Positions 1 to 64,000 of a stretch of 64,000 nt of DNA are shown piece by piece. Position 1 is the first letter of the stretch; each line of letters opens with the position of its first letter. The notes under the pieces were generated by a model, which was not told where the DNA came from, made no database searches, and saw nothing but the letters and a program-made list of their open reading frames with translations. A program made the translations under genes and the position numbers. Origin of the DNA: Klenkia soli (GTDB lineage Bacteria > Actinomycetota > Actinomycetes > Mycobacteriales > Geodermatophilaceae); contig NZ_FNIR01000001.1 of assembly GCF_900103975.1 (NCBI RefSeq), positions 1 to 64,000 of the forward strand. The letters are read 5' to 3'.

Positions 1-448
1 AGGCGAACCAGCCGAAGTCCGCGGCACCACCGGGGGTGAAGAACCCCGAGATCATGATCAGACCGCCGAACAGGAACAGCCAGAACGAGAACGCGTTCAA
101 CCGCGGGAACGCCACATCCGGCGCCCCGATCTGCAACGGCAGGATCAAGTTCGCGAACGCGAAGAACAACGGCGTCGCGAAGAACAACAACATCACCGTG
201 CCGTGCATGGTGAACAACTGGTTGTACTGCTCATTCGACAAGAACTGCAGACCCGGCCGCGCCAGCTCACCACGCATCAGCATGGCCATCAGCCCACCGA
301 CCATGAACCAGGAGAACGACACGGCCAGGTACATCAAGCCGATCGTCTTGTGATCAGTGGTCCGCAGCAGCATCGACAGCCGCGAACCCTTCTCGGCCAC
401 ATGAACCGGACTCGGACGGCTCACGATCGGAGCGGGGGCGATCGTCAC
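1..448 (-). CDS. ctaD: Cytochrome c oxidase subunit I (N-terminal part, runs off window start)
   Basis: This is the heme-copper oxidase catalytic subunit of the aa3-type terminal oxidase in the cytoplasmic membrane, where it reduces O2 and pumps protons. The first 149 codons are visible on the complement of 1-448. The complement starts at a GTG (448-446), and the family hallmark begins near residue 28 with RTTDHKTIG. Typical subunit I segments follow, such as [15 protein letters not shown], containing an N-terminal helix histidine of the kind that ligates heme a, and [20 protein letters not shown]. The rest, including the CuB ligands, lies outside the window. No strong ribosome site is seen before the GTG, so the start is probable rather than certain. 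A CtaG-type assembly factor is encoded about 4 kb away, but not in the same operon. Confidence 0.93.
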
Positions 449-729
449 AGGGGCGAGAGTAGACGGTCGCGCAGGCGACCGTGCGGCAGACCGGCGCCAC
501 CCCGCACCGCGTCTCCCCACCGACCTGGAGCCGTTCCACAACAGTGGGTCGACAGGACAGCTCTACGGCAGGAAATCCGATTTCTGCAGGCAGGTGTTGC
601 CAAGCAGCCTCGGGCGTGACGGTCAGAACGTGACCCGTCCGAGGTTTTGCCGGGGCTCAGCGTGGACACATCTCCACCTGTGCCGGGAGAGACCGGCACG
701 GCACCACCCCGTCACCCCAGGAGGTCCTC
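449..729. other. Intergenic region between divergent ctaD and the GlsB-type gene
   Basis: These 281 bases hold the promoters of two divergent genes. I see no convincing coding sequence, terminator hairpin or clean palindrome. The only clear element is the ribosome site AGGAGG at the right-hand end, serving the gene that starts at 730. Confidence 0.5.
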
Positions 730-999
730 ATGGTCTGGAACATCATCGTCCTGCTCGTCATCGGTCTCGTCGCCGGCTTCATCGCCCGCGCCGTGATCCC
801 CGGCTCGCAGAAGCTCTCCATCGTCGCCACCATCGTGCTCGGCATCGTCGGCTCGCTGGTCGGCAACCTGCTCGGCAGCCTGATCAGCGGCAACGGGTTC
901 GAGCTGGGCACCGCCGGCTGGATCGGCTCCATCGTCGGCGCGATCATCGTGCTCGGCGTGTACGTCGCGGTCACCGGCCGCAAGTCCGTCCGGCGCTGA
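730..999 (+). CDS. GlsB/YeaQ/YmgE family stress-response membrane protein
   Basis: This is an 89-residue hydrophobic protein of the transglycosylase-associated (GlsB/YeaQ/YmgE) family. These small membrane proteins have three predicted helices and are often induced by envelope or general stress; the molecular role is not established. Helices are visible near residues 2-20, 28-50 and 62-82, with the family-like glycine pattern GLVAGFIAR and GIVGSLVGNLLG. The start ATG follows a strong ribosome site (AGGAGG, 719-724). It stands alone, divergent from ctaD and convergent with the methyltransferase gene, with a strong hairpin terminator behind it. Confidence 0.88.
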   Translation: MVWNIIVLLVIGLVAGFIARAVIPGSQKLSIVATIVLGIVGSLVGNLLGSLISGNGFELGTAGWIGSIVGAIIVLGVYVAVTGRKSVRR

Positions 1000-1061
1000 C
1001 CCGGGGCGGCGCACGCCGCTCCCGTCGCCCCGTCCCCGGGGCGCGAACGCAGGACCTCCGA

Positions 1062-1092
1062 CGGGGGCCCGGTCCCACAGACCGGGCCCCCG
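1062..1092. terminator. Bidirectional hairpin terminator
   Basis: There is a perfect 13-bp stem (CGGGGGCCCGGTC, 1062-1074, paired with 1080-1092) and a 5-base loop. It lies between two convergent genes, ending at 999 (plus) and 1107 (minus). The U-tract is weak, as is usual in high-GC actinobacteria. Confidence 0.8.
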
Positions 1093-1106
1093 TTCGTGTT
1101 CCCGGA

Positions 1107-1952
1107 TCAGGCCGGTCGGTAGGTGCCCACGTCCACGGCGACGGTGACGGTCACCGGCTCGGGCAGGGCGGCCAGCGCGGCGGCGAGCGCCCCCTCGCCC
1201 AGGTGCCGCGCGTGCGGGCCCATGCCGACGAGCACCCGCACCGCGTCCCGGCCCAGCGACAGCACCTGCCGGTGGGTGACGGCGGCGACCGGTACCAGGT
1301 GCGGCTCCAGCGCGCCGGCCAGCCGGCCCGCCTTGTCCGGGTCCACCGACAGCAGACCCAGGGGCCCGACCAGCTCCCCCAGGTGCTCCGCCGCGGGGGT
1401 CACCACGACCAGCCGGCCGGCCGGGTGGAGCACGCGGGCGGTCTCGGGACCGTTGCGCGGAGCGAAGACGACCAGCACCCGGTCCACCGACGCATCGCGC
1501 ACCGGGATCCCCGCCCAGGTGTCGGCGACGACGGCCATCGCCCGCGGGTGGGCGCGGGCCGCCCGGCGTGCCGCGTACCGGGAGACGTCCAGGGCGACGC
1601 CGACCGCGTCGGGGGCCCGGTCGAGCACCCCGGCCAGGTGCGCCCCGGTCCCGCCACCCAGGTCCAGGACGGTGCGCGGGGGGCCGTCGGCGAGCACCGC
1701 GTCCGCCAGGGTCGCGGTGATCCCGGCGTAGTGGCCGGCGGCGAGGAAGGCCACCCGGTCGGCGACCATCTGCGCGGAGTCCCCGTCGTGCGGGCTGCCG
1801 GACGGCGGCAGCAGCGTGACGTGGCCCTGCCGGGCGCGGTCGAACGCGTGCCCGGCCGTGCACCGCAGGCCGGCGCCGTCGGGGGCCAGCCCGGCCCCGC
1901 ACACCGGGCAGGCCAGCAGGGCGACGGCTCGCGGCGGGAGCGGCGGGCTCAT
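1107..1952 (-). CDS. rlmA: RlmA-type 23S rRNA (guanine-N1) methyltransferase
   Basis: This 281-residue SAM-dependent methyltransferase of the RlmA/RrmA group would methylate N1 of a guanine in 23S rRNA helix 35 (G745/G748 in characterised members). The N-terminus carries a zinc-binding motif (C15, C18, C31, H35) and the stretch GHAFDRARQGHVTLL typical of RlmA. The SAM site is VLDLGGGTG near residue 101, and VFAPRN matches the family catalytic-loop region. The ATG at 1952 overlaps the upstream phosphoesterase stop as ATGA, which fixes the start and implies translational coupling. Members of this group can affect susceptibility to macrolides of the tylosin type, but that is not shown here. Confidence 0.85.
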   Translation of the reverse strand: MSPPLPPRAVALLACPVCGAGLAPDGAGLRCTAGHAFDRARQGHVTLLPPSGSPHDGDSAQMVADRVAFLAAGHYAGITATLADAVLADGPPRTVLDLGGGTGAHLAGVLDRAPDAVGVALDVSRYAARRAARAHPRAMAVVADTWAGIPVRDASVDRVLVVFAPRNGPETARVLHPAGRLVVVTPAAEHLGELVGPLGLLSVDPDKAGRLAGALEPHLVPVAAVTHRQVLSLGRDAVRVLVGMGPHARHLGEGALAAALAALPEPVTVTVAVDVGTYRPA

Positions 1953-2458
1953 GCGCGCCCCGGCAGCCGGTGCAGCACGACGTCGCGCAGCTGTCCCCCG
2001 TCGGCCACCGCGGTGAGGTAGCTGCAGTGCGGCTGCCGGCGGCGGTCCGTGGGCGAGCCGGGGTTGAGCAGCCGGAGCCCGGTCGACGTCGTGGTGTCCC
2101 ACGGGATGTGGCTGTGCCCGAAGACCAGGACGTCGACGTCGGGGAACCGGGCCGAGCAGCGCACCTCCCGACCCTTCGCGTCGCCGGTCTCGTGGACGAC
2201 GGCCAGCCGGACGCCGGCCACCTCGACGCGGGCGATCTCGGGCAAGCGCTCGCGCAGCACCCCGTGGTCGTTGTTGCCGTGCACCCCGACCAGCTGCCGC
2301 GCACGCTGCTCGAGCTCGTCCAGCAGGGCCACGTCGACCCAGTCACCGGCGTGCACGACGACGTCGGCGGCCGCCACCGCCGACCAGAGCGGAGGCGGCA
2401 GGTCGTGCGCCCGTGCGGGCAGGTGCGTGTCGGCCATCACCACCAGCGACACGGACAC
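1949..2458 (-). CDS. YfcE/MJ0936-type metallophosphoesterase
   Basis: A 169-residue calcineurin-like phosphoesterase, probably a cytosolic dinuclear-metal phosphodiesterase. All core ligand motifs are present: D10-T-H12, GD at 38-39, GNNDH at 61-65, H89 and GHSH at 114-117. The length matches the single-domain YfcE/MJ0936 family, whose natural substrates are unknown. The start is a GTG at 2458; an ATG seven codons downstream is a weaker alternative because it would truncate the first strand. It is the first gene of a two-gene operon with rlmA (4-base overlap). Confidence 0.85.
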   Translation of the reverse strand: MSVSLVVMADTHLPARAHDLPPPLWSAVAAADVVVHAGDWVDVALLDELEQRARQLVGVHGNNDHGVLRERLPEIARVEVAGVRLAVVHETGDAKGREVRCSARFPDVDVLVFGHSHIPWDTTTSTGLRLLNPGSPTDRRRQPHCSYLTAVADGGQLRDVVLHRLPGRA

Positions 2459-2545
2459 GCGCCCATCGTCGCAGGGCGCTACGTTCCAGCCGCCGGCCGA
2501 CGTCGTCCGCCCAGGAAACCCACCGCTCCCTCATCGAGGACACCT

Positions 2546-4048
2546 GTGACCGACCCAGCCAGCGCGACGACCGACCACCACCCCTACCCGCAGCGGTGGC
2601 TGGCGCTCGCCGTCATCGCCGTGACCGTGCTGATGATCGTGCTCGACGCGACCATCGTGAACATCGCGCTGCCCGCCGTCTCCGTCGACCTGGACATCAG
2701 CGAGGCGAACCAGCAGTGGATCGTCACCGCCTACACGTTGACCTTCGGCGGCTTCCTGCTGCTGGGCGGACGGATCGCCGACTTCTGGGGCCGCAAGCGC
2801 ACCTACCTCGTCGGCGCCGTCGGCTTCGCGCTGGCCTCCGCGCTCGGCGGCCTGGCCACGAACGAGGCGCTGCTGTTCGCCGCCCGCGCCCTGCAGGGCA
2901 CCTTCGGCGCGCTGCTCGGCCCGGCGTCGCTGGCCCTGATCACCGTGCTGTTCACCGACGCCGCCGAGCGGGCCAAGGCCTTCGCCGTCTACGGCGCGAT
3001 CGCCGGTGGAGGCTCCGCGGTCGGTCTGCTCCTGGGCGGGGTGCTCACCGAGTACGCCGACTGGCGCTGGTGCTTCTGGGTGAACGTGCCGATCGCCGTG
3101 CTCGCGGTCGTCGCCGCGTGGCGGATCGTGCCGGAGAGCAGGGCCCCGGGCGAGACGACGTACGACGTCCCCGGTGCCGTGCTGGTCACCGTCGGGCTGG
3201 CCTCCCTGGTCTACGGGTTCACTAAGGTCGCCGAGGCCGCGCAGTCCGGCGACGGCGGCAGCCCGTGGGCGAACGGGCCGGCGCTGACCTTCATCCTGGT
3301 CGGGGCGGCCCTGGTCGTGGCCTTCGTCGTCGTCGAGTTCCGGGTGCGCAACCCGCTGCTGCCCATGCGGCTGGTGCTCGACCGCAACCGCGGCGGCGCC
3401 TACCTGACAGCCACCCTCGTGGGCGCCGGGCTGATCGGGTCGTTCTTCTTCCTCAGCCTGTACTTCCAGCAGGTGCTGGGCTACACCCCGGTCAGCGCCG
3501 GCTTCGCCTCCCTGCCGGTGACCGCCGGGGTGCTCGTCGCGGCCGGCACCGCGAGCCAGCTGGTCCCCCGACTCGGCCCCAAGCCGCTCATGGTGGCCGG
3601 CGGGGTCTTCGCCGCCGGCGGGTTGTTCACGCTGTCCTTCCTGGGCCTGGACACCGCCTTCTGGCAGGTCGCCCTCCCGGGCCAGGTGCTGCTGGGGCTG
3701 GGGCTGGGCTTCACCTTCGTGCCGCTGTCGAACCTGGCCCTGGTCGGGGTCGGCGAGCACGACGCCGGCGCCGCGAGCGCGGTGCTGCAGGCCGTGCAGC
3801 AGGTGGGGGCCTCCATCGGGACGGCGCTGCTGGCCACCTTCTCGGTCACCGCGATCACGAACTCGCTGGCCGAGCGCCCCCCGACGCAGGAGGACCCCAC
3901 GGCCGCGTTGGTGGCCCAGGTCGACGGGTACACGACCGCGTTCACCTGGGGGGCGGGCTTCCTGCTGGTGGCGGCGCTGGTCTCGGCCGTCCTCGTCCGG
4001 GCGAGCAAGGACGACCTGCCGACCGGTGCGGCGGTGCACGCCGGCTGA
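2546..4048 (+). CDS. DHA2-family (14-helix) MFS drug/H+ antiporter
   Basis: A 500-residue EmrB/QacA-type exporter, a proton-driven efflux pump of the cytoplasmic membrane. The N-terminal helix carries the DHA2 motif LDATIVNIALP, followed by the loop motif GGRIADFWGRKRTYLVG after helix 2 and an antiporter motif C-like region (residues about 130-150). The GTG start at 2546 is preceded by GAGGA (2536-2540) at good spacing; the longer in-frame reading upstream has no hydrophobic character and overlaps the divergent phosphoesterase. The substrate cannot be read from sequence. It ends 12 bases before the convergent ctaG-like gene. Confidence 0.9.
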   Translation: MTDPASATTDHHPYPQRWLALAVIAVTVLMIVLDATIVNIALPAVSVDLDISEANQQWIVTAYTLTFGGFLLLGGRIADFWGRKRTYLVGAVGFALASALGGLATNEALLFAARALQGTFGALLGPASLALITVLFTDAAERAKAFAVYGAIAGGGSAVGLLLGGVLTEYADWRWCFWVNVPIAVLAVVAAWRIVPESRAPGETTYDVPGAVLVTVGLASLVYGFTKVAEAAQSGDGGSPWANGPALTFILVGAALVVAFVVVEFRVRNPLLPMRLVLDRNRGGAYLTATLVGAGLIGSFFFLSLYFQQVLGYTPVSAGFASLPVTAGVLVAAGTASQLVPRLGPKPLMVAGGVFAAGGLFTLSFLGLDTAFWQVALPGQVLLGLGLGFTFVPLSNLALVGVGEHDAGAASAVLQAVQQVGASIGTALLATFSVTAITNSLAERPPTQEDPTAALVAQVDGYTTAFTWGAGFLLVAALVSAVLVRASKDDLPTGAAVHAG

Positions 4049-4060
4049 GCCGGCCGGCGG

Positions 4061-5023
4061 TCAGCGCTCGCTGGCCGCCAGGGCCCGCAGCCGGGCGTTG
4101 TAGGCGTCCAGCTCGGCGTTGCCGACCCGGTCGATGGTGCGGTCGCGGGTCCGGTTCCGGCGGGTCTCGGAGCCGGCCCACTGGAAGAAGACGACGGCCA
4201 GCACGAGCACGGTCGGGAGCTCGCCGAAGGACCAGGCGATCGCCCCGGCCGTGTTCTGGTCGGCCAACGGGTCGACGCCCCAGCCGGCCGGCGGGGTCGC
4301 GAAGGTCTCGACCAGGAGGCTGCCGGCCATCATGATCGCCACGCCGAAGAAGGCGTGGAAGGGCATGGGCAGCAGCAGCTCCAGCATGCGGCCGGCGTGC
4401 CCGGTGGTCCGGGGCCAGGGGTCCGCCCCGAGGATCGGGCCGAAGAACAGCAGCCCGGTGACCAGGAAGTGCGCCAGCATGACCTGGTGGCCCAGCGGGT
4501 CGGCCATGAGGTCGTCGAACAGCGGGGTGAAGTAGACGCCGTACAGGCTGACGACGAACAGCGGGATCGTGAAGCCGGGGTGGCTGAGGAACCGGGCCAC
4601 CCGGCTGTGCAGGACCTCGAGCAGCAGCGCCCGGGGTGCGCCCGCGGCACCGCGACCGCGGGGCAGCGCCCGCAGCGCCATCGTCACCGGCGAGCCCAGG
4701 AGCAGCAGCAGCGGCGACACCATCGACAGCACCATGTGCTGGGCCATGTGCACGCTGAAGAGCACCATCGAGTAGCCGTGCAGCTCGGTGCCGGTGACCG
4801 CGAACAGCGACACCGACCCGGCCACGAAGGACAGCGTGCGCCACCACGCCCAGCGCACACCCGCGCGCCGCAGCCGGGCCAGGCCCACCAGGTAGGCCGC
4901 GAGCGCGAGCACGGTCAGGACGGCGATCCAGGACCAGCCGTCGATGTGCGGGGTGAACAGCCGTGCCCAGGTCGGCGGATCGGTGGGCATCCACATGTCG
5001 GAGTGGTCGTGCACACCGTCCAT
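4061..5023 (-). CDS. ctaG: CtaG-family cytochrome c oxidase assembly factor
   Basis: A 320-residue polytopic membrane protein of the caa3_CtaG family, linked in Bacillus to assembly of the caa3 oxidase. About seven hydrophobic segments are visible, with family-typical motifs containing histidines: VHMAQHMVLSMVSPLLLLLG, LAHFLVTGLLFFGPILG and PMPFHAFFGVAIM. The conserved histidines and acidic residues in these helices suggest copper handling, which is an inference. A His/Met-rich N-terminus (MDGVHDHSDMWM) agrees with metal chemistry. The CDF gene lies upstream on the same strand with a 78-base gap. Confidence 0.88.
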   Translation of the reverse strand: MDGVHDHSDMWMPTDPPTWARLFTPHIDGWSWIAVLTVLALAAYLVGLARLRRAGVRWAWWRTLSFVAGSVSLFAVTGTELHGYSMVLFSVHMAQHMVLSMVSPLLLLLGSPVTMALRALPRGRGAAGAPRALLLEVLHSRVARFLSHPGFTIPLFVVSLYGVYFTPLFDDLMADPLGHQVMLAHFLVTGLLFFGPILGADPWPRTTGHAGRMLELLLPMPFHAFFGVAIMMAGSLLVETFATPPAGWGVDPLADQNTAGAIAWSFGELPTVLVLAVVFFQWAGSETRRNRTRDRTIDRVGNAELDAYNARLRALAASER

Positions 5024-5101
5024 GGTGCACCCGATGCAACGGCCCCGTCGCAGGGCCCCGCGGCGTGCGGAGCGCGTCGTGGGGGGCGACGGGGTCCTTC
5101 C

Positions 5102-6037
5102 TCAGTCGTGGACGGGGGCCTCGTGCTCGCGGTGGGAGGCCGACTCCAGCTGGAAGGTGCAGTGCTCGACGTCGAAGTGGCCGCCGAGGCAGGTGCACAG
5201 GGCGTCGAGCACCCGTCCGCCGTGGCCGTCGGCGAGGACGACGTCGTCCACCACGACGTGGGCGGAGAGGACCGGCAGCCCGGAGGTGATGGTCCAGGCG
5301 TGCAGGTCGTGCACGTCGACGACACCCGCGACGCCCAGGATGTGCGCCCGGACGTCGGCGAGGTCCACCCCGCGCGGGGCGGCCTCGAGCAGCACGTCCA
5401 GCGCGTCGCGCAGCAGGGACCAGGCCCGGGGCAGCACCAGGGCACCGACCGCCAGGGAGGCGACGACGTCCGCCCCGGTCCAGCCGGTGGTGAGGATGAC
5501 CACCGCGGCCACGATCACCGCGACCGACCCGAGGGCGTCGCCGAGCACCTCGAGGTAGGCCCCGCGCATGTTCAGCGACTCACCCTGGCCCTCGCGCAGC
5601 AGCAGGAGCGAGACCAGGTTGGCCACCAGACCGAGGACGGCGACCCCGAGCATGAGGCCCGACCGGATCTCCGGGGGGTCGCCGATGCGCCGGATCGCCT
5701 CGACCACCACGTAGCCGCCGACGCCGAGCAGCAGCAGGCCGTTGCCCACCGCGGCCAGCACCTCGATGCGCTGCCAGCCGAAGGTGCGGCGACCCGAGGC
5801 CGGCCGCTGGGCGAGCGTGACGGCGCCGAGGGCCAGGGCGATGCCCAACGCGTCGGTGGCCATGTGGGCCGCGTCGGCCAGCAGCGCCAGGGACCCCGAG
5901 AGAACGGCACCGACGGCCTGGACGACGAGCACGGTGCCGGTGATGGCCAGGACCAGGCCCAGCCGGCGCCGGTAGCCGGCCGAGACGGTGCCGCCGGCCG
6001 GGACGTGGGCGTGGGAGTGCCCGTGGTCGTGGCCCAT
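5102..6037 (-). CDS. Cation diffusion facilitator (CzcD-type metal exporter)
   Basis: A 311-residue CDF transporter that exchanges cytosolic divalent metal (usually Zn2+) for H+. The His-rich N-terminus (MGHDHGHSHAH) and six helices are visible. The second helix carries the metal site HMATD (A-D-A-A-H-M-A-T-D) and the fifth carries EVLGDALGS; here the site II position is E/D rather than the usual H-D pair. The C-terminal cytosolic domain has HDLHAW, a family signature. The start ATG at 6037 lies 15 bases from a perfect inverted repeat (6052-6071), and no strong ribosome site is seen. Confidence 0.9.
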   Translation of the reverse strand: MGHDHGHSHAHVPAGGTVSAGYRRRLGLVLAITGTVLVVQAVGAVLSGSLALLADAAHMATDALGIALALGAVTLAQRPASGRRTFGWQRIEVLAAVGNGLLLLGVGGYVVVEAIRRIGDPPEIRSGLMLGVAVLGLVANLVSLLLLREGQGESLNMRGAYLEVLGDALGSVAVIVAAVVILTTGWTGADVVASLAVGALVLPRAWSLLRDALDVLLEAAPRGVDLADVRAHILGVAGVVDVHDLHAWTITSGLPVLSAHVVVDDVVLADGHGGRVLDALCTCLGGHFDVEHCTFQLESASHREHEAPVHD

Positions 6038-6051
6038 CAGCCGACGATCCC

Positions 6052-6071
6052 GTATGCGTCACCGTGCATAC
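6052..6071. promoter_or_regulatory. Inverted repeat, probable metal-responsive operator of the CDF gene
   Basis: The sequence is GTATGC-N8-GCATAC, a perfect 6-bp repeat 15 bases upstream of the CDF start codon. The position would overlap the promoter or transcript start. Paired 6-mers with an 8-base spacer fit ArsR/SmtB-type operators in general form, but no such regulator is encoded nearby, so the binder is inferred. Confidence 0.45.
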
Positions 6072-6095
6072 CAGGAGTGTGCCCCACGGACGACG

Positions 6096-6127
6096 AACGC
6101 CCCACCCCGGGGTCGGGGTGGGGCGTT
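6096..6127. terminator. Hairpin terminator after the M23 peptidase gene
   Basis: A 13-bp perfect stem (AACGCCCCACCCC, 6096-6108, with 6115-6127) has a 6-base loop. It lies 25 bases beyond the minus-strand peptidase stop at 6153. Confidence 0.78.
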
Positions 6128-6152
6128 GGCGGGACCCCGCGGGGTCGAGGAG

Positions 6153-7322
6153 CTAGGAGACGACGACGCCGCGCTCGGCCAACCACGGGATGGGGTCGAT
6201 CTTCTCGCCGTCGATGCCGCCGACGTGCACCTCGAAGTGCAGGTGCGGGCCGGTGGACTGACCCCGGCTGCCCAGCAGCGCGATCGTCTCGCCGGCCTGC
6301 ACGACCTGGCCCTCGGTCACCAGGATGGTCTCCATGTGGCCGTAGACGGTCACGTCGCCGTTCTCGTGCTGGATGTACACGGCCTGGCCGAAGCCGCTGG
6401 CCGGCCCGGCCTTGATGACCACCCCGTCCATCGCGGCGTACTCGGGGGTGAGCATCGGGGCGGCCAGGTCGATGCCGGCGTGCAGCGTGCCCCAGCGGTA
6501 GCCGAAGGTGCTGGACAGCCGGGCACCGTCGACGGGGAGGACGGCCTTGGGCCGGGCGGCCTCGGCGGCGGCGTCGATCGCGGCCTGGTCGGCGGCGGCC
6601 TGCGTCTGCGCCGCAGCCTCCTGCTCGGTCTCGCGTTGGGCGCGGCTGGCGGCCATCTGCTGGAGCTGGGTCACGGCGTCCGTCTCCGCCACCGCGGCGT
6701 CGGGGGTGGCCTGCAGGCCCAGGGCGTCGGCGACGCTGGTGACCTCGGCGGCGGTGGCCTCGGCGGCGGTGACGGCGGGGTCGGCCTGCGCCTCGGTACC
6801 CCCGGTGGTCAGCAGACCCACGCCGGTGGCGCCCACGAGGGCGGCGGCCAGGTAGAGGGTCGGCTTGCGCATCCGGGCCGGACCCGACGGGGCGGCGGAG
6901 CGGGGGGCCTTGGGCTGCCGGTGCCGACCGCGGGGCACCCGGCCCTCGGCGATGGCGGCGATGATCTCGGCCGCGGACACCTCGACGTCCTCGCGGGGCT
7001 CGTCGGCCAGGACGACGTCGCCGTCGAGCGCCTCGGCCAGGGCGACCGGCTCGGCGTCGGGGTCGAGGTCGTCGGTCAGCGCACGACCGGCCCGGCGGGC
7101 GACCTCACGGACGGCGGCGTCGTCGGCCGGCGTCGGGGAGGGGGCGACGGCCGGGACGACCTGGACGGTGCGGCCGGCGCCGTAGCCGTACTCGTCGGCC
7201 CACACGCCGACGATCGCGTTCCACTCCCCGGTCGAGGGGTTGCGGGTGTCCAGCGACAGCGCTCCACCGAGCTGTTGCGGCCCGTCCGTGACCAGGAGGT
7301 GTTCCGGGTGTTGCGGCTTCAT
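6153..7322 (-). CDS. M23-family murein endopeptidase, membrane-anchored
   Basis: A 389-residue protein with a cytosolic acidic N-terminal region (about 1-150), a single membrane segment (about 158-178), an Ala/Gln-rich coiled stretch (about 185-255) and a C-terminal LytM/M23 zinc peptidase domain. The catalytic signature is clear: HAGIDLAAP with the first His and Asp, then GQSTGPHLHFEVH with the HxH. It would cleave peptidoglycan peptide cross-bridges outside the cell. The ATG at 7322 gives the best start; the in-frame extension upstream has non-protein-like composition. The divergent control region upstream holds repeated GTGACC(T/A)GG elements. The long cytosolic N-terminus suggests regulated export or partner binding. 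Confidence 0.85.
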   Translation of the reverse strand: MKPQHPEHLLVTDGPQQLGGALSLDTRNPSTGEWNAIVGVWADEYGYGAGRTVQVVPAVAPSPTPADDAAVREVARRAGRALTDDLDPDAEPVALAEALDGDVVLADEPREDVEVSAAEIIAAIAEGRVPRGRHRQPKAPRSAAPSGPARMRKPTLYLAAALVGATGVGLLTTGGTEAQADPAVTAAEATAAEVTSVADALGLQATPDAAVAETDAVTQLQQMAASRAQRETEQEAAAQTQAAADQAAIDAAAEAARPKAVLPVDGARLSSTFGYRWGTLHAGIDLAAPMLTPEYAAMDGVVIKAGPASGFGQAVYIQHENGDVTVYGHMETILVTEGQVVQAGETIALLGSRGQSTGPHLHFEVHVGGIDGEKIDPIPWLAERGVVVS

Positions 7323-7716
7323 GCACCTGGCTCTCGTTGCGTTTACGGGGGGTGGGCGGGGCCCATGTAAACATGACGTGACCTGGCCGTGACCAGGCTC
7401 CAGGTCACATTGGGGCAGTTTCGTGGGATACGTCACCACCAGACCTGCCAATCGGCCACCCTGCGTCACGTCTTGAATGCACAGCGCCCGGAGTGACGCC
7501 GCACCGTCGTGCAGGTGGACGGAACGTGAGCACCCGGGCACGCTTGGTCGGACCGCGACCGCCGCGGGTGTCTGTGTGTGTCCAGCAGGTACGGAACCGT
7601 TTCGGACCGGTTGATCCCGCACGTGACCGGACTCATGGCCGCAGCTGGATGGCCGCGGGGGGGTCGATGGCCTTGGCTGTGGGGTGGACCCCGTCGCCCC
7701 TCTGCAGAGGACTGCT
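7323..7716. other. 394-base divergent control region (M23 peptidase / DHA1 exporter)
   Basis: No gene is supported here. On the peptidase side there is the palindrome CATGTAAACATG (7364-7375), then GTGACCTGG (7378-7386), GTGACCAGG (7389-7397) and CCAGGTCAC (7400-7408). These make a 9-bp perfect inverted repeat with an extra direct copy inside. On the exporter side there is AACCG-N8-CGGTT (7595-7612). I looked for a c-di-AMP (ydaO) riboswitch, common before cell-wall peptidase genes in actinobacteria, and did not find its conserved blocks. Confidence 0.55.
7378..7408. promoter_or_regulatory. Inverted/direct repeat cluster upstream of the M23 peptidase
   Basis: GTGACCTGG at 7378-7386 pairs perfectly with CCAGGTCAC at 7400-7408, and a third copy, GTGACCAGG, sits between them. 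It lies 56-86 bases upstream of the peptidase ATG, a position suited to an operator or activator site. The binding protein is unknown. Confidence 0.45.
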
Positions 7717-8934
7717 GTGCCCCGCGCCCTGCTCGCCCTGTCCATCGGTGCCTTCGGCATCGGCACGACCGAGTTCGTCGTCATGGGCATGCTGCCCGAG
7801 ATCGCCGACGGCCTCGGGGTCTCCGTGTCCGCCGTGGGCCTGCTGATCAGCGCCTACGCGGTAGGCGTCGTCCTCGGGGCGCCGACGCTGACGGCGCTGG
7901 GCGTGCGCTTCACCCCGAAGCAGACGCTGATCGGCCTCATGGTGGTCTTCGTCGTCGGCAACGCGCTGTCGGCCCTGGCCCCGACGTACGGCACGCTGGT
8001 CGGTGCGCGCGTGCTCACCGCCCTCGCCCACGGCTCGTTCTTCGGCGTGGGTGCCGTCGCCGCCCGCCGCCTCGTCCCGCGGGACAGGGCGACCCAGGCG
8101 ATCTCCCTCATGATGGTCGGGCTGACGCTGGCCAACGTCGTCGGTGTGCCGCTGGGCACCTTCGTGGCCCAGCAGACCAGCTGGCGGCTGGTGCTGGCCG
8201 CGTGCGCCGTCATCGGGCTGGTGACCATCGCCGGGCTGGCCGCGTGGATGCCGGCGGTGAGCGGTGAGCGGACCGACCTGCGCAGCGAGCTGCGGGCCTT
8301 CCGGCGTCGACAGGTCTGGATGGTGCTGGGCGTGACGATGATCGGCTTCGCCGCCCTGTTCGCCGTCTACTCCTACGTCTCCCCCATCCTCACCGAGCTG
8401 GGCGGGCTGACCGAGGGCTGGGTGACCCCGGTCCTGGCGCTGTTCGGCATCGGCACCACGATCGGCACCCTGGCCGGCGGCAAGCTCGGCGACCGGTACG
8501 GGCTCCGGTTCGTCGTCGTCGGGTTGCTGGTCAGCGCGCTCCTGCTGGTCGGCTTCGCGCTCACCGCCCGGACGCCGGCCGCCGCCGTCGTCCTGCTGGT
8601 GGCCTTCGGCACCGTGGCGTTCGCCGCCGGTCCGGTGGTGCAGAACAAGGTGATCGACGCCGCCCGCGTGCGCGGGGGGTCGTTGGTCTCCGCGGCGAAC
8701 CAGGGCGCGTTCAACGTGGCCAACGCCCTCGGCGCGGCACTGGGCGCCGGCGTGCTGTCCGCGGGCCTGGGCTACACGGCCCCGATCTGGGTCGGCGCCG
8801 TCCTCGCCCTGGCCGGGACGGCGGTCTGCCTGGTCGCGCTGCGCACCGAGCGGTCCGACGCCCGGACGCCGGACCCGGTGCTCGTCGACGTCGACACCTG
8901 GGAGCGGGTCACCGCCGCGGCCGCCGTGCGCTGA
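7717..8934 (+). CDS. DHA1-family MFS exporter (AraJ/Cmx-like)
   Basis: A 405-residue, 12-helix MFS protein of the AraJ/YdhP/Cmx type, which includes chloramphenicol and sugar efflux proteins. The first helix has GTTEFVVMGMLPEIA, a hallmark of this subgroup, and VGVPLGTFVAQQTSWR matches the antiporter motif C in helix 5. I chose the GTG at 7717 because CAGAGGA (7705-7711) precedes it at 5-base spacing; the GTG at 7684 would add 11 residues without a ribosome site. The substrate is unknown. A strong terminator follows directly. Confidence 0.85.
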   Translation: MPRALLALSIGAFGIGTTEFVVMGMLPEIADGLGVSVSAVGLLISAYAVGVVLGAPTLTALGVRFTPKQTLIGLMVVFVVGNALSALAPTYGTLVGARVLTALAHGSFFGVGAVAARRLVPRDRATQAISLMMVGLTLANVVGVPLGTFVAQQTSWRLVLAACAVIGLVTIAGLAAWMPAVSGERTDLRSELRAFRRRQVWMVLGVTMIGFAALFAVYSYVSPILTELGGLTEGWVTPVLALFGIGTTIGTLAGGKLGDRYGLRFVVVGLLVSALLLVGFALTARTPAAAVVLLVAFGTVAFAAGPVVQNKVIDAARVRGGSLVSAANQGAFNVANALGAALGAGVLSAGLGYTAPIWVGAVLALAGTAVCLVALRTERSDARTPDPVLVDVDTWERVTAAAAVR

Positions 8935-8964
8935 ACCCCACCGGGTCGACGACCCGGTGGGGTT
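8934..8964. terminator. Bidirectional hairpin terminator
   Basis: A 14-bp perfect stem (AACCCCACCGGGTC, 8934-8947, with 8951-8964) has a 3-base loop. It sits between the convergent exporter (stop at 8934) and the MHS transporter (stop at 8988), and it begins at the last base of the exporter stop codon. Confidence 0.82.
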
Positions 8965-8987
8965 CGGCGGCGGGTTCCGCGGCGGAC

Positions 8988-10391
8988 TCAGACGGTCTGC
9001 GCGATGCGCTCCTCGCCGCCGCTGCGCAGCCGCTCGTACTCGGCCTTCTCGATCGGCACGGCGCCGGGCTTGCCGAGGTCGTCCAGGGCCACCCGGAAGG
9101 TCTCGCGGGCCGAGAAGGCCGCGATCGCCACGGCGATCCCGATGCCGAGCACGATGCTGCCCACGATCAGCGGCACGTTGGACTCCGGCGGGGCGATCGC
9201 GGCGAACAGCGAGGGCAGGAACGCGGTGATCATCGTGCCGATGTTCTGGCTGACCGCGAAGCCGGTGACGCGGGTCCGGGTCGGGAACAGCTCCTGGTAG
9301 AAGCTCGGGAAGACCGCGTTGTAGCCCTGGTAGACCGTGCCCCACATGATGATCGCGAACACGAAGGCCAGCACCACGTTGTCGATGCTGATGGCGTGCA
9401 GGTAGGCGTAGGCCATCGCCGTGGACCCCAGCGAGCCGACGATGATGCAGGGCCGCCGCCCGATGCGGTCGGACAGGTTGCCGATGAAGGGGATCAGCAC
9501 CATCGCGACGAGGTTGCCGGCGACGGAGATCCACAGGTAGGTGGCCGTGGAGAACCCGACGCCGTAGGCCTCGCTGGTGGCGTAGGTGGCACCGAAGACG
9601 GTGGCGGTCAGCGGCACGGCGTTCATCAGCGCCATCACGACCACCCGCAGCATGTCGGCACCGTTCTCCTGCACGACCTGCACGATCGGCGCCTTGGGCA
9701 CCTCGCCGGTCGCGGCCTTCTCCTGGAAGGCGGGGGTCTCCTCGACCTTGCGGCGCACGACCAGGCCGATCACGATCACGACCGCGCTGAGCAGGAACGG
9801 GATCCGCCAGCCCCAGGACAGGAAGGCGTCCTCGGGCAGGACGGCGGCCAGCGGCAGGAAGATGGCGGCGGCCAGCAGCTGCCCGCCCTGCACGCCCTGG
9901 AGCGTGAAGCTGGTGTAGAAGCCGCGCTTGCCGAAGGGGGCGTGCTCCATGGTCATCGTGCTGGCGCCGGCGATCTCGCCGCCGACGGCGAAGCCCTGGA
10001 CCAACCGCATGAGCACCAGCAGCGCCGGGGCGAGCACGCCCACCTGGCCGTAGGTGGGCAGCACCGCGACCAGCAGGGTCGAGATGCCCATCATCAGCAT
10101 GCAGAGCACGAGCATGTTCTTGCGGCCGTGGGTGTCGCCCCAGTGGCCGAGCACGAAGGCGCCGATCGGGCGGGCGACGTAGCCGACCCCGAACGTCGCC
10201 AGCGACGCGACGACGGCGACCTGCGGGTCGTCGGCCGGGAAGAACACGGTCGGGAAGACCAGGGCTGCGGCCTGGGCGTAGATGAAGAAGTCGTAGTACT
10301 CCAGCGCACTCCCCAGCCAGCCGCTCAGCGCGGCCCTCACGGGTGTCCGCTTGACGTGCGGGGTGGCCGGGGGACTCGAGGTCGCACTCAT
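8988..10391 (-). CDS. MHS-family MFS symporter, probable shikimate/dehydroshikimate uptake
   Basis: A 467-residue, 12-helix metabolite:H+ symporter of the ShiA/PcaK-like MHS group. Visible family motifs are GSALEYYDFFIYAQ in helix 1, RPIGAFVLGHWGDTHGRK after helix 2 and RLVQGFAVGGEIAG in helix 4. The neighbours (TetR, AroE-like dehydrogenase and QuiC-type dehydratase) point to quinate, shikimate or dehydroshikimate as substrate. The ATG at 10391 follows AGGAG at 8-base spacing. A 19-bp element 45 bases upstream recurs in front of the aroE-like gene, so transporter and enzymes are probably one regulon. Confidence 0.85.
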   Translation of the reverse strand: MSATSSPPATPHVKRTPVRAALSGWLGSALEYYDFFIYAQAAALVFPTVFFPADDPQVAVVASLATFGVGYVARPIGAFVLGHWGDTHGRKNMLVLCMLMMGISTLLVAVLPTYGQVGVLAPALLVLMRLVQGFAVGGEIAGASTMTMEHAPFGKRGFYTSFTLQGVQGGQLLAAAIFLPLAAVLPEDAFLSWGWRIPFLLSAVVIVIGLVVRRKVEETPAFQEKAATGEVPKAPIVQVVQENGADMLRVVVMALMNAVPLTATVFGATYATSEAYGVGFSTATYLWISVAGNLVAMVLIPFIGNLSDRIGRRPCIIVGSLGSTAMAYAYLHAISIDNVVLAFVFAIIMWGTVYQGYNAVFPSFYQELFPTRTRVTGFAVSQNIGTMITAFLPSLFAAIAPPESNVPLIVGSIVLGIGIAVAIAAFSARETFRVALDDLGKPGAVPIEKAEYERLRSGGEERIAQTV

Positions 10392-10435
10392 GCGCAGGAC
10401 TCCTGGATCGGTGGCGGCGGTGCCGGATCGCGGCT

Positions 10436-10454
10436 TATGTACCAACTGGTTAGT
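10436..10454. promoter_or_regulatory. Putative TetR operator, copy 1 (transporter promoter)
   Basis: TATGTACCAACTGGTTAGT with core ACCA-N2-TGGT. It matches the site at 11245-11263 (opposite strand) at 17 of 19 positions. It lies 45 bases upstream of the MHS transporter start. Confidence 0.68.
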
Positions 10455-10538
10455 ACGACGCAGAGGATGGGGTGGCCCGCATCACGGTGTCAAGACCCGG
10501 GTCCCACCCGGGCGCGTCGGGGACCGACGGACGGCGGC

Positions 10539-11180
10539 TCACACCACCAGGTACTTGACCACCAGGTCCGCCAGGAGCTGCCGCTGGTGCTCGCGCCTCG
10601 ACGGGGCGAGCATGTCGCGGCCGAAGAGGGCGCCGAAGGTGTGCTGGTTGGCCGTGCGGAAGATGCAGAAGCTGCTGATCACCTGGTGCACGTCGAGGGC
10701 GTCGGCGTCGGCCCGGAACACCCCGGTGGCGCGACCGCGGTCGAGGATCGCGCCGAGGACGTCCAGCGCCGGGTTGGCCAGGTTGGACAGGACGGCGGAG
10801 CCGGCGATGTGCTGGCCGTGGTGGATGTTCTCGATGCTCACGAGCCGGATGAAGTCCGGGTGGGCCTCGTGGTGGTCGAAGGTGAGGCCGGCGAGCTCGC
10901 GGATGGCCTCGACGGGGTCGAGGTGCTCGACGTCGAGCTGCTGCTCCAGAGCGCGGATGCGGGTGTAGGCGGCCTCGAGGGCGGCGACGTAGAGCTGCTC
11001 CTTGCCCCCGAAGTAGTAGTAGATCATCCGCTTGGTGGTGCTGGTCTTGGCGGCGATCACGTCCACCCGGGCGCCGGCGTAGCCGGAGTGGGCGAACTCC
11101 TCGGTCGCGACCGCGAGGATCTCGGCGCGGGTCCGCTCGGCGTCGCGGGTGCGCTCGGGGGTCCCTGCCACGTCGGTCAC
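10539..11180 (-). CDS. TetR-family regulator of the quinate/shikimate unit
   Basis: A 213-residue TetR-type repressor. The N-terminal helix-turn-helix covers about residues 16-62 (RTRAEILAVATEEFAHSGY, then the recognition part STTKRMIYYYFGGKEQLY), followed by an all-helical ligand domain. It is divergent from the aroE-like gene with 95 bases between them, and downstream of it lies the MHS transporter. Two copies of a 19-bp element, one before each target gene, are the likely binding sites. By context the effector would be quinate, shikimate, dehydroshikimate or protocatechuate; this is inference. The ATG start at 11180 is the only good one. Confidence 0.83.
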   Translation of the reverse strand: MTDVAGTPERTRDAERTRAEILAVATEEFAHSGYAGARVDVIAAKTSTTKRMIYYYFGGKEQLYVAALEAAYTRIRALEQQLDVEHLDPVEAIRELAGLTFDHHEAHPDFIRLVSIENIHHGQHIAGSAVLSNLANPALDVLGAILDRGRATGVFRADADALDVHQVISSFCIFRTANQHTFGALFGRDMLAPSRREHQRQLLADLVVKYLVV

Positions 11181-11244
11181 GCCGTGGAGCCTAGAGCCGG
11201 GGACTGGTGCGCCGGGCCGCGGTGTGGTGTCCTGGGTCGCAGCA

Positions 11245-11263
11245 ACTCACCATTTGGTACATA
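11245..11263. promoter_or_regulatory. Putative TetR operator, copy 2 (aroE-like/tetR divergent promoter)
   Basis: The complement reads TATGTACCAAATGGTGAGT, matching the site at 10436-10454 at 17 of 19 positions. It ends one base before the ribosome site CGGAGGT (11264-11270) of the aroE-like gene, so binding would block both transcription directions. Confidence 0.68.
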
Positions 11264-11275
11264 CGGAGGTCGCTC

Positions 11276-12160
11276 GTGAACCAGCCCCGTCCCGGCACCG
11301 TCGTCGGGCTCATCGGCTCGGGCATCGGGCCCTCCCTCAGCCCCGCGCTCCACGAGGCCGAGGCCGACGCGCTGGGCCTGCGGTACGTGTACCGCCGGCT
11401 GGACATCGACGTCCTGGGCAGGGCGCCCGAGGAGGTCGGCGAGCTGGTCCGGGCCGCCCAGCTGGCCGGCTACGACGGGCTGAACGTGACCCACCCGTGC
11501 AAGCAGCTGGTCATCGAGCACCTCGCCGACCTCTCCCCCGACGCCCTCGCCCTGGGCGCGGTCAACACCGTGGTCTTCACCGACGGCCGGGCGGTCGGGC
11601 ACAACACCGACTGGTCCGGCTTCGCCCGCAACGTCGACCGCGGCCTGCCCGACGCCGCCGTGGACCGGGTGGTCCTGCTGGGTGCCGGCGGGGCGGGGGC
11701 CGCGGTCGCGCACGCGCTGCTCACCCTGGGCACCGACCGGTTGACGGTGCTGGACGTCGACCGCAGCCGCGCCGAGCAGCTGGCCGACCAGCTGGTGGCC
11801 CGGTTCGGCGCGGGCCGTGCCGACGGCGGCGACCTCACCGCGCTGGACACCGCCCTGGCCGCGGCCGACGGGCTGGTGCACGCCACCCCCACGGGCATGG
11901 CCGCCCACCCGGGCTCCCCCGTGCCCGCCGAGCTGCTCCGCCCCGAGCTGTGGGTGGCCGACATCGTCTACCGACCCCTGGAGACCGAGCTGGTCCGCAC
12001 CGCCCGCGAGCGCGGCTGCCGGGTGCTCGACGGCGGCGGCATGGCGGTCTTCCAGGCGGTCGACTCGTTCCGGCTGTTCACCGGCCTGGAGCCCGACGCC
12101 GACCGGATGCTGGCCCACTTCGCCACCCTGGTCGCGCCCGCGGACTCCCCCGTTGGCTGA
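11276..12160 (+). CDS. Quinate/shikimate dehydrogenase (AroE family, catabolic type)
   Basis: A 294-residue NAD(P)-dependent dehydrogenase that would oxidise shikimate or quinate to the 3-dehydro form. Substrate-binding residues are visible at SLSP (20-23), NVTHPCKQ (the catalytic lysine follows P-C), GAVNTV and HNTDWSGF. The nucleotide site is GAGGAGAAVAHAL. NVTHPCKQ and the context resemble the actinobacterial QsuD/quinate dehydrogenase branch rather than biosynthetic AroE. The GTG at 11276 follows CGGAGGT at 5-base spacing. The 3' end overlaps the start of the dehydratase gene by 8 bases. Confidence 0.86.
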   Translation: MNQPRPGTVVGLIGSGIGPSLSPALHEAEADALGLRYVYRRLDIDVLGRAPEEVGELVRAAQLAGYDGLNVTHPCKQLVIEHLADLSPDALALGAVNTVVFTDGRAVGHNTDWSGFARNVDRGLPDAAVDRVVLLGAGGAGAAVAHALLTLGTDRLTVLDVDRSRAEQLADQLVARFGAGRADGGDLTALDTALAAADGLVHATPTGMAAHPGSPVPAELLRPELWVADIVYRPLETELVRTARERGCRVLDGGGMAVFQAVDSFRLFTGLEPDADRMLAHFATLVAPADSPVG

Positions 12161-13982
12161 CCGCACGACCCGGCGTCGGGCCGTCGCCACCGTCTGCCTG
12201 TCCGGCACGCTCGAGGACAAGCTGACCGCTGCGGCCGGTGCCGGGTTCGACGGCATCGAGGTCTTCGAGCCCGACCTCGTGGCCTCCCCCTGGTCACCGG
12301 CCGAGCTGGCGGCCCGGTGCGCCGACCTGGGCCTGTCGGTCGACCTGTACCAGCCCTTCCGCGACCTGGACTCCACCGACCCGGCGACGGTGCGGCGCAA
12401 CCAGCGGCGGGCCCGGGTGAAGTTCGACGTGATGGCCGACCTGGGCGTGGACACCGTGCTGGTCTGCTCGGCCGTGGCCCCCGACGCCGTCCGGGACGAC
12501 GACGAGCTCACCGCCCAGCTGGCCGCCACCGCCGACCTGGCCGCCGACCGCGGCCTGCGGATCGCCTACGAGGCGCTCGCCTGGGGCACCCACGTGTCCA
12601 CCTGGGACCACTCGTGGCGGGTCGTGCAGGCCGCTGACCACCCGGCGCTGGGCCTGTGCCTGGACTCCTTCCACGTGCTCTCCCGCGGGGGCGACCCGGC
12701 CGGCTTCGCCGCCGTCCCGGGCGAGAAGCTGTTCTTCCTGCAGCTGGCCGACGCCCCGCAGCTGGCGATGGACGTGCTGCAGTGGTCCCGCCACCACCGC
12801 CTGTTCCCCGGGCAGGGCGCGTTCGACCTGCCGGCGTTCCTGGGCGCCGTCCTGGCTGCCGGGTACGGCGGACCGCTGTCGCTGGAGGTCTTCAACGACG
12901 TCTTCCGCCAGTCCGACCCGGCCCGCACGGCGGTCGACGCGATGCGCTCGCTGCTCGCGCTGGAGGCCGCGTTGCCGGTGGACCCGCTGGTCCTGCCCGC
13001 GGCGCCGGAGCTCACCGGGCACGCGTTCACCGAGCTGGCCGTCGACGGCGTCTCGGGGCCGGTCGTGGCCGAGGTCCTGGACCGGCTGGGGTTCGCGCAC
13101 ACCGGGCAGCACCGGTCCAAGCCGGTGCAGCTGTGGGAGCAGGGGGCGGCCCGCGTCCTGCTCAACGCCGGGGTCCGGACGGCGGACGGCGAGGCCTCCG
13201 TCGTCGCGCTGGCCGTCGAGTCGGCCGACCCCACCGCCTCGGCGGCCCGGGCCGAGGCGCTGCTGGCCCCGGTGCTGCCGCGGTCCCGTGGCAACGCCGA
13301 GGCCGAGCTGTCCGCCGTCGCCGCCCCGGACGGCACCCAGGTGTTCTTCACCCGCACCGGTCCCGACGGCTGGCCCGCCGACTTCCTGCCCACCCACGCG
13401 ACCGCGCCCGGCGCCGGGCTGACCCGCACCGACCACGTCGGGCTGACCCAGCCCTTCGACGCCTACGACGAGGCCGGGTTGTTCTACGACTCGGTGCTCG
13501 GCCTGGACCCCGGCAGCGGCACCGAGGTCGCCGCCCCCTTCGGCCTGGTGCGCTCCCGCGGGGTCACCACCCCGGACCGCGCCGTCCGGCTGGCGCTGTC
13601 GGTGTCGCTGCTGCGCCGGGGCGGCGGCTGGACCCCCGGCGTCCCCGACCCGCAGCACGTCGCCTTCGCCACCGACGACGTCGTCGCCACCGCCCGTGCC
13701 CTGCGGGCAGCCGGCGCCCCGCTGCTGGCCGTGCCGGCGAACTACCACGACGACCTCGACGCACGGCTCGAGCTCGACCCAGCCCTGCTGGCCGACCTGC
13801 GCGAGCACGGGCTGCTCTACGACGTCGACCCCGACGGCGCCTTCCTGCACCTGTACACCGAGGTGCTGGGCGGTCGGGTCTTCTTCGAGGTGGTGCAGCG
13901 GCTGGCCGGGTACGACGGCTACGGGGCGGTCAACACCCCGGTGCGGATGGCCGCCCACCGACGGGCCCGCGCTCGGGGCTGA
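12153..13982 (+). CDS. QuiC-type 3-dehydroshikimate dehydratase, TIM barrel fused to a HPPD-like VOC domain
   Basis: A 609-residue two-part enzyme that would convert 3-dehydroshikimate to protocatechuate, feeding the beta-ketoadipate path. Residues 1 to about 270 form a sugar-phosphate isomerase/epimerase-type barrel with metal-site candidates AYEALAWG (E), LCLDSFH (D and H) and LSLEVFND (E). Residues about 290-609 resemble 4-hydroxyphenylpyruvate dioxygenase, with VOC ligands TDHVGL (H), PQHVAFA (H) and RVFFEVVQR (E). The best start is TTG at 12153, overlapping the aroE stop, with no other canonical start before the first strand. No protocatechuate-cleaving genes are in the window. The 3' end overlaps the convergent oxidase gene by 53 bases. 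Confidence 0.84.
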   Translation: MADRTTRRRAVATVCLSGTLEDKLTAAAGAGFDGIEVFEPDLVASPWSPAELAARCADLGLSVDLYQPFRDLDSTDPATVRRNQRRARVKFDVMADLGVDTVLVCSAVAPDAVRDDDELTAQLAATADLAADRGLRIAYEALAWGTHVSTWDHSWRVVQAADHPALGLCLDSFHVLSRGGDPAGFAAVPGEKLFFLQLADAPQLAMDVLQWSRHHRLFPGQGAFDLPAFLGAVLAAGYGGPLSLEVFNDVFRQSDPARTAVDAMRSLLALEAALPVDPLVLPAAPELTGHAFTELAVDGVSGPVVAEVLDRLGFAHTGQHRSKPVQLWEQGAARVLLNAGVRTADGEASVVALAVESADPTASAARAEALLAPVLPRSRGNAEAELSAVAAPDGTQVFFTRTGPDGWPADFLPTHATAPGAGLTRTDHVGLTQPFDAYDEAGLFYDSVLGLDPGSGTEVAAPFGLVRSRGVTTPDRAVRLALSVSLLRRGGGWTPGVPDPQHVAFATDDVVATARALRAAGAPLLAVPANYHDDLDARLELDPALLADLREHGLLYDVDPDGAFLHLYTEVLGGRVFFEVVQRLAGYDGYGAVNTPVRMAAHRRARARG

Positions 13983-15285
13983 CGGCACCCAGCACGCGGT
14001 CGAGGTAGGCGTTCGAGAGCACCCCGGTGGGGTCCAGCCGGTCGCGCACGGCGACGAACTCGGCGAACCGGGGGTACCGCTGCGCCAGGGCGCCGGCGTC
14101 CAGGTCGTGCTCCTTGCCCCAGTGCGGTCGGCCGCCGACCTCGCCGGCCAACGCCGCGAAGGTCGTGAAGTAGTCGGTGGGGTCGCTGCGGGCCGGCACG
14201 TGGACGGCGACGTAGGCGGTGTCCCGGCCCTCCGAGGTCGACAGCGGGACGTCGTCGGCCGCCGCGTAGCGGACCTCGGTGGGGATGGGCAGCCGCCACC
14301 CGCGCGCCTGGGTCAGCCGGGCCAGCTCGCGCAGCAGGTGCGGCACGGCCTCGCGGGGCACGGCCTGCTCCATCTCGCGGAACCGGAACCGGCGCGTGGA
14401 GACGAAGACGCGGTGCGAGAGGTCGGTCGCCGTCCGCGGGCTCAGCGCGGTCGAGGCGAACCGGGCCAGCGGGGGGACCAGTGCGGGGACGGCGCGGCCG
14501 GCGGCGATCAGCCCCGAGTAGGCGCCGTTGGCCAGCAGCTCGTCCTCCCACAGCGCCTGCCACCGGGGCAGCGGCGACAACCCCTCCGAGACCGGCACGC
14601 GGGTGTTGCGCTTGGTCAGGCACATCGCCGTGTGCGGGAACCAGTGGAACTCGACGTGGTCGGTGGAGGTCATGAAGCCGTCGAGGTCCTCGAGCACCTC
14701 GGCCAGCGGCATCGGCCGCTCCTCCATGTGCAGGGCGAACGCCGGCTCGGCCTGCAGGGTGACCGTGCTCAGGACGCCGAGCGCGCCCAGCCCGACCCGG
14801 GCGACGGCGAACACGTCGGCGTTGGCCGCGGCCGCGCAGTCGAGCACCGCGCCGTCGGCGGTGACCAGCTGGAGGGCGCGCACCTGGGTGGCCAGCCCGC
14901 CGAACCGGGCGCCGGTGCCGTGGGTTCCGGTGGACAGCGCGCCGGCGATCGTCTGCCGGTCGATGTCGCCCAGGTTCGTCAGCGCCCAGCCCTCGCGGGC
15001 CAGCACCGCGTTGAGCCGGTGCAGCGGCATGCCGGCCTGCGCGGTGACCAGGCCGTCGGCGGTGATGTCGACGAGGTCGGCGTGCCGGTCGAGCACCAGC
15101 TGCACCTGCTCGGGCCGGCCGATGCCGGAGAAGGAGTGCCCGCTGCCGATGGGGCGCACCTGGCGGCCGGCGACCGACGCCTCGTGCAGCACGGTGGCGA
15201 TCTCACCGGTCGTGCGCGGCCGGACCACCTCGACGCCGGCCGCCCGCTGGTTGCCCGCCCAGTTCCGCCACCGCACGGGCGTCAT
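13930..15285 (-). CDS. FAD-linked sugar-lactone/alditol oxidase (D-arabinono-1,4-lactone oxidase family)
   Basis: A 451-residue VAO-type flavoprotein. The PCMH FAD domain fills the first half: RPIGSGHSFSGIG near residue 48 contains the histidine expected to hold FAD covalently, followed by GALSTGTHGTG. The C-terminal ALO domain ends with RPHWGKEHDL, the conserved HWGK motif. Members oxidise aldonolactones or alditols with O2, releasing H2O2. The ATG at 15285 overlaps the ABC-F stop as ATGA, so the two are coupled. About 20 C-terminal residues extend past the usual end and account for the 53-base overlap with the convergent dehydratase gene. Confidence 0.86.
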   Translation of the reverse strand: MTPVRWRNWAGNQRAAGVEVVRPRTTGEIATVLHEASVAGRQVRPIGSGHSFSGIGRPEQVQLVLDRHADLVDITADGLVTAQAGMPLHRLNAVLAREGWALTNLGDIDRQTIAGALSTGTHGTGARFGGLATQVRALQLVTADGAVLDCAAAANADVFAVARVGLGALGVLSTVTLQAEPAFALHMEERPMPLAEVLEDLDGFMTSTDHVEFHWFPHTAMCLTKRNTRVPVSEGLSPLPRWQALWEDELLANGAYSGLIAAGRAVPALVPPLARFASTALSPRTATDLSHRVFVSTRRFRFREMEQAVPREAVPHLLRELARLTQARGWRLPIPTEVRYAAADDVPLSTSEGRDTAYVAVHVPARSDPTDYFTTFAALAGEVGGRPHWGKEHDLDAGALAQRYPRFAEFVAVRDRLDPTGVLSNAYLDRVLGAVSPERGPVGGRPSAPGC

Positions 15286-16901
15286 CGTGCCCGCTGCACC
15301 CGGGCCTCGTCGAACACCGGCTCGGGTGTCTCGCGCACCCGGCCGTCGGAGCCGAAGACGAGGAACCGGTCGAAGGACCGGGCGAACCAGCGGTCGTGGG
15401 TGACCGCGACGACGGTGCCGTCGAAGGCGGCCAGCGCCTGCTCCAGCGACTCGGCGCTCAGCACGTCGAGGTTGTCGGTGGGCTCGTCGAGCAGCAGGAG
15501 CGTGGCGCCCGACAGCTCCAGCAGCAGCACCTGGAACCGGGCCTGCTGGCCACCGGACAGCGAGCGGAACAGCGAGTCGCCGGCGGCGGCCAGCCCGTAG
15601 CGGCGCAGCACGGCCATCGCCTTCCCGCGGTCGATGCCCGGCCGGCCCGGCTCGCCGTGCCAGAGCAGGTCGGTGAGGGTGCGCTCCATCCACTCCGGGT
15701 GGGCGTGGGTCTGCGCGAAGAACCCGGGGACGACGCGGGCGCCCAGCTTCCAGGTTCCGGTGTGGTCGACGTCCTGCCCGGCCAGCAGCCGCAGGAAGTG
15801 CGACTTGCCGGCCCCGTTGGAGCCCAGCACGGCGACCCGGTCGCCGTAGTCGAGCTCGACGTCGAAGGGCTTCATCAGCCCGGTCAGCTCGAGGTCGGCC
15901 GCGACCAGCACCCGCACACCGGTGCGGCCGCCCTTCAGCCGCATCGCCACCTCCTGCTGCGGCGGGCGCTCGGGCGGTGGGCCCGCTGCCTCGAACTTGG
16001 CCAGCCGGGTCTGCATGGCGTGGTACCGGTTGGCCATGTCCGGGGAGTTGGCGGCCTGCTGCTGCATGGTGCGGGTCAGGTCGACCAGGCGCTGGTGCTC
16101 CTCCTCCCACCGCAGCCGCAGCTCGGCCATCCGCTCGTGCCGGGCCTCTCGCGCGGCCGGGTAGGTCTGCCAGTTCCCGCCGTGCACCCACGCCGTCCCG
16201 CCCTCGACGGTGACCACCCGGGTGGCGACGGTGTCCAGCAGCTCGCGGTCGTGGCTGACGAACAGCACGGTCTTGCGGGTCTCGGCCAGCCGCGCCTCGA
16301 GCCAGCGCTTGCCGGGGACGTCGAGGTAGTTGTCCGGCTCGTCGAGCAGCAGCACCTGGTCGGGCCCGCGCAGCAGGCACTCCAGCGCCAACCGCTTCTG
16401 CTCACCGCCCGACAGCGTCTGCAGCTCGCGGTACTTGCACTGCTCGTAGGGGACGCCGAGCGCGGCCACGGTGACGGTGTCCCAGGTGACCTCGACGTCG
16501 TAGCCGCCGACGTCGCCCCAGTGGGCCAGGGCGTTGGCGTAGGCCATCTGCGCCGGCTCGTCGTCGCGCTCCATCATCGTGAGCTCGGCGGCCTCGACGG
16601 CGTGCCAGGCCTCCCCCACCGCCGGCGGGGCCAGGTCGACGAGGAACTGCTGCACGCTCGTGGCGTCGCGGACCGAGCCGATGAACTGGCGCATCACGCC
16701 CAGGCCGCCGACCAGCGCGACCGAGCCCGAGTCGGGGGTCAGGTCGCCGGTGATGATCCGCAGCAGCGTGGTCTTGCCGGCGCCGTTCTCGCCCACCAGC
16801 GCGGCGACCGCGCCGTCGCCGACGCGGAAGGAGACGTCGTCCAGCAGGACCCGCCCGTCGGGCAGGGTGAACCGGATCCCGGTGACGTCGACGTATCCCA
16901 C
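15282..16901 (-). CDS. ABC-F family ATPase (two ABC domains, no membrane domain)
   Basis: A 539-residue soluble ATPase. Domain 1 has Walker A GENGAGKTT (37-45), signature LSGGEQKR and Walker B VLLLDEPDNYLD. Domain 2 has GSNGAGKSH, LSGGQQAR and LLLLDEPTDNLD. A charged helical linker lies between them (about residues 235-300). ABC-F proteins bind the ribosome and act in translation regulation or antibiotic target protection; this one is closer in organisation to housekeeping or uncharacterised actinobacterial members than to a known resistance protein, which I cannot test here. It is followed by the FAD oxidase in a 4-base overlap, an odd partner. Confidence 0.88.
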   Translation of the reverse strand: MGYVDVTGIRFTLPDGRVLLDDVSFRVGDGAVAALVGENGAGKTTLLRIITGDLTPDSGSVALVGGLGVMRQFIGSVRDATSVQQFLVDLAPPAVGEAWHAVEAAELTMMERDDEPAQMAYANALAHWGDVGGYDVEVTWDTVTVAALGVPYEQCKYRELQTLSGGEQKRLALECLLRGPDQVLLLDEPDNYLDVPGKRWLEARLAETRKTVLFVSHDRELLDTVATRVVTVEGGTAWVHGGNWQTYPAAREARHERMAELRLRWEEEHQRLVDLTRTMQQQAANSPDMANRYHAMQTRLAKFEAAGPPPERPPQQEVAMRLKGGRTGVRVLVAADLELTGLMKPFDVELDYGDRVAVLGSNGAGKSHFLRLLAGQDVDHTGTWKLGARVVPGFFAQTHAHPEWMERTLTDLLWHGEPGRPGIDRGKAMAVLRRYGLAAAGDSLFRSLSGGQQARFQVLLLELSGATLLLLDEPTDNLDVLSAESLEQALAAFDGTVVAVTHDRWFARSFDRFLVFGSDGRVRETPEPVFDEARVQRAR

Positions 16902-16934
16902 GGCGTCCAGTCTCCCGGACGCCGTCCAGGCGGT

Positions 16935-17060
16935 TCAGCCCAGCAGCATCGAGAAGAGCACCGCGCCGGCGGCGAGCACCATGGCGAGCACGATGACGCC
17001 GGCGACGAGCCGCTGGCGCCGCCGTCCTTCTTCCCCGTTGGTCCCGCCCATGCCGAGCAT
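16935..17060 (-). CDS. Possible 41-residue single-pass membrane protein
   Basis: A short reading frame with a basic N-terminus (GRRRQR) followed by a clean 20-residue hydrophobic segment (LVAGVIVLAMVLAAGAVLFS), as expected of a small N-in membrane protein. Its ATG (17060) or the alternative ATG (17051) lies inside the hairpin at 17040-17070, and no ribosome site is visible, which lowers confidence. It sits between sfnG and the ABC-F gene on the same strand. Function unknown. Confidence 0.38.
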   Translation of the reverse strand: MLGMGGTNGEEGRRRQRLVAGVIVLAMVLAAGAVLFSMLLG

Positions 17061-17070
17061 GGGCGGGACC
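17040..17070. terminator. Hairpin after the SfnG-like gene
   Basis: A perfect 13-bp stem (GGTCCCGCCCATG, 17040-17052, with 17058-17070) has a 5-base loop, 11 bases beyond the sfnG-like stop codon. It also contains the start codons of the small membrane ORF. Confidence 0.7.
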
Positions 17071-17080
17071 GTACCCGGGA

Positions 17081-18226
17081 TCAGACGGTCGCGGCAGGCT
17101 GGAACTGCGTGGGGGCGAAGCCGGCGGCCTGCTCCATCTCGCGCACCAGCGGCAGCACCTTCGCGCCGAAGTACTCGATCTCCTCCTGGAAGTGCAGGAA
17201 ACCGGCCAGGAACAGGTCGACGCCGTGCCGGCGGAACTCGACGATGCGCTCGGCGATCTGCTCGGGGGTGCCGATCAGGTTGGTCTTGAAGCCGTCGTTG
17301 TACTGGACCAGGTCCTCGAAGGAGGAGTCGGCCCACATGCCCTTCTTGTCCCCGGTCGAGCTGCCGGCCTGCTGCACGGCGTCGCGGAACCCCTCGACGG
17401 CGGGCTTGTTGGCCTTGGCGACGATCTCGCGCAGGGTGTCGTGCGCCTCGGCCTCGGTGTCGCGGGCGATCACGAACCCGTTGAGCCCGAACCGGACGCG
17501 GCGGCCCAGCGGGTCGGCCACGGCGCGCACGTCGCGGATCTGCTCGTCGATGCCGGCGAGGTCCTTGCCGTTGGAGAAGTACCAGTCCGAGACGCGGCCG
17601 GCCATCTGCCGGGCGGCGGTCGAGTTGCCGCCCTGGAAGATCTCCGGGTGCGGCCGGCCGGGCGACGAGAGCGGCTTGGGCTTGAGGTCGAAGTCGCGGA
17701 ACCGGTAGAAGTCACCGCCGAGGGTGTAGCCCTCCTCGGTCCAGATCCCGCGCAGCGCGGAGATGAACTCCTCGGACCGGCGGTAGCGCTCGTCGTGCTC
17801 GAGCCACGGCTCGCCCATCGCGGTGAACTCGCCCTTGAACCAGCCCGAGACGACGTTGACGGCGAACCGGCCGTTGCTCATGTGGTCGGCCGTGGCGCCC
17901 AGCTTGGCCAGCACACCGGGCTGCCACATGCCGGGGTGCACGGCGGCGATGACCTTGAGCCGCTCGGTGGCCAGCAGCAGGCCGAGGGAGAAGGAGGTGG
18001 ACTCGTGCTGGAACTCGGCGCCGTAGCTGGCCATGTAGCGGACCTGCGAGAGGGCGTACTCGAAGCCGACCCGCTCGGCCGTCTGGGCGAGCTTCTTGTT
18101 GTAGTCGAAGCCCCAGTCGGTGCGCTGCTCGATGGTGGAGGTGACCAGGCCGCCGCTGACGTTGGGGACCCAGTAGGCGAACTTGGCCGCCTGCAGCTCG
18201 TCCTCGGGGGTGTTCGGTGCGCTCAT
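17081..18226 (-). CDS. sfnG: SfnG-type FMNH2-dependent dimethyl sulfone monooxygenase (LLM family)
   Basis: A 381-residue bacterial luciferase-like monooxygenase. The N-terminus (KFAYWVPNVSGGLVTS, then IEQRTDW) is the SfnG signature, and VVSGWFKGEF and EIFQGGNS are typical LLM flavin/sulfonate-site stretches. It would oxidise dimethyl sulfone to methanesulfinate using FMNH2 from a separate reductase, as part of sulfur scavenging. A 24-codon Cys-type leader peptide lies 85 bases upstream on the same strand, so expression probably rises when cysteine is scarce. The ATG at 18226 has GAGGA about 11 bases upstream. No partner reductase or sulfonate transporter is adjacent. Confidence 0.88.
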   Translation of the reverse strand: MSAPNTPEDELQAAKFAYWVPNVSGGLVTSTIEQRTDWGFDYNKKLAQTAERVGFEYALSQVRYMASYGAEFQHESTSFSLGLLLATERLKVIAAVHPGMWQPGVLAKLGATADHMSNGRFAVNVVSGWFKGEFTAMGEPWLEHDERYRRSEEFISALRGIWTEEGYTLGGDFYRFRDFDLKPKPLSSPGRPHPEIFQGGNSTAARQMAGRVSDWYFSNGKDLAGIDEQIRDVRAVADPLGRRVRFGLNGFVIARDTEAEAHDTLREIVAKANKPAVEGFRDAVQQAGSSTGDKKGMWADSSFEDLVQYNDGFKTNLIGTPEQIAERIVEFRRHGVDLFLAGFLHFQEEIEYFGAKVLPLVREMEQAAGFAPTQFQPAATV

Positions 18227-18269
18227 GCCAGGGGTGTCCTCACGCGAGGGGATGTGGGGGACGTGCGGG

Positions 18270-18284
18270 TGCGCTGGACGCGCA
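18270..18284. other. Small hairpin in the sfnG leader
   Basis: TGCGC-TGGAC-GCGCA, a 5-bp stem between the leader peptide and sfnG. It could form part of an attenuation structure, but is weak alone. Confidence 0.25.
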
Positions 18285-18311
18285 GGGTGGATCCGGTCCG
18301 GGAGCGAACGC

Positions 18312-18386
18312 TCAGCGCAGACAGGCAGTGGTGCACACCAGGGCGAAGTCGACGACGCGGCGTCGAGTCAGCTCCTGGGTCCGCAC
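18312..18386 (-). CDS. Cysteine-type attenuation leader peptide upstream of sfnG
   Basis: A 24-residue frame, GTG start at 18386 and TGA at 18314-18312. The core LTRRRVVDFALVCTTACLR matches the pattern of actinobacterial sulfur-gene leader peptides (a basic RRR, then VDF or VDL, then Cys codons near the end, as in the Cys-rich uORFs of mycobacterial sulfur operons). Two Cys codons stand 7 and 3 positions before the end. No ribosome site precedes the GTG, as expected if the transcript begins at the start codon (leaderless). Ribosome stalling at Cys codons when Cys-tRNA is low would change folding of the 85-base spacer and open sfnG; the mechanism is inferred from the mycobacterial examples. 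Confidence 0.72.
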   Translation of the reverse strand: MRTQELTRRRVVDFALVCTTACLR

Positions 18387-18419
18387 GTCCCCAAGGAAAC
18401 CACACCGACCTGGTGGTCT

Positions 18420-19004
18420 TCAGCCCGAGACGGGACGGCGACCCCACAGCAGGGTGTCCAGGGCCGTCCCCGCCTCGACCTCGCGGGGCAGCTGCTCGAG
18501 CCGGTCGACCTCCAGCAGCGCCGCCACGGGGGCCAGCCGGTCGACCGAGTGCAGGATGGCCGGGTCCTGCGGGCCGCCCACCCCGCGGGTGATGTTCTCG
18601 ACGTCGTGGCCGAGCACGAGCAGCCGCCCGCCCGGGCGCAGCCAGCCCACCGCCCGGGTGAGCAGCTCGGTGGTCTCCGGCTCGGGCAGGTGCAGGTAGG
18701 CGACGACGACGAGGTCCAGCGACGAGTCGGCGGCCCGCCAGGCCAGCGCGTCGGCCACCGCCCAGACGACGTCCCGGCCGTGGGTGGTGGACCGGCCGCG
18801 GTCAAGCCCGACCGCGCTGAAGTCGACGGCGGTGACCCGCCAGCCCCGGGCGGCCAGCCACAGCGCGTGGCGGCCCTCCCCCGCAGCCAGGTCGACGGCC
18901 GCGCCCGGCGGGAGGTCGGCGCACAGCTGCGCCACGACGGCGTTCGGCGCGGCCGACCACTGCTGCTTGTCGGCGTACCGGGCGTCCCAGTCGGTGGCGT
19001 GCAC
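18420..19004 (-). CDS. Class I SAM-dependent methyltransferase
   Basis: A 194-residue cytosolic methyltransferase of the methyltransf_25/11 type. It begins with TDWDARYADKQQW, a common N-terminal signature of this group, followed by motif I AVDLAAGEGRHALWLA, the acidic residue ending strand 2 (VTAVDFS) and motif IV LDLVVVAYLHL. The GTG at 19004 fits family length; the longer in-frame reading upstream is not protein-like. Its substrate is unknown (the family includes tellurite and thiopurine-type enzymes). It is 34 bases upstream of the Cys-type leader peptide on the same strand. Confidence 0.78.
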   Translation of the reverse strand: MHATDWDARYADKQQWSAAPNAVVAQLCADLPPGAAVDLAAGEGRHALWLAARGWRVTAVDFSAVGLDRGRSTTHGRDVVWAVADALAWRAADSSLDLVVVAYLHLPEPETTELLTRAVGWLRPGGRLLVLGHDVENITRGVGGPQDPAILHSVDRLAPVAALLEVDRLEQLPREVEAGTALDTLLWGRRPVSG

Positions 19005-19161
19005 GGCGGGCAACCTAGCCGCCGTTCCTGTGCTGCGGGGCAGTGCCGATCGCGCCCCACCACCGGTCCACCCGTCCGGGTGGCGTGAGGCCGGTCGCGG
19101 GCTTCCGCTGGGTGGGGCCGACGCCGACCGGACGGCGCTGCCGACCGCCGAGGATGGTGCC

Positions 19162-20664
19162 GTGCCCCCCGCCGTCCGCCGCGCCCTCCCCCACCTGGTC
19201 GGCCGCCGTCCTCCGACGGCCGCCGCGCTGTGGGCCGCCGGCGGGCGCAAGGCGCTGTCGGCCGGCATCTCCGTCGCGGTCCCCCTGGGCGTGGGCGTGG
19301 CCACCGGGCACGCCGACCTGGGCTCGGCCGCCGCCCTGGGCGGGCTCACCGCGATCTACGGCCACCAGCTCTCCTACCGCCGCCGGGCCCGGGTGGTCGC
19401 CGGGTGCGGCGCGGTGCTGGTGCTCGCCGTCGCGCTCGGCGGGCTCACCGGCGGCACACCCTGGCTGCTGTCGGTGGTGCTCGGCCTGCTGGCGGGCGCG
19501 GCGACCGCGGCGACGGCGGTGCTGCGGATCGGGCCACCGGGTGCGCTGGGCGTCGTCCTGGTGGGCGGCAGCGCGAGCGCGCTCGGTGCGGACCCCACCG
19601 TGCTCGCCGGGCACGTGGCCGCTGCCGCGGTCGGCGCGCTGCTGGCCTGGGTCGTGGTGCTGGTGCCCTGGCTGTGGGACCCGGCCGGGCCCGAGCGCCG
19701 GGCGGTGGCCGCCGCGGAGGCCGCGGTCGCCGGCACCGGCCTCCGCCCGGCCGTCGTCGCCCGCACGATCCGGACCGCCGACGCCGCCGTCGCCGGGGGC
19801 AGCCGCCGTCGCCCCTCGCTGCGGCCCCGGGTGCGGGCGTTGGAGGAGCGGTTCCTGCGCGAGCTGCCGGCCGCCGACGTCCCCGCCCCACCGGAGGCGA
19901 CCGACCCCGCGCCCGGGTCGCGCGCCGCCCCCGCCTGGCTCTGGACGACGGTGCGCATCACCGTCGGGGTCACCACGGCCGGCCTGCTCGCGGCCGGTCT
20001 CGGGCTGGCCAGCACCTACTGGGCGTCGACCACCGCGGTGGCGGTGCTGCTGGGCACCGACGCGCGGGCCACCCGATCGCGAGCCGTGCACCGGATCACC
20101 GGCACCCTGGTCGGCATCGGCATCGCGGCCGTCCTGCTGGCCGCCGACCTGCCGGTGGGGGTCGAGGTGGCCGTGGTCGGGCTGCTGCTGGTCGGGGTGG
20201 AGCTGCTCGTGGCCCAGCAGTACACCCTCGCCGTCTCCTTCATCACCCCGCTGTCGCTGCTGCTGGTGCACGTCGGCGTGCCCGGTCGTGCCGGCTCGGA
20301 GCTGATCACCACCCGGCTGGTCGAGACGCTGGTCGGCATCGCCCTGGCACTCGCCGCGGGGCTGCTGCTCCTCCCCCGGGCAGCCAGCCGACGGCTGCCG
20401 GCGGTCGTGACGACGGCCGGTGCGCGCACGGCGGCACTGGTCGAGGGCGCGGGCGACGAGCCCGCGCTCCGCGCCGCGCTGGACGACCTGAACGAGACGG
20501 CGACGGCCGCCCGGGCCGAGCTGCGACCGGCGCCGGGGACGGCGGCCTGGCTGCACCGGGGGCGGTGGACCAGCGACCTGGGGTGGGGGCTGCTGGCCGC
20601 GCGGTCACGCGGCGAGGACGACCTGGCCGCCGCGCTGGCCACGCGGGTCCGCACCGACGGCTGA
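19162..20664 (+). CDS. FUSC-family inner-membrane transporter
   Basis: A 500-residue membrane protein with two blocks of hydrophobic helices (about residues 25-170 and 255-410) separated and followed by soluble helical regions, the layout of the fusaric acid resistance/aromatic-acid exporter (FUSC) superfamily. The second block has STYWASTTAVAVLLG and RAVHRITGTLVG, characteristic of FUSC_2 domains. The GTG at 19162 follows GAGGA at 8-base spacing. The substrate is unknown; aromatic acids or fatty acids are typical. It is divergent from the methyltransferase and followed 104 bases later by katE. Confidence 0.8.
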   Translation: MPPAVRRALPHLVGRRPPTAAALWAAGGRKALSAGISVAVPLGVGVATGHADLGSAAALGGLTAIYGHQLSYRRRARVVAGCGAVLVLAVALGGLTGGTPWLLSVVLGLLAGAATAATAVLRIGPPGALGVVLVGGSASALGADPTVLAGHVAAAAVGALLAWVVVLVPWLWDPAGPERRAVAAAEAAVAGTGLRPAVVARTIRTADAAVAGGSRRRPSLRPRVRALEERFLRELPAADVPAPPEATDPAPGSRAAPAWLWTTVRITVGVTTAGLLAAGLGLASTYWASTTAVAVLLGTDARATRSRAVHRITGTLVGIGIAAVLLAADLPVGVEVAVVGLLLVGVELLVAQQYTLAVSFITPLSLLLVHVGVPGRAGSELITTRLVETLVGIALALAAGLLLLPRAASRRLPAVVTTAGARTAALVEGAGDEPALRAALDDLNETATAARAELRPAPGTAAWLHRGRWTSDLGWGLLAARSRGEDDLAAALATRVRTDG

Positions 20665-20768
20665 CCTGGCACCTGTTTCGTCCTGGCGGGCCCCGGGGCA
20701 GTCAGCAGCCGACTCGCGTCCAGACAACGGCGCCGGCCATCCCCCCGCACTCGTTCCCAGGGAGAGCC

Positions 20769-22868
<2,100 letters not shown>

Positions 22869-22872
22869 GGTA

Positions 22873-22914
22873 CGGCAGGGCACCGGGCGAGCAGGTCCGC
22901 CCGGTGCCCTGCCG
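22873..22914. terminator. 17-bp bidirectional terminator hairpin
   Basis: CGGCAGGGCACCGGGCG (22873-22889) pairs perfectly with 22898-22914 around an 8-base loop. It fills the gap between the convergent katE and TlpA-like genes, ending 2 bases from the latter's stop codon. Confidence 0.85.
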
Positions 22915-22916
22915 GC

Positions 22917-23429
22917 TCAGTCGAGCTGGTCGAGGGCGCGCTGCAGGTCGGCGGCGGTCACCGGGCCGGAGTAGGCCGCGGCGACCAGGCCGTCGGCGTC
23001 GATGACCACGGTCGAGGGCGTCTGCGTCGCCGGCCAGGCGGCGAACGCGGCCGCGAGCTCGCCGGAGGGGTCGTGCACCGAGGGGTAGGTGATGCCCTGC
23101 TCGTCGAGGAACGCCTGCGCGAACTGCTCCTGGTCCCGCAGGTCGACCCCCACGACGGCCACCTCGGGGTGCGCGTCGGCGATTCCCTGCAGCTCGGGCA
23201 CCTCGACCCGGCAGGGGCCGCACCAGCTCCCCCAGAAGTTGACGACGGTGACCACGCCCGCGGTCGCCGTCGGGTCCAGCGTGCCCCCGCCGACCAGCTC
23301 ACCACCCACCTCGGGCGCGGGCTCGCGGTCCGCGACCGGGATGACCTCGCCCCGCGGGGTGGCCTCGAGACCGCCCGTGCACCCGGTCAGCACCGCCACC
23401 GCCGCGAGCAGGCCGACCGCGGCCCTCAC
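22917..23429 (-). CDS. TlpA/ResA-like thioredoxin-fold lipoprotein
   Basis: A 170-residue secreted lipoprotein. The N-terminus is a short signal with lipobox LTGC (lipidated C17), followed by a redoxin domain whose active site is NFWGSWCGPC (C70 and C73). It would reduce or exchange disulfides outside the membrane, as TlpA/ResA proteins do for cytochrome c or copper-site maturation. The GTG at 23429 overlaps the signal peptidase stop as GTGA, indicating coupled translation. The usual partners (ccdA, resB) are not nearby; lepB as partner is unusual. Confidence 0.87.
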   Translation of the reverse strand: MRAAVGLLAAVAVLTGCTGGLEATPRGEVIPVADREPAPEVGGELVGGGTLDPTATAGVVTVVNFWGSWCGPCRVEVPELQGIADAHPEVAVVGVDLRDQEQFAQAFLDEQGITYPSVHDPSGELAAAFAAWPATQTPSTVVIDADGLVAAAYSGPVTAADLQRALDQLD

Positions 23430-24157
23430 CGGCGCCGCCGGACGGCCAGCAGCACCGGCGCCAGCAGCACGGCCGTGCCGGGGTCGACCGGGCCGCTGGC
23501 GGTCGTGTCCTGGATGTCGGGGCTGTCGATCCAGCCGAACCGGCTCAGCGGCCAGACGATGACCGACGCCTTCCCGATGACGTCGTCGACCCCGATCGGG
23601 CCGTGGTCGCGGGAGTCCGCCGAGTCCGACCGGTGGTCGCCCATCACCCACAGCTGCCCGGCCTCGAGCGTCACCGGGCCGAAGGCACGTTGGTCGTCCT
23701 GGTACAGGTAGGGCTCGTCGAGCGGCCGGCCGTCGACGGTCACCCGGCCCTGGTCGTCGCAGCACTGCACCGTCTGCCCGCCGACGGCGACGACGCGCTT
23801 GACGAAGTCCCGGTCGCTGGGCCGGGCGACCCCGACGGCCCGACCCACGAACAGGGCCGCGCGGGAGAGCCAGTTCGTGGGCTCGTCGGCCTGGGTCTCC
23901 GAGGGCCAGGCCGCCGGGCCCTCGAAGACCACGACGTCGCCCGGCTGCGGGTCGGAGAACCAGTACGGCGGCTTCGTCACCAGGATCCGGTCGGCGGTGC
24001 AGCCCGGGCACCCGTGCAGGGTCTGCTCCATCGAGGCGGACGGGATGTAGAAGGGCTGGACCAGGAAGGTCTTCACCACCACGGCCAGGACGACGGCCAC
24101 CAGCAGCAGCACCGGCAGCTCCTTCAGCAGCGACCGCTGCTCCTTCTTCTCCGCCAT
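23426..24157 (-). CDS. lepB: Signal peptidase I
   Basis: A 243-residue type I signal peptidase that removes Sec/Tat signal peptides at the outer face of the membrane. The N-terminal anchor spans about residues 14-33, and the catalytic serine is S42 in PSASMEQTL. The lysine base lies in RDFVKRVVAVGG, and the box E-like VMGDHRSDSADSR is present. The stretch GCPGCTADR is an actinobacterial-style insertion with a CxxC. A second hydrophobic segment (GTAVLLAPVLLAV) followed by RRRR ends the protein, so the C-terminus may also be anchored. ATG at 24157. Confidence 0.92.
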   Translation of the reverse strand: MAEKKEQRSLLKELPVLLLVAVVLAVVVKTFLVQPFYIPSASMEQTLHGCPGCTADRILVTKPPYWFSDPQPGDVVVFEGPAAWPSETQADEPTNWLSRAALFVGRAVGVARPSDRDFVKRVVAVGGQTVQCCDDQGRVTVDGRPLDEPYLYQDDQRAFGPVTLEAGQLWVMGDHRSDSADSRDHGPIGVDDVIGKASVIVWPLSRFGWIDSPDIQDTTASGPVDPGTAVLLAPVLLAVRRRR

Positions 24158-24302
24158 GCCGGCAGCCTGGCACCAGGGCCCGCCCTGTGGGCACCTCCGC
24201 CGCGCCGATCGATCGGGGCGCCGGTCCGATCTGCGTCGGAGCCGGGACCGGGCTCCACCGGCTGCTCCCCTTCGAACAAGGGCTCTGACCTGGTCTTCTG
24301 CG

Positions 24303-24331
24303 TTGCGACGGCCGAGCTCTGCCGATACACT
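24303..24331 (+). promoter_or_regulatory. Sigma70-type promoter of the DUF222/HNH gene
   Basis: TTGCGA (24303-24308), 17-base spacer, TACACT (24326-24331). Spacing and sequence are good for a vegetative promoter and fit the SOS box directly downstream. Confidence 0.6.
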
Positions 24332-24347
24332 TCGAACACCTGATCGA
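24332..24347. promoter_or_regulatory. LexA-like SOS box
   Basis: TCGAAC-ACCT-GATCGA, one mismatch from the actinobacterial LexA consensus TCGAAC-N4-GTTCGA. It begins at the last base of the -10 element, an effective repressor position. A lone left half-site, TTCGAACA, stands exactly 60 bases upstream (24271-24278). Confidence 0.62.
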
Positions 24348-24369
24348 ACCAACTGGAGGCGGGTGCGCA

Positions 24370-25767
24370 GTGGGTGAGCTCGGCACCGACCCCTCGTTCG
24401 ACCCCTTCCCGGACACCGGCATGCTCAGCGCTGCCGCGGCGGCCTGGGCGGCGCTGGATGCCGAGGTCGCCGCGACCCGCGCGGCCGAGGAGCAGGCGGC
24501 ACCAGCCCGCGCCATCACCGACCGCGCAACGCGGACCGCCGAGCGCGACGCCACCCGGCAGCTGTCGATGACCCTCCCCGCCGACGTCGCCGCCGTGCTC
24601 GACGCCGCCCGGGGACTGGTCGACGCGCAGGTGCCCCTCGGCGGGCCGGCCGTCGTGGCACCGGCGCTGCTGGCCCGGGTGCGGGGGTTGGCGCAGCTGG
24701 CCAACGTCGTGGACACCGCCCTGGCCCACGCCGTGCGGGCGGCGGAGTGCGCGCAGGCCGCTGAGTTCGACGGTCACAAGACCATGCGCGCCTGGCTGCC
24801 CGGCCACCTCAACATCATCCCCGCGACCGCGGCCCGGGTCGTGCGCGCGGGGCGCACCCTGGAGCAGTTGCCCCGGTGGGACACCGCCGCCCGCGAGGGC
24901 CGGGTGACCCCCGACCAGACCGCGACGGTGGCCAAGGTCGCCACCCCCGCCCGGCTGGCCGCAGCTCTCGACCTCGGCGTCGACCTGCACGGCGAGGACG
25001 GCCGGCGATGGTCAAGCGGGCCCTGGACTGGATCGACCCCGACGGCCCCGAACCCGACCCCACCAAGCAGCGCGAACTCCACCTGACCCCCTCCCCGAAC
25101 GGAGGCGGCACCTTCCACGGCCGACTCGACGCCGTCGGCTACGAGAAGCTCACCACCGCCGTCACCGCCTACCAGCAAGCCGGACGCACCAAGGGCGACG
25201 ACCGCACCCACGCCCAGCAGATGGGCGACGCGTTGGTGCAGCTGTCCGACAACGCCCTCGCCGCCGCCACCACCCCGATGCTGCGCAAGAACTACGCCCA
25301 CATCGCCGCCACCATCAGCGCCGAGGATCTCCTCGACCACGAAACCGTCGCCGGCGCTGCCCGATTCGGTTCAGGGCAAACGGTGTCCAACACCGTCGTC
25401 CAGCAGATCGCCTGCGACTCGATCATCACCCGGGTCCTGTTCGGGCCCGACGGCATGCCGCTCAACATCGGCCGAGCCCAACGCCTCGTCCCCGCCCACA
25501 TCCGCCGCACCGCCGAAGCCCGAGACGGCGGCTGCCAGAAGGACCCGACTGCCCCCCACCACTCGCAAGCTCGCGGCGGGCCCCTGCAGCCGGGCCGGGA
25601 TCGCCGACCACGGCGACACCAGTGTCGAGAACACCGCCCTGCTCTGCGAAAGCCACCACACCCAGGTCCACCACGGCTACTCGATCCGCTGGGACCCCGA
25701 CGAACGACGATGGCGCACCCACCGCGAGCACGGCACCGAGATCATCACCGGGTATCCCCCACCCTGA
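24370..25767 (+). pseudogene. Broken DUF222/HNH endonuclease (13E12-like repeat protein)
   Basis: An intact gene would be one protein with an N-terminal DUF222 domain and a C-terminal HNH nuclease. Here the reading frame changes twice. Residues from the GTG at 24370 (after GGAGG, 24355-24359) to about 25005 are in one frame, ending with LAAALDLGVDL. The DUF222 continuation (VKRALDWIDPDGPEPDPT onward) is in a second frame to about 25560. The HNH tail (IADHGDTSVENTALLCESHH, to TGA 25765-25767) returns to the first frame. At the first join roughly 20 expected residues also appear to be missing. The HNH core itself is degraded (GCQKDPTAPHHSQARG lacks the usual Cys and HH). The promoter and SOS box remain intact. 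Confidence 0.8.
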
Positions 25768-25769
25768 GC

Positions 25770-26603
25770 TCAGCGGCGGAAGCGGACGGCCTGCCCCGGG
25801 GAGAGCTGCGCGCAACCGTCGACGTCGGCCTCGGCCACGTAGCCGATCACGGGGTAGCCGCCGGTGACGGGGTGGTCGGCCAGGAACAGCACCGGCTGCC
25901 CGGACGGCGGCACCTGCAGCGCGCCGCGTGCCATCCCCTCGCTGGCCAGCTCGCCGTCCCGGCAGCGCTCGAGCGACGGCCCCGCCAGACGCAGCCCGAC
26001 CCGGTTGCTCTCCCCCGTCACCTCCCACGCCGTCGTCCCCAGCGCGCGGTGCGCGTCGTCGGTGAACCAGTCCGCACGCGGGCCGGGGCGGACGGCGACC
26101 ACCAGCTCCCCGGCGACCGGCTCGGCCACCGGGGCCTGGTCGACCGGCGACCACGCCCCCGACGCCCTCCCCACCGGCAGCACGTCGCCCGCGGCCACCA
26201 CCGGCGGTCCCAGCCCCGACAGCAGGTCGGTCGAGCGCGACCCCAGCACCGGCGGCACCGCGATCCCGCCGCGCACCGCCAGGTAGCTGCGCAGCCCCCG
26301 CACCGGCGCACCGAGTCGCAGCTCCTGGCCCGGCCCGAGCCAGGTCGGGGCGGCGTAGGGCGCCCCGGGGCAGCGGGCCCCGGTCAACGCCACCCAGACA
26401 CCGGCGTCCGCGCGTACCGCCAGGCCGCCTGCCGTCACCTCGAGCACGGCGTCGTCGAGCCGGTTGCCGAGCAACCGGTTCGCCAACGCCGCGGCGGCCC
26501 GGTCGGCGGCACCGGACCGGCCGATGCCCTGGGCGGCCAGTCCCGGGCGGCCGAGGTCCTGCACCGTCGTGAGCGGCCCGGGGACCAGCACCGTCAGGCT
26601 CAC
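25770..26603 (-). CDS. pxpC: 5-oxoprolinase subunit C (biotin-dependent carboxyltransferase-like)
   Basis: A 277-residue PxpC subunit. With PxpA and PxpB it forms the ATP-dependent prokaryotic 5-oxoprolinase that opens pyroglutamate to glutamate. Hallmarks are the start GPLTTVQDLGRPG, then GIGRSGAAD, SYLAVRGGI and the late LFLADHPVTGGYPVI. The GTG at 26603 overlaps the pxpB stop as GTGA. It is last in a tightly packed minus-strand chain of genes and ends 2 bases from the broken HNH gene, with no obvious terminator. Confidence 0.9.
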   Translation of the reverse strand: MSLTVLVPGPLTTVQDLGRPGLAAQGIGRSGAADRAAAALANRLLGNRLDDAVLEVTAGGLAVRADAGVWVALTGARCPGAPYAAPTWLGPGQELRLGAPVRGLRSYLAVRGGIAVPPVLGSRSTDLLSGLGPPVVAAGDVLPVGRASGAWSPVDQAPVAEPVAGELVVAVRPGPRADWFTDDAHRALGTTAWEVTGESNRVGLRLAGPSLERCRDGELASEGMARGALQVPPSGQPVLFLADHPVTGGYPVIGYVAEADVDGCAQLSPGQAVRFRR

Positions 26604-27208
26604 GCGGTGTCCACGAAGCGGACCCGCACCCCCGGCCGCAGCAGCGCAGCCGGGTCGCGGTCGACGTCGAAGACCGGGAGCTCGGTCCGGCCGAGGAGCT
26701 GCCACCCGCCCGGGGACTCCCGCGGGTAGACGGCGCTGAACCCACCGGCCACGGCGACCGCGCCGGCCGGCACCCGGGTTCGCGGCGTCGACCGGCGTGG
26801 GACGTCCCAGGAACCGTCGGCCGCCGTCGCGTAGCCGAAGCCCGGGGCGAAGCCGCAGAAGGCCACCGTCCAGACGGTGCCGGTGTGCCGGGCGACCACC
26901 TCGGGCACCGAGCAGCCCAGCACGGCGGCGACGTCGGCGAGGTCCGCGCCGTCGTAGACCACCGGGACCTCCAGGTCGCCGGCGTCGGGGCGGGCGCCGG
27001 GGACCGGCCGGGCGGACCGCACCCACCGCGCGACGGAGTCGCTCGCCACCACGGCCGGGTCGAAGGCGACCAGCACCGTCCGCGCAGCGGGGACGACGTC
27101 CACCACCCCGGTCGGTGGAGGGTCCAGCGCCGCGTGCAGCGCCAGCACCTCGTCCAGGTCGGCCAGCTCGACCAGGAGCGCGGCGTCCCCGGCGGGGAGC
27201 AGGCGCAT
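26600..27208 (-). CDS. pxpB: 5-oxoprolinase subunit B (KipI-like)
   Basis: A 202-residue PxpB/KipI-family (allophanate hydrolase subunit 1-like) protein. Motifs include RLLPAGDAALLVEL at the start, VPVVYDGADL in the middle, then VAFCGFAPGFGY and PRTRVPAGAVAVAG, which define the fold. It partners PxpC and PxpA in pyroglutamate cleavage. The ATG at 27208 shares one base with the pxpA stop (TGATG), and the end overlaps pxpC, so stoichiometric synthesis is likely. Confidence 0.91.
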   Translation of the reverse strand: MRLLPAGDAALLVELADLDEVLALHAALDPPPTGVVDVVPAARTVLVAFDPAVVASDSVARWVRSARPVPGARPDAGDLEVPVVYDGADLADVAAVLGCSVPEVVARHTGTVWTVAFCGFAPGFGYATAADGSWDVPRRSTPRTRVPAGAVAVAGGFSAVYPRESPGGWQLLGRTELPVFDVDRDPAALLRPGVRVRFVDTA

Positions 27209-27957
27209 CAGGCGAACGGGGCCAGGACGACCCCGGCCCCGGTGAGGGCCTCCCGCACGCGGTGGGCGATCCCGACCGCCCCGGGGGTGTCGCCGTGCAC
27301 GCAGATCGAACCGGGGTGCAGCTGCAGCGACCCGCCCTCGACGTCGCGCACCGGCTGCCCGCCGGCCATCGCGACGCAGCGGGCGGCGATCTCCTGCGCG
27401 TCGTGCAGCACCGCGCCCGGGAGCCGGCGCGGCACCAGCGTGCCCTGCGGCGTGTAGGCCCGGTCGGCGAAGGACTCGGCGACGGTGGTCAGCCCCGCTT
27501 CGCCGGCGAGGCGGAGGAAGACCGACCCGGGCAGGCCCAGCACCGGCAGCGCGCGGTCGACGTCCACCACCGCGGCGACCACCGCCGCCGCCTGCTCCTC
27601 GTGGGACACGATCGCGTTGTACAGCGCCCCGTGCGGCTTGACGTAGCGCACCCGGTCACCGGCCACCCGGGCGAACGCCGAGAGGGCGCCGAGCTGGTAG
27701 ACGACGTCCTGGGTGAGCTCGTGCGGGTCGACGTCGATGAACCGCCGGCCGAACCCGGGCAGGTCGCGGTAGCCCACCTGCGCCCCGATGGCCACGCCGC
27801 GCTCCACGCACCGCTCGGTCACCCGCCGCATGGTCGTGGCGTCGCCTGCGTGGAAGCCGCACGCGACGTTGGCGCTGGTGACGATGCCCAGCAGGGCGTC
27901 GTCGTCGCCCAGCGACCAGGAGCCGAAGCCCTCGCCCAGGTCGGCGTTGAGGTCCAT
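27208..27957 (-). CDS. pxpA: 5-oxoprolinase subunit A (LamB/YcsF family)
   Basis: A 249-residue LamB/YcsF protein. The N-terminal [12 protein letters not shown], then [33 protein letters not shown] and ICVHGD near the end are the conserved acidic/His active-site motifs. It is the first subunit of the PxpABC complex and gives the cell a route to reclaim spontaneously formed pyroglutamate. The ATG shares one base with the stop of the upstream polymerase gene (TGATG). Confidence 0.92.
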
Positions 27958-28913
27958 CAGTCCTCGGGCTCCGGGGGGACGGCGGCCCCGGCGGCCTCGT
28001 CGCGCGCGGCCCACTCCAGCAGCGGGGCGATGTCGAAGACCTCGCGGTCGATGTCCGCGTGCAGGTCGCCCAGCTCGGCGAACCGGGCCGGCACGGTGGC
28101 GATGGTGAAGTCGCGCGGGTGGGCGTCGTCCACCTCGTCCCACCGGACCGGGGTCGAGACCGTCGCCTCGGCGTTGCCGCGCACCGAGTAGGCGGCGGCG
28201 ATGGTGTGGTCGCGGGCGTTCTGGTTGTAGTCGACGAACACCGCGCGCGGGTCGCGGTCCTTGCGCCACCAGGTGGTGGTGACGTCGGCGGTGCGCCGCT
28301 CCACCTCGCGGGCGAAGGCCAGCGCACCCCGCCGGACGTCGCCGAACCCGTGCACCGGCGGGATCCGGACGTACACGTGCAGCCCGTTGCCGCCCGAGGT
28401 CTTCGGGAAGCCCACGGCCCCCAGCTCGTCCAGTACCTCGTGCACCACGTGGGCGACCCGACGGACGGCGGCGTAGTCGGCGTCGGGCATCGGGTCCAGG
28501 TCGATGCGCCACTCGTCGGGCAGCTCGGTGTCGGCCCGGCGGCTGTTCCAGGGGTGGAACTCCACGGTGGACATCTGCACGGCCCACGCCACGTGCGCCA
28601 GATGGGTCACGCACAGCTCGTCGGCGGTGCGGTTCCAGCGCGGGAAGTGCAACCGCACCGTCTCGATCCACGGCGGCGCCCCGGCCGGGACCCGCTTCTG
28701 GTGCACCTTGTCGCCCTCGACGCCCTTGGGGAAGCGGTGCAGCATGCAGGGCCGCTCCCGCAGTGCGTTCACGATGCCGGGGCCGACGGCGAGGTAGTAG
28801 TCGAGCAGGTCCTTCTTGGTCTCGCCGCGGGCCGGGAAGTAGACCCGGTCGGGGCTGGACAGCCGCACGTCCAGGCCGTCGACCTCGATCTCCAGCGCCT
28901 CCGCCTTGGCCAC
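27957..28913 (-). CDS. Stand-alone LigD-like polymerase domain (PolDom, NHEJ type)
   Basis: A 318-residue archaeo-eukaryotic primase-type polymerase of the LigD PolDom family. These enzymes fill gaps and prefer ribonucleotides at DNA ends during Ku-dependent joining. The catalytic Asp pair is in [13 protein letters not shown], with the family stretches [45 protein letters not shown] and [15 protein letters not shown]. There is no ligase or phosphoesterase domain, as in mycobacterial PolD1/PolD2. The start is a GTG at 28913, one base after the upstream SDR stop and lacking a ribosome site, so it probably depends on coupling. Ku and ligase are not in the window. Confidence 0.9.
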
Positions 28914-28914
28914 G

Positions 28915-29766
28915 TCAGGAGGGTAGGCCGACGAGGTCGGCCGAGAGGTCCCACAGCGCGCGGGCTCGGCGGTCGTCGGTGGCCCAGGGCATGGCGGTGG
29001 CGGTGCCGCGGTCGGCGTGGAAGCCGCCGTTGCGCCAGCCGTAGTCCGCCGTCGCCAGCCAGACCAGGGTGTCGGCGCCCTGCGCCGGGGTGCGGAAGCT
29101 GCGGGACAACCCCAGTTTCCAGGCCAGCCCGGACAGCCCGCCCGACCGGGCGCCGAAGGAGGTCGCCACCGCACCGGGGGTGTAGCAGGTGGCGGTGACG
29201 TCGGGCGCCCAGCGGAGGGCCAGCTCACGGGTGGTCAGCGCATTCATCGTCTTGGCGCGGGAGTAGGCGAGCATCCCCGAGTAGGGACGCGGTGGGTCGG
29301 CCGTCACCGTCCGGGGCAGCGGGCCGAGCCGGTGCATGAACGACGACGTCGCCACCACCCGGCCGCGGGCGGCCCGCAGCGGCGCCTCGAGCAGCCGGGT
29401 CAGCAGGTAGGGCGCGAGGTGGTCCACCTGGAACGTGGTCTCGAACCCGTCGACGGTGGCCACCCGCCGGGGGAACGACCCGCCGGCGTTGTTGGCCAGC
29501 ACGTCGATCCGCGGGTGCCGGGCCAGCAGGTCGGCGGCCAGGGCACGGACGTCGTCCAGGCGCGCGAAGTCGACGGTGTGCCGCTCGACGGCGCGGTGGT
29601 CGTCGGGGTGGCCCTGGGTCTGCAGCTCGTCGGCGACGGCCGCGGTCTTGCCCGGTGACCGGCCGACGACCACGACACGCCACCCGTCGCGGTGCAGCCG
29701 GCGGGCCGCCGCCGCGCCGATGCCGTCGGAGGCACCGGTGACGACGGCGACCCGGTCGGCGGTCAG
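28915..29766 (-). CDS. Short-chain dehydrogenase/reductase (retinol dehydrogenase-like), apparent CTG start
   Basis: A 283-residue classical-type SDR. The nucleotide motif VVTGASDGIG begins near residue 8, NNAGGS follows, and the catalytic pair is in AYSRAKTMN (YxxxK). No ATG, GTG or TTG lies in frame close before the first beta strand. The codon CTG (29766-29764) overlaps the upstream stop as CTGA, the same geometry as the other overlaps in this chain, so I place the start there. A sequencing error or a mis-set start would be the alternative. Substrate unknown; neighbours give no firm hint. Confidence 0.75.
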   Translation of the reverse strand: MTADRVAVVTGASDGIGAAAARRLHRDGWRVVVVGRSPGKTAAVADELQTQGHPDDHRAVERHTVDFARLDDVRALAADLLARHPRIDVLANNAGGSFPRRVATVDGFETTFQVDHLAPYLLTRLLEAPLRAARGRVVATSSFMHRLGPLPRTVTADPPRPYSGMLAYSRAKTMNALTTRELALRWAPDVTATCYTPGAVATSFGARSGGLSGLAWKLGLSRSFRTPAQGADTLVWLATADYGWRNGGFHADRGTATAMPWATDDRRARALWDLSADLVGLPS

Positions 29767-30209
29767 GCCTTCCGCTCCACGAGCACGACCGGGATCTCGC
29801 GGTCGGTCCTGCGCTGGTAGTCGGCGTAGTCGGGGAACGCGGCGACCGCGCGCTCCCACCACACCGCCTTCTCCTCGCCGGTGATCTCGCGGGCGACGCC
29901 GTCCCAGGGCTCGGGACCGTCCTGCACCGTCACCTCGTCGGGGTGCGCGGTCACGTTGAAGTACCAGGTGGGGTGCTTCGGCGCCCCGCCCTGGCTGGCG
30001 ACCATCGCGTAGACGCCGTCGTGCTCGACCTTCATGAGCGGGTTCTTGCGCACCTTGCCGCTCTTCGCGCCGCGCGTGGTGAACACGACGACGGGCTCGG
30101 GGCGGTTCGGGAGGGTGTTGGCCTCGCGGCCGCCGCTGCGCTCGTAGGCCTCGACCTGGTCGCGGACCCACTTCTCGGGGCTGGGCTCGTACTCGCCTTC
30201 CAGTGGCAT
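29763..30209 (-). CDS. F420H2-dependent nitroreductase-like protein (DUF385/Ddn family)
   Basis: A 148-residue split-beta-barrel protein of the actinobacterial Ddn/deazaflavin nitroreductase family. Family-typical stretches are EAYERSGGREANTL near the N-terminus, VVVFTTRGAKSGKVRKNPLM (phosphate-binding for F420) and GGAPKHPTWYFNV. It would reduce a quinone, nitroaromatic or other acceptor with F420H2. It heads, or follows the DUF4287 gene in, the tightly coupled minus-strand chain; the next gene starts inside its stop codon. Confidence 0.88.
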   Translation of the reverse strand: MPLEGEYEPSPEKWVRDQVEAYERSGGREANTLPNRPEPVVVFTTRGAKSGKVRKNPLMKVEHDGVYAMVASQGGAPKHPTWYFNVTAHPDEVTVQDGPEPWDGVAREITGEEKAVWWERAVAAFPDYADYQRRTDREIPVVLVERKA

Positions 30210-30243
30210 GCACCGACCCTAGGACCTGCCGGTGACGAGCGCC

Positions 30244-30459
30244 TCAGCTCTGGGCGAGCGTGTGCGCGACCAGGGCGTTGGCGTGGCCGTGGCCCATGCC
30301 GTGCTCGGCCTTGAGCCAGCCGACGAGCTCCATGTGCCTCGCCCCGGGGTGCTCGACCCGACGGGCGCGCACCAGTTCCTGCCACTCCGCGATCGGCCTG
30401 CCGTACTTCTCCTCGATCGACGGGAAGTAGCTCGCCGGCCCCTGCACCTTCTCGGTCAT
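30244..30459 (-). CDS. DUF4287 domain protein
   Basis: A 71-residue protein made up almost only of the DUF4287 domain (SYFPSIEEKYGRPIAEWQ, then VGWLKAEHGMGHGHANALVAH). These small proteins are common in actinobacteria and have no established function; the HGMGHGHANALV helix is the conserved core. The ATG at 30459 has AGGA 8 bases upstream. It precedes the nitroreductase gene by 34 bases, so it may be the first gene of the chain. Confidence 0.85.
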   Translation of the reverse strand: MTEKVQGPASYFPSIEEKYGRPIAEWQELVRARRVEHPGARHMELVGWLKAEHGMGHGHANALVAHTLAQS

Positions 30460-30569
30460 GGGGACATCCTGGCCGACGGGAACGGTTCCGGACGCGCGTT
30501 CGTGGCACGGGTGGCACCCGCGCCGCCCGAGCGGCAGGGTGTCACCGACGACGACCAGAGGAGTACGAC

Positions 30570-30992
30570 GTGGTGGACTTCGGCAGTCTCGCGAAGAAGG
30601 CGCAGGACGCGCTGGCCCAGGGCTCGGACAAGATCGAGGCGGCCCTGAAGGACAACGCCGGCAAGATCGAGGGCGCCGTCGACAAGGCGGGGCAGTTCGC
30701 CAAGGAGAAGATGCCCGACCGCGCCGCGCAGATCGACAACGCGACGGCGAAGGCCAAGGCCGCCGTCCCGCGGCACGAGGACGGCACCGGTGCGGCACCC
30801 GCGGCCCCGGCGGGCGGCGCGACGCCCACCCCGACCCCGGTGACGCCGCCGGCCCCCGTGGCCGAGCCCGGCGCCGTCGGTGCCCCCGGCGTGACGCCGG
30901 CCACCCACACCGCGCCCGATGCCGGCGCGCCGTCCTGGACCCCGCCGTCGCCGACCCCCGAGGTCGACCGCGCCGCACGCGAGCAGGGCTGA
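30570..30992 (+). CDS. MT0933-like antitoxin-family protein
   Basis: A 140-residue protein. The first 60 residues form a lysine- and alanine-rich helix (DFGSLAKKAQDALAQGSDK, then KIEGAVDKAGQFAKEK) matching the MT0933/Rv0909-type antitoxin family; the remainder is a Pro/Ala/Thr-rich disordered tail. The GTG at 30570 follows AGAGGA (30557-30562). No toxin reading frame accompanies it. The next gene, 8 bases downstream, is a HerA-like ATPase. The family name rests on a mycobacterial pair and may not describe the role here. Confidence 0.72.
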   Translation: MVDFGSLAKKAQDALAQGSDKIEAALKDNAGKIEGAVDKAGQFAKEKMPDRAAQIDNATAKAKAAVPRHEDGTGAAPAAPAGGATPTPTPVTPPAPVAEPGAVGAPGVTPATHTAPDAGAPSWTPPSPTPEVDRAAREQG

Positions 30993-31000
30993 CGGCACCG

Positions 31001-32596
31001 GTGAGCGCACCCGTCGACGACAGCTCGGCCGACGTCGCCGCCGGCATCGCGGCGGGCTACGCGTTCACCGGACCCGCCCTCGACCTGGGCTCCGTGGTGC
31101 ACGGCGGCCAGCCGCACCCCGGCGCCCAGGTCCGGGTTCCCCTGTCGATGATGACCCGCCACGGCCTCATCGCCGGCGCCACCGGCACGGGCAAGACGAA
31201 GACGCTGCAGCTGCTGGCCGAGCAGCTCTCGGCGCAGGGCGTCCCGGTCGTGCTCGCCGACGTCAAGGGCGACCTCACCGGGCTGTCCCGCCCCGGTGAG
31301 ACCGGCGACCGGGTCACCCGGCGGGCCACCGACACCGCCGACACGTGGACGGCGACCGGCTACCCCGTCGAGTACCTGGCGCTGGGTGGCCTCGGCACCG
31401 GCGTCCCGGTGCGGTCGACGATGACCTCGTTCGGACCGGTGCTGCTGAGCCGGGTCATGGGGCTGAACAAGACCCAGGAGAGCTCGCTGGGCCTGGTGTT
31501 CCACTACGCCGACACCGCCGGGCTTCCGCTGCTGGACCTCAAGGACCTGCGCGCGGTCATCTCCTGGCTGGTCAGCGACGAGGGCAAGGCCGACCTGCAG
31601 GGCCTGGGCGGGCTCAGCAAGGCCACCGCCGGGGTGATCCTGCGCGAGCTGGTCGCCCTCGACGACCTCGGCGGCGACGTCTTCTTCGGCGAGCCCGAGT
31701 GGGACACCGCCGACCTGATGCGCACCACCCCCGACGGCCGGGGCGTGATCAGCTCGGTGGAGCTGTCCGCGGTGCAGGACCGTCCGGCGCTGTTCTCCAC
31801 CTTCCTGATGTGGCTGCTCGCCGACCTGTTCGAGGACCTCCCCGAGGTCGGCGAGGTGGACAAGCCCAAGCTGGTCTTCTTCCTCGACGAGGCGCACCTG
31901 CTGTTCACCGGGGCCAGCGCCGCGTTCCTCGAGTCGGTCACCCAGACCGTGCGGCTGATCCGGTCCAAGGGCGTCGGCGTCTTCTTCGTCACCCAGAACC
32001 CGACCGACGTGCCGCCGGCGGTGCTGGGCCAGCTGGGCAACCGGGTGCAGCACGCGCTGCGGGCCTTCACGCCCGACGACGCGACCGCGCTGAAGAAGAC
32101 GGTCAAGACCTATCCCCGGTCCGACGCCTACGACATCGCCGAGACCCTCACCGCGCTGGGCACCGGCGAGGCGATCGTCACGGTGCTCTCCGAGCGGGGG
32201 GCACCCACCCCCGTCGCCTGGACGATGCTGCGGGCACCGCGGTCGTTCATGGGGGCCGTCGAACCGGCCCAGCTGCAGGCCGCCGTCGCCGCCTCGCCGC
32301 TGCTCCCCCGCTACGGCACGGCCGTCGACCGGGAGTCGGCCTACGAGCGCCTGGCCACCCGGCTGGCGCCCCCGCCCACCGCCCCGGCGCCCCGGGTCGA
32401 GCCGGCCCCGCGCGTCGAGCCGGCCCCGCGCGTCGACCCGGCACCGCCCCGGGAGCGCCGGCAGCCGGAACCCGGGACCAGCGTCGTCGCCGACGTCCTC
32501 GGGTCCTCGGCGTTCCGGGCGTTCACCCGCTCGGCCGCGTCGGCCCTCGGGCGGGAGATCACCCGCGGCCTCTTCGGGACCCGCCGCCGGCGGTGA
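31001..32596 (+). CDS. HerA-like ATPase (DUF853/YjgR family)
   Basis: A 531-residue soluble P-loop ATPase of the FtsK/HerA type. Walker A is GATGTGKTKT (about residues 60-69), Walker B is KLVFFLDEAHLLF, and the sensor-like FVTQNPTDVP and RVQHALRAF (arginine-finger region) follow. The role of YjgR/DUF853 proteins is unknown; relatives translocate DNA. The C-terminus has three 18-base repeats coding for APRVEP units (32387-32440) and a terminal basic helix with RSAASALGREITRGLFG. The GTG at 31001 is 8 bases after the antitoxin-family gene, suggesting co-transcription. Confidence 0.87.
   Translation: MSAPVDDSSADVAAGIAAGYAFTGPALDLGSVVHGGQPHPGAQVRVPLSMMTRHGLIAGATGTGKTKTLQLLAEQLSAQGVPVVLADVKGDLTGLSRPGETGDRVTRRATDTADTWTATGYPVEYLALGGLGTGVPVRSTMTSFGPVLLSRVMGLNKTQESSLGLVFHYADTAGLPLLDLKDLRAVISWLVSDEGKADLQGLGGLSKATAGVILRELVALDDLGGDVFFGEPEWDTADLMRTTPDGRGVISSVELSAVQDRPALFSTFLMWLLADLFEDLPEVGEVDKPKLVFFLDEAHLLFTGASAAFLESVTQTVRLIRSKGVGVFFVTQNPTDVPPAVLGQLGNRVQHALRAFTPDDATALKKTVKTYPRSDAYDIAETLTALGTGEAIVTVLSERGAPTPVAWTMLRAPRSFMGAVEPAQLQAAVAASPLLPRYGTAVDRESAYERLATRLAPPPTAPAPRVEPAPRVEPAPRVDPAPPRERRQPEPGTSVVADVLGSSAFRAFTRSAASALGREITRGLFGTRRRR
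32387..32440 (+). repeat. Three tandem 18-bp repeats in the HerA-like gene
   Basis: Units at 32387, 32405 and 32423 (consensus GCCCCGCGCGTCGAGCCG) encode APRVEP-like hexapeptides in a Pro-rich linker before the C-terminal helix. Copy number may vary between strains. Confidence 0.75.
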
Positions 32597-32606
32597 GCCG
32601 CCCTGC

Positions 32607-32747
32607 TCAGCCGTTGGGCGGGCGGATCAGGCTCACCACGACCAGCCCGACGAACACCACGACGAACACCCAGGCCGGCACCCCGAGCATCCACGAGGTC
32701 AGCAGCGCGGCGAGCAGGCAGATGCCGCCGACCACGCCGATGGTCAT
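32607..32747 (-). CDS. Small two-helix membrane protein, hypothetical
   Basis: A 46-residue protein, almost entirely hydrophobic, with two predicted helices (about residues 3-21 and 25-41) split by GVP and a short polar tail (RPPNG). The ATG at 32747 lies downstream of a GGAGGAG stretch. It is convergent with the HerA-like gene, 10 bases apart, and divergent from the SIMPL gene. Function unknown. Confidence 0.6.
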   Translation of the reverse strand: MTIGVVGGICLLAALLTSWMLGVPAWVFVVVFVGLVVVSLIRPPNG

Positions 32748-32862
32748 GAACCTGCTCTCGGCTCCTCCGTGACCGGCCACCCCCCGAGCTTCACAGCGCC
32801 GGGTCACAGGAGCATCACGGGCCGGGAAGCGTTCCCCACCTGTGATCTGCCAGGGTGTGCCG

Positions 32863-33501
32863 GTGACGGACGACAGCCCACGGGTGGTGGTGCGGGGCGA
32901 GACCACCCTGCGGGTGCGCCCCGGCCACGCGACGCTGAGCATCACGGCCACCGCCCGCGACGCGCAGCGCGACCGGGCGCTGGAGCTGCTGGCTGACCTG
33001 CAGCGCGGGGTCGTCGACCTGCTCGAGCAGCACGCCGGGCTGATCACCCGGCACTCGACCGCTGCGGTCGGCGTGCACCCCGAGTACTCGGACCAGAAGG
33101 ACGTCACCGGCTACCAGGCCGCCGTCACCACCGAGCTTCGGCTGGACGACGTGGACCGGGTCGGCGAGGTCGCACTTGCCGCTGCCGCGCTGGACGGCTG
33201 CTCGCTGTGGGGGCCGAACTGGGCGCTGGACCGTGACGACCCGGCGCACGCCCGGGCCCGCACCGAGGCCATCGGCGAGGCCGTGTCGCGGGCCCGCGGG
33301 TACGCCCTGGCCGTGGGCAGCACGCTCACCGGACTGGTCGAGCTGCGCGACGTCGGCACCGGGGGCACCGGACCGATGATGATGGCCGTCAGCCGCCGGG
33401 GCGCGACCCCGGAGCTCGACCTCGAACCCGCCCTGCAGGAGGTGCACGGCGCCGTCGAGGCCGTGTTCCTGATCTCTCCCCCGAACCTCGAGGAGCTCTA
33501 G
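32863..33501 (+). CDS. SIMPL (DUF541) domain protein
   Basis: A 212-residue SIMPL-domain protein. The N-terminal VVVRGETTLRVRPGHATLSI and the later YQAAVTTELRLDDVD are the repeated strand pattern of this fold; the late SRARGYALAVG helix is also typical. Relatives with signal peptides are periplasmic (E. coli YggE), but no signal peptide is seen here, so it is probably cytosolic. Start GTG 32863 gives the family-like N-terminus; GTG 32842 is possible. It directly precedes the metallopeptidase, whose ATG abuts its stop. Confidence 0.8.
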   Translation: MTDDSPRVVVRGETTLRVRPGHATLSITATARDAQRDRALELLADLQRGVVDLLEQHAGLITRHSTAAVGVHPEYSDQKDVTGYQAAVTTELRLDDVDRVGEVALAAAALDGCSLWGPNWALDRDDPAHARARTEAIGEAVSRARGYALAVGSTLTGLVELRDVGTGGTGPMMMAVSRRGATPELDLEPALQEVHGAVEAVFLISPPNLEEL

Positions 33502-34434
33502 ATGGTGCGGTTCCGCGAAGGTGCCCGGCTGGACACCTCCGGCGTGCAGGACCGCCGCGGTGGAGGTGGGGGCCGCGGGCTCGCCGTGGGCGGTGGTGGC
33601 ATCGGCGTGCTCGGCATCATCGCCTTCGTGCTGGTCCAGGTGCTGGGCGGCGGCGGCTCGGGCGGGTCGGGCAGCGACGTCGCCAGCATCCTGTCCCAGC
33701 TGCAGGGCGGCAGCTCCGGCACCGCCGACAACACCGAGCTCGAGCAGCAGTGCCGGACCGGGGCCGACGCCAACGACAGCGCCGACTGCGCGGCGGTGGC
33801 GATCATCGACTCGATCCAGGACTACTGGACGGCGGCGCTGCCGCAGACCTCCGGCACCGCCTACGCCGAGACCGACACCGTCTTCTTCTCCGGGCAGGTG
33901 CAGACCGCGTGCGGCGGGGCCACCAGCGGGTCCGGCCCCTTCTACTGCCCCGGCGACCAGCTGGTCTACGTCGACCTCACCTTCTTCGACCAGCTGCAGA
34001 GCCAGTTCGGCGCCCGCGGCGGCACGTTCGTCGACGCCTACGTGCTGGCCCACGAGTACGGCCACCACGTGCAGAACCTGCTGGGCACCAACGCCCAGGT
34101 CACCCCGGGCGAGACCGGGCCGACCTCGGGCACGGTGCGGCTGGAGCTGCAGGCCGACTGCTACGCCGGCGTCTGGGCCAACCACGCGACCACGACGTCG
34201 GACGACGGCCAGGAGCCGCTCATCACCGAGATCACCCAGGACGACGTCGACCGGGCCCTGGACGCCGCCAGCCGCATCGGCGACGACTTCATCCAGACCA
34301 ACCTGGGCAACGGCACCGTCGACCAGGACGCCTTCACCCACGGCTCCTCGGAGCAGCGCGAGCGCTGGTTCTCCACCGGCTACTCCTCCGGCGACCCGGG
34401 TGCCTGCGACACGTTCGGCACCGATGACCTCTGA
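33502..34434 (+). CDS. Neutral zinc metallopeptidase (YpfJ/PF04228 family), membrane anchored
   Basis: A 310-residue protein with a cytosolic N-terminus, one membrane helix (about residues 28-50, GIGVLGIIAFVLVQVLG) and an external domain with the zinc signature LAHEYGHHVQNL. RLELQADCYAGVW provides the third ligand region. Four or more cysteines (CRTGA, CAAVA, ACGG, YCPG) suggest disulfides outside the cell. ATG at 33502 directly follows the SIMPL stop, with GAGGAG (33489-33494). Its last 11 bases overlap the crotonase gene. The substrate is unknown. Confidence 0.88.
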   Translation: MVRFREGARLDTSGVQDRRGGGGGRGLAVGGGGIGVLGIIAFVLVQVLGGGGSGGSGSDVASILSQLQGGSSGTADNTELEQQCRTGADANDSADCAAVAIIDSIQDYWTAALPQTSGTAYAETDTVFFSGQVQTACGGATSGSGPFYCPGDQLVYVDLTFFDQLQSQFGARGGTFVDAYVLAHEYGHHVQNLLGTNAQVTPGETGPTSGTVRLELQADCYAGVWANHATTTSDDGQEPLITEITQDDVDRALDAASRIGDDFIQTNLGNGTVDQDAFTHGSSEQRERWFSTGYSSGDPGACDTFGTDDL

Positions 34435-35209
34435 CCTCGCGCTCACCGTCGAGGGCACGGTCGCCACGCTCACCGTCGACCGGCCGGCCAAGCGCAACGC
34501 GATGACCCGGGCGATGTGGGCCGCGGTCCCCGGTCTGCTCACCGAGGTGGTCGACGACGTCCGGGTGCTGCTCGTGACCGGCGCCGGGCCGTCGTTCTGC
34601 GCCGGCGCCGACATCGGCGAGCTGCTCGGCGGCGAGGACCCGGCCGACCCGATGGCCGGGTTGCGCGCGGACAACCTGGCCGCGCAGGCCGCACTGCGTG
34701 CGTTCCCGCACCCGACGATCGCCGTGGTGCGGGGGCACTGCATCGGGGGCGGGGTGGAGCTGGCGGCCAGCTGCGACCTGCGGTTCGCCGACGACACCGC
34801 CGTCTTCGGGGTCACCCCGGCCCGCATCGGCGTGGTCTACCCGCCGGCGCCCACGAGGGCGCTGGTCGACCTCGTGGGCCCGGCCACCACGAAGTGGCTG
34901 CTGTTCTCGGGCGAGCTGCTGGACGCCGCGGCCGCGCTGCGGGTCGGGTTGGTCGACGAGCTGCACCCCGCCGACCGGCTCGAGGCCCGGGTGCAGGAGT
35001 TCGCCGCCGTCCTGTCGAGCCGGTCGGCACTCACCCAGCGGGCCACCAAGGAGACCGTCACCGCCCTGACGGAGGGCCGCGACGCCGAACCCGCGGCCTC
35101 TCGTCGGTTCCGCGAGACCATCGCGTCCGGCGAGCTGGCCGAGGGGGTGGCCGCGTTCGCCGACCGGCGACGGCCCCGCTTCCCCTGGGGCGGAATCACC
35201 CCGGCCTGA
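34424..35209 (+). CDS. Crotonase-fold protein (enoyl-CoA hydratase family)
   Basis: A 261-residue crotonase. The CoA/oxyanion stretch FCAGADIGEL and HCIGGGVELAASCDLRF are present, with the first glutamate of the hydratase pair (in GGVELA). The second expected glutamate, usually in a PE-x-x-x-G turn, is replaced (TPARIGVV), so simple hydratase activity is doubtful; isomerase, thioesterase or hydrolase chemistry is possible. The ATG at 34424 lies within the end of the metallopeptidase gene (11-base overlap). No beta-oxidation partner is adjacent. Confidence 0.83.
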   Translation: MTSDLALTVEGTVATLTVDRPAKRNAMTRAMWAAVPGLLTEVVDDVRVLLVTGAGPSFCAGADIGELLGGEDPADPMAGLRADNLAAQAALRAFPHPTIAVVRGHCIGGGVELAASCDLRFADDTAVFGVTPARIGVVYPPAPTRALVDLVGPATTKWLLFSGELLDAAAALRVGLVDELHPADRLEARVQEFAAVLSSRSALTQRATKETVTALTEGRDAEPAASRRFRETIASGELAEGVAAFADRRRPRFPWGGITPA

Positions 35210-35226
35210 CGGTGTTGTGAGCCAGC

Positions 35227-35895
35227 ATGACCACCATCGGCATCATCGGGGCCGGCGACATCGGCTCCCAGCTCGCCCGCATCAGCACCGACGCCGGCTA
35301 CGACGTCGTCATCGCCAACTCCCGGGGTCCGGAGACCCTCGCCGACCTGGTCGCCGAGATCGAGGCCCGCCCGTCCCGGCGAGGATCGATCCGCGCCGCC
35401 ACGGCCGTCGAGGCGGGCGAGGCCGGCGAGGAGGTCGTCGTCGTCACCGTGCCGCTGAAGAACCTGGGCGACGTGCCGGTCGAGCCGCTGGCCGGCAAGA
35501 TCGTGATCGACACCAACAACTACTACCCCGAGCGCGACGGCCACATCGCCGAGCTCGACGACGAGACGACCACCACCGCCGAGATGGCCCAGGCGCACCT
35601 GCCCACCTCGAAGGTCGTCAAGGCGTTCAACCACATCTACGCCCAGCACCTCACCGAGAAGCGGTCGCCCACCGGCACCGAGCACCGTCGGGCGTTGGTC
35701 ATCGCCGGCGACGACGCCGTCGCGAAGGCCTGGGTCACCGAGTACCTCGACGAGATCGGCTTCGACGCCTACGACGTCGGCCCGCTCGCCGAGGGCTGGC
35801 GCATCCAGCGCGACACCCCCGGCTACGGCCCGGAGTACGACGTCGAGCAGCTGCGCACGGCGACGGCGGAGGCCAAGCGCTACCGCGACATGTGA
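35227..35895 (+). CDS. NADPH-dependent F420 reductase-like Rossmann protein
   Basis: A 222-residue NADP-binding protein of the F420-dependent NADP oxidoreductase (Fno)/NADB family. It has the N-terminal site IGIIGAGDIGSQLA, then VIANSRGPETL (R is typical for NADP phosphate), IVIDTNNYYPERDG and KAFNHIYAQHL. It could shuttle hydride between NADPH and F420, which would suit the F420-type enzymes in this window, but many close relatives are untested. The preceding crotonase gene ends 17 bases upstream; a strong hairpin follows. Confidence 0.82.
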   Translation: MTTIGIIGAGDIGSQLARISTDAGYDVVIANSRGPETLADLVAEIEARPSRRGSIRAATAVEAGEAGEEVVVVTVPLKNLGDVPVEPLAGKIVIDTNNYYPERDGHIAELDDETTTTAEMAQAHLPTSKVVKAFNHIYAQHLTEKRSPTGTEHRRALVIAGDDAVAKAWVTEYLDEIGFDAYDVGPLAEGWRIQRDTPGYGPEYDVEQLRTATAEAKRYRDM

Positions 35896-35908
35896 CCACC
35901 GGGCTGGT

Positions 35909-35946
35909 GGAGTCGCAGCGCATCGTCCCCCGAGCGCTGCGACTCC
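35909..35946. terminator. Bidirectional hairpin terminator
   Basis: GGAGTCGCAGCGC (35909-35921) pairs perfectly with 35934-35946 around a 12-base loop, between the reductase-like gene and the convergent siderophore-interacting protein gene. Confidence 0.8.
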
Positions 35947-35947
35947 G

Positions 35948-36775
35948 TCAGACGGTGAGCGCAGCCTCGTCGGCGGCCACGGCGGCGTTCCACTCGGGCT
36001 TCTCGGCCTGCCAGCGGTCCTCGGTGCGGCCGACCCGCCAGTAGCCCGAGACGCTGAGCAGCTCACGGGGCACCTCCCAGCGGGCGCGCACGAACCGGCG
36101 CAACTCGCGCACGAAGCCGGCCTCGCCGTGCACGAACACGTGCGGCACGCCCTCGGGCCAGTCGGCGGCCAGCACCGCGGCGGTCACCGCCGCCCCCACC
36201 GGACCCTCGCCCCGGTGCACCCAGGTCACCCCGGGCAGGTCCTGCTCGTCGGCCGGGCCCTCGACCTCGACGAACGCCCGCACCGGCGCGCCGGCCGGCA
36301 TGCGCGGGAGCGCCGCGGCCACCGCCGGCAGCGCCGAGTCGTCGGCCACCAGCAGGTGCCAGGCGGCGTCCGGGCTGGGCGCGTAGGCGCCCCCGGGGCC
36401 GGCGAACTGCAGCAGGTCCCCCGGCTGCGCGGCGGCCGCCCACGGTCCGGCGATCCCCTCGTCGCCGTGGGTGACGAAGTCGACGGCCAGCTCGCCGAGC
36501 TCGGCGTCCCACGAACGCACGGTGTAGGTGCGGCTGACCGGCCACAGCTCGCGCGGGTGCTCGGCCTGGACCGTCTCGGCGTCGAAGGGCGCGGCGTAGG
36601 GCGCCCCGGGCGGCGGCAGCTGGAGCTTCACGTAGTGGTCGGTGAACGCGCCCGCGCCGAAGCCGGCCAGCGCGTCACCGCCCAGCACGACCCGGACCAG
36701 GTGCGGGGTCACCCGCTCGGTGCGCACGACGGTGCCCACGCGGGTCACCCGTCGCTTCTTCGGTGGCTGCGTCAC
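35948..36775 (-). CDS. Siderophore-interacting protein (FAD-binding ferric-siderophore reductase, SIP family)
   Basis: A 275-residue flavin reductase that would release iron from ferric siderophores in the cytosol using NAD(P)H. The N-terminal FAD barrel contains RTYTVRSWD (the RxYT(V/I)R motif), HGDEGIAGPWA and PGDLLQFAGPGG. The C-terminal SIP half has LLVADDSALPAV, HVFVHGEAGFVRELR and the terminal SVSGYWRVGRTEDRW. The GTG at 36775 follows GGAGG at good spacing. An IdeR/DtxR-type box sits 13 bases upstream, so expression should be iron-repressed. No siderophore genes are in the window. Confidence 0.91.
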   Translation of the reverse strand: MTQPPKKRRVTRVGTVVRTERVTPHLVRVVLGGDALAGFGAGAFTDHYVKLQLPPPGAPYAAPFDAETVQAEHPRELWPVSRTYTVRSWDAELGELAVDFVTHGDEGIAGPWAAAAQPGDLLQFAGPGGAYAPSPDAAWHLLVADDSALPAVAAALPRMPAGAPVRAFVEVEGPADEQDLPGVTWVHRGEGPVGAAVTAAVLAADWPEGVPHVFVHGEAGFVRELRRFVRARWEVPRELLSVSGYWRVGRTEDRWQAEKPEWNAAVAADEAALTV

Positions 36776-36787
36776 GTCGTCCTCCAA

Positions 36788-36803
36788 GTTAGGTGTGCCT
36801 AAC
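36788..36803. promoter_or_regulatory. IdeR/DtxR-type iron box
   Basis: GTTAGG-TGTG-CCTAAC, a perfect 6-bp inverted repeat matching the TTAGG...CCTAA core of actinobacterial iron boxes. It lies just upstream of the siderophore-interacting protein gene; the divergent MFS gene starts 108 bases to the right and could share control. Confidence 0.78.
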
Positions 36804-36911
36804 GTACCTCGACCGGTTGGTTGGACGCCCCAACGTGCGGTACGGGCCCGGTGGCGTGACCATCTCGGTGCGGTCGACGGCGACCGCACCGAGACGAACC
36901 AGGGGCAGCAC

Positions 36912-38354
36912 ATGGCCACCGGCACCCACGACCTGGGCACCATCACCACCGACGTCCCGGCCCGGCTCGACCGGCTGCCGTTCTCCCGCTTCCACCGCAT
37001 GGTGATCGTCGGCCTGGGCACCGTGTGGGTGCTCGACGGGCTCGAGGTCACCATCGTCGGCAGCGTCGGCGCCCGGCTCACCGAGGCCGGCAGCGGCATC
37101 TCGATCACCGCGTCGCAGATCGGGCTGGCTGCCTCGATCTACATCGTCGGCTCGTGCCTGGGCGCGTTGTTCTTCGGCCAGCTCACCGACCGGTACGGCC
37201 GCAAGAAGCTGTTCATGCTCACCCTGGGCATCTACGTGGTGGCCACCGTGCTCACCGCGTTCGCCACCGCGCCCTGGTTCTTCTACCTGTGCCGGTTCTT
37301 CACCGGCGCCGGCATCGGCGGCGAGTACGCGGCGATCAACTCGGCCATCGACGAGCTGATCCCGGCGCGGCTGCGCGGCCGGGTCGACCTGCTGGTCAAC
37401 GGCTCGTACTGGCTGGGCTCGGCGGCCGGTTCCGGCGCCTCGTTGCTGCTGCTGGACGAGAACCTGCTGGGCGCGGGCATCGGCTGGCGGCTGGCCTTCG
37501 GCATCGGCGCGGTGCTCGGGCTGCTCATCCTCGTCGTGCGCCGGCACGTGCCCGAGAGCCCCCGGTGGATGTTCATCCACGGCCAGGCCGACGAGGCGAA
37601 CCGCACCGTCGGCGAGGTCGAGCAGGAGGTCGAGCGCGAGACCGGGCAGACCCTCGAGCCGGTCGACCAGCAGCTGCGCATCACGCAGCGGCACGTCGTC
37701 CCGTTCCGCGAGATCGCGAAGGTGGCGTTCACGAAGTACCCGAAGCGGGCCGTGCTCGGGCTGGCGCTGTTCGTCGGGCAGGCGTTCCTCTACAACGGGT
37801 TCACCTTCAACCTGGGCACGCTGATGACCACGTACTTCGGGGTCGCCACCTCGACCGCGCCGGTGTTCCTGGTCGTCTACGCCGCCGGCAACTTCCTCGG
37901 CCCGGTGCTGCTGGGCCCGCTGTTCGACACGGTCGGCCGCAAGCCGATGATCTCGATCAGCTACCTGGGCTCCGCGGCGATGGCGGTGGTCATCGCGCTG
38001 GTGTTCACCGGGCTGAACGCGTGGACGTTCATCGGCCTGCTCGGCATCACGTTCTTCCTGGCCTCGGCCGGGGCCAGCGCGGCCTACCTCACGGTGAGCG
38101 AGATCTTCCCGATGGAGACCCGGGCCCTGGCGATCGCGTTCTTCTACGCGATCGGCACCGGCCTGGGCGGCATAGTCGGCCCGGTGCTGTTCGGCTCGCT
38201 GGTCGAGTCCGGGGACAGCAGCCAGCTGATCACCGGCTTCTACATCGCGGCGGCCGTGATGGCGGTCGGCGGCCTCGCCGAGCTGGCCTTCGGGGTGAAG
38301 AGCGAGAACGCCTCGCTGGAGGACATCGCCGACCCCCTCAGCGCGGCGGACTGA
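36912..38354 (+). CDS. MFS transporter (sugar-porter/MHS-like)
   Basis: A 480-residue, 12-helix uptake-type MFS protein. It has GQLTDRYGRKKLF after helix 2, PESPRWMF at the end of helix 6 (a sugar-porter motif), GPLFDTVGRKP between helices 8 and 9, and a central soluble loop with QEVERETGQ. The ATG at 36912 follows AGGGG (36901-36905). It is divergent from the iron-regulated SIP gene and convergent with the DeoR gene (4 bases), so the substrate could relate to either: a sugar acid or, less likely, a siderophore. Confidence 0.82.
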   Translation: MATGTHDLGTITTDVPARLDRLPFSRFHRMVIVGLGTVWVLDGLEVTIVGSVGARLTEAGSGISITASQIGLAASIYIVGSCLGALFFGQLTDRYGRKKLFMLTLGIYVVATVLTAFATAPWFFYLCRFFTGAGIGGEYAAINSAIDELIPARLRGRVDLLVNGSYWLGSAAGSGASLLLLDENLLGAGIGWRLAFGIGAVLGLLILVVRRHVPESPRWMFIHGQADEANRTVGEVEQEVERETGQTLEPVDQQLRITQRHVVPFREIAKVAFTKYPKRAVLGLALFVGQAFLYNGFTFNLGTLMTTYFGVATSTAPVFLVVYAAGNFLGPVLLGPLFDTVGRKPMISISYLGSAAMAVVIALVFTGLNAWTFIGLLGITFFLASAGASAAYLTVSEIFPMETRALAIAFFYAIGTGLGGIVGPVLFGSLVESGDSSQLITGFYIAAAVMAVGGLAELAFGVKSENASLEDIADPLSAAD

Positions 38355-38358
38355 GGCC

Positions 38359-39177
38359 TCAGGGCTGCTCCGCCCGACCCTGCTGGTCCACCACGACGAC
38401 CGCCACCCCTGCGGCCAGGAACGGGGCCAGGGCGGCCGGCTCGGCGGCGTCGTCGGTGACCAGCGTCCACGGCTCGGGCAGCCGGGCCCACGCGTGGAAG
38501 GGGCGGCGGCCGAGCTTGGCGGCGTGGGCGAGCACGTAGACCTGCTGCGACCGCCGCGCCATCAGCTCCTTGAGCCGGGTCTGGTCCAGACCCGCCTCGC
38601 AGATGCCGCTGTCGGCGGTCACGCCGTCGGCGCCGAGGAAGACCCGGTCGAACGTCATGCGCTCGAGCGCGGCCTCGGTGAGCGGGCCGACGAACCCCTG
38701 GGAGAGGTGCCGCAGCGTGCCGCCCAGGCACTCGACGTGCACCTCGTCGACGTCGGCCAGCGCCTCGAGCACGGTCAGGCCGGTGGTGGCCACGGTCAGC
38801 GGCACCGTCGTCCGCAGCTCGTGGGCCACCGCCCCGACCGTCGAACCGGCGTCCAGCAGCACGGTCTCCCCCGGCTGCACCTGGGCGGCGGCCCACCGCG
38901 CGATGCCCCGCTTGGCCGCGTAGGCCTCGCCGGTGCGCTGCCGCAGCGACGTCTCGGGGTGGGCCACCAGCGCCATCGCCCCGCCGTAGGTGCGGGCCAG
39001 CCGACCGTCGCCGGTCAGCTGCGCCAGGTCGCGCCGGATGGTGGAGGCGGTCACCTCGAAGGTGGCGGCCAGCTCCTCGACCGAGGCCAGCCCGGTGGTG
39101 GTGGCCAGCCGCACGATCTCCTCGCGGCGGGCGCGGGACCCCAGCTGACGGGCCGTGCCGGCGTCGTCGATGTGCAC
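38359..39177 (-). CDS. DeoR/GlpR-family repressor of the acid-sugar locus
   Basis: A 272-residue DeoR-type regulator. The winged helix spans about residues 14-68 (SRARREEIVRLATTTG, then VTASTIRRDLAQL, the DeoR signature), and the sensor domain has LLDAGSTVGAVAHEL and FLGADGVTADSG, which bind a phosphorylated sugar in relatives. It directly follows the kinase-dehydrogenase gene on the minus strand (15-base gap), so it probably controls the divergent promoter region at 41458-41642. The inducer would be a phosphorylated acid sugar, which agrees with the linked kinase. Confidence 0.88.
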   Translation of the reverse strand: MHIDDAGTARQLGSRARREEIVRLATTTGLASVEELAATFEVTASTIRRDLAQLTGDGRLARTYGGAMALVAHPETSLRQRTGEAYAAKRGIARWAAAQVQPGETVLLDAGSTVGAVAHELRTTVPLTVATTGLTVLEALADVDEVHVECLGGTLRHLSQGFVGPLTEAALERMTFDRVFLGADGVTADSGICEAGLDQTRLKELMARRSQQVYVLAHAAKLGRRPFHAWARLPEPWTLVTDDAAEPAALAPFLAAGVAVVVVDQQGRAEQP

Positions 39178-39192
39178 GCGTGCCTCCGCGGG

Positions 39193-41457
39193 TCAGGCCG
39201 CCGGCGCCGGCGACGTCTGCGTCGCAGGACTGGGCGACATCTGTGCAGCCTGCCGCAGAGCCTCGACCATGCTGCGGACGTCGACCTTGCCGGTGCCCGC
39301 GATGTCGAAGGCCGTGCCGTGGTCGACCGACGTGCGGATGACCGGCAGGCCCACGGTGATGTTCACCCCGGCCTCGATGCCCAGGATCTTCACCGGGCCG
39401 TGGCCCTGGTCGTGGTACATGGCGACGATCAGGTCGTAGTCGCCCCGGCCGGCGACGAAGAAGGCGGTGTCGGCCGGCATCGGGCCGCGGGCGTCGATGC
39501 CGTCGGCCTGCAGCACCTCGATGGCGGGGACGATCTTCTCCTCCTCCTCGCCGTAGCCGAACAGGCCGTTCTCCCCGGCGTGCGGGTTGATGCCGCAGAC
39601 GCCGATGCGCGGGTTCTCGATGCCGGCGCGGACCAGCGCGTCGTGGCCGCGGCGGACGGTGCGCTCGACCAGACCGGGCTCGATCTTGGCGATCGCGTCG
39701 ATCAGCCCGATGTGGGTGGTCACGTGGATCACCCGGATCTTCGGCGAGCTGAGCATCATCGAGACCTCCTCGATGCCGCAGAAGTGCGCGAGCAGCTCGG
39801 TGTGCCCGGGGTAGACGTGCCCGGCCGAGTGCAGCGCCTCCTTGTTCAGCGGCGCGGTGCAGATGCCCTGCACCCGCCCGGCCATCGCCAGCTCGGCGGC
39901 GACCCGGATGTACTCGTAGGCGGCGTGCCCGGCGACCGGCGACAGCTGCCCGAACGGCAGGTCGGCCGGCAGCAGGCCCAGGTCGACGACGTTGATCCGG
40001 CCGGGCTCGAAGACCGCCTGCTCGGGGCCCTCGACCACGACGATCCGGGCGGCCAGGCCGAGCAGGTCGGCGGCCTGCTGCAGCCGGGCGGCGTCGCCGA
40101 CCACGACGGGCCGGCAGTCGGCGTAGGAGGCCTCGTCGACCAGGGCACCGACCACGACCTCGGGGCCGACCCCGGCACCGTCGCCCATGGTGACCGCGAT
40201 CCACGGCCGGGGATCGGTGCTCGTCCCCGGGGTCGTTGCGGGGGTGGTGAGGGTGCTCATCGGGAGGGTGCCTTCCGTCGGGGTGCGGGGGGTCAGGGCG
40301 GTGAGGATGGTCAGGAGGGAGTCGGCGTCGCCGAAGCTGCCGGGCCGGGTCACGACGGTGCGGCCGTCGTCGGCGGTCGAGAGGACAGCCCCGTGGTGCA
40401 CAGACCCGCGGGGGGTGAGCCGGACGACGTCGAGGGCGTCGAGCACCCGACGGGCGGTCTCACCCCCGGTCAGCACCAGGTCCACCACCGCGTCGGTCAG
40501 CTGCAGCGCGTCGGCGACCAGCCGGGACAGCCCGGCCGAGAGGGCGCGGGAGGACGCGGGGCGGACGGCGTCCGCGGGGTCGGGGCGCAGCACGAGGGGG
40601 CCGCGGGTCAGCCGGTCGGCGACCTCGGCGGCCCAGCGGGCCTCGGCAAGCGGCTCGACCAGCGCGGCCACCGGGACCACCAGCTCGTCGACCCCGGCAG
40701 CGACCAGCTGTGCCACCTGCACGGCGGCCACGGGCTCCGCCGTCCCGACCACGACCAGCGGCCCGGCGCCGACCCCGCGGACGCCGGGCGCGGCACCGAC
40801 GGCCGCGCCGAGGGTGCGGCCGAGGGCTGCAGCGAGGCCACCGGACCCGGCCAGGGCCACGCCGGGCAGCTGCGCCACGGCAGCGACGACCGCGTCCAGG
40901 TCGGCATCGGTCTCCCCGTCGCAGACGGGCACCGACCCGGCGCCGAGCAGGGCCTGCAGCTCGCTGCCCAGCCGGGGCGAGCGGACGACACCCAGCGGGA
41001 CGACGGCCACCGGCAGCGGGGCCAGCGCCTGGGCCACGGTCGCCGGGGCAGGGCGGCCCTCGGTGGCCCACGCGTCCAGGGCGGACAGCGGCCGACCGGC
41101 AGCGGAGGGCACGCCGTCGACCACCGTGCGGCCCAGCGCCGGCAGTGCCGGGGCGACGACGACCGCACCGGCGGCGCCCACCGCAGCGGCGAGCGGACCG
41201 CGCAGCAGCGAGTCAACCTTGATCAGCACCTGCGCGGACCGCGCAGCGGACAGGGCAGCCCCGACACGGTCGGCCACGACGTGGTCCGGGAGGTGCCGGG
41301 CGTCCAGGTCCACCACGCACACCCCGGCCGGCATGGTCGGCAGCACCTCGCCCGCGAGCAGCACGGAAACCTGGGATCCCAGCAGGGCGGCGGTCTCGGC
41401 CGCCCCGGAGAGGTCGTCGGCCAGGACCAGGACCGCGGGGGACGGTGGTCGGGTCAC
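39193..41457 (-). CDS. Fused four-carbon acid sugar kinase (DUF1537) and PdxA-type dehydrogenase
   Basis: One uninterrupted 754-residue frame. Residues 1 to about 375 are a DUF1537 acid-sugar kinase (LVLADDLSGAAETA at the start, LIKVDSLLRGPL, then LVLTGGETARRVLDAL and GSFGDADSL at the end). A Thr/Pro-rich linker spans about 376-418. Residues about 419-754 are a PdxA-type metal-dependent dehydrogenase (VTMGDGAGVGPE, GHTELLAHFCG, GINPHAGENG, MYHDQGHGPVK). In known pathways separate DtnK/DenK kinases phosphorylate D-threonate or D-erythronate at C4, and PdxA2 then oxidises and decarboxylates the product to dihydroxyacetone phosphate. Joining them would channel that intermediate. The GTG at 41457 follows GGGAGG. 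An internal ATG (40260, with GGAAGG upstream) could give an extra free dehydrogenase. Confidence 0.87.
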   Translation of the reverse strand: MTRPPSPAVLVLADDLSGAAETAALLGSQVSVLLAGEVLPTMPAGVCVVDLDARHLPDHVVADRVGAALSAARSAQVLIKVDSLLRGPLAAAVGAAGAVVVAPALPALGRTVVDGVPSAAGRPLSALDAWATEGRPAPATVAQALAPLPVAVVPLGVVRSPRLGSELQALLGAGSVPVCDGETDADLDAVVAAVAQLPGVALAGSGGLAAALGRTLGAAVGAAPGVRGVGAGPLVVVGTAEPVAAVQVAQLVAAGVDELVVPVAALVEPLAEARWAAEVADRLTRGPLVLRPDPADAVRPASSRALSAGLSRLVADALQLTDAVVDLVLTGGETARRVLDALDVVRLTPRGSVHHGAVLSTADDGRTVVTRPGSFGDADSLLTILTALTPRTPTEGTLPMSTLTTPATTPGTSTDPRPWIAVTMGDGAGVGPEVVVGALVDEASYADCRPVVVGDAARLQQAADLLGLAARIVVVEGPEQAVFEPGRINVVDLGLLPADLPFGQLSPVAGHAAYEYIRVAAELAMAGRVQGICTAPLNKEALHSAGHVYPGHTELLAHFCGIEEVSMMLSSPKIRVIHVTTHIGLIDAIAKIEPGLVERTVRRGHDALVRAGIENPRIGVCGINPHAGENGLFGYGEEEEKIVPAIEVLQADGIDARGPMPADTAFFVAGRGDYDLIVAMYHDQGHGPVKILGIEAGVNITVGLPVIRTSVDHGTAFDIAGTGKVDVRSMVEALRQAAQMSPSPATQTSPAPAA

Positions 41458-41642
41458 GCGGCACCTCCCAGCGGACGACGGGGTCGGGCCAGATGCCCGA
41501 CGACCTGTGCAGCGTGACACACAACGCGCACAACACGCCAGCGTCTTGCGCGAAACGCGCACGAGGTGGCACGGTGACCCAGGCAACACCGACCCGGCCG
41601 GCGACCGCCGGGCCCCGGTCCGGCACGAGCGAGAGGTCGACG
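41458..41642. promoter_or_regulatory. Divergent control region of the acid-sugar locus with DeoR-type operator repeats
   Basis: This region separates the kinase-dehydrogenase gene (minus) from the transporter operon (plus). AACGCGCAC occurs at 41523-41531 and again at 41554-41562, exactly 31 bases (three helical turns) apart. The second copy is part of the palindrome TGCGCG-AAA-CGCGCA (41547-41561). Position and repetition fit binding by the locus DeoR protein with looping or cooperative contacts. The ribosome site GAGAGG before 41643 is at the right edge. Confidence 0.55.
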
Positions 41643-43229
41643 ATGACCGCACCACGGACGAGCAGGGAGATCTCCCGCCGCTCCCTGTTCCGCCTGGGTG
41701 GCGTGGTGGGGGCCGGTCTGGCGTTCGGGCCGGCCCTGGCCGCCTGCGCCGGGCCCACCGGCACCCCCGGCCCGGGCACGCTGACCATGGCGCTCAACCG
41801 CTCCCTGGTCAGCCTGGACAACAAGCTCAACCAGTTCGACGCCGCGGTCACCGTGCAGCGCGCCGTGCGCCAGGGCCTGACCCGGATCGGCGCCGACCTC
41901 ACCCCCGAGCTGGTGCTCGCCGAGCGCTTCGAGCTCACCGGCGACACGCAGTGGACGGTGCAGCTGCGCGACGGGGTCGTCTACTCCGACGGCACCCCGG
42001 TCACCCCTCAGGACGTCGCCACCGCGCTGCAGATGTACCAGGACGTGAACGGCTCCTTCCTCGCCTCCTTCTTCCGCGAGTGGCCCACCGTCGAGGTGCT
42101 CGACGAGCGCACCTTCACGATGAACACGCAGCTGCCCGAGCCCAACCTCGACTACCTGATGGCCAACATCCTCATCACCCCGGCGGCGGCCAACGCCCCC
42201 GAGGAGCTGCAGTCCGGCGTCGGCTCCGGCCCCTACGTGGTCACCGCCAGCAACCGCGGTACCGGCGACTACACGCTGACCCGCAACGAGAACTACTGGG
42301 GCGAACCGGCCGCGGTCGAGACCGTGCGGGTGCGGTTCGTGCCCGAGGAGTCCAGCCGGGTCGTGTCGATGCGCTCGGGCGAGGTCGACGTCATCGACAC
42401 CATCTCCCCCGACTCCGCCGACCAGCTCGCCGGCGTCCGCGACGTCACGGTCGAGCGGGTCGACGGCCTGCGGATCAGCCAGCTGTTCTACAACTTCCGC
42501 AAGCCCGCCGACCACCCGCTGGCCAACGTGAAGGTGCGGCAGGCGCTGTCGCTGGGCATCGACGGGCGGGCCCTGGTCGACGACGTCCTCGTCGGCTCGG
42601 TCACCGCCGCGAAGGGCGTCGTCCCCGAGGGCCTGGCCGGCGGCACCGGGAACCACGAGTACACCTTCGACCCCCGCGCGGCCCGGCAGATGCTGGCCGC
42701 CGAGGGCATCCAGGACGGCGACCTCGAGCTCACCATGATCTGGGAGACCGGGGAGTTCGCCAACGACACCTCGGTGATGGAGGCCGTCGTGCAGATGATG
42801 GGCGACATCGGCGTCCGCAGTCGGCTGGTGCAGTTCCAGCCCGGCGGGGACATCTCGCTGTGGCGGCAGGGCCGGGCCGGCGACTGGGACGTGCTGGGCA
42901 ACGGGTTCGCCTCCCCCACGGGCCTGGCGCTCACCATGCTGCAGGGCATGTACGGCGGCACCGCCGAGCGCGAGGCCACCCGCGACACCTACCACGGGTA
43001 CGTCTTCCCGGAGATCCAGCAGGTCATCACCGCCGCCGGCACCGAGGTCGACCCCGCCCGCCGCGAGGCCCTGCTGGCCCAGGCGCAGGACGCGGTGTGG
43101 GAGACCTGGCCGTGCATGTGGGCCTTCGTCCCCGACGCCGTCCTCGCTCGGCGCAATCGGGTCGGTGACCTGGTGCTCAAGCCGTCCAACTCCTTCGAGC
43201 TCTCGACGACCACGCTGGGACGCAGCTGA
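41643..43229 (+). CDS. ABC transporter solute-binding lipoprotein (family 5, DppA/OppA type)
   Basis: A 528-residue extracellular binding protein. The N-terminus has a twin-arginine-like motif (ISRRSLFRLGG) and a lipobox (LAAC, lipidated near residue 34), so it is probably exported by Tat and lipid-anchored. The family 5 fold is shown by RAVRQGLTRIG, VQLRDGVVYSDGTPVTPQDV, GSGPYVV and VRQALSLGIDGRALVDDV. Family 5 proteins bind peptides but also oligosaccharides and sugar acids; the neighbouring catabolic genes favour a carbohydrate ligand. It is the first gene of a nine-gene operon. Confidence 0.88.
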   Translation: MTAPRTSREISRRSLFRLGGVVGAGLAFGPALAACAGPTGTPGPGTLTMALNRSLVSLDNKLNQFDAAVTVQRAVRQGLTRIGADLTPELVLAERFELTGDTQWTVQLRDGVVYSDGTPVTPQDVATALQMYQDVNGSFLASFFREWPTVEVLDERTFTMNTQLPEPNLDYLMANILITPAAANAPEELQSGVGSGPYVVTASNRGTGDYTLTRNENYWGEPAAVETVRVRFVPEESSRVVSMRSGEVDVIDTISPDSADQLAGVRDVTVERVDGLRISQLFYNFRKPADHPLANVKVRQALSLGIDGRALVDDVLVGSVTAAKGVVPEGLAGGTGNHEYTFDPRAARQMLAAEGIQDGDLELTMIWETGEFANDTSVMEAVVQMMGDIGVRSRLVQFQPGGDISLWRQGRAGDWDVLGNGFASPTGLALTMLQGMYGGTAEREATRDTYHGYVFPEIQQVITAAGTEVDPARREALLAQAQDAVWETWPCMWAFVPDAVLARRNRVGDLVLKPSNSFELSTTTLGRS

Positions 43230-43230
43230 C

Positions 43231-44204
43231 ATGGCCACCTACATCGCCAAGCGCGTCGGGCAGAGCGTGCTGACGCTCTTCCTGACCATCACCACGGTCT
43301 TCGTGCTGCTCCGGCTCGCGCCGGGTGACCCGGCCGCCGCCTACGCCGGGCCGAACCCGACGACCGAGGACCTGGAGCGGATCCGGGCCCAGTTCGGCCT
43401 GGACGACTCGATCCTGGTGCAGTACGGCACCTTCCTGAAGGGCCTGGTCACCGGCGACCTCGGGACGTCGTTCTCCTTCCAGGCACCGGCGCTGGACGTC
43501 GTCCTGGAGCGGTTGCCCTACACGATCACCCTCGCCGTCTCGGCGATCGTGGTGACCGCGCTGGTCGCGATCCCGCTGGGCGTGTGGATGGCCCGCCGGG
43601 CCGACACCGCCAAGGAGTTCGGCGCCAACCTGCTGACCATCACCGGCCAGTCGATGCCCGACTTCTGGAGCGGCATCATGCTGCTCACCGTCTTCGCCGT
43701 GGTCGTCCCGGTGTTCCCGGCCTCGGGCTTCACCAGCTGGGGCGGCCTGGTGCTGCCCACGCTGACCATCGCGATCCTGCAGATCGCGCTGATCAGCCGC
43801 ATGGTGCGCCGCGAGATGAGCACGAACATGGCCGCGCCCTACCTGACCGTCGCCCGCTCCCGCGGGGTCGGCGAGCGGGCGCTGACCTGGCGCTACGCGA
43901 TGACCAACTCCGCGATCCCGGTGCTCACCGCCCTGGGCACCCGGTTCGCCGCGATGCTCAACGGCGTCGTGGTGGTCGAGGTGGTGTTCGCCTGGCCCGG
44001 CGTCGGCTCGCTCGTCGTCCGGGCGCTGGAGACCCGGGACTACCCGCTGATCCAGGCCACCGTGCTGGTCACCGCCGCGCTGACCGTGCTGGTGCAGCTG
44101 CTCATCGACCTGGCCTACCCGCTGCTCGATCCCCGGGTGCGGCTGGCGAAGACCGCGAAGCAGAAGACGGCGCCCGCCGTCGCCGCCCCCGAAGGAGCCC
44201 TCGC

Positions 44205-44208
<4 letters not shown>
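43231..44208 (+). CDS. ABC transporter permease (DppB type)
   Basis: A 325-residue inner-membrane permease. The N-terminal helix plus LLRLAPGDPAAAYAG (the DppB LxPGDP motif) is followed by the MetI-like core. The EAA-loop region is YLTVARSRGVGERALTWRYAM, and FAWPGVGSLVVRALETRDYPLIQ is the characteristic C-terminal block. It starts one base after the binding-protein stop and overlaps dppC-like by 4 bases (GTGA). Confidence 0.91.
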
Positions 44209-45157
<949 letters not shown>

Positions 45158-45161
<4 letters not shown>

Positions 45162-46009
45162 GCACCGTGGTCTTCCCGATCCCGCACGACAGCACCCCGA
45201 TCCTCGAGGTCACCGACCTGCAGGTCGAGCTGGTCACGGCCGACCGCGTCGTCCGCGCGGTGGACGGCGTCAGCTTCCGCATCTCCCGCGGCGAGACCGT
45301 GACGATCATCGGCGAGTCCGGCTCGGGCAAGTCGACGACGGCCATGGGCGTGCTCCAGCTGCTGCCGCACGACCTGGCCGTGCTGTCGGGCTCGGTCAAG
45401 GTCGGCGGCGTCGACCTGCTGGTGGACACCGACGCCGCCCGCCGCATCCGCGGCCGGATGGTCTCGCTCATCCCGCAGGACCCGATGACCGCGCTGTCGC
45501 CGGTGCACTCGGTGGGCAAGCAGCTCACCGGCGCCGTCCGCCTCGCCGGGCACCCCCGGGGGAAGGCCCGGGCCCGCGCGGTCGAGCTGCTGGAGGCGGT
45601 GCGCATCCCGCGGCCCGAGGAGCAGCTGGACAAGTACCCGCACCAGCTCTCGGGCGGCATGCTGCAGCGCGTCCTCATCGCGATCGCGCTGGCCGGGCAC
45701 CCGGTGCTGCTGGTCGCCGACGAGCCCACCTCGGCCCTCGACGTCACCGTGCAGGCCGGCATCCTGGACCTGCTGCTGGAGCTGCAGGAGCGCACCGGCA
45801 TCGGGATCCTGATGATCACCCACGACCTGGGTGTCGCCCGGCTGGTGAGCGACCGGATCCACGTGATGAAGGACGGCCGGTTCGTCGAGTCCGGCGACGC
45901 CGAGCAGGTCGTGGAGCACCCGCGCGAGGAGTACACCCAGCGGCTGCTGGCCGCCGTCCCCCAGCTGGGGACGTTCGACGAGGACACCCCCGTGGAGGTG
46001 CCGGCATGA
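45158..46009 (+). CDS. ABC transporter ATPase (DppD type)
   Basis: A 283-residue nucleotide-binding subunit. Walker A GESGSGKST, Q-loop LIPQDPMTALSPV, signature HQLSGGMLQRV, Walker B LLVADEPTSALDV and switch His in MITHDLGV are all present. The C-terminal part after the H-loop is short (about 50 residues) compared with DppD proteins that carry a full oligopeptide C-terminal extension with an iron-sulfur cluster. GTG start overlapping the previous stop (GTGA). Confidence 0.92.
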
Positions 46010-46812
46010 CCGAGCCGTTCCTGTCCGTGCGCGACCTGGTCGTCAGCTACGGCGACTTCCGGGCCGTGGACGGCGTCAGCTTCGACATCGACAAGGGCCA
46101 GACCCTGGCCGTGGTCGGGGAGTCGGGCTGCGGCAAGTCGACGATCGCCCGCGCGCTGGTCCGGCTGGTCACCCCGACCTCCGGCCAGATCGTGCTGGAC
46201 GGCACCGACATCGCCCAGCTCGGCGAGAAGCAGCTGCGCCCGCTGCGGCACCGCGTGCAGATGGTCTTCCAGGACCCCTACGGGTCGCTGGACCCGCACC
46301 TGACCGCGGAGAAGATCGTGGCCGAGCCGATGCGGGACCGCTCCCGGGCCGACCGGCACGCCGAGGCCGCCCGGCTGCTGGACCTGGTCGGGCTGCCCAC
46401 CAGCGCCCTGGACCGCCGGCCCGCCGAGTTCTCCGGCGGACAGCGGCAACGGATCGGCATCGCCCGCGCGCTGGCCACCAGCCCCGACCTGCTGGTGCTC
46501 GACGAGGCCACCAGCGCCCTGGACGTCAGCGTGCAGGCCCAGGTGCTGGCCCTGCTGGCCGACCTGCAGCGCGAACGCGGCCTGACCTACCTGTTCATCA
46601 GCCACAACCTCGGGGTGGTCAAGCAGATCAGCGACCGGATCGTGGTCATGCGGGCCGGTCGGCTCGTGGAGACCGGGTCCACCGCCGACGTGCTGCACGC
46701 CCCCACCGAGGGCTACACCCGGGCGCTGCGCAAGGCCGCGCTCGACCCCACCACGATGCGCGGCCGCAAGCCCCGCGACGTCGTCCGGCAGCTGCAGGGA
46801 GCCCCCGCATGA
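46006..46812 (+). CDS. ABC transporter ATPase (DppF type)
   Basis: A 268-residue second nucleotide-binding subunit. It has Walker A GESGCGKST, Q-loop VFQDPYGSLDPH, signature EFSGGQRQRIG, Walker B LLVLDEATSALDV and switch His in ISHNLGV. It pairs with the DppD-type ATPase to energise uptake. ATG overlaps the previous stop (ATGA), and its own stop overlaps the reductase ATG, so all five transporter genes are translationally linked to the first catabolic enzyme. Confidence 0.92.
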   Translation: MTEPFLSVRDLVVSYGDFRAVDGVSFDIDKGQTLAVVGESGCGKSTIARALVRLVTPTSGQIVLDGTDIAQLGEKQLRPLRHRVQMVFQDPYGSLDPHLTAEKIVAEPMRDRSRADRHAEAARLLDLVGLPTSALDRRPAEFSGGQRQRIGIARALATSPDLLVLDEATSALDVSVQAQVLALLADLQRERGLTYLFISHNLGVVKQISDRIVVMRAGRLVETGSTADVLHAPTEGYTRALRKAALDPTTMRGRKPRDVVRQLQGAPA

Positions 46813-47783
46813 CCCTCCAGATCCCCGGGGCACCCGTCCCCATGAGCCGGTTGGTGCTGGGCACCATGACCTTCGGCGACACGGTCGACGCCGCCGGCTC
46901 CGCCGCGATGCTCGACGCCGCGCTGGAGGCCGGGATCACCGGCCTGGACACCGCCAACGGCTACGCCGGCGGGGCCACCGAGACCATCCTCGGCCCGCTG
47001 CTGGCCACCCGGCGGGACCAGGTGGTGCTGGCCACCAAGGCCGGCATCCCGCACCCCGACGCCGGCGACCACGCCCCGCTGTCGAGGGCCGGGCTCGAGG
47101 CCTCGTTGGCCGGGTCGCTGGCCCGGCTGCAGGTCGACCGGGTGGACCTGTTCTACCTGCACCAGCCCGACCGGGCCACGCCGATCCGCGAGACGCTGAC
47201 GACGATCGCGGACTTCGTCGCCGACGGCCGGGTCGGCGCGCTGGGTGTCTCGAACATGGCCGCTTGGCAGATCGCCGAGCTCGACGCCGCCGCCGACGAC
47301 GTGGGTTGCCCCCGCCCGGTCGTCGCGCAGCAGCTGTACAACCTGCTGGCCCGCCGGGTCGAGGAGGAGTACCTGGAGTTCGCCCGGGTCAACGGCCTGG
47401 CCACCATGGTCTACAACCCGCTCGGCGGCGGGCTCCTCACCGGCAAGCACTCCTTCGACGAGGCGGCCACCAGCGGCCGGTTCGGCGACTCGAAGCTCGC
47501 CGCCATGTACAAGCAGCGGTACTGGACCCCCGAGCTGTTCGACGCCGTCGGCCGGCTGTCCGCGATCGCCGACGGCGCGGGGATCCCGCTGGCCGAGCTC
47601 TCCCTGCGCTGGCTGCTGGGCTCCTCCGACGTCGGCGCGCTGCTGCTCGGCGGGTCGAAGGTCGCCCAGCTGCAGCAGAACGTCGCCGCCGCAGCGGCCG
47701 GTCCGCTGCCCGCCGACGTGGTCGCCGCCTGCGACGAGGTCGGCGCCGCGCTGCGCGGCCCCATGCCCGCCTACAACCGCTGA
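46809..47783 (+). CDS. Aldo/keto reductase
   Basis: A 324-residue NADPH-dependent AKR barrel enzyme of the actinobacterial AKR11/MocA-like type. Catalytic tetrad candidates are D and Y in GLDTANGYAGG, K in VVLATKAG and H in LFYLHQPDR. SNMAAWQIAEL and QQLYNLLARRVEEE are the nucleotide/substrate loops. In this operon it probably oxidises or reduces a sugar hydroxyl, in the manner of inositol or L-rhamnose/glucose dehydrogenating AKRs. ATG at 46809 overlaps the ATPase stop. Confidence 0.89.
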   Translation: MTLQIPGAPVPMSRLVLGTMTFGDTVDAAGSAAMLDAALEAGITGLDTANGYAGGATETILGPLLATRRDQVVLATKAGIPHPDAGDHAPLSRAGLEASLAGSLARLQVDRVDLFYLHQPDRATPIRETLTTIADFVADGRVGALGVSNMAAWQIAELDAAADDVGCPRPVVAQQLYNLLARRVEEEYLEFARVNGLATMVYNPLGGGLLTGKHSFDEAATSGRFGDSKLAAMYKQRYWTPELFDAVGRLSAIADGAGIPLAELSLRWLLGSSDVGALLLGGSKVAQLQQNVAAAAAGPLPADVVAACDEVGAALRGPMPAYNR

Positions 47784-47799
47784 CCCCCTGGAGCTCGCG

Positions 47800-48594
47800 T
47801 TGACCCGCCACACCGACCTGACCGCCCGGATCCGCGCCCGCGAGCGCGTGCTCGGCTACTGGATCACCCTGGACTCCCCCGTCTCCACCGAGCGGATCGC
47901 CCGCACCGGCTACGACTACGTGGCCCTCGACGCCCAGCACGGGCTGTTCTCCTACGAGGGCATGCTGCGCGGGATCACCGCGGTCGACGCCGTCGGCGGC
48001 GTGGCGTGGGTGCGGGTGGAGGCCAACGACCCCACCTACATCGGCAAGGCGCTGGACGCCGGCGCGGGCGGGGTGATCGTGCCGCTGGTGGACGACGCCG
48101 CGCAGGCCGCGGCCGCCGTCGCCGCCGCCAAGTACCCGCCGGTCGGCCGGCGCAGCTACGGCCCGATGCGCTCGGCGCTGCGGGTCGGGCCGAAGCCGGC
48201 CGACAGCAACGACACCACGCTGGTGTTCGCGATGATCGAGACGCCGGAGGGCCTGGCGAACGTCCCCGAGATCTGCGCGACCCCCGGCCTGGACGGCGTC
48301 TACGTCGGACCGTCGGACCTGTGCATCGCCGTCGGCGGGGCCTTCCCCAACGACCCAGCGGTGGCCGAGGTGTTCGAGGCCGCGCTGGTCACCGTGCGCG
48401 AGGCCGCGGCGTCCGCCGGGGTGGCCGCCGGCATCCACACCGCCGCCGGCGCGCAGGCGGCGCAGCGGCTGGCCGAGGGCTACACCTTCGCCACCGTCTC
48501 CTCCGACCTCACCCACCTGGAGCAGGCCGCCGCCGACCACCTCGCGGCTGCCCGGGGCGGCCGGGGTACCGCCGACGACGGGACGGGCTACTGA
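47800..48594 (+). CDS. HpcH/HpaI-family class II aldolase
   Basis: A 264-residue metal-dependent pyruvate aldolase of the HpcH/HpaI family, which splits 2-keto-3-deoxy sugar acids into pyruvate and an aldehyde. Metal ligands are in MIETPEGLANV (E) and YVGPSDLCIAVGG (D), with the catalytic base region LDAQHGLFSYE (H) and GGVIVPLVDDA. The best start is TTG at 47800 after GGAG (47790-47793); no ATG or GTG fits. The stop shares one base with the next ATG (TGATG). The presence of this aldolase argues for a 2-keto-3-deoxy intermediate in the pathway. Confidence 0.88.
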   Translation: MTRHTDLTARIRARERVLGYWITLDSPVSTERIARTGYDYVALDAQHGLFSYEGMLRGITAVDAVGGVAWVRVEANDPTYIGKALDAGAGGVIVPLVDDAAQAAAAVAAAKYPPVGRRSYGPMRSALRVGPKPADSNDTTLVFAMIETPEGLANVPEICATPGLDGVYVGPSDLCIAVGGAFPNDPAVAEVFEAALVTVREAAASAGVAAGIHTAAGAQAAQRLAEGYTFATVSSDLTHLEQAAADHLAAARGGRGTADDGTGY

Positions 48595-49772
48595 TGACCA
48601 CCACCGAGCTGGTCCGCGACGGCGTGCTGCGGGACGCCGGCCCCGGCCGCCGCGACGCGTTCCTGCCGACGACGACCGTGCAGGTGCACGCCGCCAACCT
48701 GATGACGCTCCCCGACGGCACGCTGGGCTGCGTGTGGTTCGGCGGCACGCAGGAGGGCGTCCCGGACATCTCGATCTGGTTCTCCCGGCTGGTCGGCGAC
48801 ACCTGGAGCCCCGCCGCCCAGCTCTCGGACGACGGCGCCCGCTCCGAGCAGAACCCGGTGCTCTTCCCCGCCCCGGACGGCACGCTCTGGCTGCTCTGGA
48901 CCGCGCAGCACGCCGGCGACCAGGACTCCGCCGAGGTGCGCTGCCGGGTGTCCCCCGACTCCGGGGCGACCTGGGGCGAGGCCCGCACGCTGTTCCCGGC
49001 CACCGAGGCGGGCGGGGTGTTCGTCCGCCAGCCGGTGGTCGTGCTGCCCTCGGGCCGCTGGCTGCTGCCGGTGTTCTCCTGCGTCACCGTGCCCGGGCAG
49101 AAGTGGGTCGGCGACGTCGACACCAGCTCGGTGATGGTCTCCGACGACGCCGGGGCCACCTGGCGCGAGGTCGTCGTCCCGGGGTCCACCGGGTGCGTGC
49201 ACATGGACGTCGTCCCGGTCGAGGGCGGGCTGGCCGCGTTCTACCGCAGCCGCTGGGCCGACTGGGTGCACCGCTCGACGTCGTCCGACGACGGCGAGAC
49301 CTGGACCGCCCCGGTGCCCACCGAGCTGCCGAACAACAACAGCTCGATCCAGGTGACCACGCTCGACGACGGCCGGCTGGCCATGGTGCTCAACCCGACG
49401 CAGGCCGGCCCGGACACCCCGCGGCGGCTGTCGCTGTACGACGAGATCGACGACTCCGGGCTCGCCGCCGAGCAGGGCGTCGCCGAGCCCACGGTGGACG
49501 ACGGCGCGCGGCACGCGTTCTGGGGCACCCCCCGCGCGCCGATGACGCTGGCCCTGTCCGCCGACGGCGGGGTGACCTGGCCCGCACGGCGGGACGTCGA
49601 GACCGGCGACGGCTACTGCCTGTCCAACAACAGCCGGGACGGCGTCAACCGGGAGCTGTCCTACCCCTCGGTGCACCAGACCCCCGACGGTCTGCTGCAC
49701 CTGGCCTTCACCTACCACCGCACGGCGATCGAGCACGTCGTGGTCGACCCGTCGTGGGTGGACGCCCGCTGA
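48594..49772 (+). CDS. Cytosolic BNR/sialidase-fold enzyme (sialidase family protein)
   Basis: A 392-residue beta-propeller protein with four Asp-box repeats: SPDSGATW, SDDAGATW, SSDDGETW and SADGGVTW. There is no signal peptide or membrane segment, so it acts inside the cell on an imported substrate. It lacks an obvious sialidase FRIP motif. BNR_2-fold proteins include not only sialidases but also L-rhamnose-alpha-1,4-D-glucuronate lyases, which would fit an acid-sugar pathway better; HAANLMTLPDGTL and LSYPSVHQTPDGLLHLAFTY are typical BNR_2 stretches. Its exact reaction is unknown. It shares single bases with both neighbours (TGATG at each end). Confidence 0.82.
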   Translation: MTTTELVRDGVLRDAGPGRRDAFLPTTTVQVHAANLMTLPDGTLGCVWFGGTQEGVPDISIWFSRLVGDTWSPAAQLSDDGARSEQNPVLFPAPDGTLWLLWTAQHAGDQDSAEVRCRVSPDSGATWGEARTLFPATEAGGVFVRQPVVVLPSGRWLLPVFSCVTVPGQKWVGDVDTSSVMVSDDAGATWREVVVPGSTGCVHMDVVPVEGGLAAFYRSRWADWVHRSTSSDDGETWTAPVPTELPNNNSSIQVTTLDDGRLAMVLNPTQAGPDTPRRLSLYDEIDDSGLAAEQGVAEPTVDDGARHAFWGTPRAPMTLALSADGGVTWPARRDVETGDGYCLSNNSRDGVNRELSYPSVHQTPDGLLHLAFTYHRTAIEHVVVDPSWVDAR

Positions 49773-50440
49773 TGCACGCCCTCGTCACCGGGGCCAGCTC
49801 GGGCATCGGCGCGGCCGTCGTGGACCGGCTGCTGGCCGACGGCTGGTCGGTCACCGGGGTCAGCCGGACCGCGCCGGCCGATCAGCCCGGGCTGACCTGG
49901 CTGCCCGCCGACTTGGCCGACGTCGAGGCCGTGCGCGACCTGCTCGCCCCGATCGGACCGCTGGACGCCGTGGTGCACTCCGCCGGCGTCCAGCGGTCCG
50001 CACCACTGGGCCGGCTGTCGCCGGCCGACGGGGCGCTGATGTGGCGGCTGCACGTGGACGCCGCGACCGCCGTCGTCGACGCCGTGGTGGACCGGGTCGT
50101 CGACGGCGGCCGGGTGGTGCTGATGGGCAGCCGGACGGCGGTCGGGGTGGCCGGCAAGAGCCAGTACGCCGCGACCAAGGCAGCGGTGGTCGGCCTGGCC
50201 CGGTCGTGGGCGATCGAGCTCGCGCCGCGGCGGATCACGGTGAACGTGGTGGCCCCGGGCCCGACGGAGACCCCGATGCTGCTCGACCCCGGCCGGGCGG
50301 CGACGCCTCCGCAGGCGCCGCCGCTGGGCCGGTTCGTACGCCCGGCCGAGGTGGCCGGGCTGACCGCGTTCCTGCTCGGTCCCGAGGGCGGGATGGTCAC
50401 CGGCCAGCAGCTGGTGGTCTGCGGCGGCGCGAGCCTGTAG
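49772..50440 (+). CDS. Short-chain dehydrogenase/reductase
   Basis: A 222-residue classical SDR: VTGASSGIG at the N-terminus, HSAG in place of NNAG, MGSRTA (catalytic Ser) and QYAATKAAV (YxxxK), then VVAPGPTETPM. It would oxidise or reduce a hydroxyl of the acid sugar. It is the last gene of the transporter operon (TGATG junction with the BNR gene) and lies one base from the convergent acyl-CoA dehydrogenase gene. Confidence 0.88.
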   Translation: MHALVTGASSGIGAAVVDRLLADGWSVTGVSRTAPADQPGLTWLPADLADVEAVRDLLAPIGPLDAVVHSAGVQRSAPLGRLSPADGALMWRLHVDAATAVVDAVVDRVVDGGRVVLMGSRTAVGVAGKSQYAATKAAVVGLARSWAIELAPRRITVNVVAPGPTETPMLLDPGRAATPPQAPPLGRFVRPAEVAGLTAFLLGPEGGMVTGQQLVVCGGASL

Positions 50441-50441
50441 G

Positions 50442-51620
50442 TCAGACGAAGGCGGAGATGCCGGTGACCGAGCGCCCCACGATGAGGGTGTTCATCTCGC
50501 GGGTGCCCTCGTAGGAGTACAGCGCCTCGGCGTCGTTGAAGTACCGGATCACGTTGTTCTCCAGCACGATGCCGTTGCCCCCGAACAGCTCGCGGGCCAT
50601 GGCCACGGTCTCGCGGCCCCGGGCGGTGACGTAGCTCTTGGCCAGGGCGGCCTGGTCGTCGCGGAGGTCGTCGGTCTCCTGCAGCTGGGCGACCCGCACG
50701 ACCATGCCGAGGCTGGCGGTGACGTTGCCGAGCATGCGGGCCAGCAGGTCCTGGATCAGCTGGTAGCTGCCGATCGGCTTGCCGAACTGCTCGCGCTCCT
50801 TGGCGTAGGCGACCGCGTACTCGTAGGCGCCCATCTGACAGCCCACCCCGGACCAGGCGACCCCGCCGCGGGTGACCTTGAGGACCTTGTTGACGTCCTT
50901 GAAGGTGTTGCCGCCCTCGAGCTTGTGGTCGGCCGGGATGCGGCAGTCGGCGAACACCAGGTCGGCGTTCTGCACGGTGCGCAGCGCGAACTTGTCCTCG
51001 ATCTTGGTGGCGGTGAAGCCCGGCGTCCCCTTGTCGACGACGAAGGTCTTCACGGCGTCGTCGGCCTCGTCGCGGGCGAACACGACGACGTGGTCGGCGA
51101 ACGTGCCGTTGCCGATCCAGCGCTTGGCGCCGTTGAGCACCCACTCGTCGCCGTCGCGGCGGGCGGTGGTGCGCAGGCCGCGGGCGACGTCGGAGCCGCC
51201 CTCGGGCTCGGTGAGGGCGAACGCGCCGATCTTGTCCATGCTCATCATCGCGGGGATCCAGCGCTGCCGCTGCTCCTCGGAGCCCAGGATCATGATCGAG
51301 CCCATGGCCAGGCCGTTGTGCACGCCCAGGAACGTCGCGATCGAGGGGTCGACCCGCGAGAGCTCGAGGGCCTGGAACCCGCCGTACAGCTTGGACGCCG
51401 GTACCCGACCGTCCCACTCGTAGGCCCGCCCCACCACGTCGATGGAGGCGAACTCCGGGATCAGGTCCATCGGGAACTCGGCGGCGGCCCAGGCGGCGTT
51501 GACCCGCGGCCGCACCTTGTCGTCCAGGAACTGGCGCAGGGTCTGCAGCTCCGTGCGTTCCTCGTCGGACAGCAGGGTCTCGTACCCGAAGAAGTCCCCG
51601 GTGAGCAGGTCGGCGGTCAT
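50442..51620 (-). CDS. Acyl-CoA dehydrogenase (glutaryl-CoA dehydrogenase-like)
   Basis: A 392-residue FAD flavoenzyme. FAD/substrate signatures are [17 protein letters not shown] and [11 protein letters not shown], and [12 protein letters not shown] carries the catalytic glutamate in the YEGTxxxN position used by MCAD and glutaryl-CoA dehydrogenases. [21 protein letters not shown] is also group-typical. The ATG at 51620 follows AGGAG; an in-frame extension of 24 residues upstream is not supported. Electrons would go to ETF, not encoded here. It is divergent from purT. Confidence 0.9.
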
Positions 51621-51730
51621 GGGTGGGTCTCCTTCGTCGACAACGGCGTCTTCCTCGATCGTCCGCCAGCTACCCGCCGGTAGCCACTCCACGCACGGTG
51701 CCGACCATCACCCTCACTAGCCTGCTGCGC

Positions 51731-52921
51731 ATGGTCTCCCTGGGCACGCCCCTGTCCCCCTCGGCCACCCGCGTGATGCTGCTGGGCAGCGGCGAGCTGG
51801 CCAAGGAGGTGCTGATCGCGCTGCAGCGGCTCGGCGTCGAGACCATCGCGGTCGACCGGTACGCGGACGCCCCCGGGCACCAGGTCGCGCACCACGCCCG
51901 CACCATCACGATGAGCGACCCCGACCAGTTGCGCGCGCTGGTCGAGGCGGAGCGGCCCGACGTCGTCGTCCCGGAGATCGAGGCCATCGCCACCCCGACC
52001 CTGGTCGAGCTGGAGGCCGAGGGCGTACGGGTGGTGCCCACCGCCCGTGCCGCTCGGCTGACCATGGACCGCGAGGGCATCCGCCGGCTCGCCGCCGAGA
52101 CCCTCGGGCTGCCCACCAGCCCCTACCGGTTCTGCGACTCGCTCGAGGAGCTGCAGGCCGGCGCCGCGGCGGTCGGGTTCCCGTGCGTGGTGAAGCCGGT
52201 GATGAGCTCGTCGGGCAAGGGCCAGAGCACCGTGCGCACCGCCGAGGACGTCGAAGGGGCCTGGGCGTACGCGATGGCCGGCAGCCGGGTGGCCGGCACC
52301 CGGGTGATCGTCGAGGGCTTCGTCGACTTCGACTACGAGATCACCCTGCTGACCGTGCGCTCCCTGCGCGACGGGCAGATCGTGACCGGGTTCTGCGCGC
52401 CCATCGGCCACCGGCAGGAGTCCGGCGACTACGTGGAGAGCTGGCAGCCGCAGCCGATGAGCGCGGTGGCGCTGGAGCGGGCGCAGGCGATCGCCGCAGC
52501 GGTCACCGGCGACCTGGGTGGCCTGGGCCTGTTCGGCGTCGAGCTGTTCGTGCGCGGGGACGACGTGTGGTTCTCCGAGGTCAGCCCCCGCCCGCACGAC
52601 ACCGGCATGGTCACCATGACCACCCAGTGGCAGGACGAGTTCGAGCTGCACGCCCGCGCCCTGCTCGGCCTGCCGGTGGACACCTCGCTGCGCAACACCG
52701 GCGCCTCCGCCGTGGTCTACGGCGGTGTCGAGGCCACCGGGATCGTGTTCGACGGCGTCGACGAGGCCCTGGCGCTGCCCGGGGTGCAGCTGCGGCTGTT
52801 CGGCAAGCCCGAGAGCTTCACCCGCCGGCGGATGGGCGTGGCGCTGGCTCGTGCCGAGGACGTCGACACCGCCCGGGCCACCGCCCGGGAGGCGGCCGGC
52901 CGGGTGCGGCCCCGCGCCTGA
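51731..52921 (+). CDS. purT: Formate-dependent phosphoribosylglycinamide formyltransferase
   Basis: A 396-residue ATP-grasp enzyme that makes formyl-GAR from GAR, formate and ATP in purine synthesis, an alternative to folate-dependent PurN. It has [13 protein letters not shown] at the N-terminus, [11 protein letters not shown], the ATP-grasp [30 protein letters not shown] and the metal site [19 protein letters not shown] at 51731. It ends exactly where the convergent glycosylase-like gene ends (adjacent stop codons). Confidence 0.93.
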
Positions 52922-53983
52922 TCAACCCTCTCCGCGGAAGGCCAGCGCCGCCGCCGCGGCCTCCTCGGCCCCCGGCACTTCGTGGAACGGGCTGACCTGC
53001 GCCGTCGCCCGCCCGCGCACGACGACGCGCTTCCAGGTGCCCACCACCTCGCCGTCCTCGACCAGCATGGGTGCGAACACCCCGTTGCCCCCGGGGACGA
53101 CGGCGGTGGAGCGCTCGGGCGCGAGGACGTGGGAGCGGTCGGTCACCCCCAGCAGCAGCTCGTCGAACCCGGCCAGCGCCCGCACGCCGTCGGGTTCGGC
53201 CGGGGGCGGATCGCCGAGGGTCCAGAGCACGGCGCCGCCGCAGCGCAGGTCGGTCAGCTCGTCGCGGACGGCGGCGAACCCGGCCCGCACCTCGGTCAGC
53301 GTCAGCCCGGTCCACCAGGCGAGGTCGCGCTCGGTGGCCGGGCCGTGCCCCGCCAGGTACCGCCGCACCACCTCGGCGACGGCCGCCGGGCGGTCGGCGG
53401 CCGCCTGGCCCGGCGCCCACTCGTCGAGCAGCACGAAGGCCTGCACCGGCCCCCCGGGCGAGGTGCCCCGCGCCGGCCCGAGGCACAGCAGGCCCTGCTG
53501 GGCGAGCCGGCCGTAGAGGTGCGGGAGCCGCTGCCCCGAGACGTCCAGGCCGGCGGCGGACCAGCAGGCCCCCAGCTCGGGCCGGGTCAGCGCTCCCCCG
53601 CCGGCCAGCTCGGCGCGGGCGACGTCGGCGGCCAGGTCGACGTCGTCGTCGGTGATGCCCAGCTGCCGGTGCCGGGGCTCGGCGGTGCGCATCTGGCGCT
53701 CGCCGGTCAGGGACAGCAGCAGCCGCAGGTCGGCCGGGGTGGTGGCGAACAGGGTGCCGCGCATCGGCCAGGCCCGCACGACCTCGGCTGCGGCGAACGC
53801 CGCCCAGACGTCGGCGACGGTGCTGCCGGGGACCCGGGACCCGATCGCCCACTCGGCCTGCCGGAGGTCCTGCGCCTGCAGCGCCAGCAGGCCGGTGACC
53901 GTGGCGGTGGCCCCGCCCCGCGGACGGGTCAGGCCGAGGGCGGCCAGCCGCATGCGGCGCAGTGCCGCGACGTCGACGTCCAT
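52922..53983 (-). CDS. AlkZ-like winged-helix DNA glycosylase (HTH_42 family)
   Basis: A 353-residue protein with tandem winged-helix repeats of the HTH_42 family, whose characterised members (AlkZ, YcaQ) excise alkylated or crosslinked bases. The catalytic QxQ motif is visible in LLALQAQDLRQA near residue 36. Other typical stretches are VVRAWPMRGTLFATTPAD, DLAWWTGLTLTEVR and FDELLLGVTDRS. The QAQ form places it nearer AlkZ/AlkX than YcaQ, which uses QxD. The ATG at 53983 follows GGGAGG. No antibiotic cluster is near, so a general repair role is more likely than self-resistance. Confidence 0.82.
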   Translation of the reverse strand: MDVDVAALRRMRLAALGLTRPRGGATATVTGLLALQAQDLRQAEWAIGSRVPGSTVADVWAAFAAAEVVRAWPMRGTLFATTPADLRLLLSLTGERQMRTAEPRHRQLGITDDDVDLAADVARAELAGGGALTRPELGACWSAAGLDVSGQRLPHLYGRLAQQGLLCLGPARGTSPGGPVQAFVLLDEWAPGQAAADRPAAVAEVVRRYLAGHGPATERDLAWWTGLTLTEVRAGFAAVRDELTDLRCGGAVLWTLGDPPPAEPDGVRALAGFDELLLGVTDRSHVLAPERSTAVVPGGNGVFAPMLVEDGEVVGTWKRVVVRGRATAQVSPFHEVPGAEEAAAAALAFRGEG

Positions 53984-54120
53984 GGGGCCTCCCGGGGGTC
54001 GGCGGCGACGGTAGCGGTCGGCACCGACGATCCGGGCCCCGTCGTCCACCGTCGGGCCCGCTGTCCACAGATGACCCGGCAGGGCCGGGATCGTCGGGGT
54101 CCTGCGGCACGCTGCTGGTC

Positions 54121-55356
54121 ATGCGCACCCCGTGGCGGACCGTCGGCCGTCCCCCCGCCGACCCCGACCCGCTCGAGCTGCTGCGGGCCGCCGCGGTGCT
54201 GGCGCGCGAACCGGGCGTGCCCGCCGAGGAGCTCGACCCGCTGACCGGCGCCCTGGCCCGCAGCCACCCCGACCTCGACCTCCCGGGGGCCGAGCCGGCG
54301 CTGGCCGAGGCCGTGGCCGCGCTGTACGAGCGCGGGTGGCAACCGGCCGACGTCGTGCACATCGCCCACCGCCGGGTCAGCCGCCGGGCCGCCGCACTGG
54401 TCGCCGCGGTCGTGCTCGCGCAGGCACGGGTCTCCCGGGCCGCGGCGCGGGCGCCGCGCGGCTGGGTGGACCAGCTCGACGCCCTGCCCCCTGCCGTCGG
54501 GCTGGCCGGCTGGTGGGCCGGCACCGGCGTCGACCCGGCGACCGCCTGGCGCGACGTCGCCCGGGTGCTGGCGCTGCTCCCGGTGCTGCCGCCGCTGCAG
54601 CGGCTGGTCCCCGGCCCGGCCGGGTGGCCGCCGCAGCGCCGGGACGACGCCCCCACCCCGGCCGGTCCGGTCGACGAGAAGGTGCTGGGCCGGGTGCGGG
54701 CGTTGCTGGCCAAGGCCGAGCGCACCGAGTTCCCCGAGGAGGCCGACGCGCTCACCGGCAAGGCCCAGGAGCTGATGAGCCGGTACGCCATCGACAGCGC
54801 GGTGCTCGCCGACCAGCAGGCCACCGACCTGGGGGCCGGTGTGGTCGCCCGCCGGCTGCACCTGGCCGACCCCTACGCGTCGGCCAAGGCCGGCCTGCTG
54901 CACGCCGTCGCCGCGGCCAACGGTTGCCAGGTGGTCCTGCTCCGCGACCTGGGCATCGCCACCGTGGTGGGGCTGCCCGTCGACCTGGAGCTGGTCGACC
55001 TGCTGTTCACCTCGTTGCTGCTGCAGGCCACCCGGGCGCTGGCCGACGCCACCCGCGCCGGGGGCGGCACGGCCGTCTTCAAGCGGGGCTTCCTGCTCGC
55101 CTACGCCGCGCGGGTCGGCGAACGCCTGGCCGCCGCGGGCGAGCGGGCCACGGCGGAGGCAGCCGGTCAGCACGGCGGGGCGCTGGTCCCGGTGCTCGCC
55201 CGCCGCGACGCCGCCGTGCAGGAGCGGGTCGGTGACCTGTTCCCGCGACTGCGCCGCGGGAGGGCCCGCACGGTCGACCCCGAGGGCTGGTGGGCCGGTC
55301 GCCGGGCTGCCGACTCCGCCGACCTGGGGTCCGGGCGGTCGCCCCTGCCGCGGTGA
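54121..55356 (+). CDS. DUF2786 domain protein
   Basis: A 411-residue protein. DUF2786 begins near residue 184 (VLGRVRALLAKAERTEFPEE, then ADALTGKAQELMSRYAID), a short helical domain found in phage and actinobacterial proteins. The N-terminal 180 residues are helical and Ala/Arg-rich, and the C-terminal part (VVGLPVDLELVDLLFTSLLL) resembles the DUF7168-type region often following DUF2786. No catalytic motif is evident. The ATG at 54121 lacks a clear ribosome site. Function unknown. Confidence 0.78.
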   Translation: MRTPWRTVGRPPADPDPLELLRAAAVLAREPGVPAEELDPLTGALARSHPDLDLPGAEPALAEAVAALYERGWQPADVVHIAHRRVSRRAAALVAAVVLAQARVSRAAARAPRGWVDQLDALPPAVGLAGWWAGTGVDPATAWRDVARVLALLPVLPPLQRLVPGPAGWPPQRRDDAPTPAGPVDEKVLGRVRALLAKAERTEFPEEADALTGKAQELMSRYAIDSAVLADQQATDLGAGVVARRLHLADPYASAKAGLLHAVAAANGCQVVLLRDLGIATVVGLPVDLELVDLLFTSLLLQATRALADATRAGGGTAVFKRGFLLAYAARVGERLAAAGERATAEAAGQHGGALVPVLARRDAAVQERVGDLFPRLRRGRARTVDPEGWWAGRRAADSADLGSGRSPLPR

Positions 55357-55367
55357 ACGCGGGGAGG

Positions 55368-56390
55368 TCAGCGCGGGGCCGGCCCCGTGGAGGCGCGCAC
55401 CACCAGGCGCCCCGGCACGACCACCGGGCACCCGGTGGACCACCGCTCGGAGGCACCGATCCGCTCGACCAGCACGTCCACGCAGCGTCGGCCGACCTCG
55501 GCGAAGTCCTGGTGCACCGTGGTCAGCGGGGGCCGCAGGTACCCGGCCTCGGCGATGTCGTCGAAGCCGACCACGCTGACCTGACCGGGCACGTCGACCC
55601 CGGCCTCGGCCAGCGCCCGGATCATCCCCAGCGCCATGTGGTCGTTGGCCACGAACACCCCGGTCACCTCGGGCCACCGGTCGCGCAGCAGCAGGCCGGC
55701 GTCGTAGCCCGACCGGGCGCTCCAGTCACCGGGCAGCGGGTCGCGCACGGCCAGCCCGGCCGCGGTGAGGGCCTGCTGCCAGCCGTCGAGCCGGGCCTCG
55801 GCCTCGAGCCAGTCCTGCCGGCCGCGCACGTGGGCGATCTCGGTGTGCCCGAGCTCGATCAGGTGCCGGGTCGCCTGCAGCGCGCCGTCGACCTGGTCCA
55901 CGACCACCGAGGGCACCCCCGGGGCTGCACCGCCCTCGACGGCGACCGCCGGCAGGTCGGCGGGCAGCCCGGCCATGACCTGCACCGCGGCCCGCTGCGG
56001 GGCGAGCACCACCACGCCGCACACCGACTGCGCCACCAACCGGTCCACGGCGTCGGCGAAGGCCTGCGGGTGCGGGTCGGGCACGGTGACGACCTGCACC
56101 TCGTAGCCGGCGGCGCGGGCGGCCTGCTCGAGGCTGAAGAGGGTGCTGGCCGGGCCGTGCAGCGTGGTGTCGAAGGCGATCACGCCGATGGTGTCGGACT
56201 GCCGTCGGGCCAGCGCCCGGGCGGTGAGGTTGCGGCGGTAGCCGAGCTCGGCCATCGCCGCCAGCACCTTCGCCCGGGTCTCCTCCTTGACGTAGGGGTG
56301 GTCGTTGAGCACCCGGGAGACCGTCTGGTGGGAGACCCCGGCGAGCTGGGCGACGTCGGCCATCACGGGCCGGGCCGGACGCTCGTCCAC
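55368..56390 (-). CDS. LacI-family transcriptional repressor
   Basis: A 340-residue LacI-type regulator. The N-terminal helix-turn-helix is MADVAQLAGVSHQTVSRVLN, followed by the hinge helix (NLTARALARRQSDTIG) and a periplasmic-binding-like sensor with VFVANDHMALGMIRAL and VSVVGFDDI. The GTG at 56390 follows AGGAGG. Its likely operator lies between it and the divergent aldose epimerase gene, so both are probably under its control and the effector is probably a hexose or related sugar. Confidence 0.9.
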   Translation of the reverse strand: MDERPARPVMADVAQLAGVSHQTVSRVLNDHPYVKEETRAKVLAAMAELGYRRNLTARALARRQSDTIGVIAFDTTLHGPASTLFSLEQAARAAGYEVQVVTVPDPHPQAFADAVDRLVAQSVCGVVVLAPQRAAVQVMAGLPADLPAVAVEGGAAPGVPSVVVDQVDGALQATRHLIELGHTEIAHVRGRQDWLEAEARLDGWQQALTAAGLAVRDPLPGDWSARSGYDAGLLLRDRWPEVTGVFVANDHMALGMIRALAEAGVDVPGQVSVVGFDDIAEAGYLRPPLTTVHQDFAEVGRRCVDVLVERIGASERWSTGCPVVVPGRLVVRASTGPAPR

Positions 56391-56445
56391 GTCGCACCTC
56401 CTCCTGACCGTCGTCCGACGGCATCGTGGCACGCCGACCCGTGCC

Positions 56446-56459
56446 TGTTAGCGTTAACA
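56446..56459. promoter_or_regulatory. LacI-type operator
   Basis: TGTTAGCGTTAACA, a 14-bp near-palindrome (6 of 7 half-site positions match) with the central CG typical of LacI-family sites. It lies between the divergent lacI-type and aldose epimerase genes. Confidence 0.7.
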
Positions 56460-56487
56460 AGAGTCCCACATCACACCAGGAGCACCC

Positions 56488-57397
56488 GTGTCCGCAGTCC
56501 CTCCGTCCGGTGCCCAGCACGAGCTCGCCCTGGACGACGTCCGGGCTGTGGTGACCGAGGTCGGCGGTGGGCTGCGCAGCCTCACGGTGGCCGACCGCGA
56601 CCTCGTCGTCGGCTTCCCGGTCGACGTCCCCCGCCCCCTGTACCGCGGGTCGGTGCTCGCGCCGTGGCCCAACCGGGTGGCCGACGGGCGGTACTCCACC
56701 GCCGGCGGCGAGCAGCAGCTGGCGCTCACCGAGCCCGATCGCGGCAACGCCCTGCACGGGCTCACCTGCTGGAGCGCGTGGGGATTGCTGGACCGCACCC
56801 CGTCGTCCCTGCGGCTGGGGGTGCGGATCTGGCCGCAGCAGGGCTGGCCGCACCTGCTGGACGTCGTCGTCGGGTACGAGCTGACCCCGACCGGGCTGCG
56901 GTGGACCGTCGAGGGCACCAACCCCGGGGGGGCCCCGGCCCCCTGGGGCAGCTCGGTGCACCCTTACCTGGTCGCCGGGGCCGGCCGCGTCGACGACTGG
57001 GAGCTCGAGCTGGACGCCGCCCAGGTGCTCACCGTCGACGACGAGCGCCTGCTGCCGACCGGCCTGGTCGACGTGGGCAGCACCGACCTGGACCTCCGCA
57101 CCCGGCGATCCCTGCGCGGGCTGGCGATCGACCACGCCTACACCGGGCTCGGCGCCGCCGACCGGGCCACCGCCCGGGTCTGGGCAGCCGACGGCAGCGG
57201 CGTGGCGATGCACTGGTCGGCGGCCGACCTGCCGTGGGTGCAGGTGCACACCGCCGACCGCCCCGACCCCGCCGACGACCGGGTGGGTCTGGCGGTCGAG
57301 CCGATGACCTGCCCGCCGGATGCCCTGAACTCCGGCACCGACCTGGTCGTGCTGCAGCCCGGCGACGCGCACGCCGCCACCTGGGAGATCGAGGCGC

Positions 57398-57408
<11 letters not shown>
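56488..57408 (+). CDS. Aldose 1-epimerase (GalM-like)
   Basis: A 306-residue mutarotase that interconverts alpha and beta anomers of aldohexoses. It has VLAPWPNRVADGRY, GNALHGLTCW (substrate His), SSVHPYLVAG (catalytic His) and the late VEPMTCPPDALNSG (catalytic Glu), all as in GalM. The GTG at 56488 follows AGGAG. It is controlled by the LacI-type operator just upstream. Its last 11 bases overlap the convergent BtuF-like gene. Confidence 0.9.
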
Positions 57409-58279
<871 letters not shown>

Positions 58280-58321
58280 GACCCGACGGTAGGCCCTGGA
58301 CGCAGGCCGTAGCGTCGCCGC

Positions 58322-58720
58322 ATGGACCTGCCCCCGGCGCTGCTCGAGCTGCTCCGCTCCCCCGCACCGTGCTTCATCGCGACGCTGATGCCCGACGGCG
58401 GGCCACAGCTGACCCAGACCTGGGTGGACGTCGACGAGCAGGGCCGGATCGTGGTCAACACCGTCGCCGGGTTCCAGAAGGTGCGCAACGTCGAGCGGGA
58501 CGCCCGGGTCGCGCTGAACGTCGCCGACCCGGCCGACACGTCGCGCTACTTCGGGGTCCGCGGCCGGGTCGTCGACATCACCGCCGACGGCGCCGTCGAG
58601 CACATCGAGGCACTCGCGCAGAAGTACACCGGCGGCCCGTACCCCTGGTACGGCGGTCGCGACCAGCAGCGGCTGAAGGTCACGATCGAGGCGGACTCGG
58701 TGCACTCCCCGCGGGGCTGA
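58322..58720 (+). CDS. PPOX-class flavin/F420-dependent enzyme
   Basis: A 132-residue split-barrel protein of the pyridoxamine-5-phosphate oxidase-like superfamily. Characteristic are PCFIATLMPDGGPQLTQTWV at the N-terminus, VVNTVAGFQKVRNVERD (phosphate-binding, F420 branch) and YFGVRGRVVDI. It probably reduces or oxidises a small molecule with F420 or flavin. ATG at 58322, divergent from the BtuF-like gene by 42 bases, and 26 bases upstream of the GntR gene. Confidence 0.86.
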   Translation: MDLPPALLELLRSPAPCFIATLMPDGGPQLTQTWVDVDEQGRIVVNTVAGFQKVRNVERDARVALNVADPADTSRYFGVRGRVVDITADGAVEHIEALAQKYTGGPYPWYGGRDQQRLKVTIEADSVHSPRG

Positions 58721-58746
58721 GCACACCGCGCCGGACCGGAGGACCC

Positions 58747-59427
58747 ATGAGCCGTCGACGCCCTCCCGCGCCGTGGGTGCAGGCCCTGGCCGCGGCCCGG
58801 GACGCACCCTCGCGCACGCTGGTGCTGGACGAACTGCGCGGCGCCATCGTCTCCGGGCTGGTCCGGCCGGGGGCACCCATCCCGCTGGACGACGTCGCCG
58901 CCCGCTTCTCGCTCAGCCGCATCCCGGTGCGCGAGGCGATCATGACCCTGGTGGCCGAGGGGTTGGTCGTGCACCAGCCGCGGGGCGCGTACGTGGTGGC
59001 CCGGCTGACCCGCGAGGAGCTGGCCGAGCTGTACGTGGTGCGGGCCAGCCTGGAGGCCGCGGCCCTGGCCGCCGCGGTGCCGCGCGCCACCGACGAGGAC
59101 GTCGCCGCCGCGGCCCGCATCCTCCGCGAGCTCGAGGCCGGTGGCAGCGTCGAGGACCACCACCGGCGCAGCCGCAGGTTCCACCTGGCCCTGATCGAGC
59201 CGTGCCGCATGCACCGGCTGGTCGAGATGCTCGAGCGGGCCTGGAACGTCACCGAGCCGGGTCGGCCGATGTCGCACGCGTCCGCGGCGGAGACGGCAGC
59301 GCTGGCCGCCGACCACGTCGCCATGCTCGACGCCCTGGCCGCCCGCGACGGCGCCGCGCTGGTCCGGGTCAGCGGCGCGCACCACGCCCGGTTGCAGGCC
59401 ATCGTCGCGGCCCTGCCGGAGGACTGA
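58747..59427 (+). CDS. GntR/FadR-subfamily regulator
   Basis: A 226-residue GntR protein. The winged helix spans about residues 22-90 (LDELRGAIVSGLVRPG, then FSLSRIPVREAIMTLVAEG), followed by an FCD ligand domain with the helices ELYVVRASLEAAALAAA and DHHRRSRRFHLALIE (metal-binding His). The ATG at 58747 follows GGAGGA. It precedes the NCS1 permease operon by 138 bases and is the likely regulator; the ligand may be a hydantoin, purine-ring product or amino acid. Confidence 0.87.
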   Translation: MSRRRPPAPWVQALAAARDAPSRTLVLDELRGAIVSGLVRPGAPIPLDDVAARFSLSRIPVREAIMTLVAEGLVVHQPRGAYVVARLTREELAELYVVRASLEAAALAAAVPRATDEDVAAAARILRELEAGGSVEDHHRRSRRFHLALIEPCRMHRLVEMLERAWNVTEPGRPMSHASAAETAALAADHVAMLDALAARDGAALVRVSGAHHARLQAIVAALPED

Positions 59428-59565
59428 CCGGCGCGCCCCGCGGACGCGCCGCCGGGCGCCGCGGATATACCCGGGACGCAACCCAGGGGCAACACCGGAT
59501 TCCTAGCGTCCACGCCACCGACGACCTCCCGTCACCGTCGGCCCGTCCCCCGCGCAGGAGTCCCG

Positions 59566-61092
59566 ATGACCACCACCGCTGAACCCCCGGTCCCCGCCGG
59601 CCACACCACCACCGCACCGTCGGCCGCGGCGCCGGGCGGCGCCGTCGTCAGCCCCGGGTACGACCCCCGGCTGACCAACGAGGACCTCGCGCCGCTGAAG
59701 GAGCAGCGCTGGACCTCCTACAACATCTTCGCGTTCTGGATGTCCGACGTGCACTCCGTGGGCGGCTACATCACCGCCGGCAGCCTGTTCGCCCTGGGCA
59801 TCGCCGCGTGGCAGGTGCTGCTCGCCCTGGTGGTCGGCATCGTCATCGTGCAGGTCTTCGTCAACCTGGTGGCCAAGCCCAGCCAGTCGACCGGGGTGCC
59901 CTACCCGGTGATCAACCGGGCCATCTTCGGCGTGAAGGGGGCCAACATCCCGGCGATCATCCGCGGGCTGATCGCGGTGGCCTGGTACGGCGTGCAGACC
60001 TTCCTGGCCGCGTCGAGCCTGAACATCATCTTCCTGAAGTTCATCCCGGCGTCGGAGTCGTTGCTGGGCCCGTCGTTCGTCGGGCTCTCGGCGCTGGGCT
60101 GGATCTCCTTCGCGATCCTCTGGGTCGCCCAGGCGGCGCTGTTCTGGCGCGGCATGGAGACCATCAAGCGGTTCATCGACTTCGCCGGCCCCGCCGTCTA
60201 CGTCGTGATGATCGCGCTGGCCGGCTACCTGGTGGCGAAGGCGGGGATCTCGAACATCGACCTCGAGCTGCACACCGGTCCGACGCTGACCGGCTGGGCG
60301 AGCATCTCGGCGATGGTCGGTGCGATCGCGCTGGTCGTCTCCTACTTCTCCGGCCCGATGCTGAACTTCGGCGACTTCGCCCGGTACGGCCGGAGCTTCG
60401 CCGCGGTGAAGCGCGGCAACTTCCTCGGGCTGCCGGTCAACTTCCTGTTCTTCTCGATCCTGACCGTCATCTGCGCCTCGGCCACCGTCCCCGTGTTCGG
60501 CGAGCTGATCACCGACCCGATCGCGACCGTGGCGGCCATCGACACCCCGGTGGCGATCCTGCTCGGCGGGCTGACCTTCGTCACCGCCACCGTCGGCATC
60601 AACATCGTCGCCAACTTCATCGCCCCCGCCTTCGACTTCTCCAACGTGGCGCCGCAGCGGATCAGCTGGCGGACCGGCGGCATGATCGCCGCCGTCGGCT
60701 CGGTGCTGCTCACGCCGTGGAACTGGTACGACAGCGCCGACGGCATCCGGTACAGCCTGGGCATCCTCGGCAGCCTGATCGGGCCGCTGTTCGGCATCCT
60801 GATCGCCGGCTACTACCTCGCGGCCCAGCAGCGGATCGCCGTCGACGACATGTACTCGATGGCCCCGACCGGCCGGTACTGGTTCCGCGGCGGCTACAAC
60901 CCCAACGCGATCATCGCCGTCGCGGTGGCCGGGTTGCCGGCGATCGCGCTGAGCCTGTTCACCTCGGTGGGCGACTACGGCTGGTTCATCGGCTGCGGCC
61001 TGGCCTTCGCCGCCTTCACGGTCCTGGAGCGGGTGCGGCCGATGATCCCGCAGCTCGACCCGTCGGCGCCGGACGTGATCGTGGGGGCATGA
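59566..61092 (+). CDS. NCS1-family nucleobase/hydantoin permease
   Basis: A 508-residue, 12-helix cation symporter of the NCS1 family (cytosine, purines, uracil, thiamine, allantoin, hydantoin). Family motifs are NEDLAPLKEQRWTSYNIFAFWMSD at the first helix (given here in parts: NEDLAPLKEQRW and FAFWMSDVHS), GVKGANIPAIIRG, AWYGVQTFLA and NFGDFARYGRS. The pairing with a hydantoin/aspartate racemase argues for hydantoin or allantoin uptake. ATG at 59566 after AGGAG. The stop overlaps the racemase ATG (ATGA). Confidence 0.91.
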   Translation: MTTTAEPPVPAGHTTTAPSAAAPGGAVVSPGYDPRLTNEDLAPLKEQRWTSYNIFAFWMSDVHSVGGYITAGSLFALGIAAWQVLLALVVGIVIVQVFVNLVAKPSQSTGVPYPVINRAIFGVKGANIPAIIRGLIAVAWYGVQTFLAASSLNIIFLKFIPASESLLGPSFVGLSALGWISFAILWVAQAALFWRGMETIKRFIDFAGPAVYVVMIALAGYLVAKAGISNIDLELHTGPTLTGWASISAMVGAIALVVSYFSGPMLNFGDFARYGRSFAAVKRGNFLGLPVNFLFFSILTVICASATVPVFGELITDPIATVAAIDTPVAILLGGLTFVTATVGINIVANFIAPAFDFSNVAPQRISWRTGGMIAAVGSVLLTPWNWYDSADGIRYSLGILGSLIGPLFGILIAGYYLAAQQRIAVDDMYSMAPTGRYWFRGGYNPNAIIAVAVAGLPAIALSLFTSVGDYGWFIGCGLAFAAFTVLERVRPMIPQLDPSAPDVIVGA

Positions 61093-61850
61093 CCGTGCTG
61101 ATGCAGGTGATCAACCCCAACACCAGCGCGTCGATGACCGACCTGATCGGCGTGAGCGCCCGGGCCGCCGCCGGGCCCGGCACCGAGGTGGTCGCCGTCC
61201 ACCCGGGGATGGGTCCGGCGTCCATCGAGTGCCACTACGACGAGGCGCTCGCCGTCCCCGGCCTGCTCGCCCAGGTCGCGGCCGGCGAGGCCGCCGGCGC
61301 CGCCGGGCACGTGATCGCCTGCTTCGGCGACCCCGGCCTGGACGCCGCCCGCGAGCTGGCGGCCGGTCCGGTGGTCGGCATCGCCGAGGCGGCCATGCGG
61401 ACGGCGACCCACCTCGGTCGCCGGTTCGGGGTGGTCACCACGCTGGCCCGGACCACCGGGCGGGCCTGGGAGCTGGCCACCCGCTACGGCGTGCGCGAGC
61501 AGTGCGCGACGGTGCGGGCGGTCGAGATCCCCGTGCTGGAGCTGGAGACCGACCCGGCGGCGCGGTCCCGGATCGCCGCCGAGTGCGCCGACGTGGTGGC
61601 CCGCGACGGCTGCGACGCGGTGGTGCTCGGCTGCGCCGGGATGGCCGACCTCGCCCGGGAGCTGACCGCCCGGGTCGGCGTCCCGGTGGTCGACGGCGTC
61701 GCGGCCGCGGTCGTCACCGTCGAGGGCCTGGTGCGGCTCGGGCTGACGACGGGCAAGCGCGGGGAGTACGCCCCGCCGGTGCCCAAGGCCTACTCCGGGG
61801 CACTGGCCCGGTTCGGCGGCGGATCGCCGGGCGTCCCGCAGACCGTGTGA
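61089..61850 (+). CDS. Asp/Glu/hydantoin racemase family protein
   Basis: A 253-residue racemase-fold enzyme. The two catalytic cysteines expected for cofactor-independent proton transfer are in IACFGDPGLD and LGCAGMADL. VINPNTSASMTDLI is the usual N-terminal signature of hydantoin racemases (HyuA type). It would racemise 5-substituted hydantoins or allantoin taken up by the coupled NCS1 permease. No hydantoinase or carbamoylase gene is within the window, so the pathway is incomplete here. Confidence 0.89.
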   Translation: MTVLMQVINPNTSASMTDLIGVSARAAAGPGTEVVAVHPGMGPASIECHYDEALAVPGLLAQVAAGEAAGAAGHVIACFGDPGLDAARELAAGPVVGIAEAAMRTATHLGRRFGVVTTLARTTGRAWELATRYGVREQCATVRAVEIPVLELETDPAARSRIAAECADVVARDGCDAVVLGCAGMADLARELTARVGVPVVDGVAAAVVTVEGLVRLGLTTGKRGEYAPPVPKAYSGALARFGGGSPGVPQTV

Positions 61851-61873
61851 GGTGCGGCGGCGAGGATGGGGCC

Positions 61874-62884
61874 ATGACCACCGGTTCCCTCCTCGCCGCC
61901 CTGCCCCGTCTGCCCAAGGCCGAGCTGCACCTGCACGTCGAGGGCACCCTGGAACCGGAGCTGGCGTTCGCGCTGGCCGAGCGCAACGGCGTCGCCCTGC
62001 CCTACCCGGACGTCGCGGCGCTGCGGGCGGCCTACGACTTCGCCGACCTGCAGTCGTTCCTGGACCTGTACTACGCGTGCATGCCGGTGCTGCGCACCAC
62101 CGAGGACTTCCACGACCTGACGGCGGCCTACCTGGAACGGTCGCACCGGGACGGCGTCGTGCACGCCGAGCTGTTCGTCGACCTGCAGGTGCACCTGGCC
62201 AACGGCATCGGCGCCGACGACGTCCTGGACGGGATGACCCGGGCGCTGGCCGGCGCCCGCGCGGCCCGGGGCACCACCGGCGGGATCATCCTGAGCATCG
62301 TCCGGGACAGTCCGGTGGCCACCGCGCACGCCGCCCTGGACGCCGTCGCCCACCGCATCCACGACCTGGTGGGCATCGGGCTGGACTCCGCCGAGGTCGG
62401 GTACCCGCCGTCCCTGTTCGTCGAGGTGTTCGACCGGGCCGCTGCGCTGGGGCTGCACCGGGTGGCGCACGCCGGCGAGGAGGGCCCGCCGGCCTACGTG
62501 GTCGAGGCGGTCGAGCTGCTCGGGGTGGAGCGGGTCGACCACGGCATCCGGGCGGTCGAGGACGACGCGCTGGTCGCGCTGCTGGTGGAGCGGGGCATCC
62601 CGCTGACGGTCTGCCCGCTGTCCAACCTCCGGCTGCGCGCGGTGCCCGACCTCGCCGCGCACCCGATCCGCGCCCTGGTCGACGCCGGGGTGGCGGTGAC
62701 GGTGAACTCCGACGACCCGGCCTACTTCGGCGGGTACGCCGGCGCCAACTACGCGGTGCTGGTCGAGCTGGGGTTCACCGCACCCGAGTTCGCCCGGTTG
62801 GCGGCGACGTCGGTGCGGGCCTCGTTCACCGACGACGCCCGCAAGGCCGAGCTGCTGGCGCAGATCGACGCCTGGTCGGTCTGA
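61874..62884 (+). CDS. Adenosine deaminase family protein, probably adenine deaminase
   Basis: A 336-residue zinc aminohydrolase. The metal site HLH is in KAELHLHVEGTLEPE, then HAGEEGPPAY (catalytic Glu after His), VDHGIRAVED and NSDDPAYFGGY (metal Asp). The forms EGTLEPE and NSDDPAYFGGY match the adenine deaminase branch of the family more than adenosine deaminase. ATG at 61874, 23 bases after the racemase, so it is probably co-transcribed with the permease, which suggests adenine or purine salvage. Confidence 0.87.
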   Translation: MTTGSLLAALPRLPKAELHLHVEGTLEPELAFALAERNGVALPYPDVAALRAAYDFADLQSFLDLYYACMPVLRTTEDFHDLTAAYLERSHRDGVVHAELFVDLQVHLANGIGADDVLDGMTRALAGARAARGTTGGIILSIVRDSPVATAHAALDAVAHRIHDLVGIGLDSAEVGYPPSLFVEVFDRAAALGLHRVAHAGEEGPPAYVVEAVELLGVERVDHGIRAVEDDALVALLVERGIPLTVCPLSNLRLRAVPDLAAHPIRALVDAGVAVTVNSDDPAYFGGYAGANYAVLVELGFTAPEFARLAATSVRASFTDDARKAELLAQIDAWSV

Positions 62885-62887
62885 GGA

Positions 62888-63460
62888 TCAGCCCAGGTCG
62901 AGCCGCATCAGCACCCTCGGGAAGCCGTTCAGCACCGACGTGGTCTCGGCGGCCTGGGTGAACCCGGCCCGCTCGAAGAGGGCCTTGGTGCCCACGTAGG
63001 CCATCGTCAGGTCGACCTTCGCGCCGCCGTTGTCGACCGGGTAGGCCTCGACGGCCGGGGCGCCGTGGTCGCGGGCGAACTGGACGGCGCCGGAGACGAG
63101 GTGGTGCGCGATGCCCTGCCCGCGGTGCCCGGGCCGGACCCGGATGCACCAGAGCGACCAGACCGGCAGGTCGTCGACGTGCGGGATGCGGCGGCTGCCG
63201 GCGAACGTGGTGTCGGACCGAGGGTGGACGGCGGCCCACCCGACCACCTCGTCGCCGTCGTGGGCCAGCACCCCCGGCGGTGGGTCCTCGGCGACCAGCT
63301 CGCGCACCCGGTCACCGCGGTCGGGGCCGGCGAGGGCCTGGTTCTCCTTCGACGGGATGCGGTAGCTCAGGCACCAGCAGACGTTCGAGCCGGCCTTCTT
63401 CGGCCCGACCATGGTCGCGACGTCGTCGAAGCCGGTCGCCGGCCGCACCTCGATCGCCAT
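62888..63460 (-). CDS. GNAT-family N-acetyltransferase
   Basis: A 190-residue GNAT protein. The acetyl-CoA pyrophosphate loop is VRPGHRGQGIAHHLV, preceded by the beta-4 strand SLWCIRV. The N-terminal CWCLSYRIPSKE stretch resembles the YitI/actinobacterial subgroup. The ATG at 63460 follows AGGA at 8-base spacing. Acceptor substrate unknown. It is convergent with the deaminase gene (3 bases) and divergent from the DUF1353 gene. Confidence 0.86.
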   Translation of the reverse strand: MAIEVRPATGFDDVATMVGPKKAGSNVCWCLSYRIPSKENQALAGPDRGDRVRELVAEDPPPGVLAHDGDEVVGWAAVHPRSDTTFAGSRRIPHVDDLPVWSLWCIRVRPGHRGQGIAHHLVSGAVQFARDHGAPAVEAYPVDNGGAKVDLTMAYVGTKALFERAGFTQAAETTSVLNGFPRVLMRLDLG

Positions 63461-63516
63461 CGGTGGATCCTGGCGCAGGATGGTCCTGACGACCACCCCG
63501 AGGCATGGAGGCGCCG

Positions 63517-64000
63517 GTGCCGTTCGTGACCCGCCCGCACGTCGAGCAGCTCGCCGACCGGCGGTGGCGGTTGACCGAGCCGCTGGTGTACCGGGGCCGC
63601 CAGGAGGAATGGGTGGTGCCGACCGGGTTCGTCACCGACTTCGCGTCGGTGCCTGTGCCGGTGCGGTGGCTGATCCCGGCCGACGGCCCCTGGACGGCGG
63701 CCGCGATCGTGCATGACTGGTTCTGCACGGTCGGCATCGCAGCGGGCGCGATCACCAGCCGGGACGCGGACGGTGTGTTCCGCCGGATGTGCCGCGAGCT
63801 GGGGACGCCGGTGCTGCGCCGCTGGCTGATGTGGGCCGGCGTGCGGTGGGGTGCGCTGGCCAACCCGGTGCGCCGGCCCGGGTTCGCCCGCGACCTGCCC
63901 GCCGTCCTCGGGGTGTCGGTGCTGGCGGTGCCGCTCGTGGTGCCGGTGTCGCTGGTGGTCGGGGTCGGGCTGGCCGTGGACGCCGTCGTCGACCGGGCCC
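63517..64000 (+). CDS. DUF1353 family protein (C-terminus beyond window end)
   Basis: 161 codons are visible without a stop. The DUF1353 signature is present as WVVPTGFVTDFASVP, then AAIVHDWFC and DADGVFRRMCRELG. DUF1353 is common in phage and bacterial genomes and has no proven function; the HDW motif suggests a metal or hydrolase site. A hydrophobic segment near the cut end (VLGVSVLAVPLVVPVSLVVG) predicts a membrane helix. The GTG at 63517 follows GGAGG (63507-63511); ATG 63505 is an alternative. Confidence 0.82.
   Translation, partial: MPFVTRPHVEQLADRRWRLTEPLVYRGRQEEWVVPTGFVTDFASVPVPVRWLIPADGPWTAAAIVHDWFCTVGIAAGAITSRDADGVFRRMCRELGTPVLRRWLMWAGVRWGALANPVRRPGFARDLPAVLGVSVLAVPLVVPVSLVVGVGLAVDAVVDRA

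Follow-up and report, generated by a model that had tools for sequence, protein, structure and literature searches.

Positions 38359-50440 of the window (the whole 64-kb stretch of DNA that was analyzed) hold a divergent arm composed of a DeoR-family repressor and a DUF1537 kinase-PdxA fusion, together with nine coupled plus-strand genes (Table 1). All genes named in the preliminary description were found where it had placed them and its count of nine plus-strand genes was right. In the sequence, neighboring plus-strand genes share 1-4 bases (GTGA, ATGA or TGATG) at six of their eight junctions, while gaps of 1 bp and 16 bp precede the first permease gene and the HpcH gene, respectively. A scan with promoter consensus sequences returned no promoters and one terminator-like site.

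Table 1. Features of the locus, with positions in the window and basis of assignment
Feature	Position	Strand	Basis
DeoR-family repressor (HTH_DeoR + DeoRC)	38359..39177	-	Pfam; adjoins the cassette in most relatives' loci, before or after
DUF1537 kinase-PdxA fusion, 754 aa, GTG 41457 as presumed start	39193..41457	-	Pfam, NCBIfam, PDB
DUF1537 four-carbon acid sugar kinase part of fusion	about 40261-41457	-	Pfam, NCBIfam
PdxA-family dehydrogenase part of fusion	39193-40260	-	Pfam, NCBIfam, PDB
Candidate DeoR operator TTGCGC-N5-GCGCAA, divergent promoter region	41546..41562		Conserved pattern
SBP_bac_5 (SBP5) solute-binding protein, Tat/lipoprotein-like start	41643..43229	+	Pfam; translation
ABC permease, DppB/NikB type	43231..44208	+	Pfam, NCBIfam
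ABC permease, DppC type	44205..45161	+	Pfam; start from sequence
ABC ATPase, DppD/NikD type	45158..46009	+	Pfam, NCBIfam
ABC ATPase, DppF type	46006..46812	+	Pfam, NCBIfam
Aldo/keto reductase (AKR), putative C4 semialdehyde reductase	46809..47783	+	Pfam; nearest structures
HpcH/HpaI class II pyruvate aldolase (predicted), TTG start assumed	47800..48594	+	Pfam, NCBIfam, PDB
BNR_2 protein, cytosolic, GH33-sialidase fold, putative ulosonic/ulosaric-acid glycosidase	48594..49772	+	Pfam, fold search
SDR oxidoreductase, optional member	49772..50440	+	NCBIfam; 69/80 genome loci and 8/15 plasmid loci

The earlier assignment of the fusion to a C4 acid-sugar kinase family and a PdxA-family dehydrogenase was supported for both parts. 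Pfam detected the DUF1537 SBD_N (80.5 bits, cut-off 25) and NBD_C (65.3 bits, cut-off 28.3) domains, and the NCBIfam D-threonate kinase model was ahead of the other of the two C4-kinase models matched (90 vs 26 bits). Since this score (90.2 bits) misses the model's cut-off of 450, the kinase part is not filed as a DtnK orthologue; a PDB search with the DUF1537 part gave no matches. The PdxA part passes the general PdxA model (357.8 vs a cut-off of 290) and reaches 346 bits with the NCBIfam PdxA model PRK03743 vs 328.8 with the D-threonate model PRK03371, whose cut-off (583) it misses, so that it is filed as PdxA family and no further. In the PDB its top match, 4jqp with 501 bits, carries the name 4-hydroxythreonine-4-phosphate dehydrogenase (PdxA) and stands above both structures of the PdxA2-vs-PdxA1 comparison (6e85, 296 bits; 1ps7, 201 bits); by sequence, the assignment within the PdxA family is ambiguous. 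A role in vitamin B6 synthesis was rejected, as the genome has PdxS and a single PdxA and PdxJ was not found. Among relatives, both parts were found in 67 stretches, sharing a stop-to-stop frame in 52 and being separate in 15, while the pair was undetected in 16 more. An in-frame ATG at 40260 with a GGAAGG-like sequence upstream is a possible start of PdxA alone.

The aldolase recognized in the preliminary description was confirmed at family level by PF03328 (116.6 bits), and HpcH/HpaI aldolase structures matched with 159 bits in the PDB search; as a class II pyruvate aldolase by family it is predicted to have metal-dependent retro-aldol activity. The solved structures nearest to the AKR are aflatoxin aldehyde reductases 2 and 3, and the nearest models for the AKR as well as for the Fe-ADH that takes its place in some relatives are generic; both families are better known for reducing aldehydes. 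The SDR is an optional cassette member to which the pathway proposed below gives no step. Inspection by eye shows a lipobox and a twin-arginine motif at the N-terminus of the binding protein; the Pfam TAT_signal match (16.6) falls short of its cut-off (22.7).

Fold searches gave the BNR protein a sialidase propeller fold of the GH33 glycosidase type, all 50 matches listed in each search being sialidases or sialidase-fold entries. PL27 was not among these listed matches, though a relation to it may still exist, and the analogy with rhamnosyl-glucuronate lyases drawn in the preliminary description was not supported and was set aside. While the fold is shared with GH33 exo-sialidases, identity to them is about 20% and no signal peptide is visible by eye in the BNR protein. 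Its Tyr357 is invariant (43/43); no Glu stands at the position that aligns with the partner of this Tyr in sialidases, and an invariant His203 adjoins that position. Within the arginine triad Arg218 and Arg314 are invariant, while the first Arg falls on His32 in a manual alignment and on Leu24 in a local hhalign alignment. In the sequence alignments, neither the FRIP Arg of sialidases nor the Glu that pairs with the Tyr had an Arg/Glu counterpart, so that a glycosidase mechanism is not assured; the protein is most likely a Tyr-dependent glycosidase that would free or open an ulosonic unit.

Conservation was surveyed in 80 genome loci and in 15 plasmid loci hand-picked from 308 plasmid records, a few of which are distant relatives, with identity and coverage cut-offs chosen by hand, family by family. 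Reference sequences came from L092, L093, L099, L100 and L102 (plasmid) as well as L080 and L048 (genome), which are therefore self-matches, and two genomes appear under two handles each (L012 and G003; L014 and G044). PdxA, SBP5, AKR and HpcH occur together in 57 of the 80 loci fetched via the BNR protein and the gene set was found again in other genera, which places the cassette beyond chance. The preliminary description was to be given up if the gene set were not kept together in relatives; it is conserved as a unit. Its phrase "unfamiliar composition" held in part: no described pathway with this set was found in the literature (partial open-access coverage), whereas the set itself is common among the Arthrobacter/Pseudarthrobacter matches listed (best 80 of 83) and has relatives on rhizobial plasmids. 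Per-genome candidate scoring gave 7/394, possibly a low figure, as few candidates were scored in each genome. A viral-contig scan with the BNR protein gave eight pattern matches and no relatives.

In some relatives HpcH is replaced by a DHDPS-family aldolase and the AKR by an Fe-ADH, and the pairing is strict, with either HpcH and AKR or DHDPS and Fe-ADH beside the same BNR protein. PdxA accompanies BNR in 66/80 genome and 13/15 plasmid loci (79/95) and does so with both aldolase/reductase types. This combination fits one linear route, and the "two degradation branches" of the preliminary description were not supported. Exceptions include L086 and L091, which show BNR alone at the thresholds used (another HpcH/HpaI-family gene and TctC genes are present in L086), L076 without AKR and HpcH, both Pantoea loci, where aldolase, PdxA and kinase are all absent nearby, and 10 of the 11 Acetobacteraceae genome loci, which are without PdxA within the fetched flanks.

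The two arms are separated by a single operator pattern. The 17-bp palindrome was present in the divergent promoter region of all 55 loci examined, i.e. those of the 83 stretches with a divergent DUF1537/SBP5 gap below 500 bp, close relatives included. With up to two mismatches TTGCGC-N5-GCGCAA was found in 55/55 intergenic regions vs 2/55 mononucleotide-shuffled ones. The second-best copy lay 22-23 bp off in 50/55, while shuffles placed one at 23 bp either way in 36/2750; in the locus itself this second copy is weak (41524-41540, four mismatches). With one mismatch allowed, the exact operator 16-mer from the window has a single occurrence in its own genome, and six further two-mismatch sites within the window look like chance. 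The palindrome is a probable DeoR operator.

The reading as acid-sugar catabolism was upheld, and the locus is probably a DeoR-governed gene set of many soil- and plant-associated bacteria that imports an unusual sialic-acid-like sugar acid, perhaps of pectin origin, and turns it into pyruvate and a glycolysis intermediate. On balance, we favor an operon under DeoR control whose linear pathway would degrade a 3-deoxy-2-ulosonic or 2-ulosaric acid resembling sialic acid; for this pathway we infer each reaction, their order and the substrate. The SBP5 ABC importer would take in this acid, either free or as a small glycoside, and the cytosolic BNR protein would release or open the ulosonic unit. 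HpcH would then cleave the 3-deoxy-2-ulosonic/ulosaric acid to pyruvate and a four-carbon aldehyde acid, the AKR would turn this C4 semialdehyde into a C4 aldonate, DUF1537 would phosphorylate the latter at O4, and the PdxA part would oxidize and decarboxylate the product to DHAP.

As substrate we tentatively put forward Dha (3-deoxy-D-lyxo-2-heptulosarate) of rhamnogalacturonan II, a seven-carbon sialic-acid analogue found in this plant polymer, in algal scales and in Rhizobiaceae LPS. It is favored because retro-aldol cleavage and reduction would yield D-threonate, on which DtnK and PdxA2 are known to act as a pair; Kdo was rejected, as its retro-aldol cleavage gives D-arabinose and not a C4 acid. 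No Dha catabolic route was found in the literature (partial open-access coverage), and the locus could conceivably represent the first, proceeding by sialidase-like release via tartrate semialdehyde and D-threonate to DHAP, with HpcH/AKR and DHDPS/Fe-ADH versions. These versions, in soil- and plant-associated bacteria, might, with the same reserve, be biochemically convergent. The pectinase families GH28 and Pectate_lyase_4 were each found in 0/6 carrier genomes, so that carriers would scavenge Dha instead of making it from pectin by these enzymes.

The same linear route could also start from an imported free acid, with BNR as an anomerase/mutarotase or lactonase acting on the free monosaccharide. 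Relatives carry SSS, TctC-type or MFS transporters, which suggest a small acid, a monosaccharide for which no glycosidase is needed; they also weaken the glycoside import of the preliminary description, which is still possible. Propeller mutarotases such as NanM exist, two canonical sialidase residues seem replaced in BNR, and a YhcH-family gene adjoins it in Pantoea and in a Klebsiella stretch. An anomerase would, however, make YhcH redundant, and given the GH33 glycosidase fold and the invariant Tyr357 we regard this version as somewhat unlikely. A different ulosonic acid, either a C7 3-deoxy-heptulosonate whose C4 aldose is oxidized or a heptulosarate stereoisomer leading to D-erythronate, is a variant within the main pathway logic, so that its odds overlap with those of the latter. 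The gene set fixes a C4 acid end product and nothing more, and DUF1537 clusters are known for several C4 acids (PMC10580937). Against this, the reductase families point to aldehyde reduction and the D-threonate kinase model outscores the second C4-kinase model, making such a substrate unlikely.

We consider it quite unlikely that D-threonate or erythronate is imported separately for DUF1537-PdxA while HpcH, AKR, BNR and SDR degrade another sugar acid or glycoside. The divergent transcription of the kinase-PdxA arm and the loci with BNR but no nearby PdxA (L086, L091, Pantoea, most Acetobacteraceae) would agree with two such branches, but the association of PdxA with BNR across both aldolase/reductase types and the one operator pattern between the arms do not. 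The transporter models nearest to the importer (nickel, glutathione and dipeptide, all under the NCBIfam cut-off) could indicate a peptide or nickel importer lying beside unrelated sugar-acid genes by chance; as SBP5 is found with the catabolic genes in most relatives' loci and SBP5-type importers accompany BNR in rhizobial clusters too, this is highly improbable.

Compared with known systems, the proposed operon resembles D-threonate catabolism by DtnK and PdxA2, which ends in DHAP, in its kinase and PdxA-family pair, here mostly fused. In contrast to that route, the pair misses the equivalog cut-offs and shares its cassette with a pyruvate aldolase, an aldehyde reductase and a protein resembling sialidases, which implies that the C4 acid would arise within the pathway and would not itself be the food. 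With sialic acid catabolism the cassette shares the logic of a propeller glycosidase followed by retro-aldol pyruvate release, and some relatives share SSS transporters, a DHDPS-superfamily aldolase and YhcH, whereas amino-sugar kinase, epimerase and deaminase are absent from the cassette Pfam matches and its second half would pass via a C4 aldonate. The L-threonate/D-erythronate aldolase-DUF1537 pathway of Ralstonia and Brucella shares DeoR and the DUF1537 kinase; its cluster comprises ltnD, otnK, otnI, denD and otnC with an MFS gene (PMC10580937), and its other enzymes are absent by name from the cassette Pfam matches. A GWAS (PMC12904279) places four-carbon acid sugar kinase genes of S. meliloti on pSymB, for which no link to the cassette was found. 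The GH143 Dha hydrolase of Bacteroides thetaiotaomicron resembles the proposed BNR enzyme as a sialidase-like propeller that acts on Dha (PMC6811678), and is described there as five-bladed and joined to an arabinofuranosidase.

If correct, this reading would give a coherent job to genes named "exo-alpha-sialidase" and "PdxA" in about 300 plasmid records and many Arthrobacter-type genomes, and would correct both misleading names. It would also offer an explanation, open to testing, of what becomes of a rare plant sugar acid in microbes, and the paired aldolase/reductase exchange would be a clear two-step convergent replacement within one pathway.

The cassette comprises eleven genes in two divergent arms, flanked by a plus-strand MFS transporter on one side and a minus-strand acyl-CoA dehydrogenase on the other. 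Its plus-arm genes overlap or nearly overlap at their junctions, and the layout, including this tight packing, agrees with the preliminary description. A gap of 4 bases separates the end of the Sugar_tr/MFS transporter from DeoR, and only one of five relatives (locus L007) also has this transporter there; a PurT-like ATP-grasp gene, on the far side of the acyl-CoA dehydrogenase, is retained next to the cassette in L007 and another relative, L008. ARAGORN also placed a tmRNA in the window, the tag frame of which may be misread and the tag peptide of which appears unusual.

Features of the Klenkia soli window and of loci fetched from relatives (L handles)
Feature	Sequence	Coordinates	Strand	Remark
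Minus arm	window		-	DUF1537-PdxA fusion, then DeoR
Plus arm	window		+	SBP5 (SBP_bac_5), two permeases, two ATPases, AKR (aldo/keto reductase), HpcH (aldolase), BNR_2, SDR, in order
Palindrome copy	window	41546-41562		one mismatch
Sugar_tr/MFS transporter	window	36762-38354	+	
PurT-like ATP-grasp gene	window	51713-52921	+	
tmRNA	window	20438-20805	-	
PF03547 Mem_trans protein	L011	15031-15975		between BNR and SDR
MFS transporter	L048	4269-5621		replaces ABC importer
BNR	L089	~10001-11200		frame appears broken, two separate matches
BNR	L091	~10001-11200		frame appears broken, two separate matches
Fumarylacetoacetate-hydrolase family gene	L096 (Azospirillum)	9224-9988		added; like 2-keto-4-pentenoate hydratases, below cut-off

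BNR was present in 6/146 relatives and, in a draw across the class, in at least 7/394 genomes, the own genome being counted in both. The five other carriers among the relatives, one of them from another family, possess the same cassette with gene order kept and about 40-99% identity per protein; the outlier L011 has an extra membrane-transport gene ahead of SDR, and no DeoR match was seen within its fetched stretch. Because BNR is this sparse and its carriers share the same gene order, the cassette is a patchy, accessory and coherent unit.

Scanning a genome collection with BNR yielded 128 pattern matches and 83 relatives. Among the best 80 of these 83, the named relatives closest in BNR were Klenkia marina (94%) and Modestobacter (90-91%), and PdxA, SBP5, AKR and HpcH occurred together in 57 loci, which bears out the earlier expectation that the gene set would be kept together. 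Two loci from Mycolicibacterium/Mycobacterium, L050 and L053, have a rearranged cassette that is complete by sequence matches: with BNR as reference, the block of permease, ATPase, AKR and HpcH is inverted. In L039, L045, L047, L049, L054 and L089, as in L048 (seven loci in all), the ABC importer is replaced by an MFS transporter.

Proteobacteria also carry relatives of BNR: a search of 72,556 plasmid records found a match in 308, most often in Rhizobium (128), followed by Sinorhizobium (78), Pantoea (27) and Agrobacterium (17). Methylobacterium nodulans, Azospirillum and Caballeronia have clusters of the type kinase, PdxA, Fe-ADH, DHDPS-family aldolase, SSS symporter, BNR and SDR; in Caballeronia the PdxA-annotated gene, at 768 residues, is long enough for a fusion, and matching detected no kinase part in it. 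Similar clusters with an SBP5-type importer and no detected SDR occur in Rhizobium, Agrobacterium, Ensifer and Roseicitreum. On pRL9 (97-130 kb) the sole annotated peptide-type importer is the BNR cluster's own (cf. excerpts of PMC3333776).

In the 95 loci compared (80 genomic, 15 plasmid-borne), HpcH was paired with AKR in 66/66 cases and never with DHDPS or Fe-ADH, while Fe-ADH was paired with DHDPS in 21/21. The two aldolases are unrelated, as are the two reductases, and each pair is swapped jointly beside the same BNR, with PdxA adjacent in 79/95 loci; aldolase and reductase therefore point to consecutive reactions, aldol cleavage followed by aldehyde reduction. The nearest PDB entries to AKR are aflatoxin aldehyde reductases. 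Loci breaking the pattern are L076, L086, L091, both Pantoea loci and 10/11 Acetobacteraceae genome loci, where PdxA was absent from the fetched flanks; SDR was undetected in 11/80 genome loci and 7/15 plasmid loci.

DUF1537 is the most divergent part of the cassette (29-50% identity outside the own family). Both DUF1537 and PdxA were detected in 67 of 83 stretches (the other 16 lacked a detected pair); a single open frame holds the two in 52 of these 67, and since they are separate in the other 15, their fusion is widespread and not essential. In the window, PdxA may in addition be produced by itself from an ATG inside the fusion. The kinase part scored 90 bits with the D-threonate kinase model and 26 bits with the 3-oxo-tetronate model, both far under cut-off. 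The assignment of the PdxA part is ambiguous: D-threonate-4-phosphate dehydrogenase 6e85 (296 bits) outscores PdxA 1ps7 (201 bits), but the top PDB match (4jqp, 501 bits) is labelled PdxA, and in NCBIfam the PdxA model (346 bits) exceeds the D-threonate model (329 bits, cut-off 583). A vitamin B6 role is unlikely because the own genome contains PdxS and neither PdxJ nor a second PdxA was found in it.

The DUF1537 kinase family and PdxA2 act on C4 aldonates. The aldehyde should accordingly be a C4 acid semialdehyde, which aldol cleavage would release from a substrate that should be a seven-carbon 3-deoxy-2-ulosarate. By carbon bookkeeping, 3-deoxy-D-lyxo-2-heptulosarate (Dha), D-lyxo at C4-C6, is a candidate, as C3-C4 cleavage and reduction of the new aldehyde would give D-threonate; Kdo, rejected, would give D-arabinose on equivalent cleavage. 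Dha is contained in rhamnogalacturonan II and in the scales of one green alga, according to excerpts of PMC12168206 and PMC1413533, and in Rhizobiaceae LPS cores, according to a title cited in PMC5713287. Counting against Dha, GH28 and Pectate_lyase_4 were each found in 0/6 carrier genomes, which would therefore need to scavenge it.

The palindrome TTGCGC-N5-GCGCAA was matched with at most two mismatches in 55/55 divergent gaps tested versus 2/55 shuffled, with a second-best copy 22-23 bp off in 50/55. Six further places in the 64 kb window match at two mismatches, and the 16-mer of the window copy occurs once in the genome at up to one mismatch. In the simplest reading, the adjacent DeoR protein would bind the palindrome and control both arms.

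Acid-sugar catabolism by a kept unit, as previously proposed, was thus supported; the two proposed degradation branches were not, as the aldolase/reductase swap fits consecutive steps. No published description of the pathway was found in the literature searched; it is coherent, widespread and made of known enzyme kinds.
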